Shown here: positions 1-64,000 of the stretch, piece after piece | How the letters are laid out: each line of letters opens with the position of its first letter | Position numbering within the stretch: position 1 is the first letter of the stretch | Source of the DNA: Hexactinellida sp. DTS-2022 | Lineage: Eukaryota > Porifera > Hexactinellida | Reading direction: 5' to 3' | Assembly (NCBI GenBank): GCA_028753945.1 | Contig: JAPNXP010000006.1 | Location: 3,720,001-3,784,000, forward strand | DNA: 64,000 nt | The notes under the pieces: model-generated | Database searches by the model: none | Seen by the model: the letters and a program-made list of their open reading frames with translations, nothing else | What the model was told of the DNA's origin: nothing | Position numbers and translations under genes: made by a program

Positions 1-3000
1 TTCCACTGTATTCCTATATAGAAACATCCACTTACCTTCCATCCCATCCAGGTCCCGCCCCCGCCCCCCCCGCTACAGTCTCATAGTACCCGTGTGTCTC
101 ATCCCCCACAGTTACGTTATTCATACACCCCTGTGAGGCCGCACACATGCCAAACGCACTAAGCACTACGTCTACGAGACGCTGTGACGTAAGCACGTTA
201 CCGCCTACTACTGCAGCAGTGTCAGATGGAGATAATAGTGTATTGTTAGGAATGAGAAGCGTAATAGGCTTCAAGCAGCCCTGGTTAAGTGGTATGTCGC
301 TGCCTACCATTGCTCTGAGACAGTATATTAGAGCCGCTAAGGTAACAGCCCGGGGGGCGTTAGTGTTATTGTAAACCTCCATACCGGTACCTTCAAAGTT
401 AAATGTAGAGTCACCTGTAGAGAGCAAATATAAGAGGCAAATAGAGTAATTGATAAATCCCAGATTTTATCAACGAACGTCCAATAATTCTCGAAAATTA
501 GAAAGAAATGTACATAATTTATATTGGAAGCACGTACCATATTTCGGCCAACACCTTTTCTAATAAAATTATATGGCACTGGTAAAGTCAACTTTTTACA
601 AAAATACATTTGCAAAGCTGAGTTTAATATTGAAAAGATGTTGGCCGATAGATAAGTAAGCCCATATCTATTTACTGGAAGTTTTTTCCAGTTTGAATAA
701 TTGAACTGTATAAAGTAAGCCTAGTTCTTTTACTATTAGAAAAACTGAGCTCTATTATATATAAGTACGCCCATATATAATTCATCATCAAATACGGTAA
801 AATATGACTTATTGCGAATGTTTGGAATTTTTATGGGAATATCAGAACTTATTAATTTTCCAATAGCTACATTACTTACCTGTATCCCTATCAATTTCTA
901 CATTAAGTTGTATCGGGGTACCATCGTCCATATAGTCAATAGAACCTGTACAAGCTTTCCCTGTTCGTGACTGAAAATCAGCTGCAAACTGTTTCAGCAC
1001 ATCCCTAACAGCTGTCTCTGCATTACTTTGTATGTGTCCCATATAAGCCTGTACGATTGGCAGTGAGTACTCTTGTATTAACTCTTCTATTAGAACAGCG
1101 CCTTTCTTGTTGGCAGCGATTTGAGCCTTCAGGTCTGATAGGTTGTCATTTAACGTGCGTGTACCTTAATAAGTGGGATAATACAGTAATGATACATGCA
1201 CTTCAGGGCCGGCGGAAGCAGTTATAAAGTGGTCAGGCCAAGGCTTGACCAGCCTAACTACATCGTAAGAGTGGTCAGGCTATTGGACTGGCCACTTGAT
1301 AAAAGTGGTCAGGCCATGGCCTGACCGGCCTGACTGCTTCCGCCGGCCCTGGACTTGTTATATTAACAATTATCATATATACAAACCCTTCATAAATTTC
1401 CCTGGATATTATAATTGGTCAGATTTTGAAAATATTTTGGATTATGTTTTTTTCAGAGTATTCAATGCTAAATAACTAAGTAGATCGCCTTAGTACGATA
1501 CCAGGGAATCGTCAAAATGTGTTCACCTTATCATGAATCGTATTAACCAATGTCATTTGTATTGAAAAGGCTTTGAAGGTGAATGAAATAGTGTACGTAC
1601 TAACCGGAAATTAGTATTAACCGTGTTCGTACTAACGAGGTTCTATGTATATTAAGTTAAACCAACTCACCAGCTTCAGTTAACAACCGAGTCAGTTCAT
1701 CCTCTAGGAACACTCCCTTATCCACCATACGGAATGACTTAACACTCAGTCCCTCCTGTGCTATGCTAGTGGAGAAGGGAGGCATTGACCCGGGCGTGGC
1801 TCCCCCTATGTCCGCGTGGTGAGCCCGACTGGCCACGTAGAATATCGGGACTGACATTCCTATGCGGAATACGGGAGTTATGACGGTTAGGTCGGGGAGA
1901 TGAGAGCCTCCCGCGGAAGGATGGTTTGAGAGAAATACGTCTCCGACTCGCATCTGCCCGCTGTGGAGTCTCATTTGGTATTGGATAGACTCTTGCATTG
2001 CACCTGGATATTATAGTATTGTTAGACACCAGTATAAAATATATACAGTGGATCAGTATATTATACAGCCATTTGAAAATATGCTCCTAATCCTAGTCTA
2101 ATCGAATTTCCATACGCCTAAATCACAAATTAATGCTACGGTATAGGAGAGGATTCCAAATTTTTCGCTCCTAAATTCAAATTTTCCCAAATTATACTCC
2201 AAAAGGAGCGTCTCGCGCTCCTGTATAATTCCTTTCAGTGGATGCCGGTTATAAGCACATCGTCGGGAACTGCACTTGATGTGCTTATAACCAACATAAA
2301 TTATATAGGGGTATATGGCAACCGTTTTCCAAGTAGAATGTGCTTATATCCGGTATGTTCTTATAACCGGTGTGTTTATATCCGACATCTCTGTATCAAT
2401 ATTATAGCAGGGGTTTTAAGGACTCAATACTGCAGCGGCCACGGCCCACCCGAATCGTGGTGTAATTCTCAAAGATCTTGGTTCAAAATTTACACCAAGA
2501 TCGGCCTTAAAAAATAGGATTTCAAGGATTTATCCAAGAGCGCAAGACGCTCCTTTTGGAGCATGATTTTTGGAAAATTTGAATTTAGGAGCGTAAAAAT
2601 TTGGAATCCTCTCCTATAATATGGTAACATTAATTTGTGATTTAGGCGTATGAAAATTGGATTAGATCAGGATAGGAGCGCATTTACAAATTGCTGTATA
2701 ATACACTGCCAGTGTTCCTACCTAAGTGCACAGGTATGTGCGGCGCATTAGCCACAAGACCGCCGTCTGGCCCGAACAGAGCACAGCTGAAGTCCAGTCT
2801 CTCCTTAATGTTAGTGGATATAGAAGTGCGTTGTAACATGCGACCCATCTGCTCAGCAATACTCATGAAGCGATGAGAAAAAATAGACAATTGTACTGCA
2901 TCCATTGTGGTATTATCCTGGGTATAAATCGGTTTTTCTTTGAATTCAATGTCTATTTTGATACTACCATCTCTTGAAAGAATAGCCAAACAATTCTCCT

Positions 3001-5801
3001 CAATTAACACAGTTGAATTCTGGTCAATGATAATAGCAGGTCCACTAATACGACTCGATTTGTCTAATTTATCCAAACTATACACAGACGTTTCTCTATA
3101 GCCACTCGAAAAGTAACACTTTGTAATAGCAATAGGATAAATATCACGGGAATGTGTGGAATATTCAGGTAGTAAATTTAACTTAGATTTCCCACAAACT
3201 CTCACACGAATATCATCAACAAATATTTCTCTTTCACTCAAAATAAAACCGAATTCTGTTCTATATCTTTGTAAGAATGTTTCTTTATATAAAGCTCTTA
3301 TACAATTGTTTTCAACCACATTCCTATCTTCAAACCTAGCAACAGGTTCACACATAAGTGCATGGTCCGTGCCAGCATACCTAAGGTGTAGAAAGGTTGT
3401 CACGTCAATATTTTCCTTTTGAAAACCTTTCTTTATAAGTCGTTCAATACATAGACATGTCAATTCTTCAATGCGTTTGTCAATATATTCAAAGTTCCCA
3501 TCATTATAAGGCAGGTTACAAGGTTGTTGTTCATCTTCTACCACATCTGCCAATGCAATCCCATAAGCTGATAGAATACCTGAATACTTGTGTACATAAA
3601 CATTCCTAATACCAAGTTTCGTTGCTATGGCACATGCATGTTGACCACCAGCCCCACCAAAACAAGCCAAAACATGTTTCGATGTATCAAATCCCTTTCC
3701 TTGTGTCAAAGCACGAATAGGCCGACACATTGTCTCATTAGCGACATCTAAAAAACCCATTGCAATCTGCTCTATAGACATTGTAGCGCTATTAAGCAGG
3801 GATAAATGATAATTAATTTCATCAGCGAGTAAACTGAATTTAATCATAGCGGCTGATATACTCAAAGCTTCATTTTCGTTTGAACCGAATATTTTTGGGA
3901 AGAAATCCGGCAAAAGTCGTCCTAGGATTAGATTAGCATCCGTTATAGTGAGAGGTCCGTTCTTCCCATAGGAGGCGGGCCCCGGATTAGCGCCCGCGCT
4001 CTCGGGACCCACTGTTAGGAGTCCGTTTCTGAACAGCAGGCGTGACCCCCCGCCCGCTGCTACCGTGTTGATGTCCAGCTGAGGAGCCTGTGGGAGTAGG
4101 ATAATAATACAGTAGATATCGGATATAAGAACATACCGGATATAAGGACATTCTACTGGAAAACGGTCGCCATATAGCCTGATAGTTTATGTCGGTTATA
4201 AGAACATTATAAGCAGTTCCAGACGATGTTCTTATAACCGGCATCCACAGTACATAAAGCTTGTTAATGTATTACGTAATACGTACTATAATGGAAACGT
4301 GCATAAAAATGCTACTTAGTCCATAATAAGTACAGTCAGGTTTGCTTATTGTGAACAATTTTTAATCTGTTTAATATGAAGGTATTTTTAAATATGAACA
4401 AGCCCTAGGGTCCCAATTTAACAACCTAGGATTTGTATTAAATAGAGTTCGCTTATTATAAAGTCTCTCTATTATGAACATAATTTTTGGTCCCTTGAAT
4501 GTTCATAATATAGTATAGTCTCAAATCAATTGGAAATTTGCATTATCCCGCGTCCTTATACTAGAGGCATGATAATTGATGTTGCACTACAAATTAAGAG
4601 ATTTAAACTATATTAGGAGATTGAGCCGGTTTTAGATGATTATTAAATTCGGTTTATGATATATTCTAATCAGACTTATTATTATAATAAAAGACAAAAT
4701 GACAAACAAAAGACTCACCTGTATAGTTACCCCTGCTGTAGTTGTCTCGAACACATGTTCGTATCTACCAGCAAACCTACTCACATCAGTAGAGGTGCCT
4801 CCCATATCAAATCCAATCACAGGTCGAGTTTCAACACCTGTGGCATTAAACTCAAGTTCTAACAATCCCGTAGTTATTGCGTGACCAACAACACCACCTG
4901 CCGGTCCAGATAATATAGCACGAGACCCAAAGAACTCATTCATTAGTGTAAGGCCACCGTCTGACTGCATGAATAGCACATTGACATCACGTAGCTTGTT
5001 AGAAAAACCGTTTGAAAAGTTCTCAACATATTCTCTTATTCCTGGCGTTAAGTATGCGTCAGCGCATGCAGTAAATCCTCGTGGCACTGCTTTACGCATT
5101 GCGATAACATTAGACGAAAGAGATACATTCCTAAAGCCAAGTTCCGTTGCTATGCGGCCTATAATAGCTTCATGTGCCGGATAAATATATGAATGTAGGA
5201 AAATCACAGCTAAACTCTCTATGCCCTTATTAAGTAGAATAGTCAAATCCCGACGGACATCTAATTCATTGACAGGTTGCATTATATATACTTTATGACC
5301 ACTTTTTGTAGATTGACACTCGTATTTATGGTTGAATTCCAAACAGCATTTATCGTTATCAAGAACAATTCTTTCATCAACTTCGACTACCTCACTGTAT
5401 AAGCTCTCAGGCATTAATACACGCAAATCGAATAAATCAGAACGAGACTGATTCCCTATATGCAGAATATCTCTGAAACCTTTTGTAACTACAAGCCCTG
5501 TGTTGGTGCCTTTACGTTCCAGCAATGCATTTGTAGCTATTGTAGTTCCCATTCGAATACTACCTATTAGATCAGTGGGAATAGGCTTGTCTATGGGGTA
5601 ATCTTCACCTGTTTCTTGTGATAATATACGTCTAATGGCTTCGCGTGGGGCATCTATATATCTGTGTGGATCTTCTGATAGGAGTTTCATTACGCGTATC
5701 TTTCCATTGGGACATGTAGCGAATACATCTGTGAAGGTACCACCACGGTCAATTGAGAAGTTATACTTTGTATGGGAGTAGTCCTCACTCTTTAAGGCCA
5801 T
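1..5801 (-). CDS. OPLAH: 5-oxoprolinase (ATP-hydrolysing), gene-level entry, 3' end beyond left edge
   Basis: Cytosolic enzyme of the gamma-glutamyl cycle that hydrolyses 5-oxo-L-proline to glutamate with ATP. Five exons are visible: 5801-4719, 4087-2722, 2003-1671, 1164-880 and 414-36. All have GT donors and AG acceptors, with intron phases 0, 1, 1, 1 and 2 that keep one frame. The order follows the family: the N-terminal HyuA half has the actin-like nucleotide-binding motifs [19 protein letters not shown] and [13 protein letters not shown]. The HyuB half has [42 protein letters not shown] and GGNVLTSQR. About 1,150 residues are present. The final part, roughly 100 residues in known homologues, lies outside the window. 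No stop or frameshift is seen. Introns carry several MITEs but the exons are clean, so the gene looks functional. Family identity is certain; only the missing 3' exon or exons are unknown. Confidence 0.96.
36..414 (-). CDS. OPLAH: OPLAH exon 5 (HyuB), last visible exon
   Basis: Acceptor CTACAG at 417-415. Encodes [64 protein letters not shown] and [18 protein letters not shown], the best conserved block of HyuB. Donor GGAAG|GTAAGT at 35, phase 2. The next exon lies off the left edge. Confidence 0.95.
415..879 (-). other. OPLAH intron 4, no recognised element
   Basis: 465 bp of AT-rich intron. No repeat family found elsewhere in the window and no convincing ORF was recognised here. Confidence 0.6.
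880..1164 (-). CDS. OPLAH: OPLAH exon 4 (HyuB)
   Basis: Encodes [39 protein letters not shown] and the [10 protein letters not shown] segment. Acceptor TTAAG at 1165; donor ACAG|GTAAGT at 879. This exon has no separate methionine start and is recognised by protein similarity and by its phase 1 junctions on both sides. Confidence 0.92.
1204..1351. mobile_element. Short TIR element (hAT-like ends) in OPLAH intron 3
   Basis: About 148 bp bounded by CAGGGCCGGCGGAAGCAGT and its inverse complement. The interior has repeated gtggtcaggcc motifs in both orientations. The CAG-starting, GC-rich terminus resembles non-autonomous hAT elements. The 8-bp flanks do not match well, so the superfamily is tentative. 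Confidence 0.7.
1481..1648. mobile_element. Decayed copy of the TTAGTACGAACAC (P1) MITE family in OPLAH intron 3
   Basis: Matches the P1 family: CGTACTAACGAGGTTCTA right end, an internal attaaccaatgtcatttgtattg segment and aaaaggctttgaaggtgaa. The left end is eroded. The right end lies about 22 bp inside the donor of exon 3. Confidence 0.7.
1671..2003 (-). CDS. OPLAH: OPLAH exon 3 (HyuB)
   Basis: Opens after ATCCAG at 2006-2004 and encodes [31 protein letters not shown] and the [15 protein letters not shown] motif of HyuB. The donor GCTG|GTGAGT at 1670 is phase 1. The junction to exon 4 restores [12 protein letters not shown], which matches the family. Confidence 0.94.
2046..2393. mobile_element. 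P3-family MITE (GGTTATAAG core), split by a nested hAT-like MITE
   Basis: A TA-flanked element starting CAGTGGATGCCGG (CAGTGGAT at 2046 resumes at 2236) and ending CCGACATCTCTG at 2393. The interior repeats the core CCGGTTATAAGCACAT in both orientations. It is interrupted at 2054-2235 by another element that duplicated CAGTGGAT. Confidence 0.8.
2054..2235 (+). mobile_element. hAT-like MITE of the GGAGCG family, with a perfect 8-bp target duplication
   Basis: 182 bp with imperfect terminal repeats (CAGTATATTATACAG left; the family right end reads CAAGGAATTATCCAG on the other strand). It is flanked by CAGTGGAT at 2046-2053 and 2236-2243. The 8-bp duplication and CAG-type ends indicate a non-autonomous hAT. 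The same family recurs at 2523, 24700, 29201, 56757 and 61377. Interior hallmark: aaaggagcgtctcgcgctcct. Confidence 0.85.
2410..2515. mobile_element. Truncated copy of the GGTGTAACTC element
   Basis: Shares cccgaatcgtggtgtaa and ttacaccaagatcggcc with the fuller copy at 51545-51706. The right end reads GGCCTTAAAAAA. Confidence 0.65.
2523..2708 (-). mobile_element. hAT-like MITE of the GGAGCG family, inverted relative to 2054-2235
   Basis: Starts CAAGGATTTATCCA and ends CTGTATAATACACTG. The same interior as the 2054 copy lies in the opposite direction in the same OPLAH intron. The end at 2708 is about 13 bp from the exon 2 donor. Confidence 0.85.
2722..4087 (-). CDS. OPLAH: OPLAH exon 2 (end of HyuA, start of HyuB)
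   Basis: The acceptor CCCACAG lies at 4090-4088 and the exon opens with [16 protein letters not shown]. It carries [16 protein letters not shown], the [15 protein letters not shown] loop, and the start of HyuB ([33 protein letters not shown]). It ends in HIPVHLG at a TTAG|GTAGGA donor, phase 1. A hAT-like MITE begins only about 13 bp inside the following intron. Confidence 0.95.
4110..4249. mobile_element. P3-family MITE in OPLAH intron 1
   Basis: TA-flanked, CAGTAGATATCGGATATAAG at the left and CTTATAACCGGCATCCACAG at the right, with the P3 core (tataagaacat) repeated four times. The left end is about 22 bp upstream of the exon 2 acceptor. Confidence 0.8.
4333..4510. mobile_element. P4-family MITE (TTATTATGAACA core) in OPLAH intron 1
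   Basis: Related to 62730-62923, in the same direction. It shares CAGTCAGGTTTGCTTATT, the agggtcccaatttaacaac centre and attatgaacataatttttgg. The right end is worn. Confidence 0.72.
4719..5801 (-). CDS. OPLAH: OPLAH exon 1 (start codon, HyuA nucleotide-binding half)
   Basis: 361 codons from the ATG at 5801. The first in-frame ATG gives [10 protein letters not shown] and is followed within 20 residues by the [10 protein letters not shown] loop, as in homologues. The exon includes [24 protein letters not shown] and [13 protein letters not shown]. The donor is AG|GTGAGT just after VTIQ (phase 0), and exon 2 resumes with [14 protein letters not shown], the expected continuation. Reading on past the donor soon meets a stop. 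Confidence 0.96.
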
Positions 5802-5861
5802 ATACTAAATAGGAATACTATATGGGACTCAGTTAATGGAAACTGAAAAGTAAGTTCATTT

Positions 5862-5978
5862 TGGTAGAATCTCGTTAGTCTTCAAAGGCTTCTCAATAGA
5901 AATGATTTGGCAATAATTACGTATAAGGCGAACACATTTAGATGTCGCCCTGGTGTTGGTACTAACGAAATTCTACTA
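5862..5978. mobile_element. Degraded P1-family MITE upstream of OPLAH
   Basis: GTAGAATCTCGTTAGT at the left and ACTAACGAAATTCTACTATA at the right, a worn terminal-inverted-repeat copy. It sits about 60 bp upstream of the OPLAH start codon, so it may fall in the promoter or 5' UTR. Confidence 0.6.
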
Positions 5979-6457
5979 TATTTTAAGGCATTTCAGATTA
6001 TACTAATGTAGTAGAATTTGTCTTTCTGTCATAAACCACTTGTGGCACAAAATACTTTTTGTTAAATACTTTGGTCGGAAAGGGTATAGTGGATTCAAAA
6101 AAAAAATTCAAATCAGGATTTCATTCAGGCGAATGAAATCCTACTTAGATGTGAATAAAACATATTATCAAACTAAATAATGAATACCGTAACGATAAAT
6201 TCGTCGCAGTAATTTTGGCGGAATGGTAAATATAAATCAATTGCCAATTAGGCGGGGTTTTTTGCATTCTATACTTTGTTTTGTCAGTTTGTATTTTGTA
6301 CACCCACAAATAACATAAAGTATTTATTAACTTCTATTATATTCCATGCGAGTAATTTTCAGCCAACGCTCATAAACAAATCCAAATTAACAAATACATA
6401 TAATATATAATACACTATTCTATTTACCAAATAAACCTACACACATATATTGAATAG
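5979..6457. other. Intergenic, no recognised element
   Basis: AT-rich spacer between OPLAH and EMC8/9, with the EMC8/9 3' UTR at its right end. No repeat or ORF supported. Confidence 0.5.
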
Positions 6458-7057
6458 CTATTTAAATAATGAGTTTATGAGTTCTGTAATCTTAACATTA
6501 CTCCAGTCAAGCTTAGGATCTTCCAGATGATCATCAAAATCCATACAAACATCGAATAACTTTTTCCCTATAACTTCTTGTGCAATTAAATAATGTTCAT
6601 CTGAAAATAATTGAATTTTAGAATTCAAACGAAGTGAGTTATCTTGTCTATTGAAAATATGGAATGGGAGATTACTGGCTTCTTCTTTCATCTTAGCTAA
6701 AGCGTAGTTATCAACTAGCAACAGAAATGGTTGTTTGAAATGCTCACTTAATTTATCCATAATCCTTTCACATTGTATATCTGGTGTTTGTTGTTTACAA
6801 TTCTCAAATGCTTTGTAATACCCAACAATAGATAATTTATTGCAGAAATTAGTGTCCAATAGAATTAATGCTATTTCTAACATAGGAGTTAACCCATGTC
6901 CAGTATGAAACAATGGGTAAGCATCTTGTACTAATATTGAATCTCCATTTTGAGAGCCGAGTAACAATCCATCTACACTATAATGCTGGTACTTTATTGT
7001 ATGGGATAGGATTTTAGCATAAGCAGGTGGTGAAATAACAATGGAGATAACAGACAT
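6458..7057 (-). CDS. EMC8: ER membrane protein complex subunit 8/9
   Basis: A 199-residue, single-exon protein of the EMC8/EMC9 (UPF0172) family, cytosolic-face subunits of the complex that inserts transmembrane helices into the ER membrane. Recognised by the MPN-like fold without a metalloprotease motif: an N-terminal VISPPAYAKILSHTIKYQ strand-helix, DGLLLG, DAYPLFHTGHGLTPMLEIAL, GYYKAFEN, LLLVDNYAL and the C-terminal FDDHLEDPKLDWSN that mirrors FDNHLDD..DW in vertebrates. Length is usual for the family (about 200). Most invertebrates have a single EMC8/9, so the 8 versus 9 label is arbitrary. The start is the only methionine that gives the family N-terminus. Vertebrate homologues have introns; here there are none. 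Confidence 0.93.
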   Translation of the reverse strand: MSVISIVISPPAYAKILSHTIKYQHYSVDGLLLGSQNGDSILVQDAYPLFHTGHGLTPMLEIALILLDTNFCNKLSIVGYYKAFENCKQQTPDIQCERIMDKLSEHFKQPFLLLVDNYALAKMKEEASNLPFHIFNRQDNSLRLNSKIQLFSDEHYLIAQEVIGKKLFDVCMDFDDHLEDPKLDWSNVKITELINSLFK

Positions 7058-7881
7058 TTGTATAAATAGTATTCGTTGGGAGAATAAAATAGCTAATTAT
7101 GTATACACAAATATTATCAAAATAGTATTTTAGCCGAATTAATCTCACATCGTAAATTGATTATTTTTTAATTTCGTAGTAAAGTGAATTGTTGTTCTTA
7201 GAATAAAAATAAAATACAAAATTACACTTATGCCAATAGCATGCTCTTTTTGGAGGCACTATATTTTGGTTTTGGTTGATTTATAGTGCCCAAAAAGAAA
7301 ATGTCACCACAGCTGTAATTTTAGATTTTTCGCATGCATCATCACCCCAAGATGCTAAGAGTCTAAGACCCAATTGTAAAGGTGCTACGTGCCATAAGGA
7401 AAATTGATAAATTGGAAGTTTGCTTCTATCTTGCACAAGGTGTCCCTAAAGATCGAATAAAATTGATAAAAATGAGCCGAACAAATCAAAAACTAGTAGA
7501 AGAGTAAGTCGCAAATTCTCAATATTTTTTGGCACAATAAAGTTTATTTGTAAGTACAGGGGTTTGCGATATATAATTTTTATCAAACACTATAAATAGA
7601 TAAATTTCCCTGTTTTGAAAATAGTAGATTTTTGTACTTCAATTTAATTAAAGGTAATTTTGATAATTCGCTGACAAATGCACTTACAAAGAAGCTTATG
7701 AGACATCTATCCTGAAAATTTCAGTTTTTAGTTAATAAAACTCTGTTCTGCGGAAAGGATACGGATAATTAATACTAATAATAAACTAATAATATACCAA
7801 AACAGTGAAAATAGAACTGGCCAATTACGTAGTAGTCGGCACAGTAAAAAGAGCATAAATAGGTTTTATAAGTACTCTAGG
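7058..7881. other. Intergenic, no recognised element
   Basis: 824 bp of AT-rich spacer between EMC8/9 and the first ABCG gene, including the ABCG 3' UTR. Some words (tgccaatagcatgc, agacccaattgtaaa) weakly resemble the repeats at 20085 and 43940 but cannot be assigned. Confidence 0.5.
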
Positions 7882-9834
7882 TCACTTTTCCTTCTTCAAC
7901 AACCTTAAAGCTACATAAGCCATAATGAATAGAATAACTGCGTAGACAGATAAGCCGATCACACCTCTCCACACATCAAATGGTTCGCGGTATAAAATTC
8001 CATGTGAACCCAGATATTCTACTCCAGTATGAATAGTCGAAATTGTTTGTCCAGCAAATGAATAGGTAGCGTTATAACAAGTACCATCACTTGATAATTG
8101 ACGAAAAATATCCAAACAGAAGTCTAAACCAACCAATTCACTTATAAATAAAGTTGAAAGTGCAAGCCGATACAAACTCAAATATTGAAACCATTGTAGC
8201 CAACCAGGTAAAGATTCAACATTTATAAGAATTCCAGAAAAAATCAACATCAAGGTATACAAAAATCCACTCATAACCGCTGCAATCGAAAATGAGTTTG
8301 TAACACAACCCAATAGCATGTGTAGAGCTCCGGCATTAATTAATGTAAGGTTAATGACTAATAAAAATATGCCAATATTGAACAATTCGGTTTTAAATCC
8401 AATCATATAGTACATAATCATATAACCAACAAGTGTAGGAAAAATTCGTTTTATAACGAGCTCAAGAAGGAAATTTGCAATGAAATAACTCGAAACTCGA
8501 TAATAACCATTCGTGTGTTCATGTATGAAAAGTATTTTTGATTCTAAGAATGTTTCAATACAGGCTAGGTTATAAGAAACTATCAAAATTATGATTAAGA
8601 AAAGAGAACCAATTCTATTTTCAAGACCAGTCAAGTTATAGCCTAATTGCCAGTAAATTCCACCGAATAAGAAACAGCATATAAAGACGGTTATTAATGT
8701 GAAAATGAATTCTATTGGTGAACGTATAATTCGTATGATTGAGCGCAATCCTATAACATAAATTTGCCAGAAAAAACTACGCTGGTATCCTTGTGATATT
8801 TGGATGGGAAATTCGAAAGTTGAGGAAGGTATTGAATCATTGGAACGCAAGTTAGTCTGTAGAATAAAATTGTCTTCTGATTTCTCGAATAATTGTGGTA
8901 AACCTGGGTTTAGAATGAAATCGTTAAAATCGAGTGTTTTCAATTCATCTTTAGCTATCGTATCAAGAAAATAATCAGTAGGATTTTCTCTTTCCGGACA
9001 AATATACCCAAGATTAGCGAAATAATCAATAGCACTCTTAGCTTGTCCATGGTACACGGTTCGGCCTTGGGAAAGAAGTGTAATCGAATCGAATAGTTTG
9101 TATATGGCATAACGTGGTTGATGGATAGCAATTATAATAAGTTTTCCCTGTCTAGATAAAGCTTTGAGTGTCTCCATCAATTCAACAGAAGCATATGAAT
9201 CCAAACCAGTAGTAGGTTCATCAAGAAATAGAATTGGATGAGATATTACTAACTCCATAGCAATATGAGTTCGTTTCAGTTCCCCACCTGAAATACCGCG
9301 TATAAATAAATTACCGATCCTTGATTCAGAGACTCGTGTTAATCCTAAGCTATTAATTACATTCTGTACTTTAACACGTTTTTCTTTGGCAGTTATAGAT
9401 GAAGGCAAACGGAGATTAGCTGAATAATAGATTGACTCCCTAACTGTAACCATATCTAGTAGATACACATTCTGTGTAACATAACCGGTCATAAAACGGA
9501 AATATTTCGGGGTTGATCGCCCGTTAATAAGGACACGCCCTTCTAATAGCCGCTTGTCTTTACGTGCAGCTAACACATCCATTAATGTTGTTTTGCCACT
9601 ACCAGTTGGCCCTAGTATAGCATTTAATCCAGTGTACATTTTCCCGTTCACATTGCTTAATATCTTTTCTTTCTTTGTACATAATATTCCATGTCTTTTT
9701 ATAGAATAGGATAAGTTCTGATAGGAAATGCATTGGAGTACTTGATTGATTGAGTCGTACCTGTCTGGGTTATAATTCGTAATGAAATTTGATTCTAAAT
9801 TGCCTGAAGAACTACTCTTAAAATTTTTCTCCAT
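7882..9834 (-). CDS. ABCG: ABCG2-like half-transporter 1
   Basis: 650 residues, single exon, in the ABCG order: nucleotide-binding domain first, then six membrane helices. Walker A GPTGSGKTT is at 75-83, the Q-loop glutamine near 121, the ABC signature ISGGELKR at 181-188, Walker B ILFLDE at 201-206 and the switch histidine in AIHQP at about 238. The membrane half keeps ABCG2-type features: the ENRIGSLF segment, HEHTNGYYRVSSYF, MMYYMIGFK-like helices, and an extracellular loop with paired cysteines before the last helix. Such proteins dimerise and export lipids or xenobiotics. It is the most diverged of the four local copies: the Q-loop region reads VTQNVYLLD where the others have VQDD or IQDD. 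It is on the opposite strand to its paralogues. Substrate cannot be inferred. Confidence 0.95.
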   Translation of the reverse strand: MEKNFKSSSSGNLESNFITNYNPDRYDSINQVLQCISYQNLSYSIKRHGILCTKKEKILSNVNGKMYTGLNAILGPTGSGKTTLMDVLAARKDKRLLEGRVLINGRSTPKYFRFMTGYVTQNVYLLDMVTVRESIYYSANLRLPSSITAKEKRVKVQNVINSLGLTRVSESRIGNLFIRGISGGELKRTHIAMELVISHPILFLDEPTTGLDSYASVELMETLKALSRQGKLIIIAIHQPRYAIYKLFDSITLLSQGRTVYHGQAKSAIDYFANLGYICPERENPTDYFLDTIAKDELKTLDFNDFILNPGLPQLFEKSEDNFILQTNLRSNDSIPSSTFEFPIQISQGYQRSFFWQIYVIGLRSIIRIIRSPIEFIFTLITVFICCFLFGGIYWQLGYNLTGLENRIGSLFLIIILIVSYNLACIETFLESKILFIHEHTNGYYRVSSYFIANFLLELVIKRIFPTLVGYMIMYYMIGFKTELFNIGIFLLVINLTLINAGALHMLLGCVTNSFSIAAVMSGFLYTLMLIFSGILINVESLPGWLQWFQYLSLYRLALSTLFISELVGLDFCLDIFRQLSSDGTCYNATYSFAGQTISTIHTGVEYLGSHGILYREPFDVWRGVIGLSVYAVILFIMAYVALRLLKKEK

Positions 9835-10513
9835 TAAAAACCATAATATATTTATATTAGTTAGTTATTTGGGCTTATATAATAAGAAAACGGAAATCAC
9901 AAAAAGAGCTACTATCAGATGGTCGATATGCATAAATAAAACTATTGTCTATTATAAAGAGCTGCCTTGTAAGAATTCATTCAATTGATCAAAATAATAT
10001 AATGTAGCTTAGGTGAAGCCCTTATGCCATATAAAATAAATAACTTGTTATCATCCCCATCTGTCCCCAATTTTTACCCTCCGTCAGGATATATTTTATT
10101 GTTATCTTATGAACATAATCGTAGAGAATATTAGCAACAAACTTGTGTAAAGTCCTCTTAATGCATCAATTTTTAATAAGTCTTGTATTTTAGTCTTTAG
10201 TGCAAAAATATTATAATTTATATAATAATTTAATTTAATTATTTAAGCATTATCTAAAGATAAATTCCTCAAGCTTATACAAATGCATGCAAATGACCCT
10301 GATTATTACGAATTCAGGAGAATACGAACAAATTACGATGGTCACCTGGTGTTCGATTAACGAAAACTACTGCATTTATTCGCTTTTTGATCTAACCATG
10401 ATTGGTTTTTATGAGTAGTTTGGAAGCAGGTGTGTAGCATCGAAGAAAGGTATAATAATAAACTAGTATTTTCAAAACATTGAAAACAGTAATAAATCCA
10501 ACGAATAAGTAAT
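9835..10513. other. Intergenic, no recognised element
   Basis: AT-rich spacer between the ABCG 1 start and the RPUSD2 stop. It holds a short relic of P1-type sequence near 10290-10360 (attacgaattc, tcacctggtgttcg) and nothing else supported. Confidence 0.5.
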
Positions 10514-12055
10514 TTAATTTGAATCAACAATACTCTTCTCTTCCTTAATAGAAATAAAATCTTTGTATTCAGATTTGGTTTCAAATTCAAATTCCTGTGC
10601 CCATTCTGGTAACCTGGTTCGAAATTCCCAATCAGAACTCTTGTATGACAACGCATGTAGGAACATAGACATCTGAGGAATGTTTTTAAGGGCAGTACAG
10701 TCAATACACATAGGGTCTATATTAGGATTGAGTTTAGTATAAATAGCTTGAAGTTCAGTTTGAGTTAAATTAACTCCACCATAATCTAATGGATGTTGCA
10801 TTATGTAATCATCTGGTATTTTAGACTTTATCATCTCAACTGGAATTATTTCTTTATCACAAGAAGATTTGTCATCACACGAATCTGCTTCGTTGAAACA
10901 CTGTTCAGAACTATTTTCCTGTTTTACAATCTCTTTTAGGAATAGCTTTAACATTTCATCTACTTTCTCTGGAGGAATTGGTTTACTTTTCCCATACTTT
11001 GGAAGTTCCCAAGCTGGGTGATTGTAAATGGGATCGTTTACAATAGGAAAACCTAAATGTTGTAGATGTACACGAATTTGATGCATTCGACCTGTTTTAG
11101 GTTGGCACTTTACTAAACTACGCTCGCCATTGAATGATAAAAGTTCAAAAATTGTTTCAGAAGGTTTGCCTTCATCTTGATCGCAAGTAATTTGGCAAAC
11201 ACCTATATTATGTGATACACATTTAATCGGCTCATTCACTACAACTGATTCCGGAAATTTCCCATTAACAAGACACACGTATTCTTTCGAAATTTCTCTT
11301 TTCTGCATGAGTTTGTTTAACTGACGTGACCTTTTCTTGTTTCGCGCGAAAATCATTATCCCACTCGTAAGCCGATCTAATCTATGTACACTATATACAT
11401 CTTCAAATCCGTACTTTATATGCAGTAGATTGACTAGAGTGTTGAAGTGAAACCTACCTGATGGGTGAACAGGAATAGAAGAAGGTTTATTGATAACAAA
11501 CATGTTTTCATCTTGGTACAAGATGTCAATGGGTGTATTCATTACAGGCGGCTCGTGACGATGAACTAAATGCGAGATTATATCACCATTTATCACTTTT
11601 TCATCAAAGTTGGTTATTTTTTTACCGTTCAATTTAAGTCTACCATTACCAATGGCTTTTGCATAGTATTCATAAGGACGGCTAGAAAATTCAGTACAAG
11701 TTACATCAATTATGGATCTACCGAACCAACGAGCTTTTGCATTTGAGCGAAAATTGAAAAAATATGGTTTTATAAATTGGAGATTGTGTTCAACATGAAA
11801 ATGGCATTTATCGAAATAATCTTCATCAGATGGTTTAAACTTCTTTTTGCCACGTATGTCTCTATCAGGATGTTCTCTGGCTTTTCTATAAGGTTTAGAT
11901 TTTGGCTCAGAATCGGTATTAATATCAGTATTTTGTTCATCGATATTGGATGCCATTAAGTTAAATGTAGAATGAATGTGAACTCTATTAAAGGAATATA
12001 CTTGATAAGTTGATAAGCGATAGAAGAGATAATTCAGTGAGAACACTCTCTTCAT
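10514..12055 (-). CDS. RPUSD2: RluA-family pseudouridine synthase, RPUSD2-like
   Basis: 513 residues, single exon. The core is an RluA-type pseudouridine synthase. The catalytic aspartate sits in the signature HRLDRLTSG (D227), followed by ARNKKRSRQLNKLMQKREISKEYVC and the GRMHQIRVHLQHLGFPIVNDPIY motif. An S4-like region (GNGRLKLNGKKITNFDEKVINGD, about 136-158) precedes the catalytic domain, as in RPUSD2. A basic N-terminus (MKRVFSLNYLFYRLSTYQ) could be a mitochondrial presequence; a second methionine at residue 34 (MASNIDEQN) would give a form without it. The enzyme isomerises uridine to pseudouridine in RNA. The acidic, cysteine-containing insert after DEMLKLFLKEI, about 390-420, is not a family feature I can name. 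Confidence 0.92.
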   Translation of the reverse strand: MKRVFSLNYLFYRLSTYQVYSFNRVHIHSTFNLMASNIDEQNTDINTDSEPKSKPYRKAREHPDRDIRGKKKFKPSDEDYFDKCHFHVEHNLQFIKPYFFNFRSNAKARWFGRSIIDVTCTEFSSRPYEYYAKAIGNGRLKLNGKKITNFDEKVINGDIISHLVHRHEPPVMNTPIDILYQDENMFVINKPSSIPVHPSGRFHFNTLVNLLHIKYGFEDVYSVHRLDRLTSGIMIFARNKKRSRQLNKLMQKREISKEYVCLVNGKFPESVVVNEPIKCVSHNIGVCQITCDQDEGKPSETIFELLSFNGERSLVKCQPKTGRMHQIRVHLQHLGFPIVNDPIYNHPAWELPKYGKSKPIPPEKVDEMLKLFLKEIVKQENSSEQCFNEADSCDDKSSCDKEIIPVEMIKSKIPDDYIMQHPLDYGGVNLTQTELQAIYTKLNPNIDPMCIDCTALKNIPQMSMFLHALSYKSSDWEFRTRLPEWAQEFEFETKSEYKDFISIKEEKSIVDSN

Positions 12056-12120
12056 AATACCTAAAAGTAACCGCTATACTAGTTAAAGGAACAACACTTT
12101 TCACAGTACAACTTTCGTAT

Positions 12121-12215
12121 ACAGTGAACTCTCGCTATAACGAAGTGCTCGGGAACTTTAAATCCCTTCGTTATATTCGGAAATTCTGTATACGCGGATA
12201 ATAACTGATGCAATT
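12121..12215. mobile_element. P2-family MITE fragment (TTATAACGAAG core)
   Basis: Starts ACAGTGAACTCTCGCTATAA and continues CGAAGTGCTCGGGA like the copies at 32212 and 51052. The right half and right terminal repeat are missing. It lies between RPUSD2 and ABCG 2, which are divergently transcribed, so it is inside their shared 445-bp upstream region. Confidence 0.65.
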
Positions 12216-12500
12216 AGAAAAAAAGTAGCAAATAAAATCTCTAATTTCTTTTACCAGTGAGTTGAGAATCACTATAGATAAAACTGCTTGTGACTGAAGT
12301 CATATATTTTCAACTCGCGTCAATCGATTAGATTTGATCAAAAGAGTGTGATAATTTAAAACCTTATAGCAAAGACATAGTGCATAAAATTACTGTTGAG
12401 TATAGAAAAGGTAACTTAATATCAAATACGAAACAATAGGCAATTATCTAAATTATTTGACCAAATTGATATAGTCAAGTTATAATAAAAATTAAATCAA

Positions 12501-14432
12501 ATGGCTATTAATGATCTTAATAGACAGTTATTGAGTCCAAATCATATTATTGTGAATGACGATGCATCAATTGAATTTGACCAAGAGGAAATAACAAGGT
12601 TGACATATCATCAGATTAGCTATTCTTGTCCGAAAATCGATTTGTTTGGAATAATTCGTATAAAGCAGAAACAGATTATCAAAAATGTAAGCGGGATTAT
12701 GTATCCAGGCCTTAACGCTATAATGGGACCGAGTGGGAGTGGGAAAACAACATTAATGGATATTCTAGCTGCGAGAAAAGATAAAAGTTATCTACAAGGT
12801 CAGGTGTTAATGAATGATAAGCCTCAGTCAAAGCAATTTAAGTGTATCACTGGTTACGTTATACAAGATGATTGTCTTATGGGTACATTAAGTGTTAGGG
12901 AAAATATCACATTTTCGGCCAATTTGAGGCTAAGAACTTCACTGTCAATGCGTGAGAAACGAGCAATGGTACAGGACGTTATTACTAAACTGGGATTAGT
13001 ATCGGTGGCAGACACACTAATTGGAACTGAATTAACACGCGGTGTATCGGGAGGAGAGCGTAAACGCACGCATATAGCTATGGAACTGATAATAAAGCCG
13101 TCAATACTGTTTCTTGACGAGCCTACTACTGGATTGGATGCTTTCACAGCTGTTAACTTAATGAAGATATTAAAAAAGATTGCCGAAGAAGGGAAAATAA
13201 TAATAATGGCCATACACCAACCACGATATGCTATATTCAACTTATTCGACAGCATAACGTTATTATCGCATGGACGCACGGTGTATCAAGGATCAACACG
13301 ACAGGCTGTGGAGTATTTCGCACATCAAGGATTCGAGTGTCCAGAGCGGGAAAACCCAGCTGATTTCTTCCTTGATTTAATCGCAGACGACGAACTGAAT
13401 TATTCAAAAAATATTTCTGCTAGCTGGCCGGATAGATTCCAGTTTTCAGAAACTCTCCAATTAATAGTCCAAACCAAACCGAAGAATACCATTAAGAAAA
13501 AGATAATATCCACAGTAACGTCAACTAATTATGCTACAAACGTATTCAGGCAGATGTATATCGTTGGGAAAAGGACAGTCAAAAATATGATTCGTTCACC
13601 CACAGAATTTCTCCTTCAAATCCTAATCAGTACGTTATTCTCTATTGTAATTGGCCTGATATATTTCCAGTTACAACTCAACCTTGCAGGGTTGCAAAAT
13701 AGGGCCGGAGCTATTTTCCTGATGGTAACCATACAAGTCTTTGCCAATCAATCCGCCATAATGGCATTTATGAAAGAAAAAGCACTTTTCATACACGAAA
13801 ACGCGAATGGCTATTATAGAGTATCCGCTTACTTTCTAGCGAACCTAATGATTGACCTTTTCCCGAAACGAATTGCTCCGATTCTCGTTGGAGGCACAAT
13901 TATGTATTTCATGACAGGATTTCAACGAGTAGTGTCGAAATACTGGATTTACATCCTCACTACATCTTTGACTACGATCGCTGCTTCTGGCTTTCCATTA
14001 TTATACGGAGCAATGGTGAATAGTTTCGCTGTAGCTAGTCTCCTAACAGCTGTGACATTCGTTACAATGATGATATTCGGCGGGCTTTTAGTCAACATAA
14101 CTACGCTGCCCACTTGGATACAATGGATACAGTATGTGAGTGTGTTTCGCTTGGCTATTATAACATTATCTATCAATGAACTTGAAGGACTTGTATTTTG
14201 TCCGGATGAACTTCGTCGAATTGGTAATGGAACATGTCCTCAGATTAATGATGGTATATTGAATAGAACAAGTAGTTTAGTAAAAACAGGAGAAACATTT
14301 TTAAAAGAACAGGGCATACCATATAGAAATGATTTCGATTTGTGGGCAGGCGCAATTGGTTTGTTTTGTTATACGTGTAGTTTGCTATTACTATCCTATG
14401 TCGTACTACGGATCATAAAGAAGGAGAAGTGA
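12501..14432 (+). CDS. ABCG: ABCG2-like half-transporter 2
   Basis: 643 residues, single exon. Walker A GPSGSGKTT at 76-84, IQDDCLMGTLSVREN after the Q-loop, signature VSGGERKR at 182-189, Walker B ILFLDE at 202-207, and the AIHQPRYAIFNLFDS switch region. The membrane half contains NLAGLQNRAGAIFLM, HENANGYYRVSAYF and FGGLLVNITTLPTWIQWIQY, the block that is ABCG2-specific in animals. The extracellular loop near the C-terminus has cysteines in CPDELRRIGNGTC. All catalytic residues are intact. The start codon follows an A-rich leader and gives an N-terminus similar in length to the other copies. It is divergent from RPUSD2 with 445 bp between start codons. Confidence 0.96.
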   Translation: MAINDLNRQLLSPNHIIVNDDASIEFDQEEITRLTYHQISYSCPKIDLFGIIRIKQKQIIKNVSGIMYPGLNAIMGPSGSGKTTLMDILAARKDKSYLQGQVLMNDKPQSKQFKCITGYVIQDDCLMGTLSVRENITFSANLRLRTSLSMREKRAMVQDVITKLGLVSVADTLIGTELTRGVSGGERKRTHIAMELIIKPSILFLDEPTTGLDAFTAVNLMKILKKIAEEGKIIIMAIHQPRYAIFNLFDSITLLSHGRTVYQGSTRQAVEYFAHQGFECPERENPADFFLDLIADDELNYSKNISASWPDRFQFSETLQLIVQTKPKNTIKKKIISTVTSTNYATNVFRQMYIVGKRTVKNMIRSPTEFLLQILISTLFSIVIGLIYFQLQLNLAGLQNRAGAIFLMVTIQVFANQSAIMAFMKEKALFIHENANGYYRVSAYFLANLMIDLFPKRIAPILVGGTIMYFMTGFQRVVSKYWIYILTTSLTTIAASGFPLLYGAMVNSFAVASLLTAVTFVTMMIFGGLLVNITTLPTWIQWIQYVSVFRLAIITLSINELEGLVFCPDELRRIGNGTCPQINDGILNRTSSLVKTGETFLKEQGIPYRNDFDLWAGAIGLFCYTCSLLLLSYVVLRIIKKEK

Positions 14433-14838
14433 GTCAAACTTCCTACTATGGATAATGTAAGTAATGAATATTTTAGAGAGAAACTTAATGGGTGATGCTT
14501 ACAGTAATTAATATTGTAACTATGTAGTATACGTATAATATATTTGTGCACGTTTCTGTGTTGATGAACTCGTTTATGTATTCACCTGTTATCAATAAAT
14601 ATTTCCACTAATTAATTAGTAATATTTGAAAGGTGTATAAAAGCATTAACTAGGTTAGATGCAGAAATTATATAACTCAAGAGGATTGCCCAACGAGTGT
14701 TGGTGCCACTATTTAGAATGATAACATAAGATGATATTTGCTGAAGTAATATAATACACCAGACAATATAGGTACGTGAACAATACGTGAACAATATTAA
14801 TTGATTTGCACGAGGAAATGCCTAACATCATTCTCGGG
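14433..14838 (+). other. Downstream region of ABCG 2 and upstream region of ABCG 3
   Basis: Contains a possible AATAAA signal (near 14590) for ABCG 2. From about 14640 it is homologous to 20390-20606 upstream of ABCG 4, showing that the promoter region was duplicated with the gene. Confidence 0.6.
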
Positions 14839-14847
14839 TATATAAAG
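14839..14847 (+). promoter_or_regulatory. TATA box of ABCG 3
   Basis: TATATAAAG within the block ctcgggtatataaagtaga, conserved at the same place before ABCG 4 while nearby sequence has diverged. It lies 36 bp before the shared MAEKLL start. A start site about 30 bp downstream would leave out the upstream ATG at 14856, which is also absent from the paralogue. Confidence 0.55.
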
Positions 14848-14882
14848 TAGAAATAATGTTAAAGACAAAACTCGTATTAAAA

Positions 14883-16814
14883 ATGGCAGAAAAGCTATTA
14901 GACCCAGGTACTAAAACAAATTATGGTACCGAGAAATCGGGAAAGAACGTTGCAACAAATGTCTGCGATAATTTCGAGAGGTTAACTTACCAACACGTGA
15001 CTTATGATATACCAACAGTCAATTTGTGCGGGGTTTACAAATTCAAACAGAAAAGGATTCTAACTGACGTCAGTGGAATAATGTACCCTGGATTGAACGC
15101 CATAATGGGACCGACTGGAAGTGGGAAAACTACATTGATGGATGTTTTGGCCGCGAGAAAGGTCAAAAGCAACATCAGAGGTCAGATATTGGTGAATGAA
15201 GAACCGCTGCCGTACTACTTCAAGTGTATAACGGGGTATGGTGTACAGGATGACTGTCTGGAAAAGGCATTGAGTGTCAGGGAGAATATTTTCTTTTCGG
15301 CCAACTTGAGATTACCCTTTTCAACCTCTCTAAGCACCAAACGAGCTAGGGTACAGAATGCAATTGAAAAATTGGGCCTGACAAGTGTTGCTGATCGAAG
15401 CATAGGAAATGCATTCCATTACAACATTTCAGGAGGCGAGCGGAAAAGAACAAATATCGCAATGGAACTAGTCATTTCTCCAAAAATACTTTTCCTCGAC
15501 GAGCCCACTACAGGATTGGATGCATACACAGCTGTTCAACTGATCCATCAATTGAAAGCGCTCAGTAATGAAGGCAAAATAATCATCACAGCGATTCATC
15601 AGCCACGCCACGCTATTTACAACCTATTCGATAGCATCACACTGCTGTCTAAGGGTCGTACTGTTTATCACGGAGAAGCGAAGCAAGCCCTCAACTACCT
15701 AGCCAAATTAGGCTACGATTGCCCTCATAGGGAAAACCCTGCAGATTTCTTTCTCGACGTAATAGCACAGGATGAAATAAGAATTGAAGCTACCCCACAT
15801 GATCATATGATTACTTGCTTAGCTGATCAATACGACCATTCTGATGTTAAAAAGACGATTGTAGGACAACTAAATAGAAGAGTTGAACAACATATTAATA
15901 GAGATGAGAATCGTGAGGAAACCCAAATAAACAGTGCGTACGCAACTAATATTATTTGGCAGATCCTAGTAGTTAGTCAAAGAACGTTGAAAAATCTAAT
16001 ACGAACGCCATTAGAGTTCTTTTTGCAACAGATTATAAATGTAGCTTACTCGTTGGTAATAGGAGGTCTGTACTGGCAGTTAGGATTGGATAGCAATGGT
16101 TTACAGAATAGGATTGGTGCTATTTTCCTTATCGTAATGAGTCAGATATTCGCTAATATATCAGGATTGAATACTTTTCATCATGGAAAAGTACTTTTTG
16201 TGCACGAAAATGCGAGTGGGTATTACCGAGTGTCGGCATATTTTTTTGCGAATTTACTTTTGGATCTTTTCCCGAAACGATTGATACCAGTTGCAGTAGG
16301 CGGTACCATATTATATTTCATGATAGGATTTCAAGTTCAGATCCGTAAATTCTTAATTTTTATTCTCACATTAATGTTGACAACAATTGCCGCTGCTGGA
16401 TTTCCTTTACTCTATGGTGCTTCAATGGATAATTTAGCGGTAGCAAATTTAATGACAGGACTTACCTTTGTGATGATGATGATATTCAGTGGTTTGCTGG
16501 TTAATATAACAACGCTACCAGAATGGATTCAATGGATACAGTATTCGAGTTTATTTCGCTTAGCTATTTCTACTTTGTCCATCAACGAGTTGTTAGAATT
16601 GGAATTCAACCAAACAGAAACAAAAGGAAGTGGGAAATGCGGCTCAAATGTAACGAATCTTACATTGTACGGCGAATGCTATCTACAACAACAAGGCATT
16701 CATTATGGTGAACCGTTTGATATATGGAGAGGTGTAGTTGGCCTGGCTGGGTTTGGCCTAATATTGTTGACACTCACCTACCTCGTATTACTTTGTATAA
16801 AGAAGGAAAAGTAG
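14883..16814 (+). CDS. ABCG: ABCG2-like half-transporter 3
   Basis: 643 residues from MAEKLLDPG, single exon. An in-frame ATG at 14856 would add nine residues, but the paralogue lacks it and the TATA position argues against it. Walker A GPTGSGKTT is at 76-84, signature ISGGERKR at 182-189, then ILFLDEPTTGLDA and ITAIHQPRHAIYNLFDS. The membrane part keeps NGLQNRIGAIFLIV, HENASGYYRVSAYFF and FSGLLVNITTLPEWIQW. It is nearly the same protein as ABCG 4. Differences cluster in the first membrane helices (for example LQQIINVAYSLVIGG against LVLIINVVFSLVVGG) and in GYGVQDD against GYVVQDD by the Q-loop, which may affect substrate or coupling. Both copies read through intact. Confidence 0.96.
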   Translation: MAEKLLDPGTKTNYGTEKSGKNVATNVCDNFERLTYQHVTYDIPTVNLCGVYKFKQKRILTDVSGIMYPGLNAIMGPTGSGKTTLMDVLAARKVKSNIRGQILVNEEPLPYYFKCITGYGVQDDCLEKALSVRENIFFSANLRLPFSTSLSTKRARVQNAIEKLGLTSVADRSIGNAFHYNISGGERKRTNIAMELVISPKILFLDEPTTGLDAYTAVQLIHQLKALSNEGKIIITAIHQPRHAIYNLFDSITLLSKGRTVYHGEAKQALNYLAKLGYDCPHRENPADFFLDVIAQDEIRIEATPHDHMITCLADQYDHSDVKKTIVGQLNRRVEQHINRDENREETQINSAYATNIIWQILVVSQRTLKNLIRTPLEFFLQQIINVAYSLVIGGLYWQLGLDSNGLQNRIGAIFLIVMSQIFANISGLNTFHHGKVLFVHENASGYYRVSAYFFANLLLDLFPKRLIPVAVGGTILYFMIGFQVQIRKFLIFILTLMLTTIAAAGFPLLYGASMDNLAVANLMTGLTFVMMMIFSGLLVNITTLPEWIQWIQYSSLFRLAISTLSINELLELEFNQTETKGSGKCGSNVTNLTLYGECYLQQQGIHYGEPFDIWRGVVGLAGFGLILLTLTYLVLLCIKKEK

Positions 16815-17519
16815 GATTATAACTAACTCGTGTTTGAATGCTCTATTACATAGTTTATCATGTGTGTGCTATAAGAAGTTAAAATGTAGAGATCATAGTC
16901 TTAAATTACTAATATTAGAGTGAATTAGTTAATAGTTTAACAGTAGACATAAGCAGATTGCTTTCTTAGCAACTTAAATTAATATCTAAAACAATTTATT
17001 TTGATACAGTGGTGTTTTCCTAATTGCAATTGTTCTAATGGCAAGTCAGTTGGATCCCCATTTTTACATGGATACCTTAACCAATCGTATTAAAAGGCCT
17101 ACAGGTGTAACAAAAAATGTGAAAATGAGACAAAATTTAAGATTAGATTGGACAATTGACAAATTGAAAAGTTGTATTGTATTGTACCAATAGAGTAAAT
17201 TCCCGTTATAACGAAATACCCGCTTAGGTCAAGGTAAATTAATTAATTGTGTACCATCCGGATTTTTTCAGAAAATACGGACGGCCGACGGGATTGTATT
17301 TTATTTTATTTTTCATATCCATTAATATATAAATAACATTATCCACATAGCATTCTATACATAAGGCAAAGCCGCGCACTCAATTTTGGACCAGGGATTG
17401 GTTAGTATAGTCAACTAAATACTAGATGCAATTCAATTATTTCTTCGAAATAAGTGATCCAGGGTGCTTCTACTTATGTAATTGATTTTTATAAAGGTGG
17501 TCATGTACCAGACGATATT
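16815..17519. other. 3' flank of ABCG 3 and spacer
   Basis: The first 200 bp are homologous to 22580-22790 after ABCG 4, marking the duplication. A short P2-like relic (taaattcccgttataacgaa) lies at about 17189-17225. The rest is unassigned AT-rich DNA. Confidence 0.55.
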
Positions 17520-18900
17520 TGGAGGTACCACTTGGTCGAAATGACGTCACTGTATCGTGTAATAGGCAAAATATGCCAAAACTGTGAACGCAAGTAAAAT
17601 GTTCAATTTCGCTTTTTAAAACAAATCGCTCTGAATAACCCATCTAGGAGTCATTTTACACAAAATATCTTAGAATCAAATATGGAATGTTACCACATTC
17701 CTCTGTTGCCTTGGAAACGTGATTTCAATGCTTGAGGTCATATCTCGAGAATAAATATAGTTACAGCTTAGTCAATGAATCCATCTGATAGCCAGTCCTC
17801 AACTTCCTATTCAATTATAATACATTTCGATGCTCTATCTCCAACCAATTTTGCGCAAAATGTGTATAACCGTTTGAATGTATATTACAATAGCACAATT
17901 CTCAGAAAATAGGTGGAGATAGAGCATCGAAATCTATATCATTAAATCTTGATTGTTGTTTGTCTGTTTGTTTGTTTGTCCGGATTGTATTAAAGTGATG
18001 GGGGAATAGAAACCGCATTTATATATGAGATATAACTAAATTCCAAATGTTATAATGGGTAAACAAATGTTATAATAGGTAAACAAGTATGTTGAACCCG
18101 AATTTCGCGTTTATAAATTTGTAATATGAATATTTGTTGTTGTTGTTTACACAAATAGGTAAACAAATTAAAGAAAATTCAAAATCAACCTAGAAGTTTG
18201 CTTTCAACAGGTATTATAGGTAAACAAGTATGCTGAACACGAATTTCGCGTTTATAAATTTGTAATATGAATATTTTTTGTTTTTGTTTACACAAAATAG
18301 GTAAACAAATTAATGAAAATTCAAAATCAACTTAGAAGCAAGCTTTCACGCTCATTATAAGTATATAATTATGACAAATATTACTAACTATGTAATCAAT
18401 TGTTTAGTGAGGAGTAAGGCCGCGTAGCGGCCGTTAACTTGAGGTCCGTAGCACCGATCTGTCGCAAAGCGACCGAGACCTGAAGGGCTCGTGTATTATA
18501 ATTGAATAGGAAGTTGAAGACGGGCTATCAGATGGAATCATACACTATATATGCCTAGCTACAATATTCTGTGAAATAATAAGATAATTAGCACTTAATT
18601 CCTTATGAGGTAATGCACTCATTATCTCAAAGCTTATTGAAGTTAGGCCTAGAAAATATATAATCAATGAATAGGAAGTTACCTATTGCGGATAGATCAG
18701 TACTAGCCTAGTTTACATAAAATCGATAGTTTTTGAGTTATGGCTCATTTTCTTAAAATTGCATTTCCATGGCAACCGAGGAATGTGTCAACATTCCATT
18801 TATAATTTCGATATATTTCATTCAACTAGTTATGGACATCCTCATGTTCCAATTTTAAACATTTATAACGCGTCTAACTATGTTAAAAGCGGGCTATAAA
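17520..18900. mobile_element. Fold-back element X, interrupted by a Helitron-like insertion
   Basis: Long imperfect inverted arms. Words such as catctgatagcc, caacttcctattcaattata and atttcgatgctctatctcc at 17776-17842 recur inverted at 17912-17932 and 18492-18538. The arms continue outward (aggaatgtggtaacattcc type words near 17690 and 18780). A loop of about 70 bp lies between the inner arms. Outer limits are approximate. No coding capacity. Confidence 0.65.
17933..18491 (+). mobile_element. Helitron-like non-autonomous element 1
   Basis: 559 bp beginning TCTATATCATTAAATCTTG, a T-rich tgtttgtttgtttg stretch and tccggattgtattaaagtga, and ending with two short palindromes (ggccgcgtagcggcc, gtcgcaaagcgac) before GAAGGGCTCG. 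It splits the right arm of fold-back element X exactly between A and T. The left arm of X supplies the empty site. No target duplication and no Rep/helicase ORF. Confidence 0.8.
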
Positions 18901-19137
18901 AACACGATAATACCCACCAAAAATAGCGATTACGTAATCAAATGATGACATAGCTCAATTCTGAAGGGTGCTAGGTATACCTTGATACCATGTTCCTATA
19001 TAGTTATAGAACATTTATGAGGTCTATCACTACTAGTTATTTAGATAACGATAAATAACCTATTTATCAATAGCCTTCTTTAATCCATGGTCCAGTTTCA
19101 CAAAGTTGGTGCATAGGCCTTATATAACGTAGGTCAC

Positions 19138-20302
19138 GGATAACTTTAATTTTTTTCCTACTTCCTAATAATTTTATAATACGAATACTAAATAGGAATA
19201 TATTTCACACACCAAAGGGTAGTAAATTACAAAATGGCGACATTCTAAAAATTCTAAAAAATTCTAAAGCAACCACATGCTAAAATACAAGTAATATCCG
19301 AGTTACAATTTACTAGTTTCGTCCATAAATGCATAAATTGCTGATTTATATATACGAGCCCTTCGGTCTCGGTCGCTTTGCGACGGCTCGGCGATTCACG
19401 CCTTAATTGACGGACGCTGCGCGGCCTTACTACACCTTGAAACTAATCATTTAGAATTATGAATCTCTGTGGTGTATTAAATAAATTCCTCATAAAGTCC
19501 CTTCTATAAGAATGCCATACAATGTAGTAATTTATTTGGGAAATTCAAATACTCCCATTTTTAGCAATAAACTTCAGTAGTGCACAATAAGGATAGCTCG
19601 AATCTAAATAATACTAAAAGAAAAACATGCGATAGAATAGACAAATTATTGATTGACTAGATGAATTTATTTTCAATCATTCAAATTGCAGCCTCAGAAA
19701 ATATTTCTATTATGCAGTCTATTTTACTAATTGAATGAAGTATAGCTAATCCATACTAACAAACCCTCGAATTTAATTGGCCAACATATTTTGTCACCTT
19801 AAAATGTGAATATTTCTCTTCAAAAACCAATACAGTAGATCGTTGTCGCAGTACAAAATTACCCCTGTATACAAATTTTTAGCTTTCTGGGACTCGTAGT
19901 ATTTCCAATTAATTCTAGACAAACAGACACACACACACACACAACAAATTGCGCTTTTAATATATATAGATAGATAGATTCACTCTCATTATATAATAGA
20001 AAAATGTATAAAAGTATATAGCAAAATATCTTCATTTTATCGTCGTTATTTTAGACTCGAATTGTATAATTAGCATATTTGTGGTGTCATCATGAAATGG
20101 TGCCTAAACACTCAACCTCAAATCTCAGACTCTAAAAAGTGGGTCCATTGGACTCGCAATGGTTGATTACCCCATATATTATGCAAATTATGCCAATAGG
20201 AAGCATAGTTTAGCTTAGAATAAAATTACAAAACTGGACTCTTATTTTTTCTTATGATTCGGCAGCATGTGTAGCCGTATATATAGTAGGCCATGGCCCG
20301 TC
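19138..20302 (-). mobile_element. Element Y copy, interrupted by a second Helitron-like element
   Basis: Inverse complement of 40552-41130. Shared words include ccacatgctaaaatacaag, ttagactcgaattgtataat, ggttgattaccccatata and gattcggcagcatg. The terminus is GGCCATGGCCTACTATA on the other strand. Other copies lie at 40552-41367 and 44633-44975. Non-coding. Confidence 0.7.
19355..19978 (-). mobile_element. Helitron-like non-autonomous element 2
   Basis: 624 bp on the minus strand. 5' end TCTATCTATCTATATATATT, a (TG)n and tgtctgtttgt stretch, and 3' end with gtcgcaaagcgaccgagacc and GAAGGGCTCG. It is inserted between A and T of element Y. The uninterrupted Y at about 40870 (gaatgaatatatataaacc) is the empty site. 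Its left end resembles 23076. Confidence 0.8.
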
Positions 20303-20389
20303 ATATTACACCGTGTATATTGCTACAGCAACAGTTGATTGTAACAAAATACATTGTGTATGGTGGTTAACATCGGATTATATGAGTTT

Positions 20390-20650
20390 TTATAGATGCA
20401 ATAATTAACTAGGTTAGATGCACTAATTATATAACTCAGAGGTTTGTCCAAGCAGTGTAGACAGCACTATGTAGAATGATAACAGAAGATGATGTTTGTT
20501 GAAGTAATATAATACACCAAGACAATATAGGCACGCGAACAATACGTGAACAATATTAATTGATTTGCACGAGATTCAAAGGGTAAATGCCTACATCATT
20601 CTCGGGTATATAAAGTAGAAAATATTGTTAAGTACAACTTTGTATATTAA
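20390..20650 (+). repeat. Duplicated promoter region of ABCG 4, with TATA box at 20607-20615
   Basis: Homologous to about 14630-14882. It contains aatacgtgaacaatattaat and the ctcgggtatataaagtaga core, with TATATAAAG at 20607-20615, 36 bp before the ATG at 20651. Conservation supports a shared core promoter. Confidence 0.6.
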
Positions 20651-22579
20651 ATGGCAGAAAAGCTATTAGACCCAGGTACTAAAACAAAATATGGTACCGT
20701 GAAATCGGGAAAGAACGTTTCAGGAAATGTCGGCGATAATTTCGAGAGGTTAACTTACCAACACGTAACTTATGATATACCAACAATCAATTTGTGCGGA
20801 GTTTATAAATTCAAACAGAAAAGGATTCTAACTGACGTCAGTGGAATAATGTACCCTGGATTGAATGCCATAATGGGACCGACTGGAAGTGGGAAAACTA
20901 CATTGATGGATGTTTTGGCCGCGAGAAAGGTCAAAAGCAACATCAGAGGTCAGATATTGGTGAATGAAGAACCGCTGCCGTACTACTTCAAGTGTATAAC
21001 AGGCTATGTTGTACAGGATGACTGTCTGGAAACGGCATTGAGTGTCAGGGAGAATATTTTCTTTTCGGCTAACTTAAGATTACCGTTTTCAACCTCTCTA
21101 CGCACCAAACGAGCAAGGGTCCAGAATGCAATTGACAAATTGGGCCTGACAAGTGTTGCGGATCGAATCATAGGAAATGCATTCCATCACAACATTTCAG
21201 GAGGCGAGCGGAAAAGAACAAATATCGCAATGGAACTAGTCATTTCTCCAAAAATACTTTTCCTCGACGAGCCCACTACAGGATTGGATGCATACACAGC
21301 TGTTCAACTGATCCATCAATTGAAAGCGCTCAGTAATGAAGGAAAAATAATCATCACAGCGATTCATCAGCCACGCTACGCTATTTACAACCTATTCGAT
21401 AGCATCACACTGCTGTCTAAGGGTCGTACTGTTTATCACGGAGAAGCGAAGCAAGCCCTCAATTACCTAGCCAAATTAGGCTATGATTGCCCTGATAGGG
21501 AAAACCCTGCAGATTTCTTTCTAGACGTAATAGCACAGGATGAAATAAGAATTGGAGCTACCCCACATAACCATATGATTACTTGCTTAGCTGATCAATA
21601 CGACCATTCTGATGTTAAAAAGACGATTGTACGACAACTGAATAGAATTGTTGAACAACATAATAGAGATGAGAATCGTGAGGAAACCCAAATAAAGAGT
21701 GCGTACGCTACTAATATTATTTGGCAGATCCTAGTAGTTAGTCATAGAACGTTGAAACATCTAATACGAACGCCACTAGAGTTCATTTTGGTACTGATTA
21801 TAAATGTCGTTTTCTCATTGGTAGTAGGAGGTGTGTACTGGCAGTTAAGATTGGATAGCGAAGGTTTACAGAATAGGATTGGTGCTATTTTCCTTATCAT
21901 AATGAATCAGGTTTTCGCTAATTTATCAGGATTGAATACCTTTCTTCAAGGAAAAGTACTTTTTGTGCACGAAAATGCGAGTGGGTATTACAGAGTGTCG
22001 GCATATTTTTTCGCGAAATTACTTTTGGATCTTTTACCGAAACGATTAATACCAGTTACAATGGGTGGTACCATAATATATTTCATGATGGGATTTCAAG
22101 TTCAGATCCGTAAATACTTAATTTTTATTCTCACATTAATGTTGACAACAATTGCCGCTGCAGGATTTACTTTTCTCTATGGTGCTTTAGTGAATAATTT
22201 CGCGGTAGCAAATTTAATGACAGGACTTACCTTTGTGATGATGATGATATTCGGTGGTTTGCTGGTTAATATAACATCGCTACCAGAATGGATTCAATGG
22301 ATACAGTATTTGAGTGTATTTCGCTTAGCTATTTCTACTTTGTCAATCAACGAGTTGTTAGAATTGGAATTCAACCAAACGGAAACAAAAGGAAGTGGGA
22401 AATGCGGCTCAAATGTAACGAATATTACATTGTACGGCGAATGCTATCTACAACAACAAGGCATTCATTATGGTGAACCGTTTGATATATGGAGAGGTGT
22501 AGTTGGCCTGGCTGGGTTTGGACTAATATTGTTGACACTCACCTACCTCGTATTACTTTGTATAAAGAAGGAAAAGTAG
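20651..22579 (+). CDS. ABCG: ABCG2-like half-transporter 4
   Basis: 642 residues, single exon, recent duplicate of ABCG 3. Walker A GPTGSGKTT at 76-84, VVQDDCLETALSVREN, signature ISGGERKR, ILFLDEPTTGLDA and AIHQPRYAIYNLFDS. Six membrane helices follow from about residue 370, with EGLQNRIGAIFLII, HENASGYYRVSAYFF and FGGLLVNITSLPEWIQW. The extracellular loop near the C-terminus has CGSNVTNITLYGEC, with N-glycosylation sequons and two cysteines that could pair. The ORF is fully open with no missing catalytic residue. The unit is separated from its twin by the transposon-rich interval 17520-20302, which is absent from the other flank. Confidence 0.96.
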   Translation: MAEKLLDPGTKTKYGTVKSGKNVSGNVGDNFERLTYQHVTYDIPTINLCGVYKFKQKRILTDVSGIMYPGLNAIMGPTGSGKTTLMDVLAARKVKSNIRGQILVNEEPLPYYFKCITGYVVQDDCLETALSVRENIFFSANLRLPFSTSLRTKRARVQNAIDKLGLTSVADRIIGNAFHHNISGGERKRTNIAMELVISPKILFLDEPTTGLDAYTAVQLIHQLKALSNEGKIIITAIHQPRYAIYNLFDSITLLSKGRTVYHGEAKQALNYLAKLGYDCPDRENPADFFLDVIAQDEIRIGATPHNHMITCLADQYDHSDVKKTIVRQLNRIVEQHNRDENREETQIKSAYATNIIWQILVVSHRTLKHLIRTPLEFILVLIINVVFSLVVGGVYWQLRLDSEGLQNRIGAIFLIIMNQVFANLSGLNTFLQGKVLFVHENASGYYRVSAYFFAKLLLDLLPKRLIPVTMGGTIIYFMMGFQVQIRKYLIFILTLMLTTIAAAGFTFLYGALVNNFAVANLMTGLTFVMMMIFGGLLVNITSLPEWIQWIQYLSVFRLAISTLSINELLELEFNQTETKGSGKCGSNVTNITLYGECYLQQQGIHYGEPFDIWRGVVGLAGFGLILLTLTYLVLLCIKKEK

Positions 22580-23075
22580 GATTGTAACTAACTCGTGTTT
22601 GATTGCTCTATTACATAGTTTATCATGTGTGTTATTATAAAATAAAATGTAGAGATCATATTCTTAAATTACTAAAATTAGAGTGAAAAGGGTAGGTTGA
22701 AACAGTAGACATAATAACAAGATTACTATCTTATAATTTAAATTCAAGTCTAAAATTATTCTTGTAATACAGTGGTCCTTGCCTAATTGCAATTGTAGTC
22801 AATTGCATTCCCAAGTTAGTATTATATGTTAATATGTCCCTCTCATCAAGTTCGCATATTTGAAAGCAAATTTCATGAAAATATGACTTGTTATTACGCG
22901 AACTCCAATGTAAAAGGAATATAATTTATGCTCAAGGTTCAAATTCTCAATACTTGCAAGCAGTGAAATGATGAATCGCAGAAACAATAAATTTAAAACT
23001 TGTTTTGAAATCGTTTATAAGTGGATTATAGTCGTATTATTGAATTACTCAATTATATTCCAACAAATTCGTACA
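22580..23075. other. 3' flank of ABCG 4 and spacer
   Basis: The first 200 bp duplicate 16815-17020. AATAAA-like signals near 22640. The remainder is AT-rich with nothing recognised. Confidence 0.55.
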
Positions 23076-23300
23076 TCTATCTATACATTAAAAGTACAAC
23101 TGTTGTTTTGTTTGTTTGTGTGTTGATCCAGAATTAATAGGAAATACCACGAGCTCTAGAGATATGAAAATTTGCATGCAGGGGTAATTTTACACGCTAA
23201 CAACGATCTATTGGTTTCCAAACGAAATAACGGGATTATGACGTTATAAAGGTACATATTTGGGAATAACTCTTCAGTTTTTATAAGATTCGCCCACAAT
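23076..23300 (+). mobile_element. 5' part of a Helitron-like element
   Basis: Starts after an A with TCTATCTATACATTAAAAG, then tgttttgtttgtttgtgtg, aataggaaataccacgag and tgcaggggtaattttac, matching the 5' part of element 2 (inverse of 19820-19978). The 3' end was not found, so the end given is approximate. Confidence 0.6.
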
Positions 23301-23647
23301 TTTAGATGACAAGACAACATGAAATGAGACACACGTATACCAATTTATGGATTTATGACGTCACGTGGGAACTAATTGGGATGTCACATGTAAAATAAAT
23401 TATATTGCATGTTTCTTCAAATTCACTACACAAACTGTATTGAGGTTTGGTAATTACCTGCTGACTCCACCTGCATAATTTCAGTTTAGTTAATCTATTG
23501 GTGATTAGTTAAGCCGAATAGACTGTATTCTTAAATATTCCCACTTTCTAGAATCTTCCCGAGATCTACAAAATACAACAATTATGGTATACTTAATAAT
23601 GTATTTTAAATCGAACAAATTGTAATAATTAGCTAAATAGAAATAGG
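23301..23647. other. Spacer downstream of MRPL22, no recognised element
   Basis: AT-rich sequence, perhaps the remainder of the preceding Helitron-like element and the MRPL22 3' UTR. Confidence 0.4.
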
Positions 23648-24343
23648 CTAGAGTGCATGAGGCATATCTCGATCTATATTTTTAGATAATTTCGGACCTA
23701 ATCTCTCTTCAAGAGTGGGGTATCGAACTGTGCTTGGATAAAGGGAGAATGGAATGCGTTCAGGTGGCTTGTTGAGCCAATATTCACTTTTGGTTGGTCT
23801 TGGATTTAATGTACGATCAGGTGGTTTACCTAACTTTAATATTAAGAAATAATGTGCAAATTTGTCACGTTGTAAATCAGCTTTCCCTTTCGCGCGAAAT
23901 CTAGCACTCTTTATAACAGTTCCTCTACCAACATGACTCTTATACACCCATATATCTGAGGGTTTTATTTCGCCGAAATGTTTTTGCGCCTTTTTAAACG
24001 TTGATACAACAGTAGCATAGACATCCCTCGCACTTCTAATTTCACAAAACTGTAATTGGATTAAAGCCATATCCACAGTTAAGTGACGTATTAAACGCGC
24101 TACTCTATTAACGGTCTTTGGAGGTTGTTTAACATTCCAACTAGCCAATCCTACACAGTCTGTTGTTTGTATTGGTCCGTAAGGGAATGGAGATTTAAGT
24201 TTGGGAGGGGGTGGGTCAGGTAAATGTTTTTCTCTATTCAATGTTAAGTCGAGACTGCGAATTGGAATTGTAAGTGGAAAATTGGATTTAAAAATATATT
24301 TTGGATTGCGTGAGAGAAGCTTTAGTATTGCATTTAAAGCCAT
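23648..24343 (-). CDS. MRPL22: Mitochondrial large ribosomal subunit protein uL22m
   Basis: 231 residues, single exon. The N-terminal 30 or so residues are basic and lack acidic residues up to Asp32 (MALNAILKLLSRNPKYIFKS), fitting a mitochondrial import signal. The uL22 domain occupies about 75-180: PPKTVNRVARLIRHLTVDMALIQL matches the first helices, and WVYKSHVGRGTVIKSARFRAKGK is the extended beta-hairpin that reaches the exit tunnel. A C-terminal extension with RPTKSEYWLNKPPERIPF is typical of mitochondrial forms. The start is the only methionine giving an import signal. It lies between ABCG 4 and the copine gene with no shared promoter visible. Confidence 0.9.
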   Translation of the reverse strand: MALNAILKLLSRNPKYIFKSNFPLTIPIRSLDLTLNREKHLPDPPPPKLKSPFPYGPIQTTDCVGLASWNVKQPPKTVNRVARLIRHLTVDMALIQLQFCEIRSARDVYATVVSTFKKAQKHFGEIKPSDIWVYKSHVGRGTVIKSARFRAKGKADLQRDKFAHYFLILKLGKPPDRTLNPRPTKSEYWLNKPPERIPFSLYPSTVRYPTLEERLGPKLSKNIDRDMPHAL

Positions 24344-24581
24344 CTAATATAGATTAAAATTGATTACATTAATTTAAAATTAATTAAATAAACAGTCAAT
24401 ACAGCTTTTGGAACGTCCATTAATGTTATCATATACAAACTATGCATTTCCATTTTATAAATCCCAATCGTATTTGAGGCCCAAATGTATAAGAGTAATT
24501 CAAAAGCTACCAATTTTTGTTAATAGCAAGTATATAATCAAGGTTGAAACCATTTCGAATCAATACTGATCTAATCAAATA

Positions 24582-24968
24582 CAGTAGACTCTTGTTATCT
24601 GTAATTTTTGCGATGCATAACGTTTGAATGGCCCTAAGGCGAAATATCAGCTAAGGCAAACAAGGTTTACTTCCATTAGCCTATAGAAATGCACGTAAGC
24701 AAGGAATTATCCAGGAGCTCGAGACGCTCCTTTTGGAGCATGATTTTTGGAAAATTTGAATTTAGGAGCGCGAAAATTTGGAATCCTCTCCTATTCCATA
24801 TCATTAATTTGTGATTTAGGCGTATGTAAATTGGATTAGCCTAGGATTAGGAGCGAATTTACAAATAGCTGTATAATAAACTGCTTGCAAGTGACTCCGG
24901 TTAATAAAAATTCCGGATAATACGAACATATCGATGGTCCAGTTGTTCGCATTAACGAGAGTCTACTG
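24582..24968. mobile_element. P1-type MITE split by a nested hAT-like MITE
   Basis: Outer element: ACAGTAGACTCTTGTTA left and TAACGAGAGTCTACTGTA right, TA-flanked. Internal actccggttaat and ttccggataatacgaac are P1 motifs. The inner element at 24700-24883 interrupts it. Confidence 0.75.
24700..24883 (-). mobile_element. hAT-like MITE of the GGAGCG family
   Basis: Starts CAAGGAATTATCCAG, ends CTGTATAATAAACTG, and carries the family interior (gagacgctccttttggagca, gtgatttaggcgtatg). Flanking octamers match only at 5 of 8 positions. Confidence 0.85.
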
Positions 24969-25309
24969 TACTAGTACTTGGTCCAAACAATTATTGATTA
25001 TTTGGTTGCAACGTTAATATTTATGGAAAATTCCACTTGCTATTATGCAAGCTCTATAGCATAATTTCGGAATAGCCATTGAGAATTCCAAGGTATATTA
25101 TTTATAATTATTAATTAAAGTAAACAAAACAAAATAATAAGCCAATTTACATGCACCTACATTATAACCGTCAGTTCATATACAGGTACAAACAAAATAA
25201 TTTATCAAAATAGAAACCTCTGACAATATTATAACTTAGTAATAAACATCAAATAATTAGATATTCCATTGAACAAATGCACATTTGATAAGTACATATT
25301 ATAAACAAG
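24969..25309 (-). other. Copine 3' untranslated region and spacer
   Basis: AT-rich sequence directly after the copine stop codon. AATAAA-type signals occur on the minus strand near 25245. No repeat recognised. Confidence 0.5.
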
Positions 25310-27292
25310 TTATTGGGGTGGTGCGGTGGGGTAGGGTGGATTTCCCCCTGGAGGTCCTACGTAGGCACCTTGATGAGGATACGCTTGGTACCCATATGGA
25401 GATGCAGGCGGTAAATAACCGGCTTGTTGTTGAGGTTGGTATCCCCATTGTGGTGGTGCTATACCAGTTGGGTGTGTGTATTTAGCAGCAGTAGCAGGGG
25501 GCCCCTGTTGTAATGGGTAACCAGCGGGATTGAATTGTGCGGGTTGAGCGAGAAAAGGCGCTGAAGCATGGAGTGGGTTTGGCGGTGCTTGGTTTGGGTA
25601 GGGAGAGTTGTAGCCCATTGCCTGAGGCGGTGTTTGTGCAGTGGAGCGTATGTCTTCAAGCGATGATATTTCTGGAGCGTTAAACATACGTGCGACAGGT
25701 GGCTTTGGGAGAATGCCATAATCACTCATGCATTTTGTAACCTGTCCAGGGACTTCGGCTAGCACTTCTTTAGCTAAATTGAATTGTGTGGAGTTTTGTT
25801 TAACTTCTCGTAATGGTACAAACTGTACAATGTCATTCTTCATTTGTTTGCGTGTCCGTGAATGCACGAGTGGTATATCATCAGCGTCCAATGTGTTCAT
25901 ATCTGTAAAGTCAGCGCCGCCTACGCCCACTATAACAATAGAGAGCGGTAAGCAAGAAGCCTCGACAATCAAATCAGAGCTCTGCCGCATATCATTAATA
26001 ACACCGTCTGTTATTATCAGCAGAATCGTATAAGAGTGTTCTTCCATTTGACTTTGTGCGACGGCTTTTGAATAGGCTATGATTTCAGAGAAGAGAGTTG
26101 GACCAGACAATCTACAGGAAGCCAGTGTATACGTATAAGCGTCTATTATGCCTTGAATACCGTTAACTTCTGGATCTTCTTTGCCGTTAAGGGGAAAGCA
26201 ATGGTGAGCTCGGTCGTAAGCTGGTGGGAGTTTGGCACCAAATCCAAAACAAGGGATTTTTTGGTCGCTATCATAAGGTACAAGGATATTACCTACGCTC
26301 TTAATAGCTTCGAGATACTCATTGTCTTTTGTTCCTATATGATGTAGGGACCTCGGGTCAGCTGGATTTCCATTGGAACCGGTATAATCAATGGCTACAA
26401 TCAATTGGATTTGTAGACCACCTTTTAAGTACTCAACAAATGTATGGATAGGCGTAATGACGATACGCGAAAATGTGAATGTACCTGAATTAGTGTATTT
26501 CTTTCCCTTTTTACGCTTTATATCCTGGTTAATCAGTGAGAATGAGTTAATATTACCATGCTCAGGACTGATCTCTGCGAAAGAAGTTCTAAACGAACCG
26601 ATTAAATCAACTTTTCCACTAATATTCCAATCAAAAACATCGAATTGCAATGGTGTATTGTAGTCACCCGAACACAGAGCTGAGAAACCGATATCAAACG
26701 GATCAAAAACAGGATTCAAATTACTCTTTATAACTCCACTCTTGTAAACAAGTACTGGGCGACTTCCTTCACGGATTTTACGAATCTCAAAGTAGGGATC
26801 AGATTTACCGAAAAAGTCCTTTTTATCCAGTTTAGTACAGCGTGTGTATATGGTTACTTTAGCCTTATTAGCAACAGTCTCTTCAGCAAAAAGCGTTATA
26901 GTGCCTCGATTCCGACCTTTATCCTTCAAAGTGTACATCATTGGCTCACCAGAGCTAGCGAGCTCGCCTAATCGCACATGTGTATTGCCTATATAATCAT
27001 TCTTTCCTATACGGTCATAATCTTCTACAACGAATTTAAGCACTTGCTCCTCCTCAAATCTATATGATAACTCGAAAACTTTATCAAATTTCGGTTCATG
27101 ATTGTTTTCCTTTACTTCAGTTGTGCCTATTTTCCGGTAAGAATTACCTTCGCGAATGTACAGGGTTACAAATGGATCTGATTTTGAGAAGAGATCCATT
27201 TTAGGGAGTCCTGAACATGAAACGGATATTTCTACGATAGAAGTGCAGTCTTCTTCATAGAGAAAAGGTTGTGCGCCTTGTAATCCAGCCAT
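25310..27292 (-). CDS. CPNE: Copine with a Pro/Gln/Gly/Tyr-rich C-terminal tail
   Basis: 660 residues, single exon. Two C2 domains (about 15-130 and 140-275) keep Ca2+-binding acidic positions: D33, D39, D91, D93 and D99 in the first; D159, D165, D218, D221 and D229 in the second. The copine-type vWA domain (about 290-505) has DYTGSNG at 302-308 as its MIDAS start and ITDG at 427-430. Copines bind phospholipid in response to calcium and recruit partners to membranes. Most are 530-560 residues. Here a low-complexity tail from about 545 adds over 100 residues rich in P, Q, G, Y and A, with YPTAPPQ as the last seven. Its PTAP at 655-658 matches the ESCRT-I (TSG101) docking motif. Function of the tail is inference. 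Other copines usually have many introns; none are here. Confidence 0.95.
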   Translation of the reverse strand: MAGLQGAQPFLYEEDCTSIVEISVSCSGLPKMDLFSKSDPFVTLYIREGNSYRKIGTTEVKENNHEPKFDKVFELSYRFEEEQVLKFVVEDYDRIGKNDYIGNTHVRLGELASSGEPMMYTLKDKGRNRGTITLFAEETVANKAKVTIYTRCTKLDKKDFFGKSDPYFEIRKIREGSRPVLVYKSGVIKSNLNPVFDPFDIGFSALCSGDYNTPLQFDVFDWNISGKVDLIGSFRTSFAEISPEHGNINSFSLINQDIKRKKGKKYTNSGTFTFSRIVITPIHTFVEYLKGGLQIQLIVAIDYTGSNGNPADPRSLHHIGTKDNEYLEAIKSVGNILVPYDSDQKIPCFGFGAKLPPAYDRAHHCFPLNGKEDPEVNGIQGIIDAYTYTLASCRLSGPTLFSEIIAYSKAVAQSQMEEHSYTILLIITDGVINDMRQSSDLIVEASCLPLSIVIVGVGGADFTDMNTLDADDIPLVHSRTRKQMKNDIVQFVPLREVKQNSTQFNLAKEVLAEVPGQVTKCMSDYGILPKPPVARMFNAPEISSLEDIRSTAQTPPQAMGYNSPYPNQAPPNPLHASAPFLAQPAQFNPAGYPLQQGPPATAAKYTHPTGIAPPQWGYQPQQQAGYLPPASPYGYQAYPHQGAYVGPPGGNPPYPTAPPQ

Positions 27293-27911
27293 GTCCGAAG
27301 AATAATTACGTAAATCAACTTTTTAACGTCTAGTATTAAATCGGGTTATTTATACATGCGTGCTTTCAATATAAATCTTAAGTAATTCAGAGCAATTTCA
27401 GAGCAACCGTGTAATGATAATTATAGAATAACATTATGTTTTCCTAGTACAAAAGTGCAAACATAAACCTATTCCAGAATAGGAAGCAAATTGTGTGCTA
27501 GGCTTCTATGTTTAAGCAGTGCATAGCTTACGTAAGAAGATAATGAAATATAATTAGAGATAGAGCGAATACGTAAATCCTTCGTTATAAAATATTAGAA
27601 ATAATTTGCATCGTCGAGGATGGTTTTGTGAAAATTATTTTTGATTACAAGTCAATAAATTAATTAAAGCGCTAAAGGCAATTAAATATGAGTATATTTC
27701 AATCTAAGGATTCAAAAATTTGAAATACACCAAACGTAATACAAAATTTAGGCAAAAAAGGATTATATTTCAAGCCATTGTCAGGAAATCAGCAAGTTTT
27801 CCTTAATAATCCATTTTCTAATTGCTAATGTTCTCTAATAGATTAGTTGGGACTCGTGGAGTAATAGAAATTACAGACTTTAGAATATAATTATACTTTA
27901 ATAGTAAATGT
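27293..27911. other. Copine upstream region, no recognised element
   Basis: AT-rich 5' flank of the copine gene. No TATA element or repeat could be supported. Confidence 0.45.
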
Positions 27912-28056
27912 ATAATCGTTAGTACGAACGCAGGTAATATTAAATTCCGGTTAATACGCAGACTTTCCCAATTCCTTTAAAGCCTGTTAGTACGATTTCG
28001 GATAAGGCGAATAATTTATATGTTCCTCTGGTGTTCGTACTAACGAGAGTCGACTG
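27912..28056. mobile_element. P1-family MITE
   Basis: CGTTAGTACGAACG at the left and GTTCGTACTAACGAGAGTCG at the right, with internal ttccggttaatacg and gatttcggataaggcgaa motifs. The left end is worn. Confidence 0.7.
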
Positions 28057-28072
28057 TAGTTCGCATATTTAT

Positions 28073-28195
28073 AGAGGATACCGGTTATAACACCATATTA
28101 TGGAAACGGTTCTATTTATTAGTGATGGAAAAGTATCGGTAATAAAGACATATTTGATCTACTTCCATCCATGTTCTTATAACCGGTATGCACTG
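28073..28195. mobile_element. P3-family MITE
   Basis: Left GATACCGGTTATAA and right TTATAACCGGTATGCACTG, with cggtaataaagacat in the interior. Confidence 0.7.
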
Positions 28196-28295
28196 TAAAA
28201 ATTTTCTCCAAAAAAGCAAAGTGGGAAAGTATGCAAAACTTAATTTGAACAACAACGAACCAGATAGTGTTAATAATTATTTAACAATGCAAGTA

Positions 28296-28469
28296 CAGTA
28301 GAACCTTATTAGTACGAACACAGTTAATACGAACACTATTTCAGTCCCTACAAAGTATTTTCAATACAAATAATATCGGTTATATAAGTTATTAATTAAT
28401 TAATACGAACTCCGGATAGGCGAACGCATTTTGACGATCCCTGTTGTTCGTACTAACGAGATTCTACTA
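28296..28469. mobile_element. P1-family MITE, full-length
   Basis: TA-flanked. CAGTAGAACCTTATTAGTAC at the left and GTACTAACGAGATTCTACTA at the right. Interior holds the core TTAATACGAAC in repeated, alternating orientation. Confidence 0.8.
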
Positions 28470-28772
28470 TAATATGCGCAAAACAGGTGTCAAATTGGAG
28501 TGGAATTTGGAATCCATTTAAGGCTTCCGATTCGAAAACACAAAGCTGTTTAAGTAAATTTCGCAAATGAGGATACTGACTTAACACTTTCTCATTTATT
28601 ATTTAACTTTAATCCTTGTCTCCCCAAAAGAAATATTAACAATAAGTATTATTATTATAAATAAAACAACTGTAACCTAAGGAACTACAATGTCTGAGAT
28701 TGAAAAGTGGTGAGATGATTGTTGAACCAGATAATGAATAAGAGCTACAAATAATATATTTGCGTTGAATTA

Positions 28773-29172
28773 CTATAAGGAATATGAGAGTATTGGAGCA
28801 AGCCAAGTCTCAATAGAAGCTAAATCTTCACCTTTTCTAATAGAATAATCTACAACTTGTTCCTTAGTTACCTTACCAACAGAAAAGTATGTAGCTTTAG
28901 GATTTGCAAAGTATAAACCTGAAACAGATGCAGCAGGTATCATAGCTAAACTCTCAGTCAATTTGACACCAATCATAGATGCAACATCCATGGTTCGCCA
29001 CATAGTAGATTTCTCAGTGTGATCAGGTTGTGTCGGATAGCCAGGTGCAGGCCGTATGCCATGGTAACGTACCCTATGGAGGTCTTGGGGCTGTAGATCT
29101 TCATCTGGAGAATAACCCCAGAATTCTTTTCGAACGCGTGCGTGAAGTTCTTCTGCAAAAGCTTCGGCCAAC
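28773..29172 (-). CDS. MTR: MTR last exon (reactivation domain, stop codon)
   Basis: 134 codons including TAG at 28775-28773. Acceptor ACCATAG precedes G|TTGGCCGAAGC. Joining the split codon AG|G from 55859 restores [15 protein letters not shown], the exact family sequence across this point. The exon carries [19 protein letters not shown], the S-adenosylmethionine-binding motif, then [16 protein letters not shown] and the C-terminal [13 protein letters not shown] ends 28 bp upstream of the acceptor. Confidence 0.94.
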
Positions 29173-32100
29173 CTATGGTATAAATATATTATGTGCAAGG
29201 CAGTGTGTTATACAGCTATTTGTAAATACGCTCCTAATCCTGGTTTGATCCAATTTTAATACGCCTAATCACACATTAATGTTACGGTATAGGAGAGGAT
29301 TTCAAATTTTCGCGCTCCTAAGTTAAAATTTTCCAAAAATCATGCTCCAAAAGGAGCATCTCGCGCTCCTGGATAATTCCTTGGTGCAAGTTGAAAATAA
29401 TTATTGGTTGTAGCATAGAGTCAGTCAGTTACAATCACCCAATATTTCTTCAAAGGTCAACAAAATCTATACAATGTATACAAAAGCTGTGAAGTGAGAG
29501 GTGCTAAGTGTTCAGAAATAATAATAAATAGATATTCATAATTTCATATATTCATTTCGCCCCAAAATCGTTAATTGGGGTCGAAAGTATCAATTCGCCG
29601 CTTCCTAAAACAAATTATCCCGGCCCAGTAACTCTCTCTCAAAATTTTGGAATGGAAGCCCTTGATCAATAGTATGTAATTATTAAATTATGCAAACAAA
29701 AAGTGTTAAAAACCAATAATAGCTTAAATATATATACATACTTTACCAATTTATAACCCACTAATAATGCTATACAAGACACAAAAACAAAATACATTTC
29801 ACTAAATATTCACAGAATTTCAATAGTGAATTAATTCTCAAGCAGAGCTTGCGGTTGATACTCGATATACCATGCACCTTCTCGCAAATGATGAAAATGC
29901 ACCAATGAGGGCAACCTAAGTCTGTGTATATGATAACCAATCCTCAAAACTCTGTCTACCAAATCCCAATCCTCTCCACCCCATTTCTCACCGAATTCAA
30001 CACTCATTCCACCTATTGCATCCCAATCAGATTTAAACATTGAAACTAAACCATAACCAAATACTTCCCACATCCCTGGACCATCAAATGCTATAACTCC
30101 ACAGTTCAATCTTCTCAACAGTGGAGTGTACACTGTAATTCCTTGAGTTGTATGCTTCCGAATCGAATCTATCATGTTGATAGGAATATTCAGCTGCAAA
30201 TCACATGTGAATATTATGTCATTCGGGTTAAGGACGCTGGATATTGCCATGTTTTGACCTCGTACCTTATTGAAAGGTCCGTCCATTGGAATGTACTTGT
30301 AATGTCTCAGCTTGAGAGTATGCTTCATGAGTTGGTCTACGTTCAAATCTTTGCTATTGAAATCCACAATGATTACACCGAATTGTCCGTCATTAGTTTG
30401 TTCGTAGATTTTGTTTACATTTTCGATAAAATAGCGTATCCATCTCCTCTGATCTTTGACTATAATTACAATGTGGACAAATGCTGTAAGATTTGGTGCT
30501 ATCTTTGGACTACAAAAAGAACCATTTTCAACATGTATGGTCTGAAAAAGCATGTAACTTTGTCTTGGAGAATAATTCAATCTCACTTTCCCTTCCAGTA
30601 TATATTTACTTTCCCTTACGTAACTTACACTTTTCTCTAAATTAAGTAGAGTGAAATCTTTAAATTTATAATCATTATTTTGAATTGTGAATAAAAAGCT
30701 TTTTACCAAATCTCTTGCTTCTTCATTATTCATAGGAGGTGCCCCGTACAATACGGATTGATCAGCACTACTATTAGGTAGGAATACTTCGTCCTCGAAA
30801 AGGGACCATAATCCAGCATATGTTTCAATTTCCTTTGGATAAAGCTGATAAGTAATATTGTTACATTCAGGGAAAATAGTTGGATATAAGTCGAGTGGTA
30901 GAGGGTTTAATAATGGAATTTTTTCTCTTGGATCATTCATAGGATTAGTGTCGTATTGTGTGAAATGTGACTTCAAATGTTTGAATTTTCCAACTATGTT
31001 AATAGGATAATGTCCTAGAAATCTCTGATCAATAATTCCATAGTATTTATCTTCAGGTCCACGCCAGTATATAGTTAATCCATCAATACCTTCTGAAGAT
31101 AGGTACAGAATCTCAATGCTATATGGTACACCTGATTCAAGGAATAAAATACTCGATTCTTGGAAAACGAGTGGTACTTCTATATTCAAACTACTGTCAG
31201 TTTTCGCGATCAATTTCATTTCTTTCTGTGATTTTCCGGAGGATAACCAGAGCTCTGAATCGCTTATATTATTAGTGGCGATCTTAAATTGATATTGACC
31301 TGTTGAATCTGGTACAAGAAACCCGAATATTCTCAAACCAAATGAAGTGAAGTTGTATTGGATGTTTAGAGAGAAAGCGCTCGTTTGTCGGTCAGGGTAA
31401 AGTGGAAATCCTGGATACGCTTTTAACATTGCTAACTGAGATGTACAAACTTCCATCCAGATATATACAGATAAGCCATTTGATTTGATAGGTGTATCGT
31501 CTTCAATTTGAGAAATTACATTTTGAGATTGTATTTGTTCTTTGGTGAATTTAATTACAACTACTTCAGTATGTAAGTAATCAATATTGGTCAAGACATT
31601 CTCAATTATTTCAATATTTGAAAACCTGTAAAAAAAAGGCTTCACACATAAAAGAAGAACCTCAATCCCAAAGAGAATGAAAAGTAAAACAGTAAACTTT
31701 CTCAATAAAATACGATGCTTCATTGAATTCGCTTGAATTGAAAGCATACTGTCTTCATTATATAGAATAGGTTGTGTGGAGATTATATTACGCCTAATGA
31801 TTAATTAATGCATTAATTAATGATATTCTGAAATGAGTAAATGATAAGATTAAGTTAATAAGCTCTAAGCAGAGGTTCAGTGGCAGATCCCAATAATTTT
31901 AGAGAAAATATTAATAATTTATTACTCGTGAACATCGATAACTGGAAATATACTATAGTGGACTCTTGTCAATACGAACACGGTTATGGCGAAATATCGG
32001 TTATAGCGAAAAGGTATAAATCCCATATGGCCTATACAAATGCATTTAAATGACTCCAGTTAATACGAATTTCGGATAAACGAATAAATTTTGTGTCGAA

Positions 32101-35100
32101 ATTTGTTCGTTTATCCGAAATTCGTAATAACCGGAGTAATTTAAATGCATTTATATAGGCTAGAGGAATTAAATCTTGTTCGTATTAACGAGAGTCGACT
32201 CTACTTATATACAGTCAACTCTGGTTTAACAGAGTGCTCGGTATCTGTAAATTCCTCAGTTATATCCGGAAATTCGAATGTTATAAGCGGATAACAATTC
32301 ATGTATTTAGTGCTCTGTTTGGAAAATCTCCATTTCGTTATAAGCGGGTATTTGGTTATAAATCCGACTTCGAAATAATGGGAGTTCACTATAGTATTTC
32401 AGCATATTATATTACTTAAAAAAAAAACCCTTATAGACGGGATGGGAGTGTGCTTCTTCTGGTTGCACAGGCCGCACCCAATGTTTGATTTAAATATAAA
32501 TTCAATATTCAAATTAAATTTCATCTTAATTTAATATAATTTAATTAAAGTTTGAATTGTAAAGATTTCAAATCTTTAGTTAATAAAGTAAGATTAAAAC
32601 TGTTACAAATAGAAATAGGAATAAGTGAAGTATATACTTTACTATTTTGAATAAGAGAATTGACAATCAACTGTAAAATGTTCCAAGTGTTTAATTTGTA
32701 TGAAACACATCACTTACAACCAATCAAATAACAGTCATTATCGAGCAGCATAGGCTTACGTTATATGTTCTATAGATATATTATAAAGTAATTACAATAT
32801 GGAGAAGATGGCTGATTACGTAAAAACGGTTAATAAACCGTAGAATTAGTTAGTGACCTAGTCATTTTAATTGATATATAGAGAGAACATCCTTAGGAGA
32901 ATACAATCTCTATGTTTTCAATTGCTAATTCGAATTATCAAAGAGTCACTAGACCAGAATACAAATTTCGATATAACTGACGAACAAAGACAAAATTGAG
33001 AATTCGGGCAATGAGGTGATCATCTCCAGGAAATTCTCTATTCCCTGTCTAAATTTGAAATCTCTACCACCAATGGTTTAGTTAGGCCATCGCGTACGGC
33101 CGGAACTCCACCAGAGCGATTTAATAATGTGCACTTATAGTATAAAACTAGAGTAGAACAACTGTTGTATCGTATTTTGAGGCGCTATCGTATATTGAGG
33201 CGCTGTATGATACACAAATATAAACCATGGATATGCTATTACAAATTATACTGTGGTATTTTGAGGCGCTCTGGTAGATTGAGACGCTACTATAAATGTG
33301 TTTTCATATCATTTTGCATTATATAATGAACTCTAGACTCTGTATAAGTGAACCATGGATGCGCTATAAAAATTATATTGTAGTATTTTGAGGCGCGTAG
33401 TAAACAATTTTCCATTTCGAGAATTCAGTTAATTTAATGTAAAATTAATTAGTTATCTTAAATTTGCGACTAACTACGATAAATTACCTCGTAAAATGAT
33501 ATGAAATCACATTTATAGTAGCGTCTCAATCTACTAGAGCGCCTCAAAATACCACAGTATAATTTGTAATAGCATATCCATGGTTTATATTAGTGTATCA
33601 TACAGCGCCTCAATATACGATAGCGCCTCAAAATACGATACAACAGTTCTACTAAATTTAGTGTAACATAGTATGAATAAATTGTTAATTGTGCCAGTTG
33701 TAGAAAAGTGGACCACAATTTTGAATTCTACGCACCTATATTACCCTAGATTACAAGATTGCCCTTGTGCAGTATGCCTTTGGGCGCTTTCGGTTCTCCT
33801 TAATTATATATACCGGACTAGTTTAATCTTTGGTTATACATAGACACAATTTACCCTTATACTATATTGCTACTAATCGGACTAGATATTCATGATAAGT
33901 ACAAATAATTAGCTAATGATGATGATAAACCAGAATTATATCAATCAAAAATGTATAGTACAGTAGAACCTCGTTAGTACGAACACATTTAATACGAATT
34001 TCCGGATAAGACGAACAAACAGATCCACAAAATCAAGTCCCTACAATGGCTATTGAATGGGTATTACTCCGGTTAATACGAAATCCGGATAAAGCGAACA
34101 AAATTTTTACCGTCCGTTGGTGTTCGTATTAACGAGGTTCCACTGTATGTTATATTTCTTAACCTTATAGAGGGTCATAAAAGGATACAATCACAGGAGC
34201 ATAGCATGGCTCTGGAATGTCTCCGATAAAACAGTTGAAAGTAGTCCGGCCAAAACTGGACCCTCTTATATAATATAGTTACAGCCAGGCAATTAAAGTT
34301 TCACGAACGAACTATTTGAAATAGAACTGAATTAACTGAAAGCAGGAGTTTTATGGCATTTAGCTGAACGAACTGAATTAACTAAACTGAATATCGATAA
34401 ATTAGAATACTGAATCATTAATCCATACGTAGAATATAAATAAATCACTAGGAAAGTAAATATAAAGAGATTCTACTCATACCTGTTTGTCATACCAAAT
34501 AAGCACCACAAACTCATCTGAACTGAACGAACGAACGAACGAATAAACGAACAAACGAACAAACGAACAAAAACTGGTCCAGCCATGGACGGCCATCCAT
34601 GAGCCCAAGGATTGACAGCGATATGTCGGATGACATTGACAAATTTTTTTTTAAATATCTGAAAAGTATCGGATATTTCGATATTTAAAAAAATACCGAG
34701 ATATTTATCGATATCGGTAATTTCCGGATACATCGATATTTGAAAAACATTGGGCCGCACATTATCTTCTTAATCAATAAGATGCAACACACACCCTACA
34801 CCTTATACACTGCCCGGCCCTGTATGATAAGACAATTAAAGAATTAAGAAAGTCAGACTATGATACATAACTTCAAACATAACATGTAATTACATAATTC
34901 AAACAAAAAAATGTTAGGTGTCACAAAAAATATTATGTTTAAAATAACAATATGACCATATACCTAGCTATTCAATAGGTCGTGAAATATGGATACAAGC
35001 ATTCTAAAAATTAGTAAAAGCAATTATTAAAACTGTATTAGGCACCAACATACCATGCACCTTCTTTCAAATGGTAATAATGTACCAATGCAGGCAGTCT

Positions 35101-38100
35101 AAGTCTGTGTATATGATAGCCAATCCTCAAAACTCTGTCTACCAAATCCCAATCCTCTCCACCCCATTTCTCACCGAATTCAACACTCATTCCACCTATT
35201 GCATCCCAATCAGATTTAAACATTGAAACTAAACCATAACCGATACCTTCCCACATCCCTGGACCATCAAATGCTATAACTCCACAGTCCAATCGTTTTA
35301 ATAGTGGAGTGTACACTGAAATGCCTTGAGTTGTATGCTTCCGAATCGAGTCTATCATGTTGATAGGGATATTTAGCTGCAAATCACATGTGAATATTAT
35401 GTCATTCGGGTTAAGGACGCTGGATATTGCCATGTTTTGACCTCGTACCTTATTGAAAGGTCCGTCCATTGGAATGTACTTGTAATGTCTCAATTTGAGA
35501 GTATGATTCATGAGTTGATCTACGAATCAAATCTTCACTATTGAAATCCACAATGATGACACCGAATTGTTCGTCATTAGTTTGTTCGTAAATTTTGTTA
35601 ACATCTTCGAGAAAGTAACTTATCCACCTCCTCAGATCTTTGACTATTATGACGATGTGCACAAATGCAGTCATATTGCGTGTTATATTTGGAATGCAAA
35701 CGGTTCCATTTTCAACATGTATGTTCTGAGAAAGTAAGAAAGTTTCATTCGGCGATGTATCCAATGTAACTATTCCCTCCAACAAATATTGATCTTCCCT
35801 CACTTCACTAAAACTTTTTTCAAGATTAATCGGAGTGAAATCTTTAATTTTTTCAGAGTCATTTTTTATAAAGGAATTAAACGATTGCAATATATTAATG
35901 ACCTCTTCGTTATTCATAGCTGGAGCCTCGTAAAGAGGTTGCTCGTCAACGTTTGGAGAGAGAATTATCTCGGTTTCATGTACATGCCATATTCCATTCA
36001 TTGCTACAATTTCATTTGGTGTGAGTTGATCTGTATCTTGAGAGCAATTGGGAATTATAGGGTACATTTCCGAAGGTAAAGGATTTAGCAATGGAAACTT
36101 TTCCCTGGGGTCTTTCAACATATTTTTTTGGAATTGCGTTTCATGTGCAGGCAAGTTTTGTAGATTATCTAATTCATTTGATGGAAAATGTGCCAGAAAT
36201 AGTTGGGTGATTTCTTCATAATCATTTCCATTTGGTGTATGCCAGGACACACTTAAGGAAGCCATTTTTATGGAAGAGGCAGTTATAATTTCGATATAAT
36301 AGGGTTCATTAGCTTGAAGGGTAATCAAATCTGATGGGGTGTCAGTTTTCGTGATAAATTTCATATTTTTCGGGTCAACGTCTGTAGATAACCAGATCTC
36401 TGAATTCTGAGCATCAATTTTAAATTGATAATTCCCAAATGTATCTGGAATGATATAACCAAATATCCTTAAACCAAATGATTCATCGTCAAGTTGGATA
36501 TTTAGAGAATTTATACTAGATTCAATATCTGGATATAAAGGAAATCCAGGAAAGGCTTTCAATTGGTCAAGTTGATCGATACATAGCCCCTTCCACGTAT
36601 AAATAGATAAGCCATCCCTAATTGTCAAATTTAGTTTAGGAGTTTTCACATTGAGGCTGGTAAAGATTTCAGGTACTGTATGTTCAAAACTGCTATTTGA
36701 TTCTACAATTTGAGAACTCGATATATCAGCATTGGAAATAATATTTTCTGGGAAAAACTCATCATAAGTATTGTAATAATATATGACAAGCTCAATTCCA
36801 GAGATTAGGAACAAGAGGTAAACTAATTTTCTCCAACGAGTCCAATATTTCATTGAAATAAGACTGATTAATCCAAAAATTATATGTGATGTGCATATAT
36901 ATATACACGTAGTATGGTGGGATCACTCAAAAGCTTCTAGGCTTATCTATTATCTGTAATAAATCAGGCGAGTATAATTATCGTAATAATTTTATTGAAA
37001 TACAATGCATGTTGTAATTATAGTAAATTGATACTGTGTGACCACTCTTAGTCCTTACATACTAAGGAATAATATATAGCAATGAACTACTAAATTCTAC
37101 ATATTAGCAAATCCATTTTCAAAAGATTATCTAAGACCCAATTATAAAATTCCAGCGTGCAACGAACAGCTGTAAAATTGATACAACTGAACAAAATGAA
37201 TGGAATTGCTGATAGGGAAATTTAAGAGCCTAACACATCCACTGGGTTAATGTAATTGTATACTGTGTATAGCATACGATTAAATTCCTGATATGTACAA
37301 GTATTGATAAAAGGCTTACTGTAATATAAATTTCATCAGAACATATTGTCATATAGTGAAATAAACTTTAATATATATTAATTATTTAATTCGTATTTAT
37401 GGATGAATTGAATTAGCAAAAATGACATAAAATGATGTTTATTACTTTTGATTTGATTGTGATTAAAAGTCAAATGAGAGTATACGTATATTATTTTAGA
37501 ACTAATAGGATAGTATAGCATAATTACATAATGGATCGTGAATTAATACAAGTGCATTGTATGGTAAAACCTGAGCGTTTATTATTAATATTCAACCATA
37601 AATTCATGTTGAAATTGAATTGATCACACACATGCTTGAATTTCATGTCTGACAGAAGCCTATAAAAACTAGACCAATAACAAACTAATAAAGTTTAATA
37701 AAGTCTTTAAATAATAGGAAATTCTTGGTATAGATGTTTCAGGTCACGTCGTAGAAAATTTGTATTTCAATCTAAGGGATTTTCAGACACTTTTATAACA
37801 CTACTCGGCAAGAAGTGTCTTAAGTGAAACCCGGGCTTTTGCCTAGGCAAAGTGTCTTAAAAAGTCCTTAGTTCTAAGGGGCAGTCCAAAATGCCACATA
37901 ATGTAAATTACAGGAAAGTTAAGCACCCCCTCTTTATGTCACGCTTTTATAAATAAAATGGATTGTGTGTCGCACATTAGTTGACCACCCCTCCCCCTTG
38001 GATGTGTACGCAATGTTTGAACGGCCCTTAGGGTCAGGTTGATATTAGTGCGAAATAATACAGTCAAATTCGCTTAAATAGGACGGTCAACAGGAAATCT

Positions 38101-41100
38101 AGACAAAATATCAAACATGATTGTTCCAACTACTCAGAACCAACCACGGGAGGCAGAAAATATGAAAATTTCCAGGGGAAATTGGCCACCCCAGGGACCA
38201 TCGTAACGTGTCCAAATTAAACGGAGTTGACTGAATTATTATTCTTTACGGTACCACCGATATTGTTAACGAATTAACTGATAATAAGCGGTGTAGCTTT
38301 GTAGGAAGATGAAATCGAAAAGCATTTACAAGAAACTTTTAATTTTTACAGTGATACTATTGATATTTGGAGTGCTCCGTGAAAGTATAAAGAGTGCGGG
38401 TAACAGAGAAGTGTCAGCTGAAATAGAAAACATTTATATAACCTCAATACGAAAACAGTTCCCTGATTTTAAATTAAAGAAACAAAATGTAAATGGATTA
38501 ACAGTATATATGTGGAGAGAAGTATGGACCAACAGCATGGAACATTTTAAAGCAAGCCCCGGTTTTCCTTTGTTTCCAGATATAAATTATGTCACAAATG
38601 ATCTTCGGATAAGAATCCAAAAACAAGCGATTGGTGTGAGAATTTTCGGTTATATTTTACCATACAAAACTGATAAATTTCAGTTTAAAATAGAGGCAAA
38701 CGATGCACAAACCACAGAGGTTTGGTTGTCACCTGATCAAAACCCGAACAATATGACACGAATGGAAAGAGATATGACTAATGTAAATATAAGTAAAGAA
38801 TTTTCTACATATGAAACAACTAAAATTGCCTTAACCAAAAAGAAAATGTACTATATAGAAATTGTACATGCTACTTATAAGGTGACTGAAAACATAACTA
38901 TTTACTGGCGTGTAAATAGAGGCTATGAGATAATAGAAAAAGAGCACTTATTCCAATACCCGACTGATATAATTGGAAATCCGAAAAAGTTACCCTCACA
39001 TTTCACTTCGCTCCAAACAAAGAGAACTACAGACCCAAGGGAACAAATTCCATTTCTACAACCTCTGCTACAGGAAATTGTTTCAGACGTATTTCCAAAT
39101 TGTTCGAGTCAAGCACCACAACTAAAACCACAATATGTATCTCACTTTGAAGGAACTGGAATGGTAAAAGAAATACAAGTATTTATATCTAATTCAGGCA
39201 TAGACAATCCTAATCTACTATTAGAAGGCCCAGCACTTGACGAAGAAGAAGCAACTCGAATAGAACAGTCATTCTTTTCACATTTTCAAAAGAAATCTAG
39301 AGCAATAACCAAATTTGAATTGTTAAATCTTGAAAAAATTGAAAGCGAAGTAATAGGGAATTATTATTTACTTGAAGCTAAAGTATCAATACATAATACA
39401 CCCTTGAAAAAATTCCTGTTATCTCAAATGATTCAAACTGAAGGGGAAACATTCTGTCTGTCCACGGCCATACCAAATGAGGTCGCATTCATTCACATAG
39501 TCGTAATAGTGCATAATCAGAGTAGATGGCTACAACACTTCATTGATAACATAAACAAAATATATGAACAAACTAACGATCAACTTTTCAGTGTGATCAT
39601 AGTCGATTTCAACAGTAAAGACTTGGATACGATCAGTGTTGTGAAGCGCTCTCTCAAAATAAAGTTTGAGTACATTTATATTGAATCTGCCGATTTCAAC
39701 AAAGTTATGGGACAACATATAGCATTACAGAGGGTCATCGATCGAAACGACATCATATTCCATTGTGATTTACACCTGAATCTCCCTATAGTTATACTAG
39801 ATGCTATTAGAAAACACACACTACAAGGTTATGCTGTGTTCTCACCAATGGTAAAGAGGTTAGAAGGAGGTAGTGTATTTCTAGATGGCAATGGTTGGTG
39901 GGATACACTTGGTTATCGATTAGTTTCTATGTACAAAACAGATTGGCTTGTTATCGGTGGGATGAACAAAGAATACGGGTTCAAATGGGGCAGAGAAGAT
40001 TTAGATTTGGTTGACAGATTGTTTACAGTTGGGTATCATATAAATAGGCTTAGATTGCCTGGATTGATACACTATCATCACCCGAGAGATGGAAAATGGT
40101 ACCATGCTGATTAACTGTTCTCCTATTTATTGTTACGTATTATTCTCTCTGTAAATTTGGTAGAATTAAGCCTTGGAGAAATAATCATAAGTTTTTTCAT
40201 ATTTTAGTGAAAAAGATACATTCTAGTAGAGAGTTCGGAAGGATTGGACTCCAAATCCAATTCACGAATATATAAATGAAATGGATTTAAAATTCGTAAT
40301 AACAGTAATACCTTTAGAAAGTGAACACTCTGGGGACCAGCCAAAATGCTCATTTACGAGATGTGTTCACTTTTCCTGATATATCCTAATGTGTGTCGTA
40401 AAGCAATGGAAAAATTTGGGACCAAAAAAAAGTGTTCCTGATTTGGAGTTGTTCATTTCTTGAAGGTGTTCACTTTTGGAAGTTTTAATGTACGTATATG
40501 AATATCAAAGAACTTCAATAGTCCATCCAAAATTCATTACAGTAGATTCTACCATGGCCTACTATAATACGGCAATACATGCTGCCGAATCATAGTAGAA
40601 AATAAGTGTCCAGTTTTGTAATATTATTCTAAGCTAAATTATGCTTCCTATAGCTATTGGCATAATTTGCATTGTACATGGGTAATCAACAATTGCGAGT
40701 CCAATGGAACCACTTTTGAGAATCTGAGATTTGTGGTTAAGCTGTTTAGGCGCCATTTAACGATGACATCACAAATATACAAATTATACAATTCGAGTCT
40801 GAAGAACTACGAGAAAATGTGGACAATTTGCTAATATAATTAGTATACATTTTCCGAATATATAATGAGAATGAATATATATAAACCAGTAATTAAATAA
40901 GGTGTATGGCCGAAAATAGTAAGTTGTAACTTTGATACAACTTGTATTTTAGCATGTGGTTGCTTTAGAATTTTTTAGAATTTTTAGAATGTCACCATTT
41001 TGTGATTTACTAGCCTTTGGAGTGGGAAATAAATCCCTATTTAGTATTCCTGTTATAAAATTGTTAGGAAGTAGGAAAAAAATTAAATTTATGATATTTG

Positions 41101-44100
41101 AATTTTTTTCATTCTACCATAAAATGTTACCGTCATCATGAAATGCATTTAAATGGCTCCTAAACAGTTTAACCACAAATCTCAGTCTCTCAAAACTGGT
41201 TCCATAGGACTCGCAATGGTTGATTACCCCATATACATTGCAAATTATGCCAATAGAAAACATAGTTTAGTTTAGAATAAAATTACAAAACTGGACTCTT
41301 ATTTTCTACTATGATTCGGCAGCACGTATAGCTGTATTATATTGCCATGTTTGTAGTAAGCCAGGAAAATAGTTATAGCAAATCAAAACTGGTTCGGAAA
41401 TCGACAGCCATCCATGGCTCCAAGGATTGAAATCGATATATCGGGACAGCAAAAATCGGAATATCGGAAAAATTTTGGATATTTCGACATTTTTTAAAAT
41501 ACAGAAAAAAATATTTATCGATATCGGTGATTTCCCGGATACATCGATATTTGTAAAACAATGGGCCGCACATTATCTTCTTAATCAATAAGATGCAACA
41601 CACACCCTACACCTTATACACTGCCCTGTATTATAAGACAATTAAAGAAATAAGAAAGTCAAACGATGATACACAACCTCAAACATAACATGTAATTACA
41701 TAATTCAAACAAAAAATGTTAGGTGTCACAAAAAATATTGTGTATAAAATAACAATATGACCATATACCTAGCTATTCAATAGGTCGTGAAATATGGATA
41801 CAAGGATTCTAAAAATTAGTAAAGCAATTATTAAAACTGTATTAGGCACCAACATACCATGCACCTTCTTTCAAATGGTAATAATGTACCAATGCGGGCA
41901 ACCTAAGTCTGTGTATATGATAGCCAATCCTCAAAACTCTGTCTACCAAATCCCAATCCTCTCCACCCCATTTCTCACCGAATTCAACACTCATTCCGCC
42001 TATTGCATCCCAATCAGATTTAAACATTGAAACTAAACCATAACCGACACCTTCCCACATCCCTGCACCATCAAATGCTACAACTCCACAGTCCAATCTT
42101 CTCAACAGTGGAGTGTACACTGAAATGCCTTGAGTTGTATGCTTCCGAATCGAGTCTATCATGTTGATAGGAATATTCAGCTGCAAATCACATGTGAATA
42201 TTATGTCATTCGGGTTAAGGACGCTGGATATTGCCATGTTTTGACCTCGTACCTTATTGAAAGGTCCGTCCATTGGAATGCACTTGTAATGTCTCAATTT
42301 GAGAGTATGATTCAAGAGTTGATCTACGTTCAAATCTTTGCTATTGAAATCCACAATGATGACACCGAATTGTTCGTCATTAGTTTGTTCGTAAATTTTG
42401 TTAACATTTTCGAGAAAGTAACTTATCCATCTCCTCAGATTTTTTACTATTATGACAATGTGCACAAATGCAGTCAGATTGCGTGTTATATTTGGAATGC
42501 AAACGGTTCCATTTTCAACATGTATGTTCTGAGAAAGCAAGAAGGTTTCATTAGGCGATGTATCCAATGTAACTATTCCCTCCAACAAATATTGATCTTC
42601 TCTCACTTCACTAAAACTTTTTTCAAGATTAATCGGAGTGAAATCTTTAATTTTTTCAGAATCATTCTCAATAAAGGAATTAAACGATTGCAATATATTA
42701 ATGACCTCTTCGTTATTCATAGCTGGAGCCTCGTAAAGAGGATGCTCGTCAATGTTTGGAGAGAGAATTATCTCGGTTTCATGTACATGCTGTACTCCCT
42801 CCAATGCTACAATTTCATTTGGTGTGAGTTGATCTGTATCTTGAGAGCAGTCGGGAATGATAGGGTACATTTCCGAAGGTAAAGGATTTAGCAATGGAAA
42901 CTTTTCCCTGGGATCTTTCAACATATTTTGTTGAAACTGCGTTTCATGGGCGGGCAAGTTTTGTAGATTATCTAATTCATTTGATGGAAAATGTGCCAGA
43001 AATAGTTGGGTGATCTCTTCATAATCATTTCCATTTGGTGTATGCCAGGACACACTTAAGGAAGCCATTTTTATGGAAGAGGCAGTTATAATTTCGATAT
43101 AATAGGGTTCATTAGCTTGAAGGGTAATCAAATCTGATGGGGTGTCAGTTTTCGTGATAAATTTCATATTTTTCGGGTCAACGTCTGTAGATAACCAGAT
43201 CTCTGAATTCTGAGCATCAATCTTGAATTGATAATTCCCAAATGTATCTGGAATGATATAACCAAATATCCTTAAACCAAATGATTCATCGTCAAGTTGG
43301 ATATTTAGAGAATTTATACTAGATTCAATATCTGGGTAGAAAGGAAATCCTGGAAAGGCTTTCAATTGGTCAAGTTGATCGATACATAGCCCCTTCCACG
43401 TGTAAATAGATAAGCCATCTCTGATTGTCAAATTTAGAATAGGATTTTCTACATTGAGGGTTGTAAATTTTTGAGGTACTGGTTTTTGAAAACTGTTATT
43501 TGATTCTACAATTTGGGAACTCGATTTATCAGTATTGGAAATAAGATTTTCTGGGGAAAAATCACCATAAGTATTGTAATAATATATGACAAGCTCAACT
43601 CCAGAGATTAGGACGAAGAGGTAAACTAATTTTCTCCAACGAGTCCAATATTTCATTGAAATAAGACTGATTAATCCAAAAATTATATATGATATGTATA
43701 TATATACACGTAGTATGGTGGGATCACTCAAAAACTTCTAGGCTTATCTATTATCTGTAATAATTAAGGCGAGTATAATTATCGTAATAATTTTATTGAC
43801 ATACAAAGCATGTGGTAATTATAGTAAATTGATACTGTGTGACCACTCCTTAGTCCTTACATACTAAGGAATAATTACAATCAATCACTAAATTCTACAT
43901 ATCAGCAAATCCATTCTTCAAAAGATTATCTAAGACCCAATCATAAAATTCCAATGGTAAAGCAGAAGCGAGGTGGTAAGTCTTAGTGAAAGATGTTAAA
44001 ACTTCTGTAGCAAATTGTCTGGACATTATGCATATTGCTAGACATTATGTAAATTGCCCAACGAAGGAGACATCTTGCAAAATGCCTAAAGAGTTTGCAA

Positions 44101-47100
44101 ATTGCTACAAAAACCAGCATTACGCGTATTGCCTGGGCATTATGCAAAACGCCCAATTTCTCATATTGCCCATAACATAGCTACTACAATTAAATAGAAA
44201 AAGCTCGAATTATGGATTCGACTAACCTGTAGGGTGACGTTGGGTCGCAATTCTGTTGGAAATGTGAAGTCAGACAATGTGCATACAATTGGATACGTCT
44301 AATTACCGCAACTTTATCTACTCTTATCTACCCATAATATTAATTTCTATATAATATAGAAAACCCCATTACTAGCATATAATTCTAAGTGGCTAAGAAG
44401 TAAAACTAGATTTATGGGTGGGTAGAGGTGGGTTAACTTATTGTCTGGCTTCACCTTTCTAATAGAATTGCGACCCTACGTTACGTTACTTTCTCCCAAT
44501 TGAGGTAAAAGCGAGGAAGGCGAGCAGTGGATTGTATTAGGTGAAAGTGACAAGGTAGAAGGATGGTTTGATTTGATAAATGGAAGGTTTAAGAAAATTA
44601 GGGTTTGTTTTTGTCGAATAATACTAGTATTTTAGCATGTGGTTGCTTTATAATTATTTAAAAAAATTAGAATGTCCCCATTTTGTGATTTACTAGCCTT
44701 TGGAGTGTGAAATATATTGTTATTTAGTATTCCTGTATAAAATTATTAGAAAGTAGCAAGAGAATGAAATTTATGATATTTGAAAAAAATTCTTTCTACC
44801 ATAAATTGTTACCGTCACCATGAAATGGCGCCTAAACAGCTTAACCACAAATCTCAGATTCTCAAAAGTGGTTCCATTGGGCTCGCGATGGTTGATTACC
44901 CCATATACAATGCAAATAATAACAATAGGAGGCATAGTTTAGCATAGAATGAAAATTAGAAACTAGCCATCTCGTTTCAGGGCCTTCTAGGTGACATATT
45001 TAGCCGTGTATTAAGTAAGCCATGCTGAGACAAAATTTTCAAAGGTGTCAACGTGGTATTTTAAAAATGATTTATCAAAAATACGTAATAATTGTAAGCC
45101 GGCATCAAAATTTTACACGGCCAACGACTAACGGATACATTTTCGATGTCATCTTGGATTTTTAAAATTGCGGCTCTCTAATTTATCGCCGATATTTCCC
45201 CAAAGCGAACTTTTCAAAATTATTATGGTCAACTTTTAAGGAGCAAATTCGTTGTCACATGAAATCCCCGTCGTTTAAGGGGTCACTTGCCATAGTTTAT
45301 CCATAGTAACGCGATATTTCTAAATGATGATAACTTGAAAGGAAATTGTCGTAAAATAGCGTCAAATTACGATTTAGAGTGTCACTATGTTTATAACTAG
45401 ACTCAGATAGCTGAAGGGAGTCGAACAAGAGGTCACTCGATAGGTTAGGACAAAATTCGTGAATGGAATGTTGTAACACTCATAAGAATTAAGAAAGTCA
45501 GATCATGATAACTTAATCATAACATAATTCAAACAATAAAATGTTAAGTGTCACACAAAATACTGTGTTTATACTAATATGACCATATACCTAGCTATTC
45601 AATATATGTCTTGCAATATTACATGCATTATACAACTTAGTAAAAAGAAATTATTAATACTGTATTAGGTACCAACATACCATGCACCTTCTCTCAAATG
45701 GTAATAATGTACCAATGCAGGCAGTCTAAGTCTATGCAGATGATAACCAATCCTCAAAACTCTGTCTAACAAATCCGAATCTTCTCCACCCCACTTCTCA
45801 CCGAATTCAACACTCATTCCACCTATTGCATCCCAATCAGATTTAAACATTGAAACTAAACCAAAACCAAATACTTCCCACATCCCTGGACCATCAAATG
45901 ATAAAATTCCACAGTTCAATCTTCTCAACAGTGGAGTGTACACTGAAATTCCTTGAGTTGTATGCTTCCGAATAGAATCTATCATGTTGATAGGAATATT
46001 CAGCTGCAAATCACATGTGAATATTATGTCATTCGGGTTAAGGACGCTGGATATTGCCATGTTTTGACCTCGTACCTTATTGAAAGGTCCGTCCATTGGA
46101 ATGTACTTGTAATGTCTCAACTTGAGAGTATGCTTCATGAGTTGATCTACGTTCAAATCTTCACTACTGAAATCCACAATGATGACACCGAATTGTTCGT
46201 CATTAGTTCGTTCGTAAATTTTGTTAACATTTTCGAGAAAGTAACTTATCCACCTCCTCAAATCTTTGACTATTATGACGATGTGAACAAATGCAGTCAG
46301 ATTGCGTGTTATCTTTGGAATACAAACCGTCCCATTTTCAACATGTATGTTCTGAGAAAGTAAGAAAGTTTCATTAGGCAATTTATGCAATGTAACTATT
46401 CCCTCCAACAAATACTGATCTTCCCTCACTTCACTAAAACTTTTTTCAAGATTAATCGGAGTGAAATCTTTAATTTTTTCAGAATCATTTTCAATAAAGG
46501 AATTAAACGATTGCAATATATTAATGACCTCTTCGTTATTCATAGCTGGAGCCTCGTAAAGAGGATGCTCGTCACTGTTTGGAGAGAGAATTATCTCTGT
46601 TTCATGTACATGCAATATTCCATTCATTGCTACAATTTCATTTGGTGTGAGTTGATCTGTATCTTGAGAGCAATTGGGAATTATAGGGTACATTTCCGAA
46701 GGTAAAGGATTTAGCAATGGAAACTTTTCCCTGGGGTCTTTCAACATATTTTGTTGGAACTGCGTTTCATGGGCGGGCAAGTTTTGTAGATTATCTAATT
46801 CATTTGATGGAAAATGTGCCAGAAATAGTTGGGTGATTTCTTCATATTCATTTCCATTTGGTGTATGCCAGGACACACTTAAGGAAGCCATTTTTATGGA
46901 AGAGGCAGTTATAATTTCGATATAATAGGGTTCATTAGCTTGAAGGGTAATCAAATCTGATGGGGTGTCAGTTTTCGTGATAAATTTCATATTTTTCGGG
47001 TCAACGTCTGTAGATAACCAGATCTCTGAATTCTGAGCATCAATCTTGAATTGATAATTCCCAAATGTATCTGGAATGATATAACCAAATATCCTTAAAC

Positions 47101-50100
47101 CAAATGATTCATCGTCAAGTTGGATATTTAGAGAATTGATACTAGATTCAATATCTGGATATAAAGGAAATCCAGGAAAGGCTTTCAATTGGTCAAGTTG
47201 ATCGATACATAGCCCCTTCCAAGTGTAAATAGATAAGCCATCCCTGATTGTCAAATTTAGTTTAGGAGTTTTCACATTGAGGCTGGTAAAAATTTCAGGT
47301 ACTGTATGTTCAAAACTGCTATTTGATTCTACAATTTGAGAACTCGATATATCAGTAGTGGAAATAATAATTTCTGGGTAAAAATCATCATATGTATTGT
47401 AATAATATGTTACAAGCTCAACTACAGAGATTAGGATGAAGATGCAAACTAATTTCCTCCAACGAGTCGGATATTTCATTGAAACTATATTGAGATTTAA
47501 TTCCAAAATTGGATATAAAATATGTATTTATAGTAAGGTGGAATTGCTCTAAAACTTATATGCTTCTTATGTTCTGTAATAATTCTGTCGAGTCTTGAAC
47601 TACGTAATTACTTAATTGCACATACAAGCCTAAGGGTAATCATATTAAAATGATACTGTGTCCACTCCTTAATGCTTACATACTAAGACGTAATCTACGT
47701 AGAAAAATCACTCATTAAAATTCTACATATCAGCAAATCCTTCAAAAGATTATTCTAAGACCCAAACATAAAATTCCGATGGTAAAGCAGAAGCGAGGTT
47801 GTAAGTCTTAGTGAAAGATGTTAAAAAAACTTATGTAGCGTGGAACGAACAGATATAAATTGATACAACTGAACAAAATGAATGAAATTGCTCATAGGGA
47901 AATTTAAGAGTCTAACACATCCAGCTAAATTTATTGTACACTATAGACACTGATATACAATACAATAAAATTCACCTGGGTGAATGTAATTGTATACCAT
48001 ATCAGTGTATAGTATCCGATTAAATTCCAGATATGTACAAGTATTGATAAAGATTTACTGTAATATAGATTTCACCACTACAATAGTGTGATGTGAAATA
48101 AACAATATTATATTAATTCGTACTTAGAATGAATTGAATTAGTAAAATGATACCAAAATGGCTTATTGCCTTTGAGTAAAAGTCAAATGAACCAAATAGG
48201 AATAGTATAGCATAATCGTGGGTCCAGAATCATTACAAGTGCATTGTGTGGTTAAAAACCTGATGGTTTATTGTAAATATTCTAAGCATAAATTCATGTT
48301 GAATTCAACTGATCATGATCACGTGCTTGCCTTGTCTGACAGAATCCTATTAAAACTACTAATAACTAACTAATTAAGTTTTGCTTTGAATAATAGGAAA
48401 TTCTTAGTTATAAATGTTTCAGGTTTGTCACTCGTAGAAATATGTCTTTCGATAAAAAGGTCTTTCAGACACAATTCTGCAAGAGTGTCTCAAGTGAAAA
48501 CCCGGGCTTTTGTCTAGGCAAAGTGTCTTAAAAAGTCCTTAGGTCTAAGGGGCCGTTTCAAATGCCACGTAATGCAAAATTACAGGAAAATTAAGCACCC
48601 CCCTCCTTATGTCACGCTTTTTTAAATAAAATGGATTGCGTGTCGCACATCAGAACCAGCCCTCCCCTTGGAAGTGTACGTAACGTTTGTTCGGCCCTTA
48701 AGGACAGTTTTATATTAGTGTGAAATTAATACAGTCAAATTCGCTTAAATAGGACAACAGGAAATCTAGACAAAATATCAAAACATGATTTGTTCCAATA
48801 TAAAATAAGATTTTAATTACAAGCTACTCAGAACCAAACACGGGTGGCAGAAAATATGAAAATTTCCAGGGTAAATATGCCACCCCAGGGACCAACATAA
48901 CGTGTCCAAATTAAACGGAGTTGACTGTATAATTATTGATTACGGTACCACCGATATTGTTAACAAATTAGCTGATAAATAAGCGGTGCAGCTTTGTAGG
49001 AAGATGAAATCGAAAAGCATTTACAAGAAACTTTTATTAATTACTGTGATACTATTGATCTTTGGAGTGCTCAGTCAAATATTAAAGAGTGTGGGTAACA
49101 GAGAAGTGTCAGCTGAAATAGAAAACATTTATATAACCTCAATACAAAAACAGTTCCCAGATTTTAATTTAAAGAAACCAAATGTAAATGGGTTAACAAT
49201 ATATGTGTGGAGAGAAGTATGGACCAACAATATGGAACATTTCAAAGCAAGCCCCGGTTTTCCTTTGTTTCCAGATATAAATTATGTCACAAGTGATCTT
49301 CGGATAAAAATCCATAATCAAGCGATTGGTGTGAGAATTTTCGGTTATATTTTACCCTACAAAACTGATAAATTTCAGTTTAAAATAGAGGCAAACGATG
49401 CACAAACCAGAGGTTTGGTTGTCACCTGATCAAAACCCGAACAATATGACACGAATGGAAAGAGATATGACTAATGTAAATATACATAACGAATTTTCTA
49501 TATACGAAACAATTAAAATTGCCTTAACCAAAAAGAAATTGCACTATATAGAAATTGTACATGCTACTTATAAGGTGACTGACAACATAACTATTTACTG
49601 GCGTGTAAATAGAGGCTATGTGATAATAGAAAAAGAGCACATTTTTCAATACCCAACTGATATAATTGGAAATCCGAAAAAGTTACCCTCACATTACACT
49701 TCGCTCCAAACAAAGAGAACTACAGACCCAAGGGAACAAATTCCAATGCTACAACCTCTGCTACAGGAAATTGTTTCAGACGTATTTCTAAATTGTTCGA
49801 GAAAAGCACCCCAACTAAAACCACAATATGTATCTCACTTTGAAGGAACTGGAATGGTAAAAGAAATACAAGTATTTATATCTAATTCAGGCATAGACAA
49901 TCCTAATCTACTATTAGAAGGCCCAGCACTTGACGAAGAAGAAGCAACTCGAATAGAACAGTCATTCTTTTCACATTTTAAAAATAAATCTAGAGCAATA
50001 ACTAAATTTGAACTGTTAAATCTTGAAAAAATTGACAGTGAAGTAATAGGGAATTATTATTTACTTGAAGCTAAAGTATCAATACATAATACACCCTTGA

Positions 50101-53100
50101 AAAAATTCCTATTATCCCAAATGATTCAAACTGAAGGGGAAACATTCTGTCTGTCCACGGCCATACCAAATGAGGTCGCATTCATTCACATAGTCGTAAT
50201 AGTGCATAATCAGAGTAGATGGCTACAACACTTCATCGATAACATAAACAAAATATATGAACAAACTAACGATCAACTTTTCAGTGTGATCATAGTCGAT
50301 TTCAACAGTAAAGACTTGGATACGATCAGTGTTGTGAAGCGCTCTCTCAAAATAAAGTTTGAGTACATTTATATTGAATCTGCCGATTTCAACAAAGTTA
50401 TGGGACAACATATAGCATTAGAGAGGGTCATCGGTCGAAACGACATCATATTCCATTGTGATCTACACATGAATCTCCCCATAGTTATACTAGATGCTAT
50501 TAGAAAACACACACTACAAGGTTATGCTGTGTTCTCACCAATGGTAAAGAGGTTAGAAGGAGGTAGTGTATTTCTAGATGGCAATGGTTGGTGGGATACA
50601 CTTGGTTATCGATTAGTTTCTATGTACAAAACAGATTGGCTTGTTATCGGTGGGATGAACAAAGAATACGGGTTCAAATGGGGCAGAGAAGATTTAGATT
50701 TGGTTGACAGATTGTTTACAGTTGGGTATCATATAAATAGGCTTAGATTGCCTGGATTGATACACTATCATTACCCGAGTGATGGAAAATGGTTCCATTC
50801 TGATTAACTGTTCTCCTATTTATTGTTACGTGTTATTCTCTCTGTAAATTTGGTAGAATTAAGCCTTGGAGAAATAAAAATATGTCTGTTAATTTTTTTT
50901 TACTTTTGGAAGTTTTCACTGTATATGAATATCTAAGAACATTTCATAGTCCATCCAAAAATTCATTACAGTAGATTCTAGTTAATATGAATACTATTAG
51001 GAGACCGTCAAAATTTGTTCTTATTAGTCGGAAATTCGAATAATGGAGTAAAGTGTACTCTCGTTATAAACGAAGTGCTTGGGACCTGTAAATTCCTTCG
51101 TTATAAGCGGAAAATAATTAATGAATTTAGTGCTCTGGGAGAAAATCTCCATTTCGTTATATCCGACTTAATTATAACGGGAGTTCACTGTACTTTAATG
51201 CGTTTGTATAGGCGAAGGGAATTAAACTTTGTACTATTTAAAAACATTTCGCCTTATCCTTGTTGGGATAAATTCACGAAAGTCTACTGTATTATGATTT
51301 CTGAATTAGACCTAAAGCCCCTGCCGTCTATGGGTAATACAAATGTATGTGTAAGAAAACCTGGTCTAGATATAAGTTATTTCTTTTCACTGAGAATAGC
51401 CCAGCCACTTGTGTACTTTAGAGTTTAATTAAATTCGAATTCTCCTAGCCTAAATTTCAGAAGAATTTCCAAATTCAACTCCGACCAATTTAGTAATATT
51501 ATTATTATATATATTAATATTGATATATTATATTACAGGTTTGTTTTTAAGGTTGAGACCTTGATGTAACTCAGCAGAGACCTTGGTGTGTAACTCAGCA
51601 GAGACCTTGGTGTAACTCAACACTGTAGCGGCCGCTGCCGACCCGAATCGTGGTGTAACTCCCATAAATATTGGTGAAAATTTTACACCAAGATCGGCCT
51701 TAAAAAACCCTGTTCTATTATATTATAGTTCCTTTTTTTGCGACACGGTTAACCGAGACAACCCAACGTCTCTCACTTGAATCTGGGTCAGTATATTAAT
51801 AATCCTTTCGAGACCACTGTTCATCCTTGCAACCGAGTACGCGAAGAATAGTTAGAATATTTTTGTCCCAATTATCGTATTGCTTCGAATAAGCGCCCAG
51901 TGCTTATTGTTTTCGTGGGCCAATTTATCCTGAATTTTTTTTGAAAAATCTGAAAATAATATTTTGGTGTGTTTTAATGGTTTTCATCGACAGTATACAT
52001 ATCGTAGTTGCCAAAATCAATGAAATTACATTTCAGTACCAACAAATGTGTCTAAATTTGATCATACAAATGCTATTTTTATTGACCCGGCGCTTTTTCG
52101 AAGCAAAACGTCAGTGGGTTATTTCGGTCAGGCGAATATATTTAGTTCATTTTCTACCATGGATAATATAATTAGTGCTGAGACTTTACTATGCATTTGT
52201 CAATTGGGGTATCTCGTTGCACTATATATATATATATAGGCACAGGTATAATTTAATGGTATTATTATATCTGTATATTGTATGTTCCAATTGAGCAAAT
52301 TCAGGTACAAATAGTTGTGTATTAACTCTATTAATAAGCCCAGATTATAGCTAGTTGTCCAGACAATAACTATATACGTATGTGAGCAAAGTTTCATCCA
52401 GTCGAGTAAATTTGGATTTGTTCTTTCTAGGAGCACAGGATTTGAAATACTTTCTATAAATGTAATACAAAATCATCATTTTATGTTTCCAAAATTCAGG
52501 CGCTACGGCCTACGGATATTAGTGCGCTCATTTCTAAGTGGGACTATCGTAATGAGACAAAAAGACCTCAAGCTTTTCAGAATAAATTCTTCTGAAAATG
52601 TGACAAAAAACTGATAAATAAGATTGGAACGGAATATTGACAAATGGGAAATTAATTTGGATTTTTATTTGGGCTTGAATTATTCGTAATTTGTTAAATA
52701 GGTTTGTTAATTAAATATAATGAGATCCTGATAATAATTCAGACCCTACGAATGACCAGACAACAAAACCTGGCTAATGAAACCTTGTATATGCAGAATA
52801 TACATTTATATATGGTATAAACTGGAATTTGATTGGTTTAATGGGGATTTATTGAAGAAAATTGAAATTAGCGCAGATAAAAATATTACTAAAACTAAAT
52901 TATATTCGAATAGTGTGTCGACTCAAGTTTGGATAAGAAACACACAAAGTTTAATCAAATCTATTAAAATATTTTTGATAGAAAACTATAGTTGTTAGCG
53001 ATTAAAATGTGATTGAAAATAACCTGTTTGAATTGAGCCTAGTTTATAATCCTAATATTCTATAGGTAGTGATGTTAAAATATTTGAATTTTCAAAGAAG

Positions 53101-56100
53101 ATTTCAGACAAAAATGAGATATAAACGAATCGTCAAATTGTTATCCATCTTAATTCTCTTTCTAATAGGAACAATGTTCCTACACCAAAGTTGGAAAGTA
53201 AGTATTCTTGGAAGCGAATTGTTCCCTTCTGACAATAGATTACATTGGGATAGCAGCCTACCAGATATCGAGCCAGAATTAACACTAAGCGAAGTCATAA
53301 ACTCTATAAAAAGTGGTCTACAGGTCAACTTATGGAATGAAGTGTGTGCAAATCAACTTCATATACTGAAAACAACGCCTGGATTTCCAATGTTCCCGGA
53401 TAAAGAATTCATCGCTAATATATTAGATATTCAATTGGGTGTAAGCAAAATAGGTTTGAGAATATTTGGATATATTTTACCGAAAACATCAGGAATGTAT
53501 CAGTTCAAAGTTGAAACGAATAACAGTGGTGAAATCGAAGTTTGGGTTTCTACTAGTCATGTCACGAAAAAATCTGTTCTTGTCAAAAAAGAAATTTCAA
53601 ACGTTAAATCAGATAAAAATTATGAATCGGCCCAGGTATTCTTGGAAAGACAAAATTATTATTACTTAGAGCTACTCTATGTGACAGACGAGATGGTAGA
53701 TAGAATTGTCATTTCGTGGCGATTAAAAGGAAACGAGGATTTTGAAATTCTTACGAATAATTACCTTGCACATTATACAGGTGATAGAGAACAGACATTT
53801 TATAGAAGTCTTGTATTACATAAAGCAAATATGCCATCTACAATAACCAAAGATCCGCGAGAACAAATTCCTTATTTGGAAAGGTTACCATTGGACAAGT
53901 ACGTTGATTTTTTCCCAAAATGTTCTGAAGAATTAAATAAACTCAGACCGAAAGAAGTTGAGAGATTTGAAGGTCGATGGAAGATACAAGAAAGCAAAGT
54001 TTACATAAAAACCTTTTTGCATATCACAGAAAATCTTTACGGAGGGCCTGTTTTGGAAAAACGTGAAGTAGATACTGTGATTAAAAATTTTATTAGAATA
54101 ACAAAACTTGTTGGGAAAACATTTCAAGAATTTAACCTTATAAATATTGAAAAACTTCCAACTGATGGCCCAGAATTAAGTTATTTACTAGAAGCAAGAA
54201 TCAATTTAGTTGGACAGCCAACACAAAACTATTTACTCTCCCAATATATAAATTATGCCGATCTATCCTATTGTCTGCCTACTGTATCACCAAATCCTAC
54301 AGCATTTATAAATATTATTATACCAGTTAAAGACCAGAATAGATGGCTAAGGTATTTTCTGAATAATATAAATGAGATTTATAAACAAACAAACGATCAG
54401 AACTTTGGAGTTACAGTAGTAGATTTCAGCAGTAAAAATATCAACATGTATGAAGAAATTCAGTCAACTTTGTTAATAGAACACTACAATTATATTCAGA
54501 TTCAATCCAAAGATTTTAATAAAGTTGTAGGTATAAACGTGGCTTTTCAAAGCATTTTGAACAGAAATGATATTATATTTACTTGTGACTTGCATCTAGA
54601 GTTACCAATGTATACCTTACATGCTATTAGAACGCATACAATACAAGGACAATCTGTTTTTTCGCCGTTGGTTAAACGACTTGACTGTGGAATTTGGGAT
54701 TTTGAGGGCTCTGGTTGGTGGGATCAACTCGGATATGGGTTGGTTTCAATGTATAAATCAGATTGGTTAGTTATTGGAGACATGAGCAATGAATTCGGTA
54801 TGAGACATGCTGGAGAAGATTGGGATTTGGTAGACAGAGTTATTCGTGCAGGATACCATATGAACAGATACAGAATGCCAGGCTTAGTGCACTATGAACA
54901 CCCGAGAGATGGAAAGTGGTACCATGGATAATAACTCTAATTATTTACGTGATAATTATATTATATTCCATTGTTCACTCTTTGAATGCAGTTTATTGTA
55001 TATTTTATTAGTTTGGAGTGAATGTAATGAGATTTGAAATAAGTTTATCTGTAAACTGTGGAGTTCGCTTAATGGCAACTCGTGTTTGCCACTAAATCTG
55101 GTTGCTAATAGGCGAAGTTGCTAATAGGGGGATGAAATTAACAGTATTATCACGCTTGGGACCCGAAAAGCGGTTGCTAATAGGGGAGTTGCTAATAAAG
55201 CAAACTCCACTGTATTTATATATTTATGATGTAATCAATACAATGAAGGATTACTTATTCAGTGGGAACACATTTTAAATATACAAACCAGGCTTCACAT
55301 AGGTGATTTCTAAAGCAAAAATGACCTTGCCAGTGCCTGACAATACATTAGAAAGGATTGGCCGATAAATGAGCTTAATAATAGGTTCACCTAATCTCTC
55401 ATTGATGTAACCATATCGTTTAAGATATTGTTATTCTCCGGATTGTATTTGTTAAGGCTTGGGTATTAAGGTAGTTGGATTAGTTAAATTAATTTTATCT
55501 ATATCTTACTCATTTCTGTTCATGTAAATTATTAATTTTAGCTTCCAATTGATAACTAATAAGCTTTGAGAATATACAAAGCAAAGAAACAAAAATACAT
55601 TCATTTCCCACTACAGTAGAACCTCGTTAGTACGAACACGGTTAATACGAAATTCCGGTTAATACAAACACTATTTCAGTCCCCTTTCAAAGCCTTACAG
55701 TACAATCATATCGGTTTATACGAATTTCAGAAAAGGCGAATGCATTTTACGGTCCCCTGGTGTTCATACTAACGATGTTCTACTGTATATCGAAGATCCA
55801 AGCATTTATATATAACAGGAATTAACGGTATAAATTAATTACAAACATATATACTTACCTATCTGCTAATGCCTTCACCATAATATCATTATACACATCT
55901 TGCTTAGACAGATATTCAGCACACAACTCTTCTACACCGCCAACCGAAACAACAAACATTCCTACGTAGTCAAGGATACCGGAAGTAATAGGAGCTACGA
56001 AATCCGACAAACAAAGATACGGTTCGTCTAAATCACCAATTTTCTCTTCTTGTTGACGTAATCCGTACAAAGTACCTACTTCAGTTGTGAGGTCTTCAGA

Positions 56101-59100
56101 ATATAATTTGATATCATCTATGACAGAATTTGCTGGGAATATCTTGAATACTCCGTTTGCTTTAAGTTTATTGTTAACAATTAAGTCTTTTAATAATAAC
56201 TGGGCTTCTTCAAATAGTTTTAATGCTTCTTCACCGACCGTTTTATCTTTGAAAATTTTCGGAAAACCTCTATTAGGGTATTTGCCGCTAAGTTGCCAAA
56301 GGTCGAAGAATGGTTTCCAGTCAATAAAAGGCACTAGTTTATTCAAATCGTAGTTTGTTAGTACAGTTAGCGAAGTTGTGTTAGGTTTGGTTGGTGGGAT
56401 AGTTTTGAAGTTAATCTTGAGAGAATTAGTGCGTGCTTTTGCGAGAGAAAGGAACGATCTGTCTTTGAGTGTGTCTATGTGGTCCTGTCGTATGTCTGCG
56501 TAGTCCTCTCGGATCTGGGAACAGACATTAGAGAATAGAGCCACAATCAGGGTTGTTTGATTTAAATCAGATTTTTTATGTCTATTGTTTTTTTCGAAAA
56601 GAATAAATTACATTGATAATGAGTCATTATCAATCTAATTAATCTATTAGCCAAATAATATACGCCAGTGTGATATAGATTGCAAAAAAACAATTAAAAT
56701 CAAAATTCTGAATTAAATAAAAAAATAATGATTTTTTATCAAGCGTGATTTTTATCAAGCGCGAAAAAAGCGCGAAAAATTTGAATCTTCTCCTATACCG
56801 TAACATTAATTTGTGATTTAGGCGTATGAAATTTAATCAGACCAGGAGCGTTTAACAAATGACTGTATAATACACTGGTCCACAAACAAACCTCGTCCAT
56901 AAACAACTCCTGTTCCTTCATCAGACTCTGTATAACAACAACACTCTTGCTAGCATCCAACACATGCACACAGGGACCTGAATAGCAAGGCGCTATCTTA
57001 ACAGCTGTGTGTGTTCTTGAGGTGGTAGCGCCCCCAATCAACAGGGGACAGGTGAACCCTCTCCGGTCCATCTCTTTAGCCACACACACCATCTCCTCCA
57101 GGGAAGGAGTTATAAGACCGGATAATCCTACAGTTAACAATGTTATAATTAAGTGAAATCCAACTAGATATAATTATAATTATTATAAATTCGTTTCTAA
57201 TAAATTATTATTTAGTGGGATGGTTTATAATTGATTTAGTAGAATTTAGTGTTTCAGTCAAAATCCAATTAAACTACGTATAAAGTTTCCATACTATTTA
57301 GAATGTGCGTATACTTTTAAATATTATTTAAAATAACCTATGCAAGGGACCGGACCTTTAGTTTACAGTGGCATTTCGATTAACCGATATTCGCCTTAAC
57401 CTTATTCCTACTAACTATAATCTAAGTGTATTATTCTTACCAATAACATCAGCCTTCTCATCAATAGCAGTTTGCAGTATTCTCTCACAAGGAGTCATCA
57501 CTCCCAAATCCACAATTTTATAATTATTACAACCTAATACAACTCCGACTATATTCTTCCCAATATCATGTACATCTCCTTTCACAGTAGCGATTACAAG
57601 GGTACCGCTATAAGAGGGCGAATTCGAATCATATTCATCGGGTTTGTTGAGTCTCTTTTCTTCCTCCATGAATGGGATTAGATATGCGACTGCTTTCTTC
57701 ATAACGCGAGCTGACTTTATAACTTGAGGCAGGAACATCTTGCCAGACCCAAATAAGTCACCGACAACATTCATTCCTAGCAATTAATACAGTGAATTAA
57801 AATATTAATAGTAATGCAACATTTGTGATATTAAAGTTGACTTACTTAATACTTATACGTAGGCCAACACTTTTTCAATATAAAAACTTGGCCCTACGCA
57901 AGATCTGTAGAACCTCGTTAGTACGTACACGGTAATAACAAATTATTGATAATACGAACACTATTTCAGTCCCTTCAAATCCTTTAGAAAAACAAAAGAT
58001 ATCGTTAATACGAATTTCGGATAATGTGAACGCATTTTTACGCTTCAAAAAATGGTCAAAAAACGAATTTTGGGAATTTTTCGTTATGTAACGTTTGAAT
58101 AGTGTAATACTTTATCTTATAATTTTAGGATATAAACTTAAGAAAATATCATAAAATACCTCTCATCAAAGGACCCTCTATAATGTTAAGAGTCTTAGGA
58201 TACAATTCAGTCTGTAGCCTCGCTTCACTGACATCTTGTACTATGTAATTATCGATCCCTTTGACTAGCGCATGTTCTATCCTATCTTCGGTAGGCTTCA
58301 ATCTCCATTCCTCCACACGGCCCTCTTCAGGAGGCAATTCTGTTAAGCCTAGTTGTAAGGAATAATAAGTATTTAATAAGCGAATTGATAGAGATAGTAT
58401 CACATTTTCCTAATCGCTAATTTGTAATGAATTAGCTAATAGCCCACTCTAGACTACGCTGGTAAAATATTTAGTAAACTCCCGTTATAACGATATGTAT
58501 GGGATATGTATAATATTTCGATATAAGCGGACGATATAAGCGGACCAGAGTAAAAATAATTACTTCAAAGCGAAAGCTGTAAGAAATGCTTTATTTTATG
58601 GAGCGAATTGATAGTCAACTCCCGTTATAACCAATTCGGGTATAACGAAGTATTTGCTCATAACGAAGTCGTTCAATGATCGGAAATCCTTCTATCTTAT
58701 TACATTACTAAAACTTCGTTTACAACGAAATGGATATAACGAAATTCCGCTTATAACGAAGTCATTTATTTCCCAAATAGGGCTTTTGATTGATTTACTA
58801 CGGTTATAACGAAAAGGATCGTTTGTAAAAGGGCGTGATACGATAATGGATTGAAAGTTAATTATTAGTGAATAAGGACTGGACAAATAGAACTTATGTA
58901 GATCTAACCTTGAGCATATACCAACAACCTCTCAGTAGCATCAGGCCTCTTATTCCACAGAATATCCTCACACAGCTCCAACAAATCAGCCGGAATATCC
59001 GAGTACACCGGAAGTTGTCCGGCATTCACAATCCCCATATCCATACCGGCTTTAATCGCGTGATATAGGAACACGGAATGCATCGCGGCACGTAAATTCT

Positions 59101-62100
59101 CTTTGCCGCGAAATGAAAATGAGAGATTAGACACACCCCCACTAACTCTAGCTTCAGGCAGGTTCGCTTTAATCAATTTAATCGCATTGATAAACTCCAA
59201 ACCATATTCATTATGTTCATCTAACCCAGTACCGATTGTTAGTATGTTAGAATCAAATATTATGTCGGAAGGATTAAAATGTACTTTTTCGGTTAGAAGT
59301 TTGTAAGAACGTTCGCATATTTCGAATTTCCTCTTCGCGTCTGTGGCTTGTCCGAACTCATCAAATGCCATTACGACAACAGCAGCTCCATAGTTACGGA
59401 TTGTAATAGCTTTATCGATAAAGTCTTGTTCTCCCTCCTTTAAGCTGATGCTGTTAACTATACACTTTCCTGTATAGGGATAGATAGATATTAATAAACT
59501 ACAGTTTGTATGTTGTTTGTTTGTTTGTTTGTTTTTTCATTACTGTATTAAAGTGATAGGGAAATATAAATTGCATTATATTTGAGATACACGTAGACCG
59601 ATTTCTAAATGTCATAATAGGAAAATGGATATGCTGAAAGCGAATATGACATCTATAAATTCAAATTATGAATATTTATTGTTAGTATTTGAAGGAATAA
59701 ACCTAAAGACACGCATACTTGGAATTGCCATTAGATTAATTATTTATAATTCATATACTACTACACTACAGTAGAACCTCGTTAGTACGAACACCAGGGA
59801 AACGTCAAAATATGTTCTCCTTATCCGGAATTCCTATTAACCAATATCATTTGTATTGAAAAGGCTTTGAAGGGGACTTAAATAATGTTCGTACTAACGA
59901 GGTTCTACTCTATTATATACTAACATACCTTGTGCACACTTCAATCCAGCTTCAATAACCTTAAAGTTGCTTGAATCAATACATAACGGGACTTTAGCTA
60001 TTTCCGGATCAGATCCCAACAGATTACAGAATCGAGTCATAACCTTAACTCCATCCAACATTCCTTCGTCCACATTTATATCCAGGATTTGAGCCCCGGC
60101 CTCTACTTGATCTTTAGCTATTTGCAATGCTTGTTCGTATTTATCTGTTTTAATAAGTCGACAGAATTTCCTACTGCCTGCTATATTACAACGCTCTCCG
60201 ATGTTTATAAAGTTAGTGTATTGCGAAACGCGCATTAGTTCTAAGCCGGAAAGAAGAGTCGCACCTTTGTGTATATTTTCGCGTGGAACTCGCGGTTTAA
60301 CACCTTTCATTGCCGCAGAAATAGCTCGTATATGTTCTGGTGTACTTCCACAACAACCACCAACCAAATTCAATAATCCAGCCTCTGCAAATTCCTTCAG
60401 AGTCCGAGACATAGATTCAGGCGTTTCATCATATCCACCTAAGTTAAGTGATACGTAAATGTAGTTACAATTATGTTGTAATACAGTAGACACTTGTTAA
60501 TCAGGACAGTGGTTCAAAAATTATGTTCCGATTAGTGAAATTGTTCGGATTAGTGAAGGAATACATTCATATAGTTATAGGGGTAAATATTAGTATACTA
60601 TATCCCGTTTGGATTAGCTAGGGTATACTGCATTAATCTGTATACGACTTAATACATCGTCGGTCACTGCATATAATATTCTGATAACCGGCATACATTA
60701 TATGGTATATAATATGGCAACCGTTTTCCAGTATAATGTTCTTATATCAGGCATGTTCTTATAACCGGTGTTCTTATATTTATATCTACATATATTATAT
60801 TATATTGGGTATATGGCAACAGTTTTCCAGTAGAATGTTCTTATTACCGACATCTACAGTACTTACCGAAGGCATTAGGCAGGCCCGCGTTGGGATAGCA
60901 GAGCGTGAAGAGAGATGTGAACTGACTCACGGCCTGGATGTACGGACGTATCTCCTCGGGTCCCAATGCGCAGTTGAGGCCGATAGCAAACGGTCTGCTG
61001 TGTAGGAGACTGGTTAGGAACGCTTCTGTTGTTTGGCCTGAGAGGGTGCGGCCGCTTCTGTCAACGATTGTACCTTAAAGGAATGTAGCTACTAGCTAGA
61101 GATGTAGCAGGCACATGGAATGCGTAATATAAGTAAATTCAGCGATTGAAATAACAGTAGTGTTCGCTTAATAGCAATTGCTCTAATAACAATAATAGAT
61201 TGCTATATTTGCAAATTATTTTCAGTCCCCAAGCGAGCATTTAAAATCAATTCTGTTCAACTTATTGCAAGAAAATCTATATTATTAAAACTCGATTGTT
61301 GTTTGTGTGTCCGGATTGTATAAAGTGATGGGGGAATAGAAACCACATTTATATAATGGAATCATTGGAATGGGTACAAGGAATTATCCAGGAACGCGAG
61401 ACGCTCCTTTTTGGTATAAGATTTTTGGAAAATTCGAATTTAGGAGCGATAAAATTTGGAATTTTCTCCTATACCGTAACATGAATTTGTGATTTAGGCG
61501 TATGAAATTGTAGCAGACCAGAATTAGGAGCGTATTTGCAAATGGCTGTATAATACACTGAAAAAGCAATAGAAGTAAATTCAATAATTCAGGGTTGAAA
61601 ATTAATAATTTATAAGATTTTTCGAGAAATATGAAATCATTAATTTGATTGAACAATAAACTTTTTTAGGAATAAATTTACTATGTTATATATGGCTAGT
61701 ATAAATTATTGCTTCATTATGCAATAAGTTTTATATTGCGTATATGAGATGTTTTTCAATAATTTGTCAGCTTATTTGCAATCAAGGAGAATTTGTCAGC
61801 TTATTTGCAATCAAGGAAAATTTGTCAGCTTATTTGCAACCAAGGAAAATTTGTATAATGATGGCGTATGTCACCATAAATATAAATTCGTATTAACTGG
61901 AGTCACTTGCAAACTGTATATTGAAATAACACTAGGTATCATTAGTCAGGTTGATATATCTCACAATTAGGGTTTGATCAAACACCATACGCCATAAATA
62001 TATACAATTTCCTTGATTGAAATTAGGCGGACAGATTATATAAAACATCCCATAAACGCGATATAAATCAAGTGGTAATTTACAGTAACCACATCCAATT

Positions 62101-64000
62101 CATCATTTAAGTTACTTTCCAACACTGGTACAATAATATATTGCTATACAGTAGATGTCGGATATAAGCACACCGGTTATAAGACGACGTGCTTATAACC
62201 GGCATCAACTGTATATTAGCAAATTATTTTCAGTCCCCAAGCGAGCATTTGTTATTAATGTTCCTATAACAGCAACTTTGCCTAATAGCAAGCAAATTTA
62301 ATGCAAGATCTTACGAGAATATAAATTTTTAATGTACCTAATTATTTATTGTCTATTGAAAAGAAACGAGACCGAAGGGCTCATTTAATGCAAATACGAC
62401 TTGCTATTACAATAACACAGTATTCAGACATACCTGATACCATAACTGGAACCTGTCTGTACCCCATTGAGAACAGTCTGTTGATAGCAAACAGAGCTGC
62501 CTTGGCGTTGGCAGTATCGAATATAGTTTCTACGAAGAGAATATCAGATCCTCCGTCCAACAGGCCGCTAGCCTGAGTGGAATATCCCTCCACCAACTCG
62601 TCAAACGTTATGTTGCGGTACTCGGGATTCTCAACTGGGGGAATGGATGTATAAAATATTGATAGTAAATAACCTCGTTAGTAAGAACACGGTTTATACG
62701 AATTCAGGTAAATGCCCAAAAAACAACTACAGTTAGGTTCTTTTATTATGAACGTTCAAGGGACCAAAAATTGTGTTCATAATAGAGAGACTTCATAATA
62801 AGCGAACTCAAATTTAATACAAACCCTATATAAGTTGTTAAATTGGGACCATAGGGCTTGTCAGAATAAAAAATCTTCATATTAAGCAGACGAAATCTTG
62901 TTCATAATAAGCAGACCTGACTGTATTTCTATATCCATAATAGTCCATGTTCTCTAATACAGTCGATTCCGCTTAATAGAGCCATCTCGGGACCAGGTAG
63001 TTTTGACTCGATTAAGCGGATAACTCTATTAACCGAAATATTATATCCAAACTATCATTCCGTCCTATAAATCCTGTGAAAATTTGACCCGATTAAGCAG
63101 ATAATCTATTAACCGGTGGCTCTATTAAGCGGAGTCGACTGTATTTCACGTTCTCTAATAGTTCACTTTGGCCCATTTTCCCCCACTAGTAGCTATTAGA
63201 GAACATATACTATTACCTATTACCAGTGGCGGATTCTTTAAAAAATTCTGGGGGGGGGGCAAAATTGAACTTATCAGAGCTACTTTTTTATTCCATTATA
63301 GAATATACTACACAGTACAGTCGAAATCGGGTTTTTTTGCCCCCCAAAATGCACGACAAAAGGAGGCAAAAAAACCCAATAAGCAAAAAAACCCGATGGA
63401 AAACACATTAAGATATCTCATTTTTGCACGACAAAAGGAGGCAAAAAAACCCAATAAGCAAAAAAACCCGTGGCAAAAAAACCCGATTTCGACTGTACAC
63501 ATACTAAAACTACAATTTGTCCAGCTAGCTAATACGTGTTCACCCTATTAGAATTTCCAATAAATTATAATATCTTTCTTGTTTACAAATTAATTTCATT
63601 TATTCTAATGTTGAAAAACTGGGGGGGCAATTGCCCCCCCCCAGGAATCCGCCGTTGCCTATTACACTATTAGAGAGAACAGAGTGTATGTACCACTGCA
63701 CCATTACCTGAGGGAGAGACAGAGAGTGTCCTGTTCGTGGGCCCCATAGCGCCCGCTACGAATCTCGGCACTCCTGTCTGTCTGCTGACGTCATAGCAAG
63801 CCTCCAGTGCAATAGCTGCTGCTGTCTTGTTAATCTCGTATGTGAAGTGTTGTGTCTCGTAATCAGACTGGGATATGGTGGTGCCGTTAAACGTGTTGGT
63901 CTCTATGAGCTCAGCGCCCGCTTCGAGATACCCTGAGAGAGGAATGGACTATGGATATTGGGATTATTTTGATAGTCATACCAAAATCCATAATATAAAT
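28773..64000 (-). CDS. MTR: Cobalamin-dependent methionine synthase, gene-level entry, 5' end beyond right edge
   Basis: Transfers a methyl group from 5-methyltetrahydrofolate through cobalamin to homocysteine, giving methionine and tetrahydrofolate in the cytosol. Ten exons: 63932-63708, 62634-62434, 61073-60867, 60438-59929, 59469-58909, 58348-58160, 57776-57441, 57127-56892, 56514-55859 and 29172-28773. Every junction is GT/AG and the summed lengths keep frame. Modules are in order: homocysteine domain with zinc cysteines ([16 protein letters not shown]), pterin domain ([28 protein letters not shown]), cobalamin domain ([11 protein letters not shown]) and the reactivation domain (RPAPGYP). 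Only the first 90 or so residues are missing. The last intron is about 26.7 kb and encloses seven glycosyltransferase genes. No inactivating change seen. Confidence 0.95.
29201..29383 (+). mobile_element. hAT-like MITE of the GGAGCG family, next to the MTR last-exon acceptor
   Basis: CAGTGTGTTATACAG left end; right end GGATAATTCCTTG. The flanking octamers GTGCAAGG and GTGCAAGT match 7 of 8, supporting hAT-type target duplication. Interior identical in plan to 2054-2235. Confidence 0.87.
29384..29830. other. Intron spacer downstream of glycosyltransferase A
   Basis: AT-rich, no recognised repeat. Probably includes the 3' UTR of gene A on the minus strand. Confidence 0.45.
29831..31747 (-). 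CDS. B4GALNT: PA14 + B4GALNT3/4-like glycosyltransferase A
   Basis: 638 residues, single exon (630 if the second ATG at 31723, MKHRILLRK, is used, which aligns better with paralogues). Type II Golgi design: short basic tail, one hydrophobic anchor ([17 protein letters not shown]), a stem, a PA14 domain from about 100 to 250 ([25 protein letters not shown]), and a chondroitin-GalNAc-transferase type catalytic domain. Catalytic landmarks are the [12 protein letters not shown] strand with the CDL metal-site position, and [19 protein letters not shown]. By family, such enzymes transfer GalNAc in beta-1,4 linkage to GlcNAc on glycoproteins. Its PA14 half is diverged from B, D and E, yet the final 200 residues are almost identical to E. 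It lies inside the last MTR intron on the same strand as MTR. Confidence 0.9.
   Translation of the reverse strand: MLSIQANSMKHRILLRKFTVLLFILFGIEVLLLCVKPFFYRFSNIEIIENVLTNIDYLHTEVVVIKFTKEQIQSQNVISQIEDDTPIKSNGLSVYIWMEVCTSQLAMLKAYPGFPLYPDRQTSAFSLNIQYNFTSFGLRIFGFLVPDSTGQYQFKIATNNISDSELWLSSGKSQKEMKLIAKTDSSLNIEVPLVFQESSILFLESGVPYSIEILYLSSEGIDGLTIYWRGPEDKYYGIIDQRFLGHYPINIVGKFKHLKSHFTQYDTNPMNDPREKIPLLNPLPLDLYPTIFPECNNITYQLYPKEIETYAGLWSLFEDEVFLPNSSADQSVLYGAPPMNNEEARDLVKSFLFTIQNNDYKFKDFTLLNLEKSVSYVRESKYILEGKVRLNYSPRQSYMLFQTIHVENGSFCSPKIAPNLTAFVHIVIIVKDQRRWIRYFIENVNKIYEQTNDGQFGVIIVDFNSKDLNVDQLMKHTLKLRHYKYIPMDGPFNKVRGQNMAISSVLNPNDIIFTCDLQLNIPINMIDSIRKHTTQGITVYTPLLRRLNCGVIAFDGPGMWEVFGYGLVSMFKSDWDAIGGMSVEFGEKWGGEDWDLVDRVLRIGYHIHRLRLPSLVHFHHLREGAWYIEYQPQALLEN
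31748..31953. other. Upstream region of glycosyltransferase A
   Basis: AT-rich; a ttaattaatgcattaattaat palindrome lies near 31800. No TATA element assigned. Confidence 0.4.
31954..32203. mobile_element. Palindromic P1-type element
   Basis: About 250 bp that folds on itself. GTGGACTCTTGTCAATACG at the left faces CGTATTAACGAGAGTCGAC at the right. The inner arms (gcctatacaaatgcatttaa, atttcggataaacgaa) repeat inverted around 32095. Confidence 0.75.
32212..32390. mobile_element. P2-family MITE
   Basis: ACAGTCAACTCTGGTTTAAC at the left and GGGAGTTCACTATA at the right. Interior repeats gttataagcggataa and the atttagtgctctg centre seen in the 51052 copy. Confidence 0.78.
32391..33151. other. Intron spacer, no recognised element
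   Basis: AT-rich; includes an A9 run and low-complexity ttaaat words near 32510-32570. No ORF or repeat family supported. Confidence 0.45.
33152..33653. mobile_element. Fold-back element with long inverted arms and TTTTGAGGCGC motifs
   Basis: About 500 bp. The left arm, from GTAGAACAACTGTTGTATCG, reappears inverted at 33505-33653 over roughly 140 bp with few changes. TTTTGAGGCGC or its complement occurs five times, and a third partial arm copy (ccatggatgcgctat) lies inside at 33351-33397. Confidence 0.82.
33961..34145. mobile_element. P1-family MITE, full-length
   Basis: TA-flanked, CAGTAGAACCTCGTTAGTAC left and GTATTAACGAGGTTCCACTG right, with repeated ttaatacgaa and ccggataa cores. Confidence 0.85.
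34146..35037. repeat. 3' flank of glycosyltransferase B, duplicated after gene D
   Basis: From about 34570 the sequence matches 41385-41841 (ccatccatg, cgatatcggt, gggccgcacattatcttctt, ttaggtgtcacaaaaaatatt), so the duplication reaches about 470 bp past the stop codon. A simple (AACG)n tract lies at 34520-34572. Confidence 0.7.
35038..36853 (-). pseudogene. B4GALNT: PA14 + B4GALNT3/4-like glycosyltransferase B, frameshifted
   Basis: Intact except for one lesion: the block gatctacgttcaaatc of genes D and E reads with an extra base near 35525. From [10 protein letters not shown] the first frame covers the anchor (about 10-28), stem, PA14 domain (80-225) and the start of the catalytic domain, then ends after 467 codons at 35450. 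The second frame (35511-35038) encodes the remaining catalytic part, including [12 protein letters not shown] and KWGGEDWDL. Without read-through the protein would lack the metal-binding and GGED motifs. The rest of the sequence is almost the same as D and E, so the lesion is recent or an assembly error. The PA14 part is nearly identical to D and E; the stem matches E and the anchor matches D. Confidence 0.85.
37876..38032. mobile_element. GGGCCGTTCAAA-type TIR element
   Basis: Left taaggggcagtccaaaatg, right aatgtttgaacggcccttag, inverted to each other, with ccacataatg and gtgtcgcacat inside. The orthologous insertion is at 48545-48702, so it predates the pair duplication. Confidence 0.7.
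38061..38233. mobile_element. TIR element with CAGTCAAATTCGC ends (P7)
   Basis: TA-rich flanks; left CAGTCAAATTCGCTTAAATA, right AATTAAACGGAGTTGACTG. Orthologous copy at 48732-48927. It lies 76 bp before the C start codon, so it may supply promoter sequence. Confidence 0.72.
38309..40114 (+). CDS. B4GALNT: PA14 + B4GALNT3/4-like glycosyltransferase C
   Basis: 601 residues, single exon. Basic tail MKSKSIYKK, anchor [16 protein letters not shown]14 domain (about 65-215: [45 protein letters not shown]), linker, and a GT catalytic domain from about 395 ([22 protein letters not shown]). The metal-site strand reads [12 protein letters not shown]. The otherwise invariant WGGED reads WGRED ([15 protein letters not shown]), a change of the second glycine to arginine shared only with F. 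C/F therefore form their own subgroup. The ORF is intact. It is head-to-head with B, and the whole pair is duplicated as E/F. Whether the variant is still catalytic cannot be said from sequence. Confidence 0.9.
   Translation: MKSKSIYKKLLIFTVILLIFGVLRESIKSAGNREVSAEIENIYITSIRKQFPDFKLKKQNVNGLTVYMWREVWTNSMEHFKASPGFPLFPDINYVTNDLRIRIQKQAIGVRIFGYILPYKTDKFQFKIEANDAQTTEVWLSPDQNPNNMTRMERDMTNVNISKEFSTYETTKIALTKKKMYYIEIVHATYKVTENITIYWRVNRGYEIIEKEHLFQYPTDIIGNPKKLPSHFTSLQTKRTTDPREQIPFLQPLLQEIVSDVFPNCSSQAPQLKPQYVSHFEGTGMVKEIQVFISNSGIDNPNLLLEGPALDEEEATRIEQSFFSHFQKKSRAITKFELLNLEKIESEVIGNYYLLEAKVSIHNTPLKKFLLSQMIQTEGETFCLSTAIPNEVAFIHIVVIVHNQSRWLQHFIDNINKIYEQTNDQLFSVIIVDFNSKDLDTISVVKRSLKIKFEYIYIESADFNKVMGQHIALQRVIDRNDIIFHCDLHLNLPIVILDAIRKHTLQGYAVFSPMVKRLEGGSVFLDGNGWWDTLGYRLVSMYKTDWLVIGGMNKEYGFKWGREDLDLVDRLFTVGYHINRLRLPGLIHYHHPRDGKWYHAD
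40115..40551. other. 3' flank of glycosyltransferase C
   Basis: The first 75 bp or so duplicate the 3' flank of F at 50808. The rest is AT-rich with gtgttcacttt words at 40320-40480 that may be a worn MITE. Confidence 0.45.
40552..41367. mobile_element. Element Y, with inverted arms
   Basis: About 800 bp. The left arm (40552-40780, starting CCATGGCCTACTATAATACG) is repeated inverted at 41137-41367. The middle has tagcatgtggttgctttaga and ttagtattcctgttataaaa. It lacks the Helitron found in the copy at 19138-20302. Confidence 0.75.
41842..43656 (-). CDS. B4GALNT: PA14 + B4GALNT3/4-like glycosyltransferase D
   Basis: 604 residues from [10 protein letters not shown], single exon; upstream in-frame codons lack an ATG shared by the paralogues. 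Anchor about 10-28, stem with N-glycosylation sequons (NNS, NLT), PA14 domain about 80-225 ([35 protein letters not shown]), linker, catalytic domain about 395-600. IIFTCD ends at D490 and KWGGEDWD spans 562-569. All motifs that are lost in B are intact here. By family a Golgi beta-1,4-GalNAc transferase acting on GlcNAc-terminated glycans; acceptor not predictable. The 5' flank up to about 43985 matches that of B, but the divergent partner gene is missing and is replaced by unrelated sequence and an element Y fragment. Confidence 0.92.
   Translation of the reverse strand: MKYWTRWRKLVYLFVLISGVELVIYYYNTYGDFSPENLISNTDKSSSQIVESNNSFQKPVPQKFTTLNVENPILNLTIRDGLSIYTWKGLCIDQLDQLKAFPGFPFYPDIESSINSLNIQLDDESFGLRIFGYIIPDTFGNYQFKIDAQNSEIWLSTDVDPKNMKFITKTDTPSDLITLQANEPYYIEIITASSIKMASLSVSWHTPNGNDYEEITQLFLAHFPSNELDNLQNLPAHETQFQQNMLKDPREKFPLLNPLPSEMYPIIPDCSQDTDQLTPNEIVALEGVQHVHETEIILSPNIDEHPLYEAPAMNNEEVINILQSFNSFIENDSEKIKDFTPINLEKSFSEVREDQYLLEGIVTLDTSPNETFLLSQNIHVENGTVCIPNITRNLTAFVHIVIIVKNLRRWISYFLENVNKIYEQTNDEQFGVIIVDFNSKDLNVDQLLNHTLKLRHYKCIPMDGPFNKVRGQNMAISSVLNPNDIIFTCDLQLNIPINMIDSIRKHTTQGISVYTPLLRRLDCGVVAFDGAGMWEGVGYGLVSMFKSDWDAIGGMSVEFGEKWGGEDWDLVDRVLRIGYHIHRLRLPALVHYYHLKEGAWYVGA
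43697..43711 (-). promoter_or_regulatory. TATA-like tract before glycosyltransferase D
   Basis: TGTATATATATACAT on the minus strand, about 40-55 bp upstream of the ATG at 43656. The equivalent tract precedes B at about 36895. Low-complexity TA tracts are common here, so this is tentative. Confidence 0.35.
43712..44632. other. Spacer upstream of D: duplicated flank then unique DNA
   Basis: Up to about 43985 it matches the B upstream region. After that comes unique sequence with loose repeats of aaattgcc and attatgcatattgcc words (44010-44170) and no supported gene. Confidence 0.5.
44633..44975 (-). mobile_element. Partial copy of element Y
   Basis: Matches the middle and right arm of 40552-41367 (ttttagcatgtggttgctt, gtgatttactagcctttgga, ggcgcctaaacagctt, ggttgattaccccatata). 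The other arm is absent. Confidence 0.7.
44976..45664. other. 3' spacer of glycosyltransferase E
   Basis: From 45480 to 45664 it is homologous to the 3' flanks of B and D (gaccatatacctagctattc). The rest is unassigned. Confidence 0.45.
45665..47479 (-). CDS. B4GALNT: PA14 + B4GALNT3/4-like glycosyltransferase E
   Basis: 604 residues from [10 protein letters not shown], single exon; the frame is open further upstream but the aligned ATG is at 47479. Same plan as D: anchor about 10-28, PA14 about 80-225, catalytic domain about 395-600, with [12 protein letters not shown] intact. The GGED motif is kept ([22 protein letters not shown]), although the usual tryptophan after GGED is serine, a change unique to this copy. 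The PA14 region is nearly identical to B and D, whereas the part from LRRLNCG to the GGED motif (GMWEVFG) follows A instead. It is head-to-head with F, repeating the B/C arrangement. No lesion. Confidence 0.91.
   Translation of the reverse strand: MKYPTRWRKLVCIFILISVVELVTYYYNTYDDFYPEIIISTTDISSSQIVESNSSFEHTVPEIFTSLNVKTPKLNLTIRDGLSIYTWKGLCIDQLDQLKAFPGFPLYPDIESSINSLNIQLDDESFGLRIFGYIIPDTFGNYQFKIDAQNSEIWLSTDVDPKNMKFITKTDTPSDLITLQANEPYYIEIITASSIKMASLSVSWHTPNGNEYEEITQLFLAHFPSNELDNLQNLPAHETQFQQNMLKDPREKFPLLNPLPSEMYPIIPNCSQDTDQLTPNEIVAMNGILHVHETEIILSPNSDEHPLYEAPAMNNEEVINILQSFNSFIENDSEKIKDFTPINLEKSFSEVREDQYLLEGIVTLHKLPNETFLLSQNIHVENGTVCIPKITRNLTAFVHIVIIVKDLRRWISYFLENVNKIYERTNDEQFGVIIVDFSSEDLNVDQLMKHTLKLRHYKYIPMDGPFNKVRGQNMAISSVLNPNDIIFTCDLQLNIPINMIDSIRKHTTQGISVYTPLLRRLNCGILSFDGPGMWEVFGFGLVSMFKSDWDAIGGMSVEFGEKWGGEDSDLLDRVLRIGYHLHRLRLPALVHYYHLREGAWYVGT
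48545..48702. mobile_element. GGGCCGTTCAAA-type TIR element (E/F copy)
   Basis: Orthologous to 37876-38032: aggggccgtttcaaatgcc left and cgtttgttcggcccttaagg right. Confidence 0.68.
48732..48927. mobile_element. P7 TIR element (E/F copy)
   Basis: CAGTCAAATTCGCTTAAATA left and AATTAAACGGAGTTGACTG right, TA-flanked. About 20 bp longer than the copy at 38061 because of an internal insertion (ataaaataagattttaattac). Confidence 0.72.
49004..50807 (+). pseudogene. B4GALNT: PA14 + B4GALNT3/4-like glycosyltransferase F, frameshifted
   Basis: Close duplicate of C. From the ATG at 49004 (MKSKSIYKK) the frame runs through the anchor and most of the PA14 domain to about 49405, where aaaccacagagg of gene C is aaaccagagg, two bases shorter. 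The first frame then stops at 49429. From 49398 the second frame carries the rest to 50807, including the catalytic domain with [12 protein letters not shown] and the variant [15 protein letters not shown]. No other stop is present. As it stands, only a 142-residue fragment would be made from the normal start. A second ATG-led frame of 469 residues contains the whole catalytic domain but no membrane anchor. A recent lesion or an assembly error is equally possible. Confidence 0.85.
50808..51051. other. 3' flank of glycosyltransferase F
   Basis: Begins with about 75 bp shared with C, then AT-rich sequence with a worn P1 fragment (agtagattctagttaatatg) near 50970. Confidence 0.45.
51052..51190. 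mobile_element. P2-family MITE
   Basis: GTGTACTCTCGTTATAAACG left and TTATAACGGGAGTTCACTG right, TA at the right. Interior gttataagcgg and atttagtgctctggg as in the 32212 copy. Confidence 0.8.
51191..51544. other. Intron spacer
   Basis: Holds a P1-like relic (tttcgccttatccttgttgg) at 51247-51290. Otherwise AT-rich with nothing recognised. Confidence 0.45.
51545..51706. mobile_element. GGTGTAACTC element with about 25-bp inverted ends
   Basis: Left TTTTTAAGGTTGAGACCTTG; right, on the other strand, TTTTTTAAGGCCGATCTTGG. Between them cagagaccttggtgtaactc is repeated about three times. Truncated relative at 2410-2515. Confidence 0.7.
51707..53071. other. Intron spacer upstream of glycosyltransferase G
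   Basis: 1.36 kb of AT-rich DNA. Short open frames here (for example 51941-52171) show no domain, no conservation with other copies and no start context, so no gene is called. A (TA)n tract lies at 52223-52240. Confidence 0.5.
53072..54931 (+). CDS. B4GALNT: PA14 + B4GALNT3/4-like glycosyltransferase G
   Basis: 619 residues from the ATG at 53072, single exon. A later ATG at 53114 ([19 protein letters not shown]) aligns with the paralogues and may be the true start, giving 605 residues. Anchor [18 protein letters not shown]14 domain (about 85-235: [36 protein letters not shown]), catalytic domain from about 410 ([22 protein letters not shown]). The metal-site strand is [12 protein letters not shown]. 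The GGED motif reads [18 protein letters not shown]: the tryptophan and first glycine are replaced by histidine-alanine but GED is kept. The most diverged member; no lesion. It lies at the 5' end of the array relative to MTR transcription and 0.9 kb from the MTR penultimate exon. Confidence 0.9.
   Translation: MLKYLNFQRRFQTKMRYKRIVKLLSILILFLIGTMFLHQSWKVSILGSELFPSDNRLHWDSSLPDIEPELTLSEVINSIKSGLQVNLWNEVCANQLHILKTTPGFPMFPDKEFIANILDIQLGVSKIGLRIFGYILPKTSGMYQFKVETNNSGEIEVWVSTSHVTKKSVLVKKEISNVKSDKNYESAQVFLERQNYYYLELLYVTDEMVDRIVISWRLKGNEDFEILTNNYLAHYTGDREQTFYRSLVLHKANMPSTITKDPREQIPYLERLPLDKYVDFFPKCSEELNKLRPKEVERFEGRWKIQESKVYIKTFLHITENLYGGPVLEKREVDTVIKNFIRITKLVGKTFQEFNLINIEKLPTDGPELSYLLEARINLVGQPTQNYLLSQYINYADLSYCLPTVSPNPTAFINIIIPVKDQNRWLRYFLNNINEIYKQTNDQNFGVTVVDFSSKNINMYEEIQSTLLIEHYNYIQIQSKDFNKVVGINVAFQSILNRNDIIFTCDLHLELPMYTLHAIRTHTIQGQSVFSPLVKRLDCGIWDFEGSGWWDQLGYGLVSMYKSDWLVIGDMSNEFGMRHAGEDWDLVDRVIRAGYHMNRYRMPGLVHYEHPRDGKWYHG
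55056..55212. mobile_element. TIR element with GTGGAGTTCGC ends (P6)
   Basis: Left TGTGGAGTTCGCTTAATGG, right AATAAAGCAAACTCCACTG followed by TA. Interior repeats gttgctaatagggg three times. Confidence 0.72.
55213..55613. other. Intron spacer, no recognised element
   Basis: AT-rich DNA between two MITEs in the large MTR intron. Nothing supported. Confidence 0.45.
55614..55785. mobile_element. P1-family MITE, full-length
   Basis: TA-flanked. CAGTAGAACCTCGTTAGTAC at the left, TACTAACGATGTTCTACTG at the right, and tandem ttaatacgaa and ttccggttaatac cores. The right end lies 73 bp inside the donor of the MTR penultimate exon. Confidence 0.87.
55859..56514 (-). CDS. MTR: MTR penultimate exon (end of cobalamin region, reactivation domain)
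   Basis: Acceptor TTCCCAG at 56515, opening [19 protein letters not shown]. Contains [26 protein letters not shown] and [26 protein letters not shown], core of the activation domain, ending KALADR at donor GATAG|GTAAGT (55858), phase 2. The following intron is the 26.7-kb one. Confidence 0.95.
56757..56876 (-). mobile_element. Truncated hAT-like MITE of the GGAGCG family in an MTR intron
   Basis: Matches the family from gcgcgaaaaa to CTGTATAATACACTG; the other end is lost. The intact end is about 15 bp inside the donor of the exon ending at 56892. Confidence 0.8.
56892..57127 (-). CDS. MTR: MTR exon (cobalamin-binding domain, second half)
   Basis: Opens after CTGTAG with [20 protein letters not shown], then [20 protein letters not shown] and [15 protein letters not shown]. 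Donor GACGAG|GTTTGT at 56891, phase 0: GTTTGT is a weaker donor than the others but joins in frame to [10 protein letters not shown]. Confidence 0.93.
57128..57440 (-). other. MTR intron, 313 bp
   Basis: AT-rich, with a worn MITE end (tacagtggcatttcgattaac) at about 57363-57395. Nothing else. Confidence 0.5.
57441..57776 (-). CDS. MTR: MTR exon (helical cap and cobalamin-binding site)
   Basis: Acceptor TGCTAG at 57777. Encodes [39 protein letters not shown] and the B12 signature [18 protein letters not shown] with the cobalt-ligand histidine, then [12 protein letters not shown]. Donor ATTG|GTAAG, phase 1. Confidence 0.96.
57905..58050. mobile_element. P1-family MITE, right end lost
   Basis: CTGTAGAACCTCGTTAGTAC at the left, with agtcccttcaaa and cggataatgtgaacgcattt as in full copies. 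The terminal repeat at the right is missing. Confidence 0.7.
58160..58348 (-). CDS. MTR: MTR exon (linker before the cobalamin cap)
   Basis: Acceptor AACTAG at 58349. Encodes [20 protein letters not shown], the [20 protein letters not shown] segment and IIEGPLMRG. Donor AGAG|GTATT at 58159, phase 1. Confidence 0.92.
58470..58850. mobile_element. P2-type MITE sequence, rearranged, in an MTR intron
   Basis: Many copies of the P2 core (gttataacgaa, ataagcgg, cccgttataac) in both orientations: actcccgttataacgata near 58472 and tcaactcccgttataacc near 58615. Probably two nested or tandem copies; ends not resolved. Confidence 0.6.
58909..59469 (-). CDS. MTR: MTR exon (pterin-binding domain)
   Basis: Acceptor TATACAG at 59470. 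Encodes [74 protein letters not shown] and [18 protein letters not shown]. Donor CTCAAG|GTTAGA, phase 1. Confidence 0.95.
59481..59740 (+). mobile_element. 5' part of a Helitron-like element in an MTR intron
   Basis: tagatagatattaataaac, tgttgtttgtttgtttgt and attaaagtgatagggaaata match element 1 at 17933. The palindromic 3' end is not present. Limits approximate. Confidence 0.6.
59769..59910. mobile_element. P1-family MITE in an MTR intron
   Basis: Left CAGTAGAACCTCGTTAGTAC, right GTACTAACGAGGTTCTACT, TA-flanked. The right end is about 19 bp inside the donor of the next exon. Confidence 0.85.
59929..60438 (-). CDS. MTR: MTR exon (zinc cysteines, start of pterin domain)
   Basis: Acceptor ACTTAG at 60439. 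[20 protein letters not shown] leads to [16 protein letters not shown], which carries two of the three zinc-binding cysteines, then [19 protein letters not shown] and [20 protein letters not shown]. Donor CACAAG|GTATG, phase 1. Confidence 0.96.
60483..60859. mobile_element. MITE cluster filling an MTR intron (P3 family and a CAGTAGACAC element)
   Basis: 60483 starts CAGTAGACACTTGTTAATC with gttccgattagtga repeats. From about 60640 P3 sequence (tgataaccggcata, ttcttataaccggtg, ttattaccgacatctacag) runs to 60859, about 6 bp from the donor of the exon ending at 60867. atatggcaaccgttttccag occurs twice, as in the 2236 copy. Confidence 0.7.
60867..61073 (-). CDS. MTR: MTR exon (homocysteine domain, first zinc cysteine)
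   Basis: No methionine in frame, found by similarity: acceptor CTTTAAG at 61074, then [37 protein letters not shown] with the first zinc cysteine, and [13 protein letters not shown]. Donor TTCG|GTAAGT, phase 1. Confidence 0.92.
61276..61376 (+). mobile_element. Helitron-like 5' fragment in an MTR intron
   Basis: After AAAA starts TCTATATTATTAAAACTCG, tgttgtttgtgtgtccggat and aaagtgatgggggaatagaa, the same 5' end as element 1. It is cut by the hAT-like MITE that follows. Confidence 0.7.
61377..61560 (-). mobile_element. hAT-like MITE of the GGAGCG family
   Basis: CAAGGAATTATCCAG to GTATAATACACTG, with cgcgagacgctcctttt. Lies in an MTR intron. Flanking octamers do not match. Confidence 0.82.
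61761..61847 (+). repeat. 29-bp tandem repeat, three copies
   Basis: Unit begins aatttgtcagcttatttgca and recurs three times with one or two changes, followed by a partial unit. In an MTR intron. Confidence 0.8.
62149..62211. mobile_element. Minimal 63-bp P3 palindromic element
   Basis: TA-flanked element almost entirely made of its two inverted ends: CAGTAGATGTCGGATATAAG against CAGTTGATGCCGGTTATAAG on the other strand. Confidence 0.85.
62362..62385 (+). mobile_element. 3' remnant of a Helitron-like element
   Basis: CGAGACCGAAGGGCTC is the 3' terminal motif of the elements at 17933-18491 and 19355-19978. The rest is missing. Confidence 0.5.
62434..62634 (-). CDS. MTR: MTR exon (homocysteine domain)
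   Basis: Acceptor CCCCCAG at 62635, opening [18 protein letters not shown], then [20 protein letters not shown] and VPVMVSG. Donor TATCAG|GTATG at 62433, phase 1. Confidence 0.95.
62730..62923. mobile_element. P4-family MITE, full-length
   Basis: CAGTTAGGTTCTTTTATTATG left and TTCATAATAAGCAGACCTGACTG right, TA-flanked at the right. Core attatgaac and ttcataataag in alternating orientation. A worn P1 fragment precedes it at about 62665-62710. Confidence 0.78.
62960..63141. mobile_element. TIR element with CAGTCGATTCCGC ends (P5)
   Basis: TA-flanked. Left CAGTCGATTCCGCTTAATAG, right TATTAAGCGGAGTCGACTG. Interior repeats gattaagcggataa and ctattaaccg. Confidence 0.85.
63224..63657. mobile_element. 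hAT-like element with 8-bp target duplication
   Basis: 434 bp: left CAGTGGCGGATTC, right GAATCCGCCGTTG (11 of 13 inverted match), flanked on both sides by CCTATTAC at 63216-63223 and 63658-63665. Sub-terminal G10 and C9 runs. Non-coding; a second MITE lies inside. Confidence 0.9.
63318..63495. mobile_element. TA-flanked MITE nested in the hAT-like element
   Basis: CAGTCGAAATCGGGTTTTTTT left, mirrored at the right by AAAAAAACCCGATTTCGACTG, with TA on both sides. It contains two direct copies of a block starting tgcacgacaaaaggaggc. Confidence 0.85.
63708..63932 (-). CDS. MTR: MTR first visible exon (homocysteine domain)
   Basis: Acceptor CTCTCAG at 63933, opening [18 protein letters not shown], then [21 protein letters not shown]. 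Donor TCAG|GTAATG at 63707, phase 1. Upstream exons with the N-terminus are beyond the right edge. Confidence 0.94.

Follow-up and report, generated by a model that had tools for sequence, protein, structure and literature searches.

In the glass sponge Hexactinellida sp. DTS-2022, two neighbouring coding exons of methionine synthase (MTR) enclose seven single-exon B4GALNT/CHGN-like glycosyltransferase loci, four of them on the MTR strand and three on the opposite strand. We are confident that MTR in the window (the whole 64-kb stretch of DNA analysed) is an intact, single-copy gene and that the PA14-type beta-1,4-GalNAc-transferase-like genes nested in its last intron form an old array, with a founder that most likely expanded in place and copies that were homogenised by conversion.

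The host gene runs on the minus strand, and a single 26,686-bp intron (29173-55858), 49% of which is covered by the seven loci, precedes its last exon. The penultimate exon (55859-56514, -), which encodes the first part of the activation domain, ends in ...GCAGATAG followed by GTAAGT (donor AG/GTAAGT), while the last exon (28773-29172, -), which encodes the remainder of this domain and the stop, begins with GTTGGCC and is preceded by ...TTTATACCATAG (acceptor TATACCATAG). Joining 56514-55859 to 29172-28773 gives a single open frame with its sole stop at the end, as against 23 and 35 stops in the other two frames, and makes complete the Pfam profile for the C-terminal activation domain of cobalamin-dependent methionine synthase (Met_synt_B12, PF02965), which the two exons split into complementary parts (profile positions 1-159 and 155-273 of 273). 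The last exon is without Met in its first 56 codons, and therefore needs joining to the rest of MTR. Eight further MTR exons lie in the window (56892-63932, -), where the other eight complete introns, by hand measurement, are 1073, 1360, 428, 459, 560, 383, 313 and 377 bp long, and the MTR gene looks complete because its N-terminal exon (MSDPRN...IIDGGMGTMVQ) was found just past the window edge, near coordinate 64,680-64,760. The initial annotation, which had proposed the array within one MTR intron, the exon junction with its correctly split codon, the four-to-three division between strands and the unusual length of the intron (as compared to 313-1360 bp for the others), is borne out on all of these points.

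A second MTR locus, which would make the exon facing the array a fragment, was looked for in this assembly (112.4 Mb, 18 contigs) and was not found by DNA or protein searches: the last exon has one match in its own genome by either method, and the penultimate exon has one by protein search. This bears on the idea that the array was put between the MTR exons by misassembly, which is scarcely credible; near-identical copies and two frameshifts would speak for it, but the window is free of N, both MTR exons are single-copy and the same linkage is seen on three contigs from relatives (see below).

Along the intron, the nested loci are g1 (29831-31804, -) of subtype A, g2 (35038-36922, -) of subtype B, g3 (38297-40114, +) of the plus-strand subtype, g4 (41842-43737, -) and g5 (45665-47527, -), both of subtype B, g6 (48983-50807, +), a near copy of g3, and g7 (53066-54931, +), the most divergent array member. 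What had been described as seven genes is thus better described as seven loci, five with open frames (605-657 aa) and two frameshifted, g2 within 35450-35526 and g6 within 49389-49429, frameshifts that either decay or an error of assembly might explain. Full-length dN/dS values of 0.33 (g4/g5), 0.38 (g1/g4) and 0.61 (g3 versus the longer piece of g6) agree with purifying selection, less strong in the pair that includes a frameshifted locus. A poly(A) signal (AATAAA or ATTAAA) occurs within 400 nt downstream of two of the seven loci (g6 and g7), both opposite to MTR, while the four MTR-strand loci lack one, counts too small for meaning when ~0.7 per 400 nt are expected from the 46 in the intron. 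Acceptor-like motifs (TTTCAG/TTACAG) can be seen by eye, without control, upstream of g1, g2, g4 and g5. Searches for RNA families (at gathering scores) and for tRNAs found none. The intron also contains what may be a small transposable element, a hairpin-like inverted repeat (33154-33654) whose 162-nt arms show 97% complementarity.

The CHGN domain (PF05679) is found in all 18 family members and Glyco_transf_7C in 17 of the 18, while PA14 reaches E<=0.001 in seven. The initial annotation presented the nested genes as carrying PA14 outright, which is too firm for a domain that is marginal in three of the four window genes scanned (20.2-21.2 bits versus a Pfam cut-off of 24) and has no match in the fourth. 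A WGGED-type motif, which we take to be that of the GT7 catalytic domain, is present in three of the five intact genes (g1, g4 and g5), and altered in g3 (KWGREDLDL) and g7 (RHAGEDWDL). Among solved structures, the sole matches of g1 are two chains of chondroitin sulfate synthase 3 (38 bits). In predicted architecture, the nested loci resemble B4GALNT3/B4GALNT4, the human LacdiNAc synthases, type II membrane proteins that combine a PA14 domain with a GalNAc-transferase catalytic domain (PMC11254600). The resemblance is to this description rather than to the human sequences, and PA14 in the window genes is, in contrast, below the Pfam cut-off or unseen. Going by the family, each nested gene would encode a predicted Golgi type II GalNAc transferase.

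A search of the sponge's own genome with g1 returned 21 rows, nine for the seven array loci, eight for open frames elsewhere and four for one fragmentary locus on contig C7, counts that are lower bounds (at least seven loci in the intron, and at least eight open frames plus one fragmentary locus outside). Outside the intron there are at least three open frames on C4, two on C18 and one each on C5, C6 and C7, and no second array of comparable size was seen among these matches. The two on C18 (620004-621692, +, and 622171-623859, -) form an opposite-strand pair, very similar to each other but divergent within this glycosyltransferase family. Trees of 26 rows unite the five intact array genes with 13 relatives (P0001-P0013) in a clade apart from the eight other own-genome members, with support of 100/99 at full length and 98/99 for the same 18 rows in a tree of the N part only. 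These trees used 13 of the 14 matching relatives, leaving out P0014, g2, g6 and the fragmentary locus C7:2784349, and the tool flagged several long branches in them. For C6:4330963 and C4:4883485, which are among the eight loci outside the intron, the match contains one TAG, and only the longest open frame of each was used. Since the array genes belong to one clade apart from the other members, a single founder most likely expanded in place within the MTR intron, judging from the trees.

How the copies arose can be read in part from their flanks. In g3/g6 and in g2/g5, the two copies remain 68-95% identical per 100 nt as far as ~1.4-1.5 kb upstream of the open frame, and these shared flanks show that both pairs come from segmental duplication, while for g2/g4 and g4/g5 flank identity extends only ~200-300 nt upstream. 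Separate retroposition of each copy is not favoured for g3/g6 and g2/g5, since similarity extends so far upstream. The founder, presumably intronless, would most likely have entered the MTR intron before the split between this species and Oopsacas minuta, and would then have multiplied in place to give several subtypes on both strands.

Evidence for the age of this arrangement comes from relatives, since three of their contigs combine the MTR last exon with array-clade genes, same-contig status being judged by equal contig size in bp and meaning linkage, not nesting. A 760,377-bp contig has three array genes of three subtypes (P0003, P0005 and P0011), the last exon (P0019) and a central MTR exon (P0136), a 695,982-bp contig has an array-clade gene (P0007) and the last exon (P0016) and a 422,425-bp contig, equal to 0.7% of the 61.46-Mb O. 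minuta assembly, likewise has an array-clade gene (P0009) and the last exon (P0020), of which P0020 is named O. minuta and the organism of P0009 is deduced from the shared contig. The MTR-array linkage therefore looks old from these contigs, and the nested array is real and, on present evidence, probably old. Array-clade contigs of 2044324, 1312519, 697658 and 805574 bp are without an MTR exon among the best 120 matches of either MTR search, as is that of P0010, which is only 5,244 bp long; contigs of 573107 and 887176 bp have the MTR last exon without an array-clade gene among the matches listed, as does that of P0017, which is only 4,154 bp long; and the central MTR exon is alone, among the matches listed, on contigs of 416092 and 44462 bp. 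Such contigs could reflect missed open frames, breaks within the array or true absence.

Among the best 120 of 4957 matches, the nearest named relative of the MTR last exon is P0020 of O. minuta (80% identity), five ENA proteins have 79-89% identity and the next named animals are fishes (65-67%). P0020, a 158-aa protein annotated as 'Methionine synthase-like', seems to consist of the last MTR exon only, with unrelated residues before RLAEAF, and is likely a split gene model of O. minuta MTR. For the O. minuta annotation, introns of up to 5000 bp were allowed in read mapping (PMC10280926), so that a long MTR intron would split the model and leave the last exon separate. This serves as a warning for annotation, as the last exon of O. 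minuta MTR has apparently been annotated as a gene of its own.

Ordinary cis-splicing of the 26.7-kb intron would make the MTR mRNA, the splice sites being of consensus cis type, on the same strand and in order. It is very unlikely that this mRNA is instead produced by trans-splicing of two separate transcripts, with RNA polymerase never crossing the whole array. That idea draws on the size of the intron (~60-fold the median of the other eight), on the separately annotated last exon in O. minuta and on the spliced-leader trans-splicing reported in the glass sponge Aphrocallistes vastus (PMC10282587), but the split O. minuta model is just what the mapping limit leads one to expect, and the splice sites speak for cis-splicing. 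Host transcription through all seven loci follows only if the MTR mRNA is made by cis-splicing. Each nested gene would be driven by its own promoter, and the array would be retained because it could not easily leave without breaking MTR. How a 26.7-kb intron containing same-strand genes is spliced in a genome of mostly short introns is a question that this locus opens.

Within the array, the catalytic part appears to have evolved differently from the rest. Subtype A (g1, P0001, P0002 and P0003) and subtype B (g2, g4, g5, P0004, P0005 and P0007) are separate clades in the N-part tree (100/100 and 100/99), the subtype trees leaving out P0014 and the short g2 and g6 pieces. Within-species A/B pairs have 41-50% protein identity in the N part but reach 85-93% in the catalytic part: 44% and 90% for g1/g4, 43% and 90% for g1/g5, 46% and 93% for P0001/P0004, 50% and 89% for P0003/P0005, and 41% and 85% for P0002/P0007, which are on two contigs and only presumed to be from one species. 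In DNA, identity of g1 to g2/g4/g5 is 44-71% per 100 nt over the first 1,200 nt, is 76-100% per 30 nt from ~1,320 nt, and drops to 30-34% ~25 nt before the g1 stop codon; the homogenised catalytic part of g1 lies at 29854-30484 (-). This catalytic third, in which subtypes A and B resemble each other next to a divergent N-terminal part, bears what appears to be the mark of gene conversion, the evidence for which consists of synonymous codons in the sponge's own genome and of protein only in the relatives. Conversion would maintain this resemblance in the C-terminal catalytic third and leave the differences in the N-terminal stem/PA14 part in place.

Strong selection on the catalytic part, acting in place of conversion, could be held responsible for this likeness, as the catalytic part is more conserved in the cross-subtype and cross-species pairs compared. 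However, we find this highly improbable, since synonymous codons shift too. For g1/g4, dS falls from 1.58 in the N part to 0.15-0.21 in the C part, and identical codons at same-residue sites rise from 101 of 187 to 149 of 160 (p 3e-17); for g1/g5, they rise from 101 of 192 to 144 of 159, while no such shift is seen in five control pairs that include g3 or g7 (p 0.15-0.9) or in g4/g5. Tree tests agree with conversion in part: N-part data reject the within-species groupings in all four cases tested (p<=5e-6), whereas on the C part it is the subtype A clade that is rejected (p 0.025). In the C-part tree, P0002 and P0007 form a clade (100/99), P0001 and P0004 group weakly (49/86), and the grouping of P0003 with P0005 is neither shown nor rejected (p 0.449). 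A DLQ motif, at a presumably metal-binding position, is common to subtypes A and B except P0005, which has DLH like the remaining clade rows, a distribution that fits spread by conversion.

The array, in which gene conversion is our preferred explanation, is a testable case of a gene family seemingly expanded and homogenised inside a housekeeping intron. One could go further, although we consider it improbable, and picture the intron as a long-lived trap in which an enzyme family evolves by parts, with conversion spreading catalytic changes (such as DLH to DLQ) while the PA14/stem part diversifies, and with host transcription crossing the array so that same-strand guests are co-regulated with MTR, perhaps by spliced-leader release from MTR pre-mRNA, tying methyl metabolism to surface glycans.

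Nested genes have a precedent in dunce/Sgs-4. Other animals already provide examples of families nested in one intron, and it is the domain-limited conversion pattern that sets this array apart; this pattern and the MTR link in relatives are the parts worth following. The initial annotation, which considered a whole family in one intron of a housekeeping gene to be out of the ordinary, overstated its rarity, judging from three papers. In four distant insects, most of the GMC oxidoreductase family is nested in one intron of Flo-2 (>83.2 kb in fly), which is similarly an enzyme family in one large intron of a conserved host gene, but almost all GMC genes are opposite to the host and the enzymes are of another class (PMC1891103), whereas the sponge array is on both strands and its conversion is confined to one domain. 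In the TipE cluster, kept in insects, several family members likewise sit within the last intron of CG18675, a conserved gene unrelated to them, but these are channel subunits and the cluster includes the unrelated VhaM9.7-c (PMC3240667). Closer to home, A. vastus has 2432 annotated nested genes (12.4%) and tandem clusters of single-exon genes, both features of the present array, and its glassin gene, like that of O. minuta, is nested within another gene. For O. minuta, only 83 nested genes were annotated, a number attributed to annotation method in general (PMC10282587). The MTR array is not described in the available text of that paper; nor did it appear in our literature search or in what is accessible of the other glass-sponge genome paper (PMC10280926). 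A literature search combining methionine synthase, nested gene, intron and sponge found no paper, and the only match for glass sponge and N-acetylgalactosaminyltransferase concerns, in the part available, Antarctic demosponge extracts.

The window also holds genes beyond MTR and its guests. A single-exon copine gene (25310-27322, -) lies immediately downstream of MTR, followed by a gene for a ribosomal L22-family protein (23648-24343, -), which we guess to be mitochondrial. Four single-exon ABCG-type half-transporter genes form a loose array (7882-9864, -; 12489-14432, +; 14826-16814, +; 20651-22579, +), of which the first and last were run against Pfam and the last two are near-identical by eye. 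Finally, AT-rich motifs such as 'cgttagtacgaac' and 'ccggttataagaac', likely dispersed repeats, recur by eye in introns and spacers at 27001-30000 and 55601-64000.
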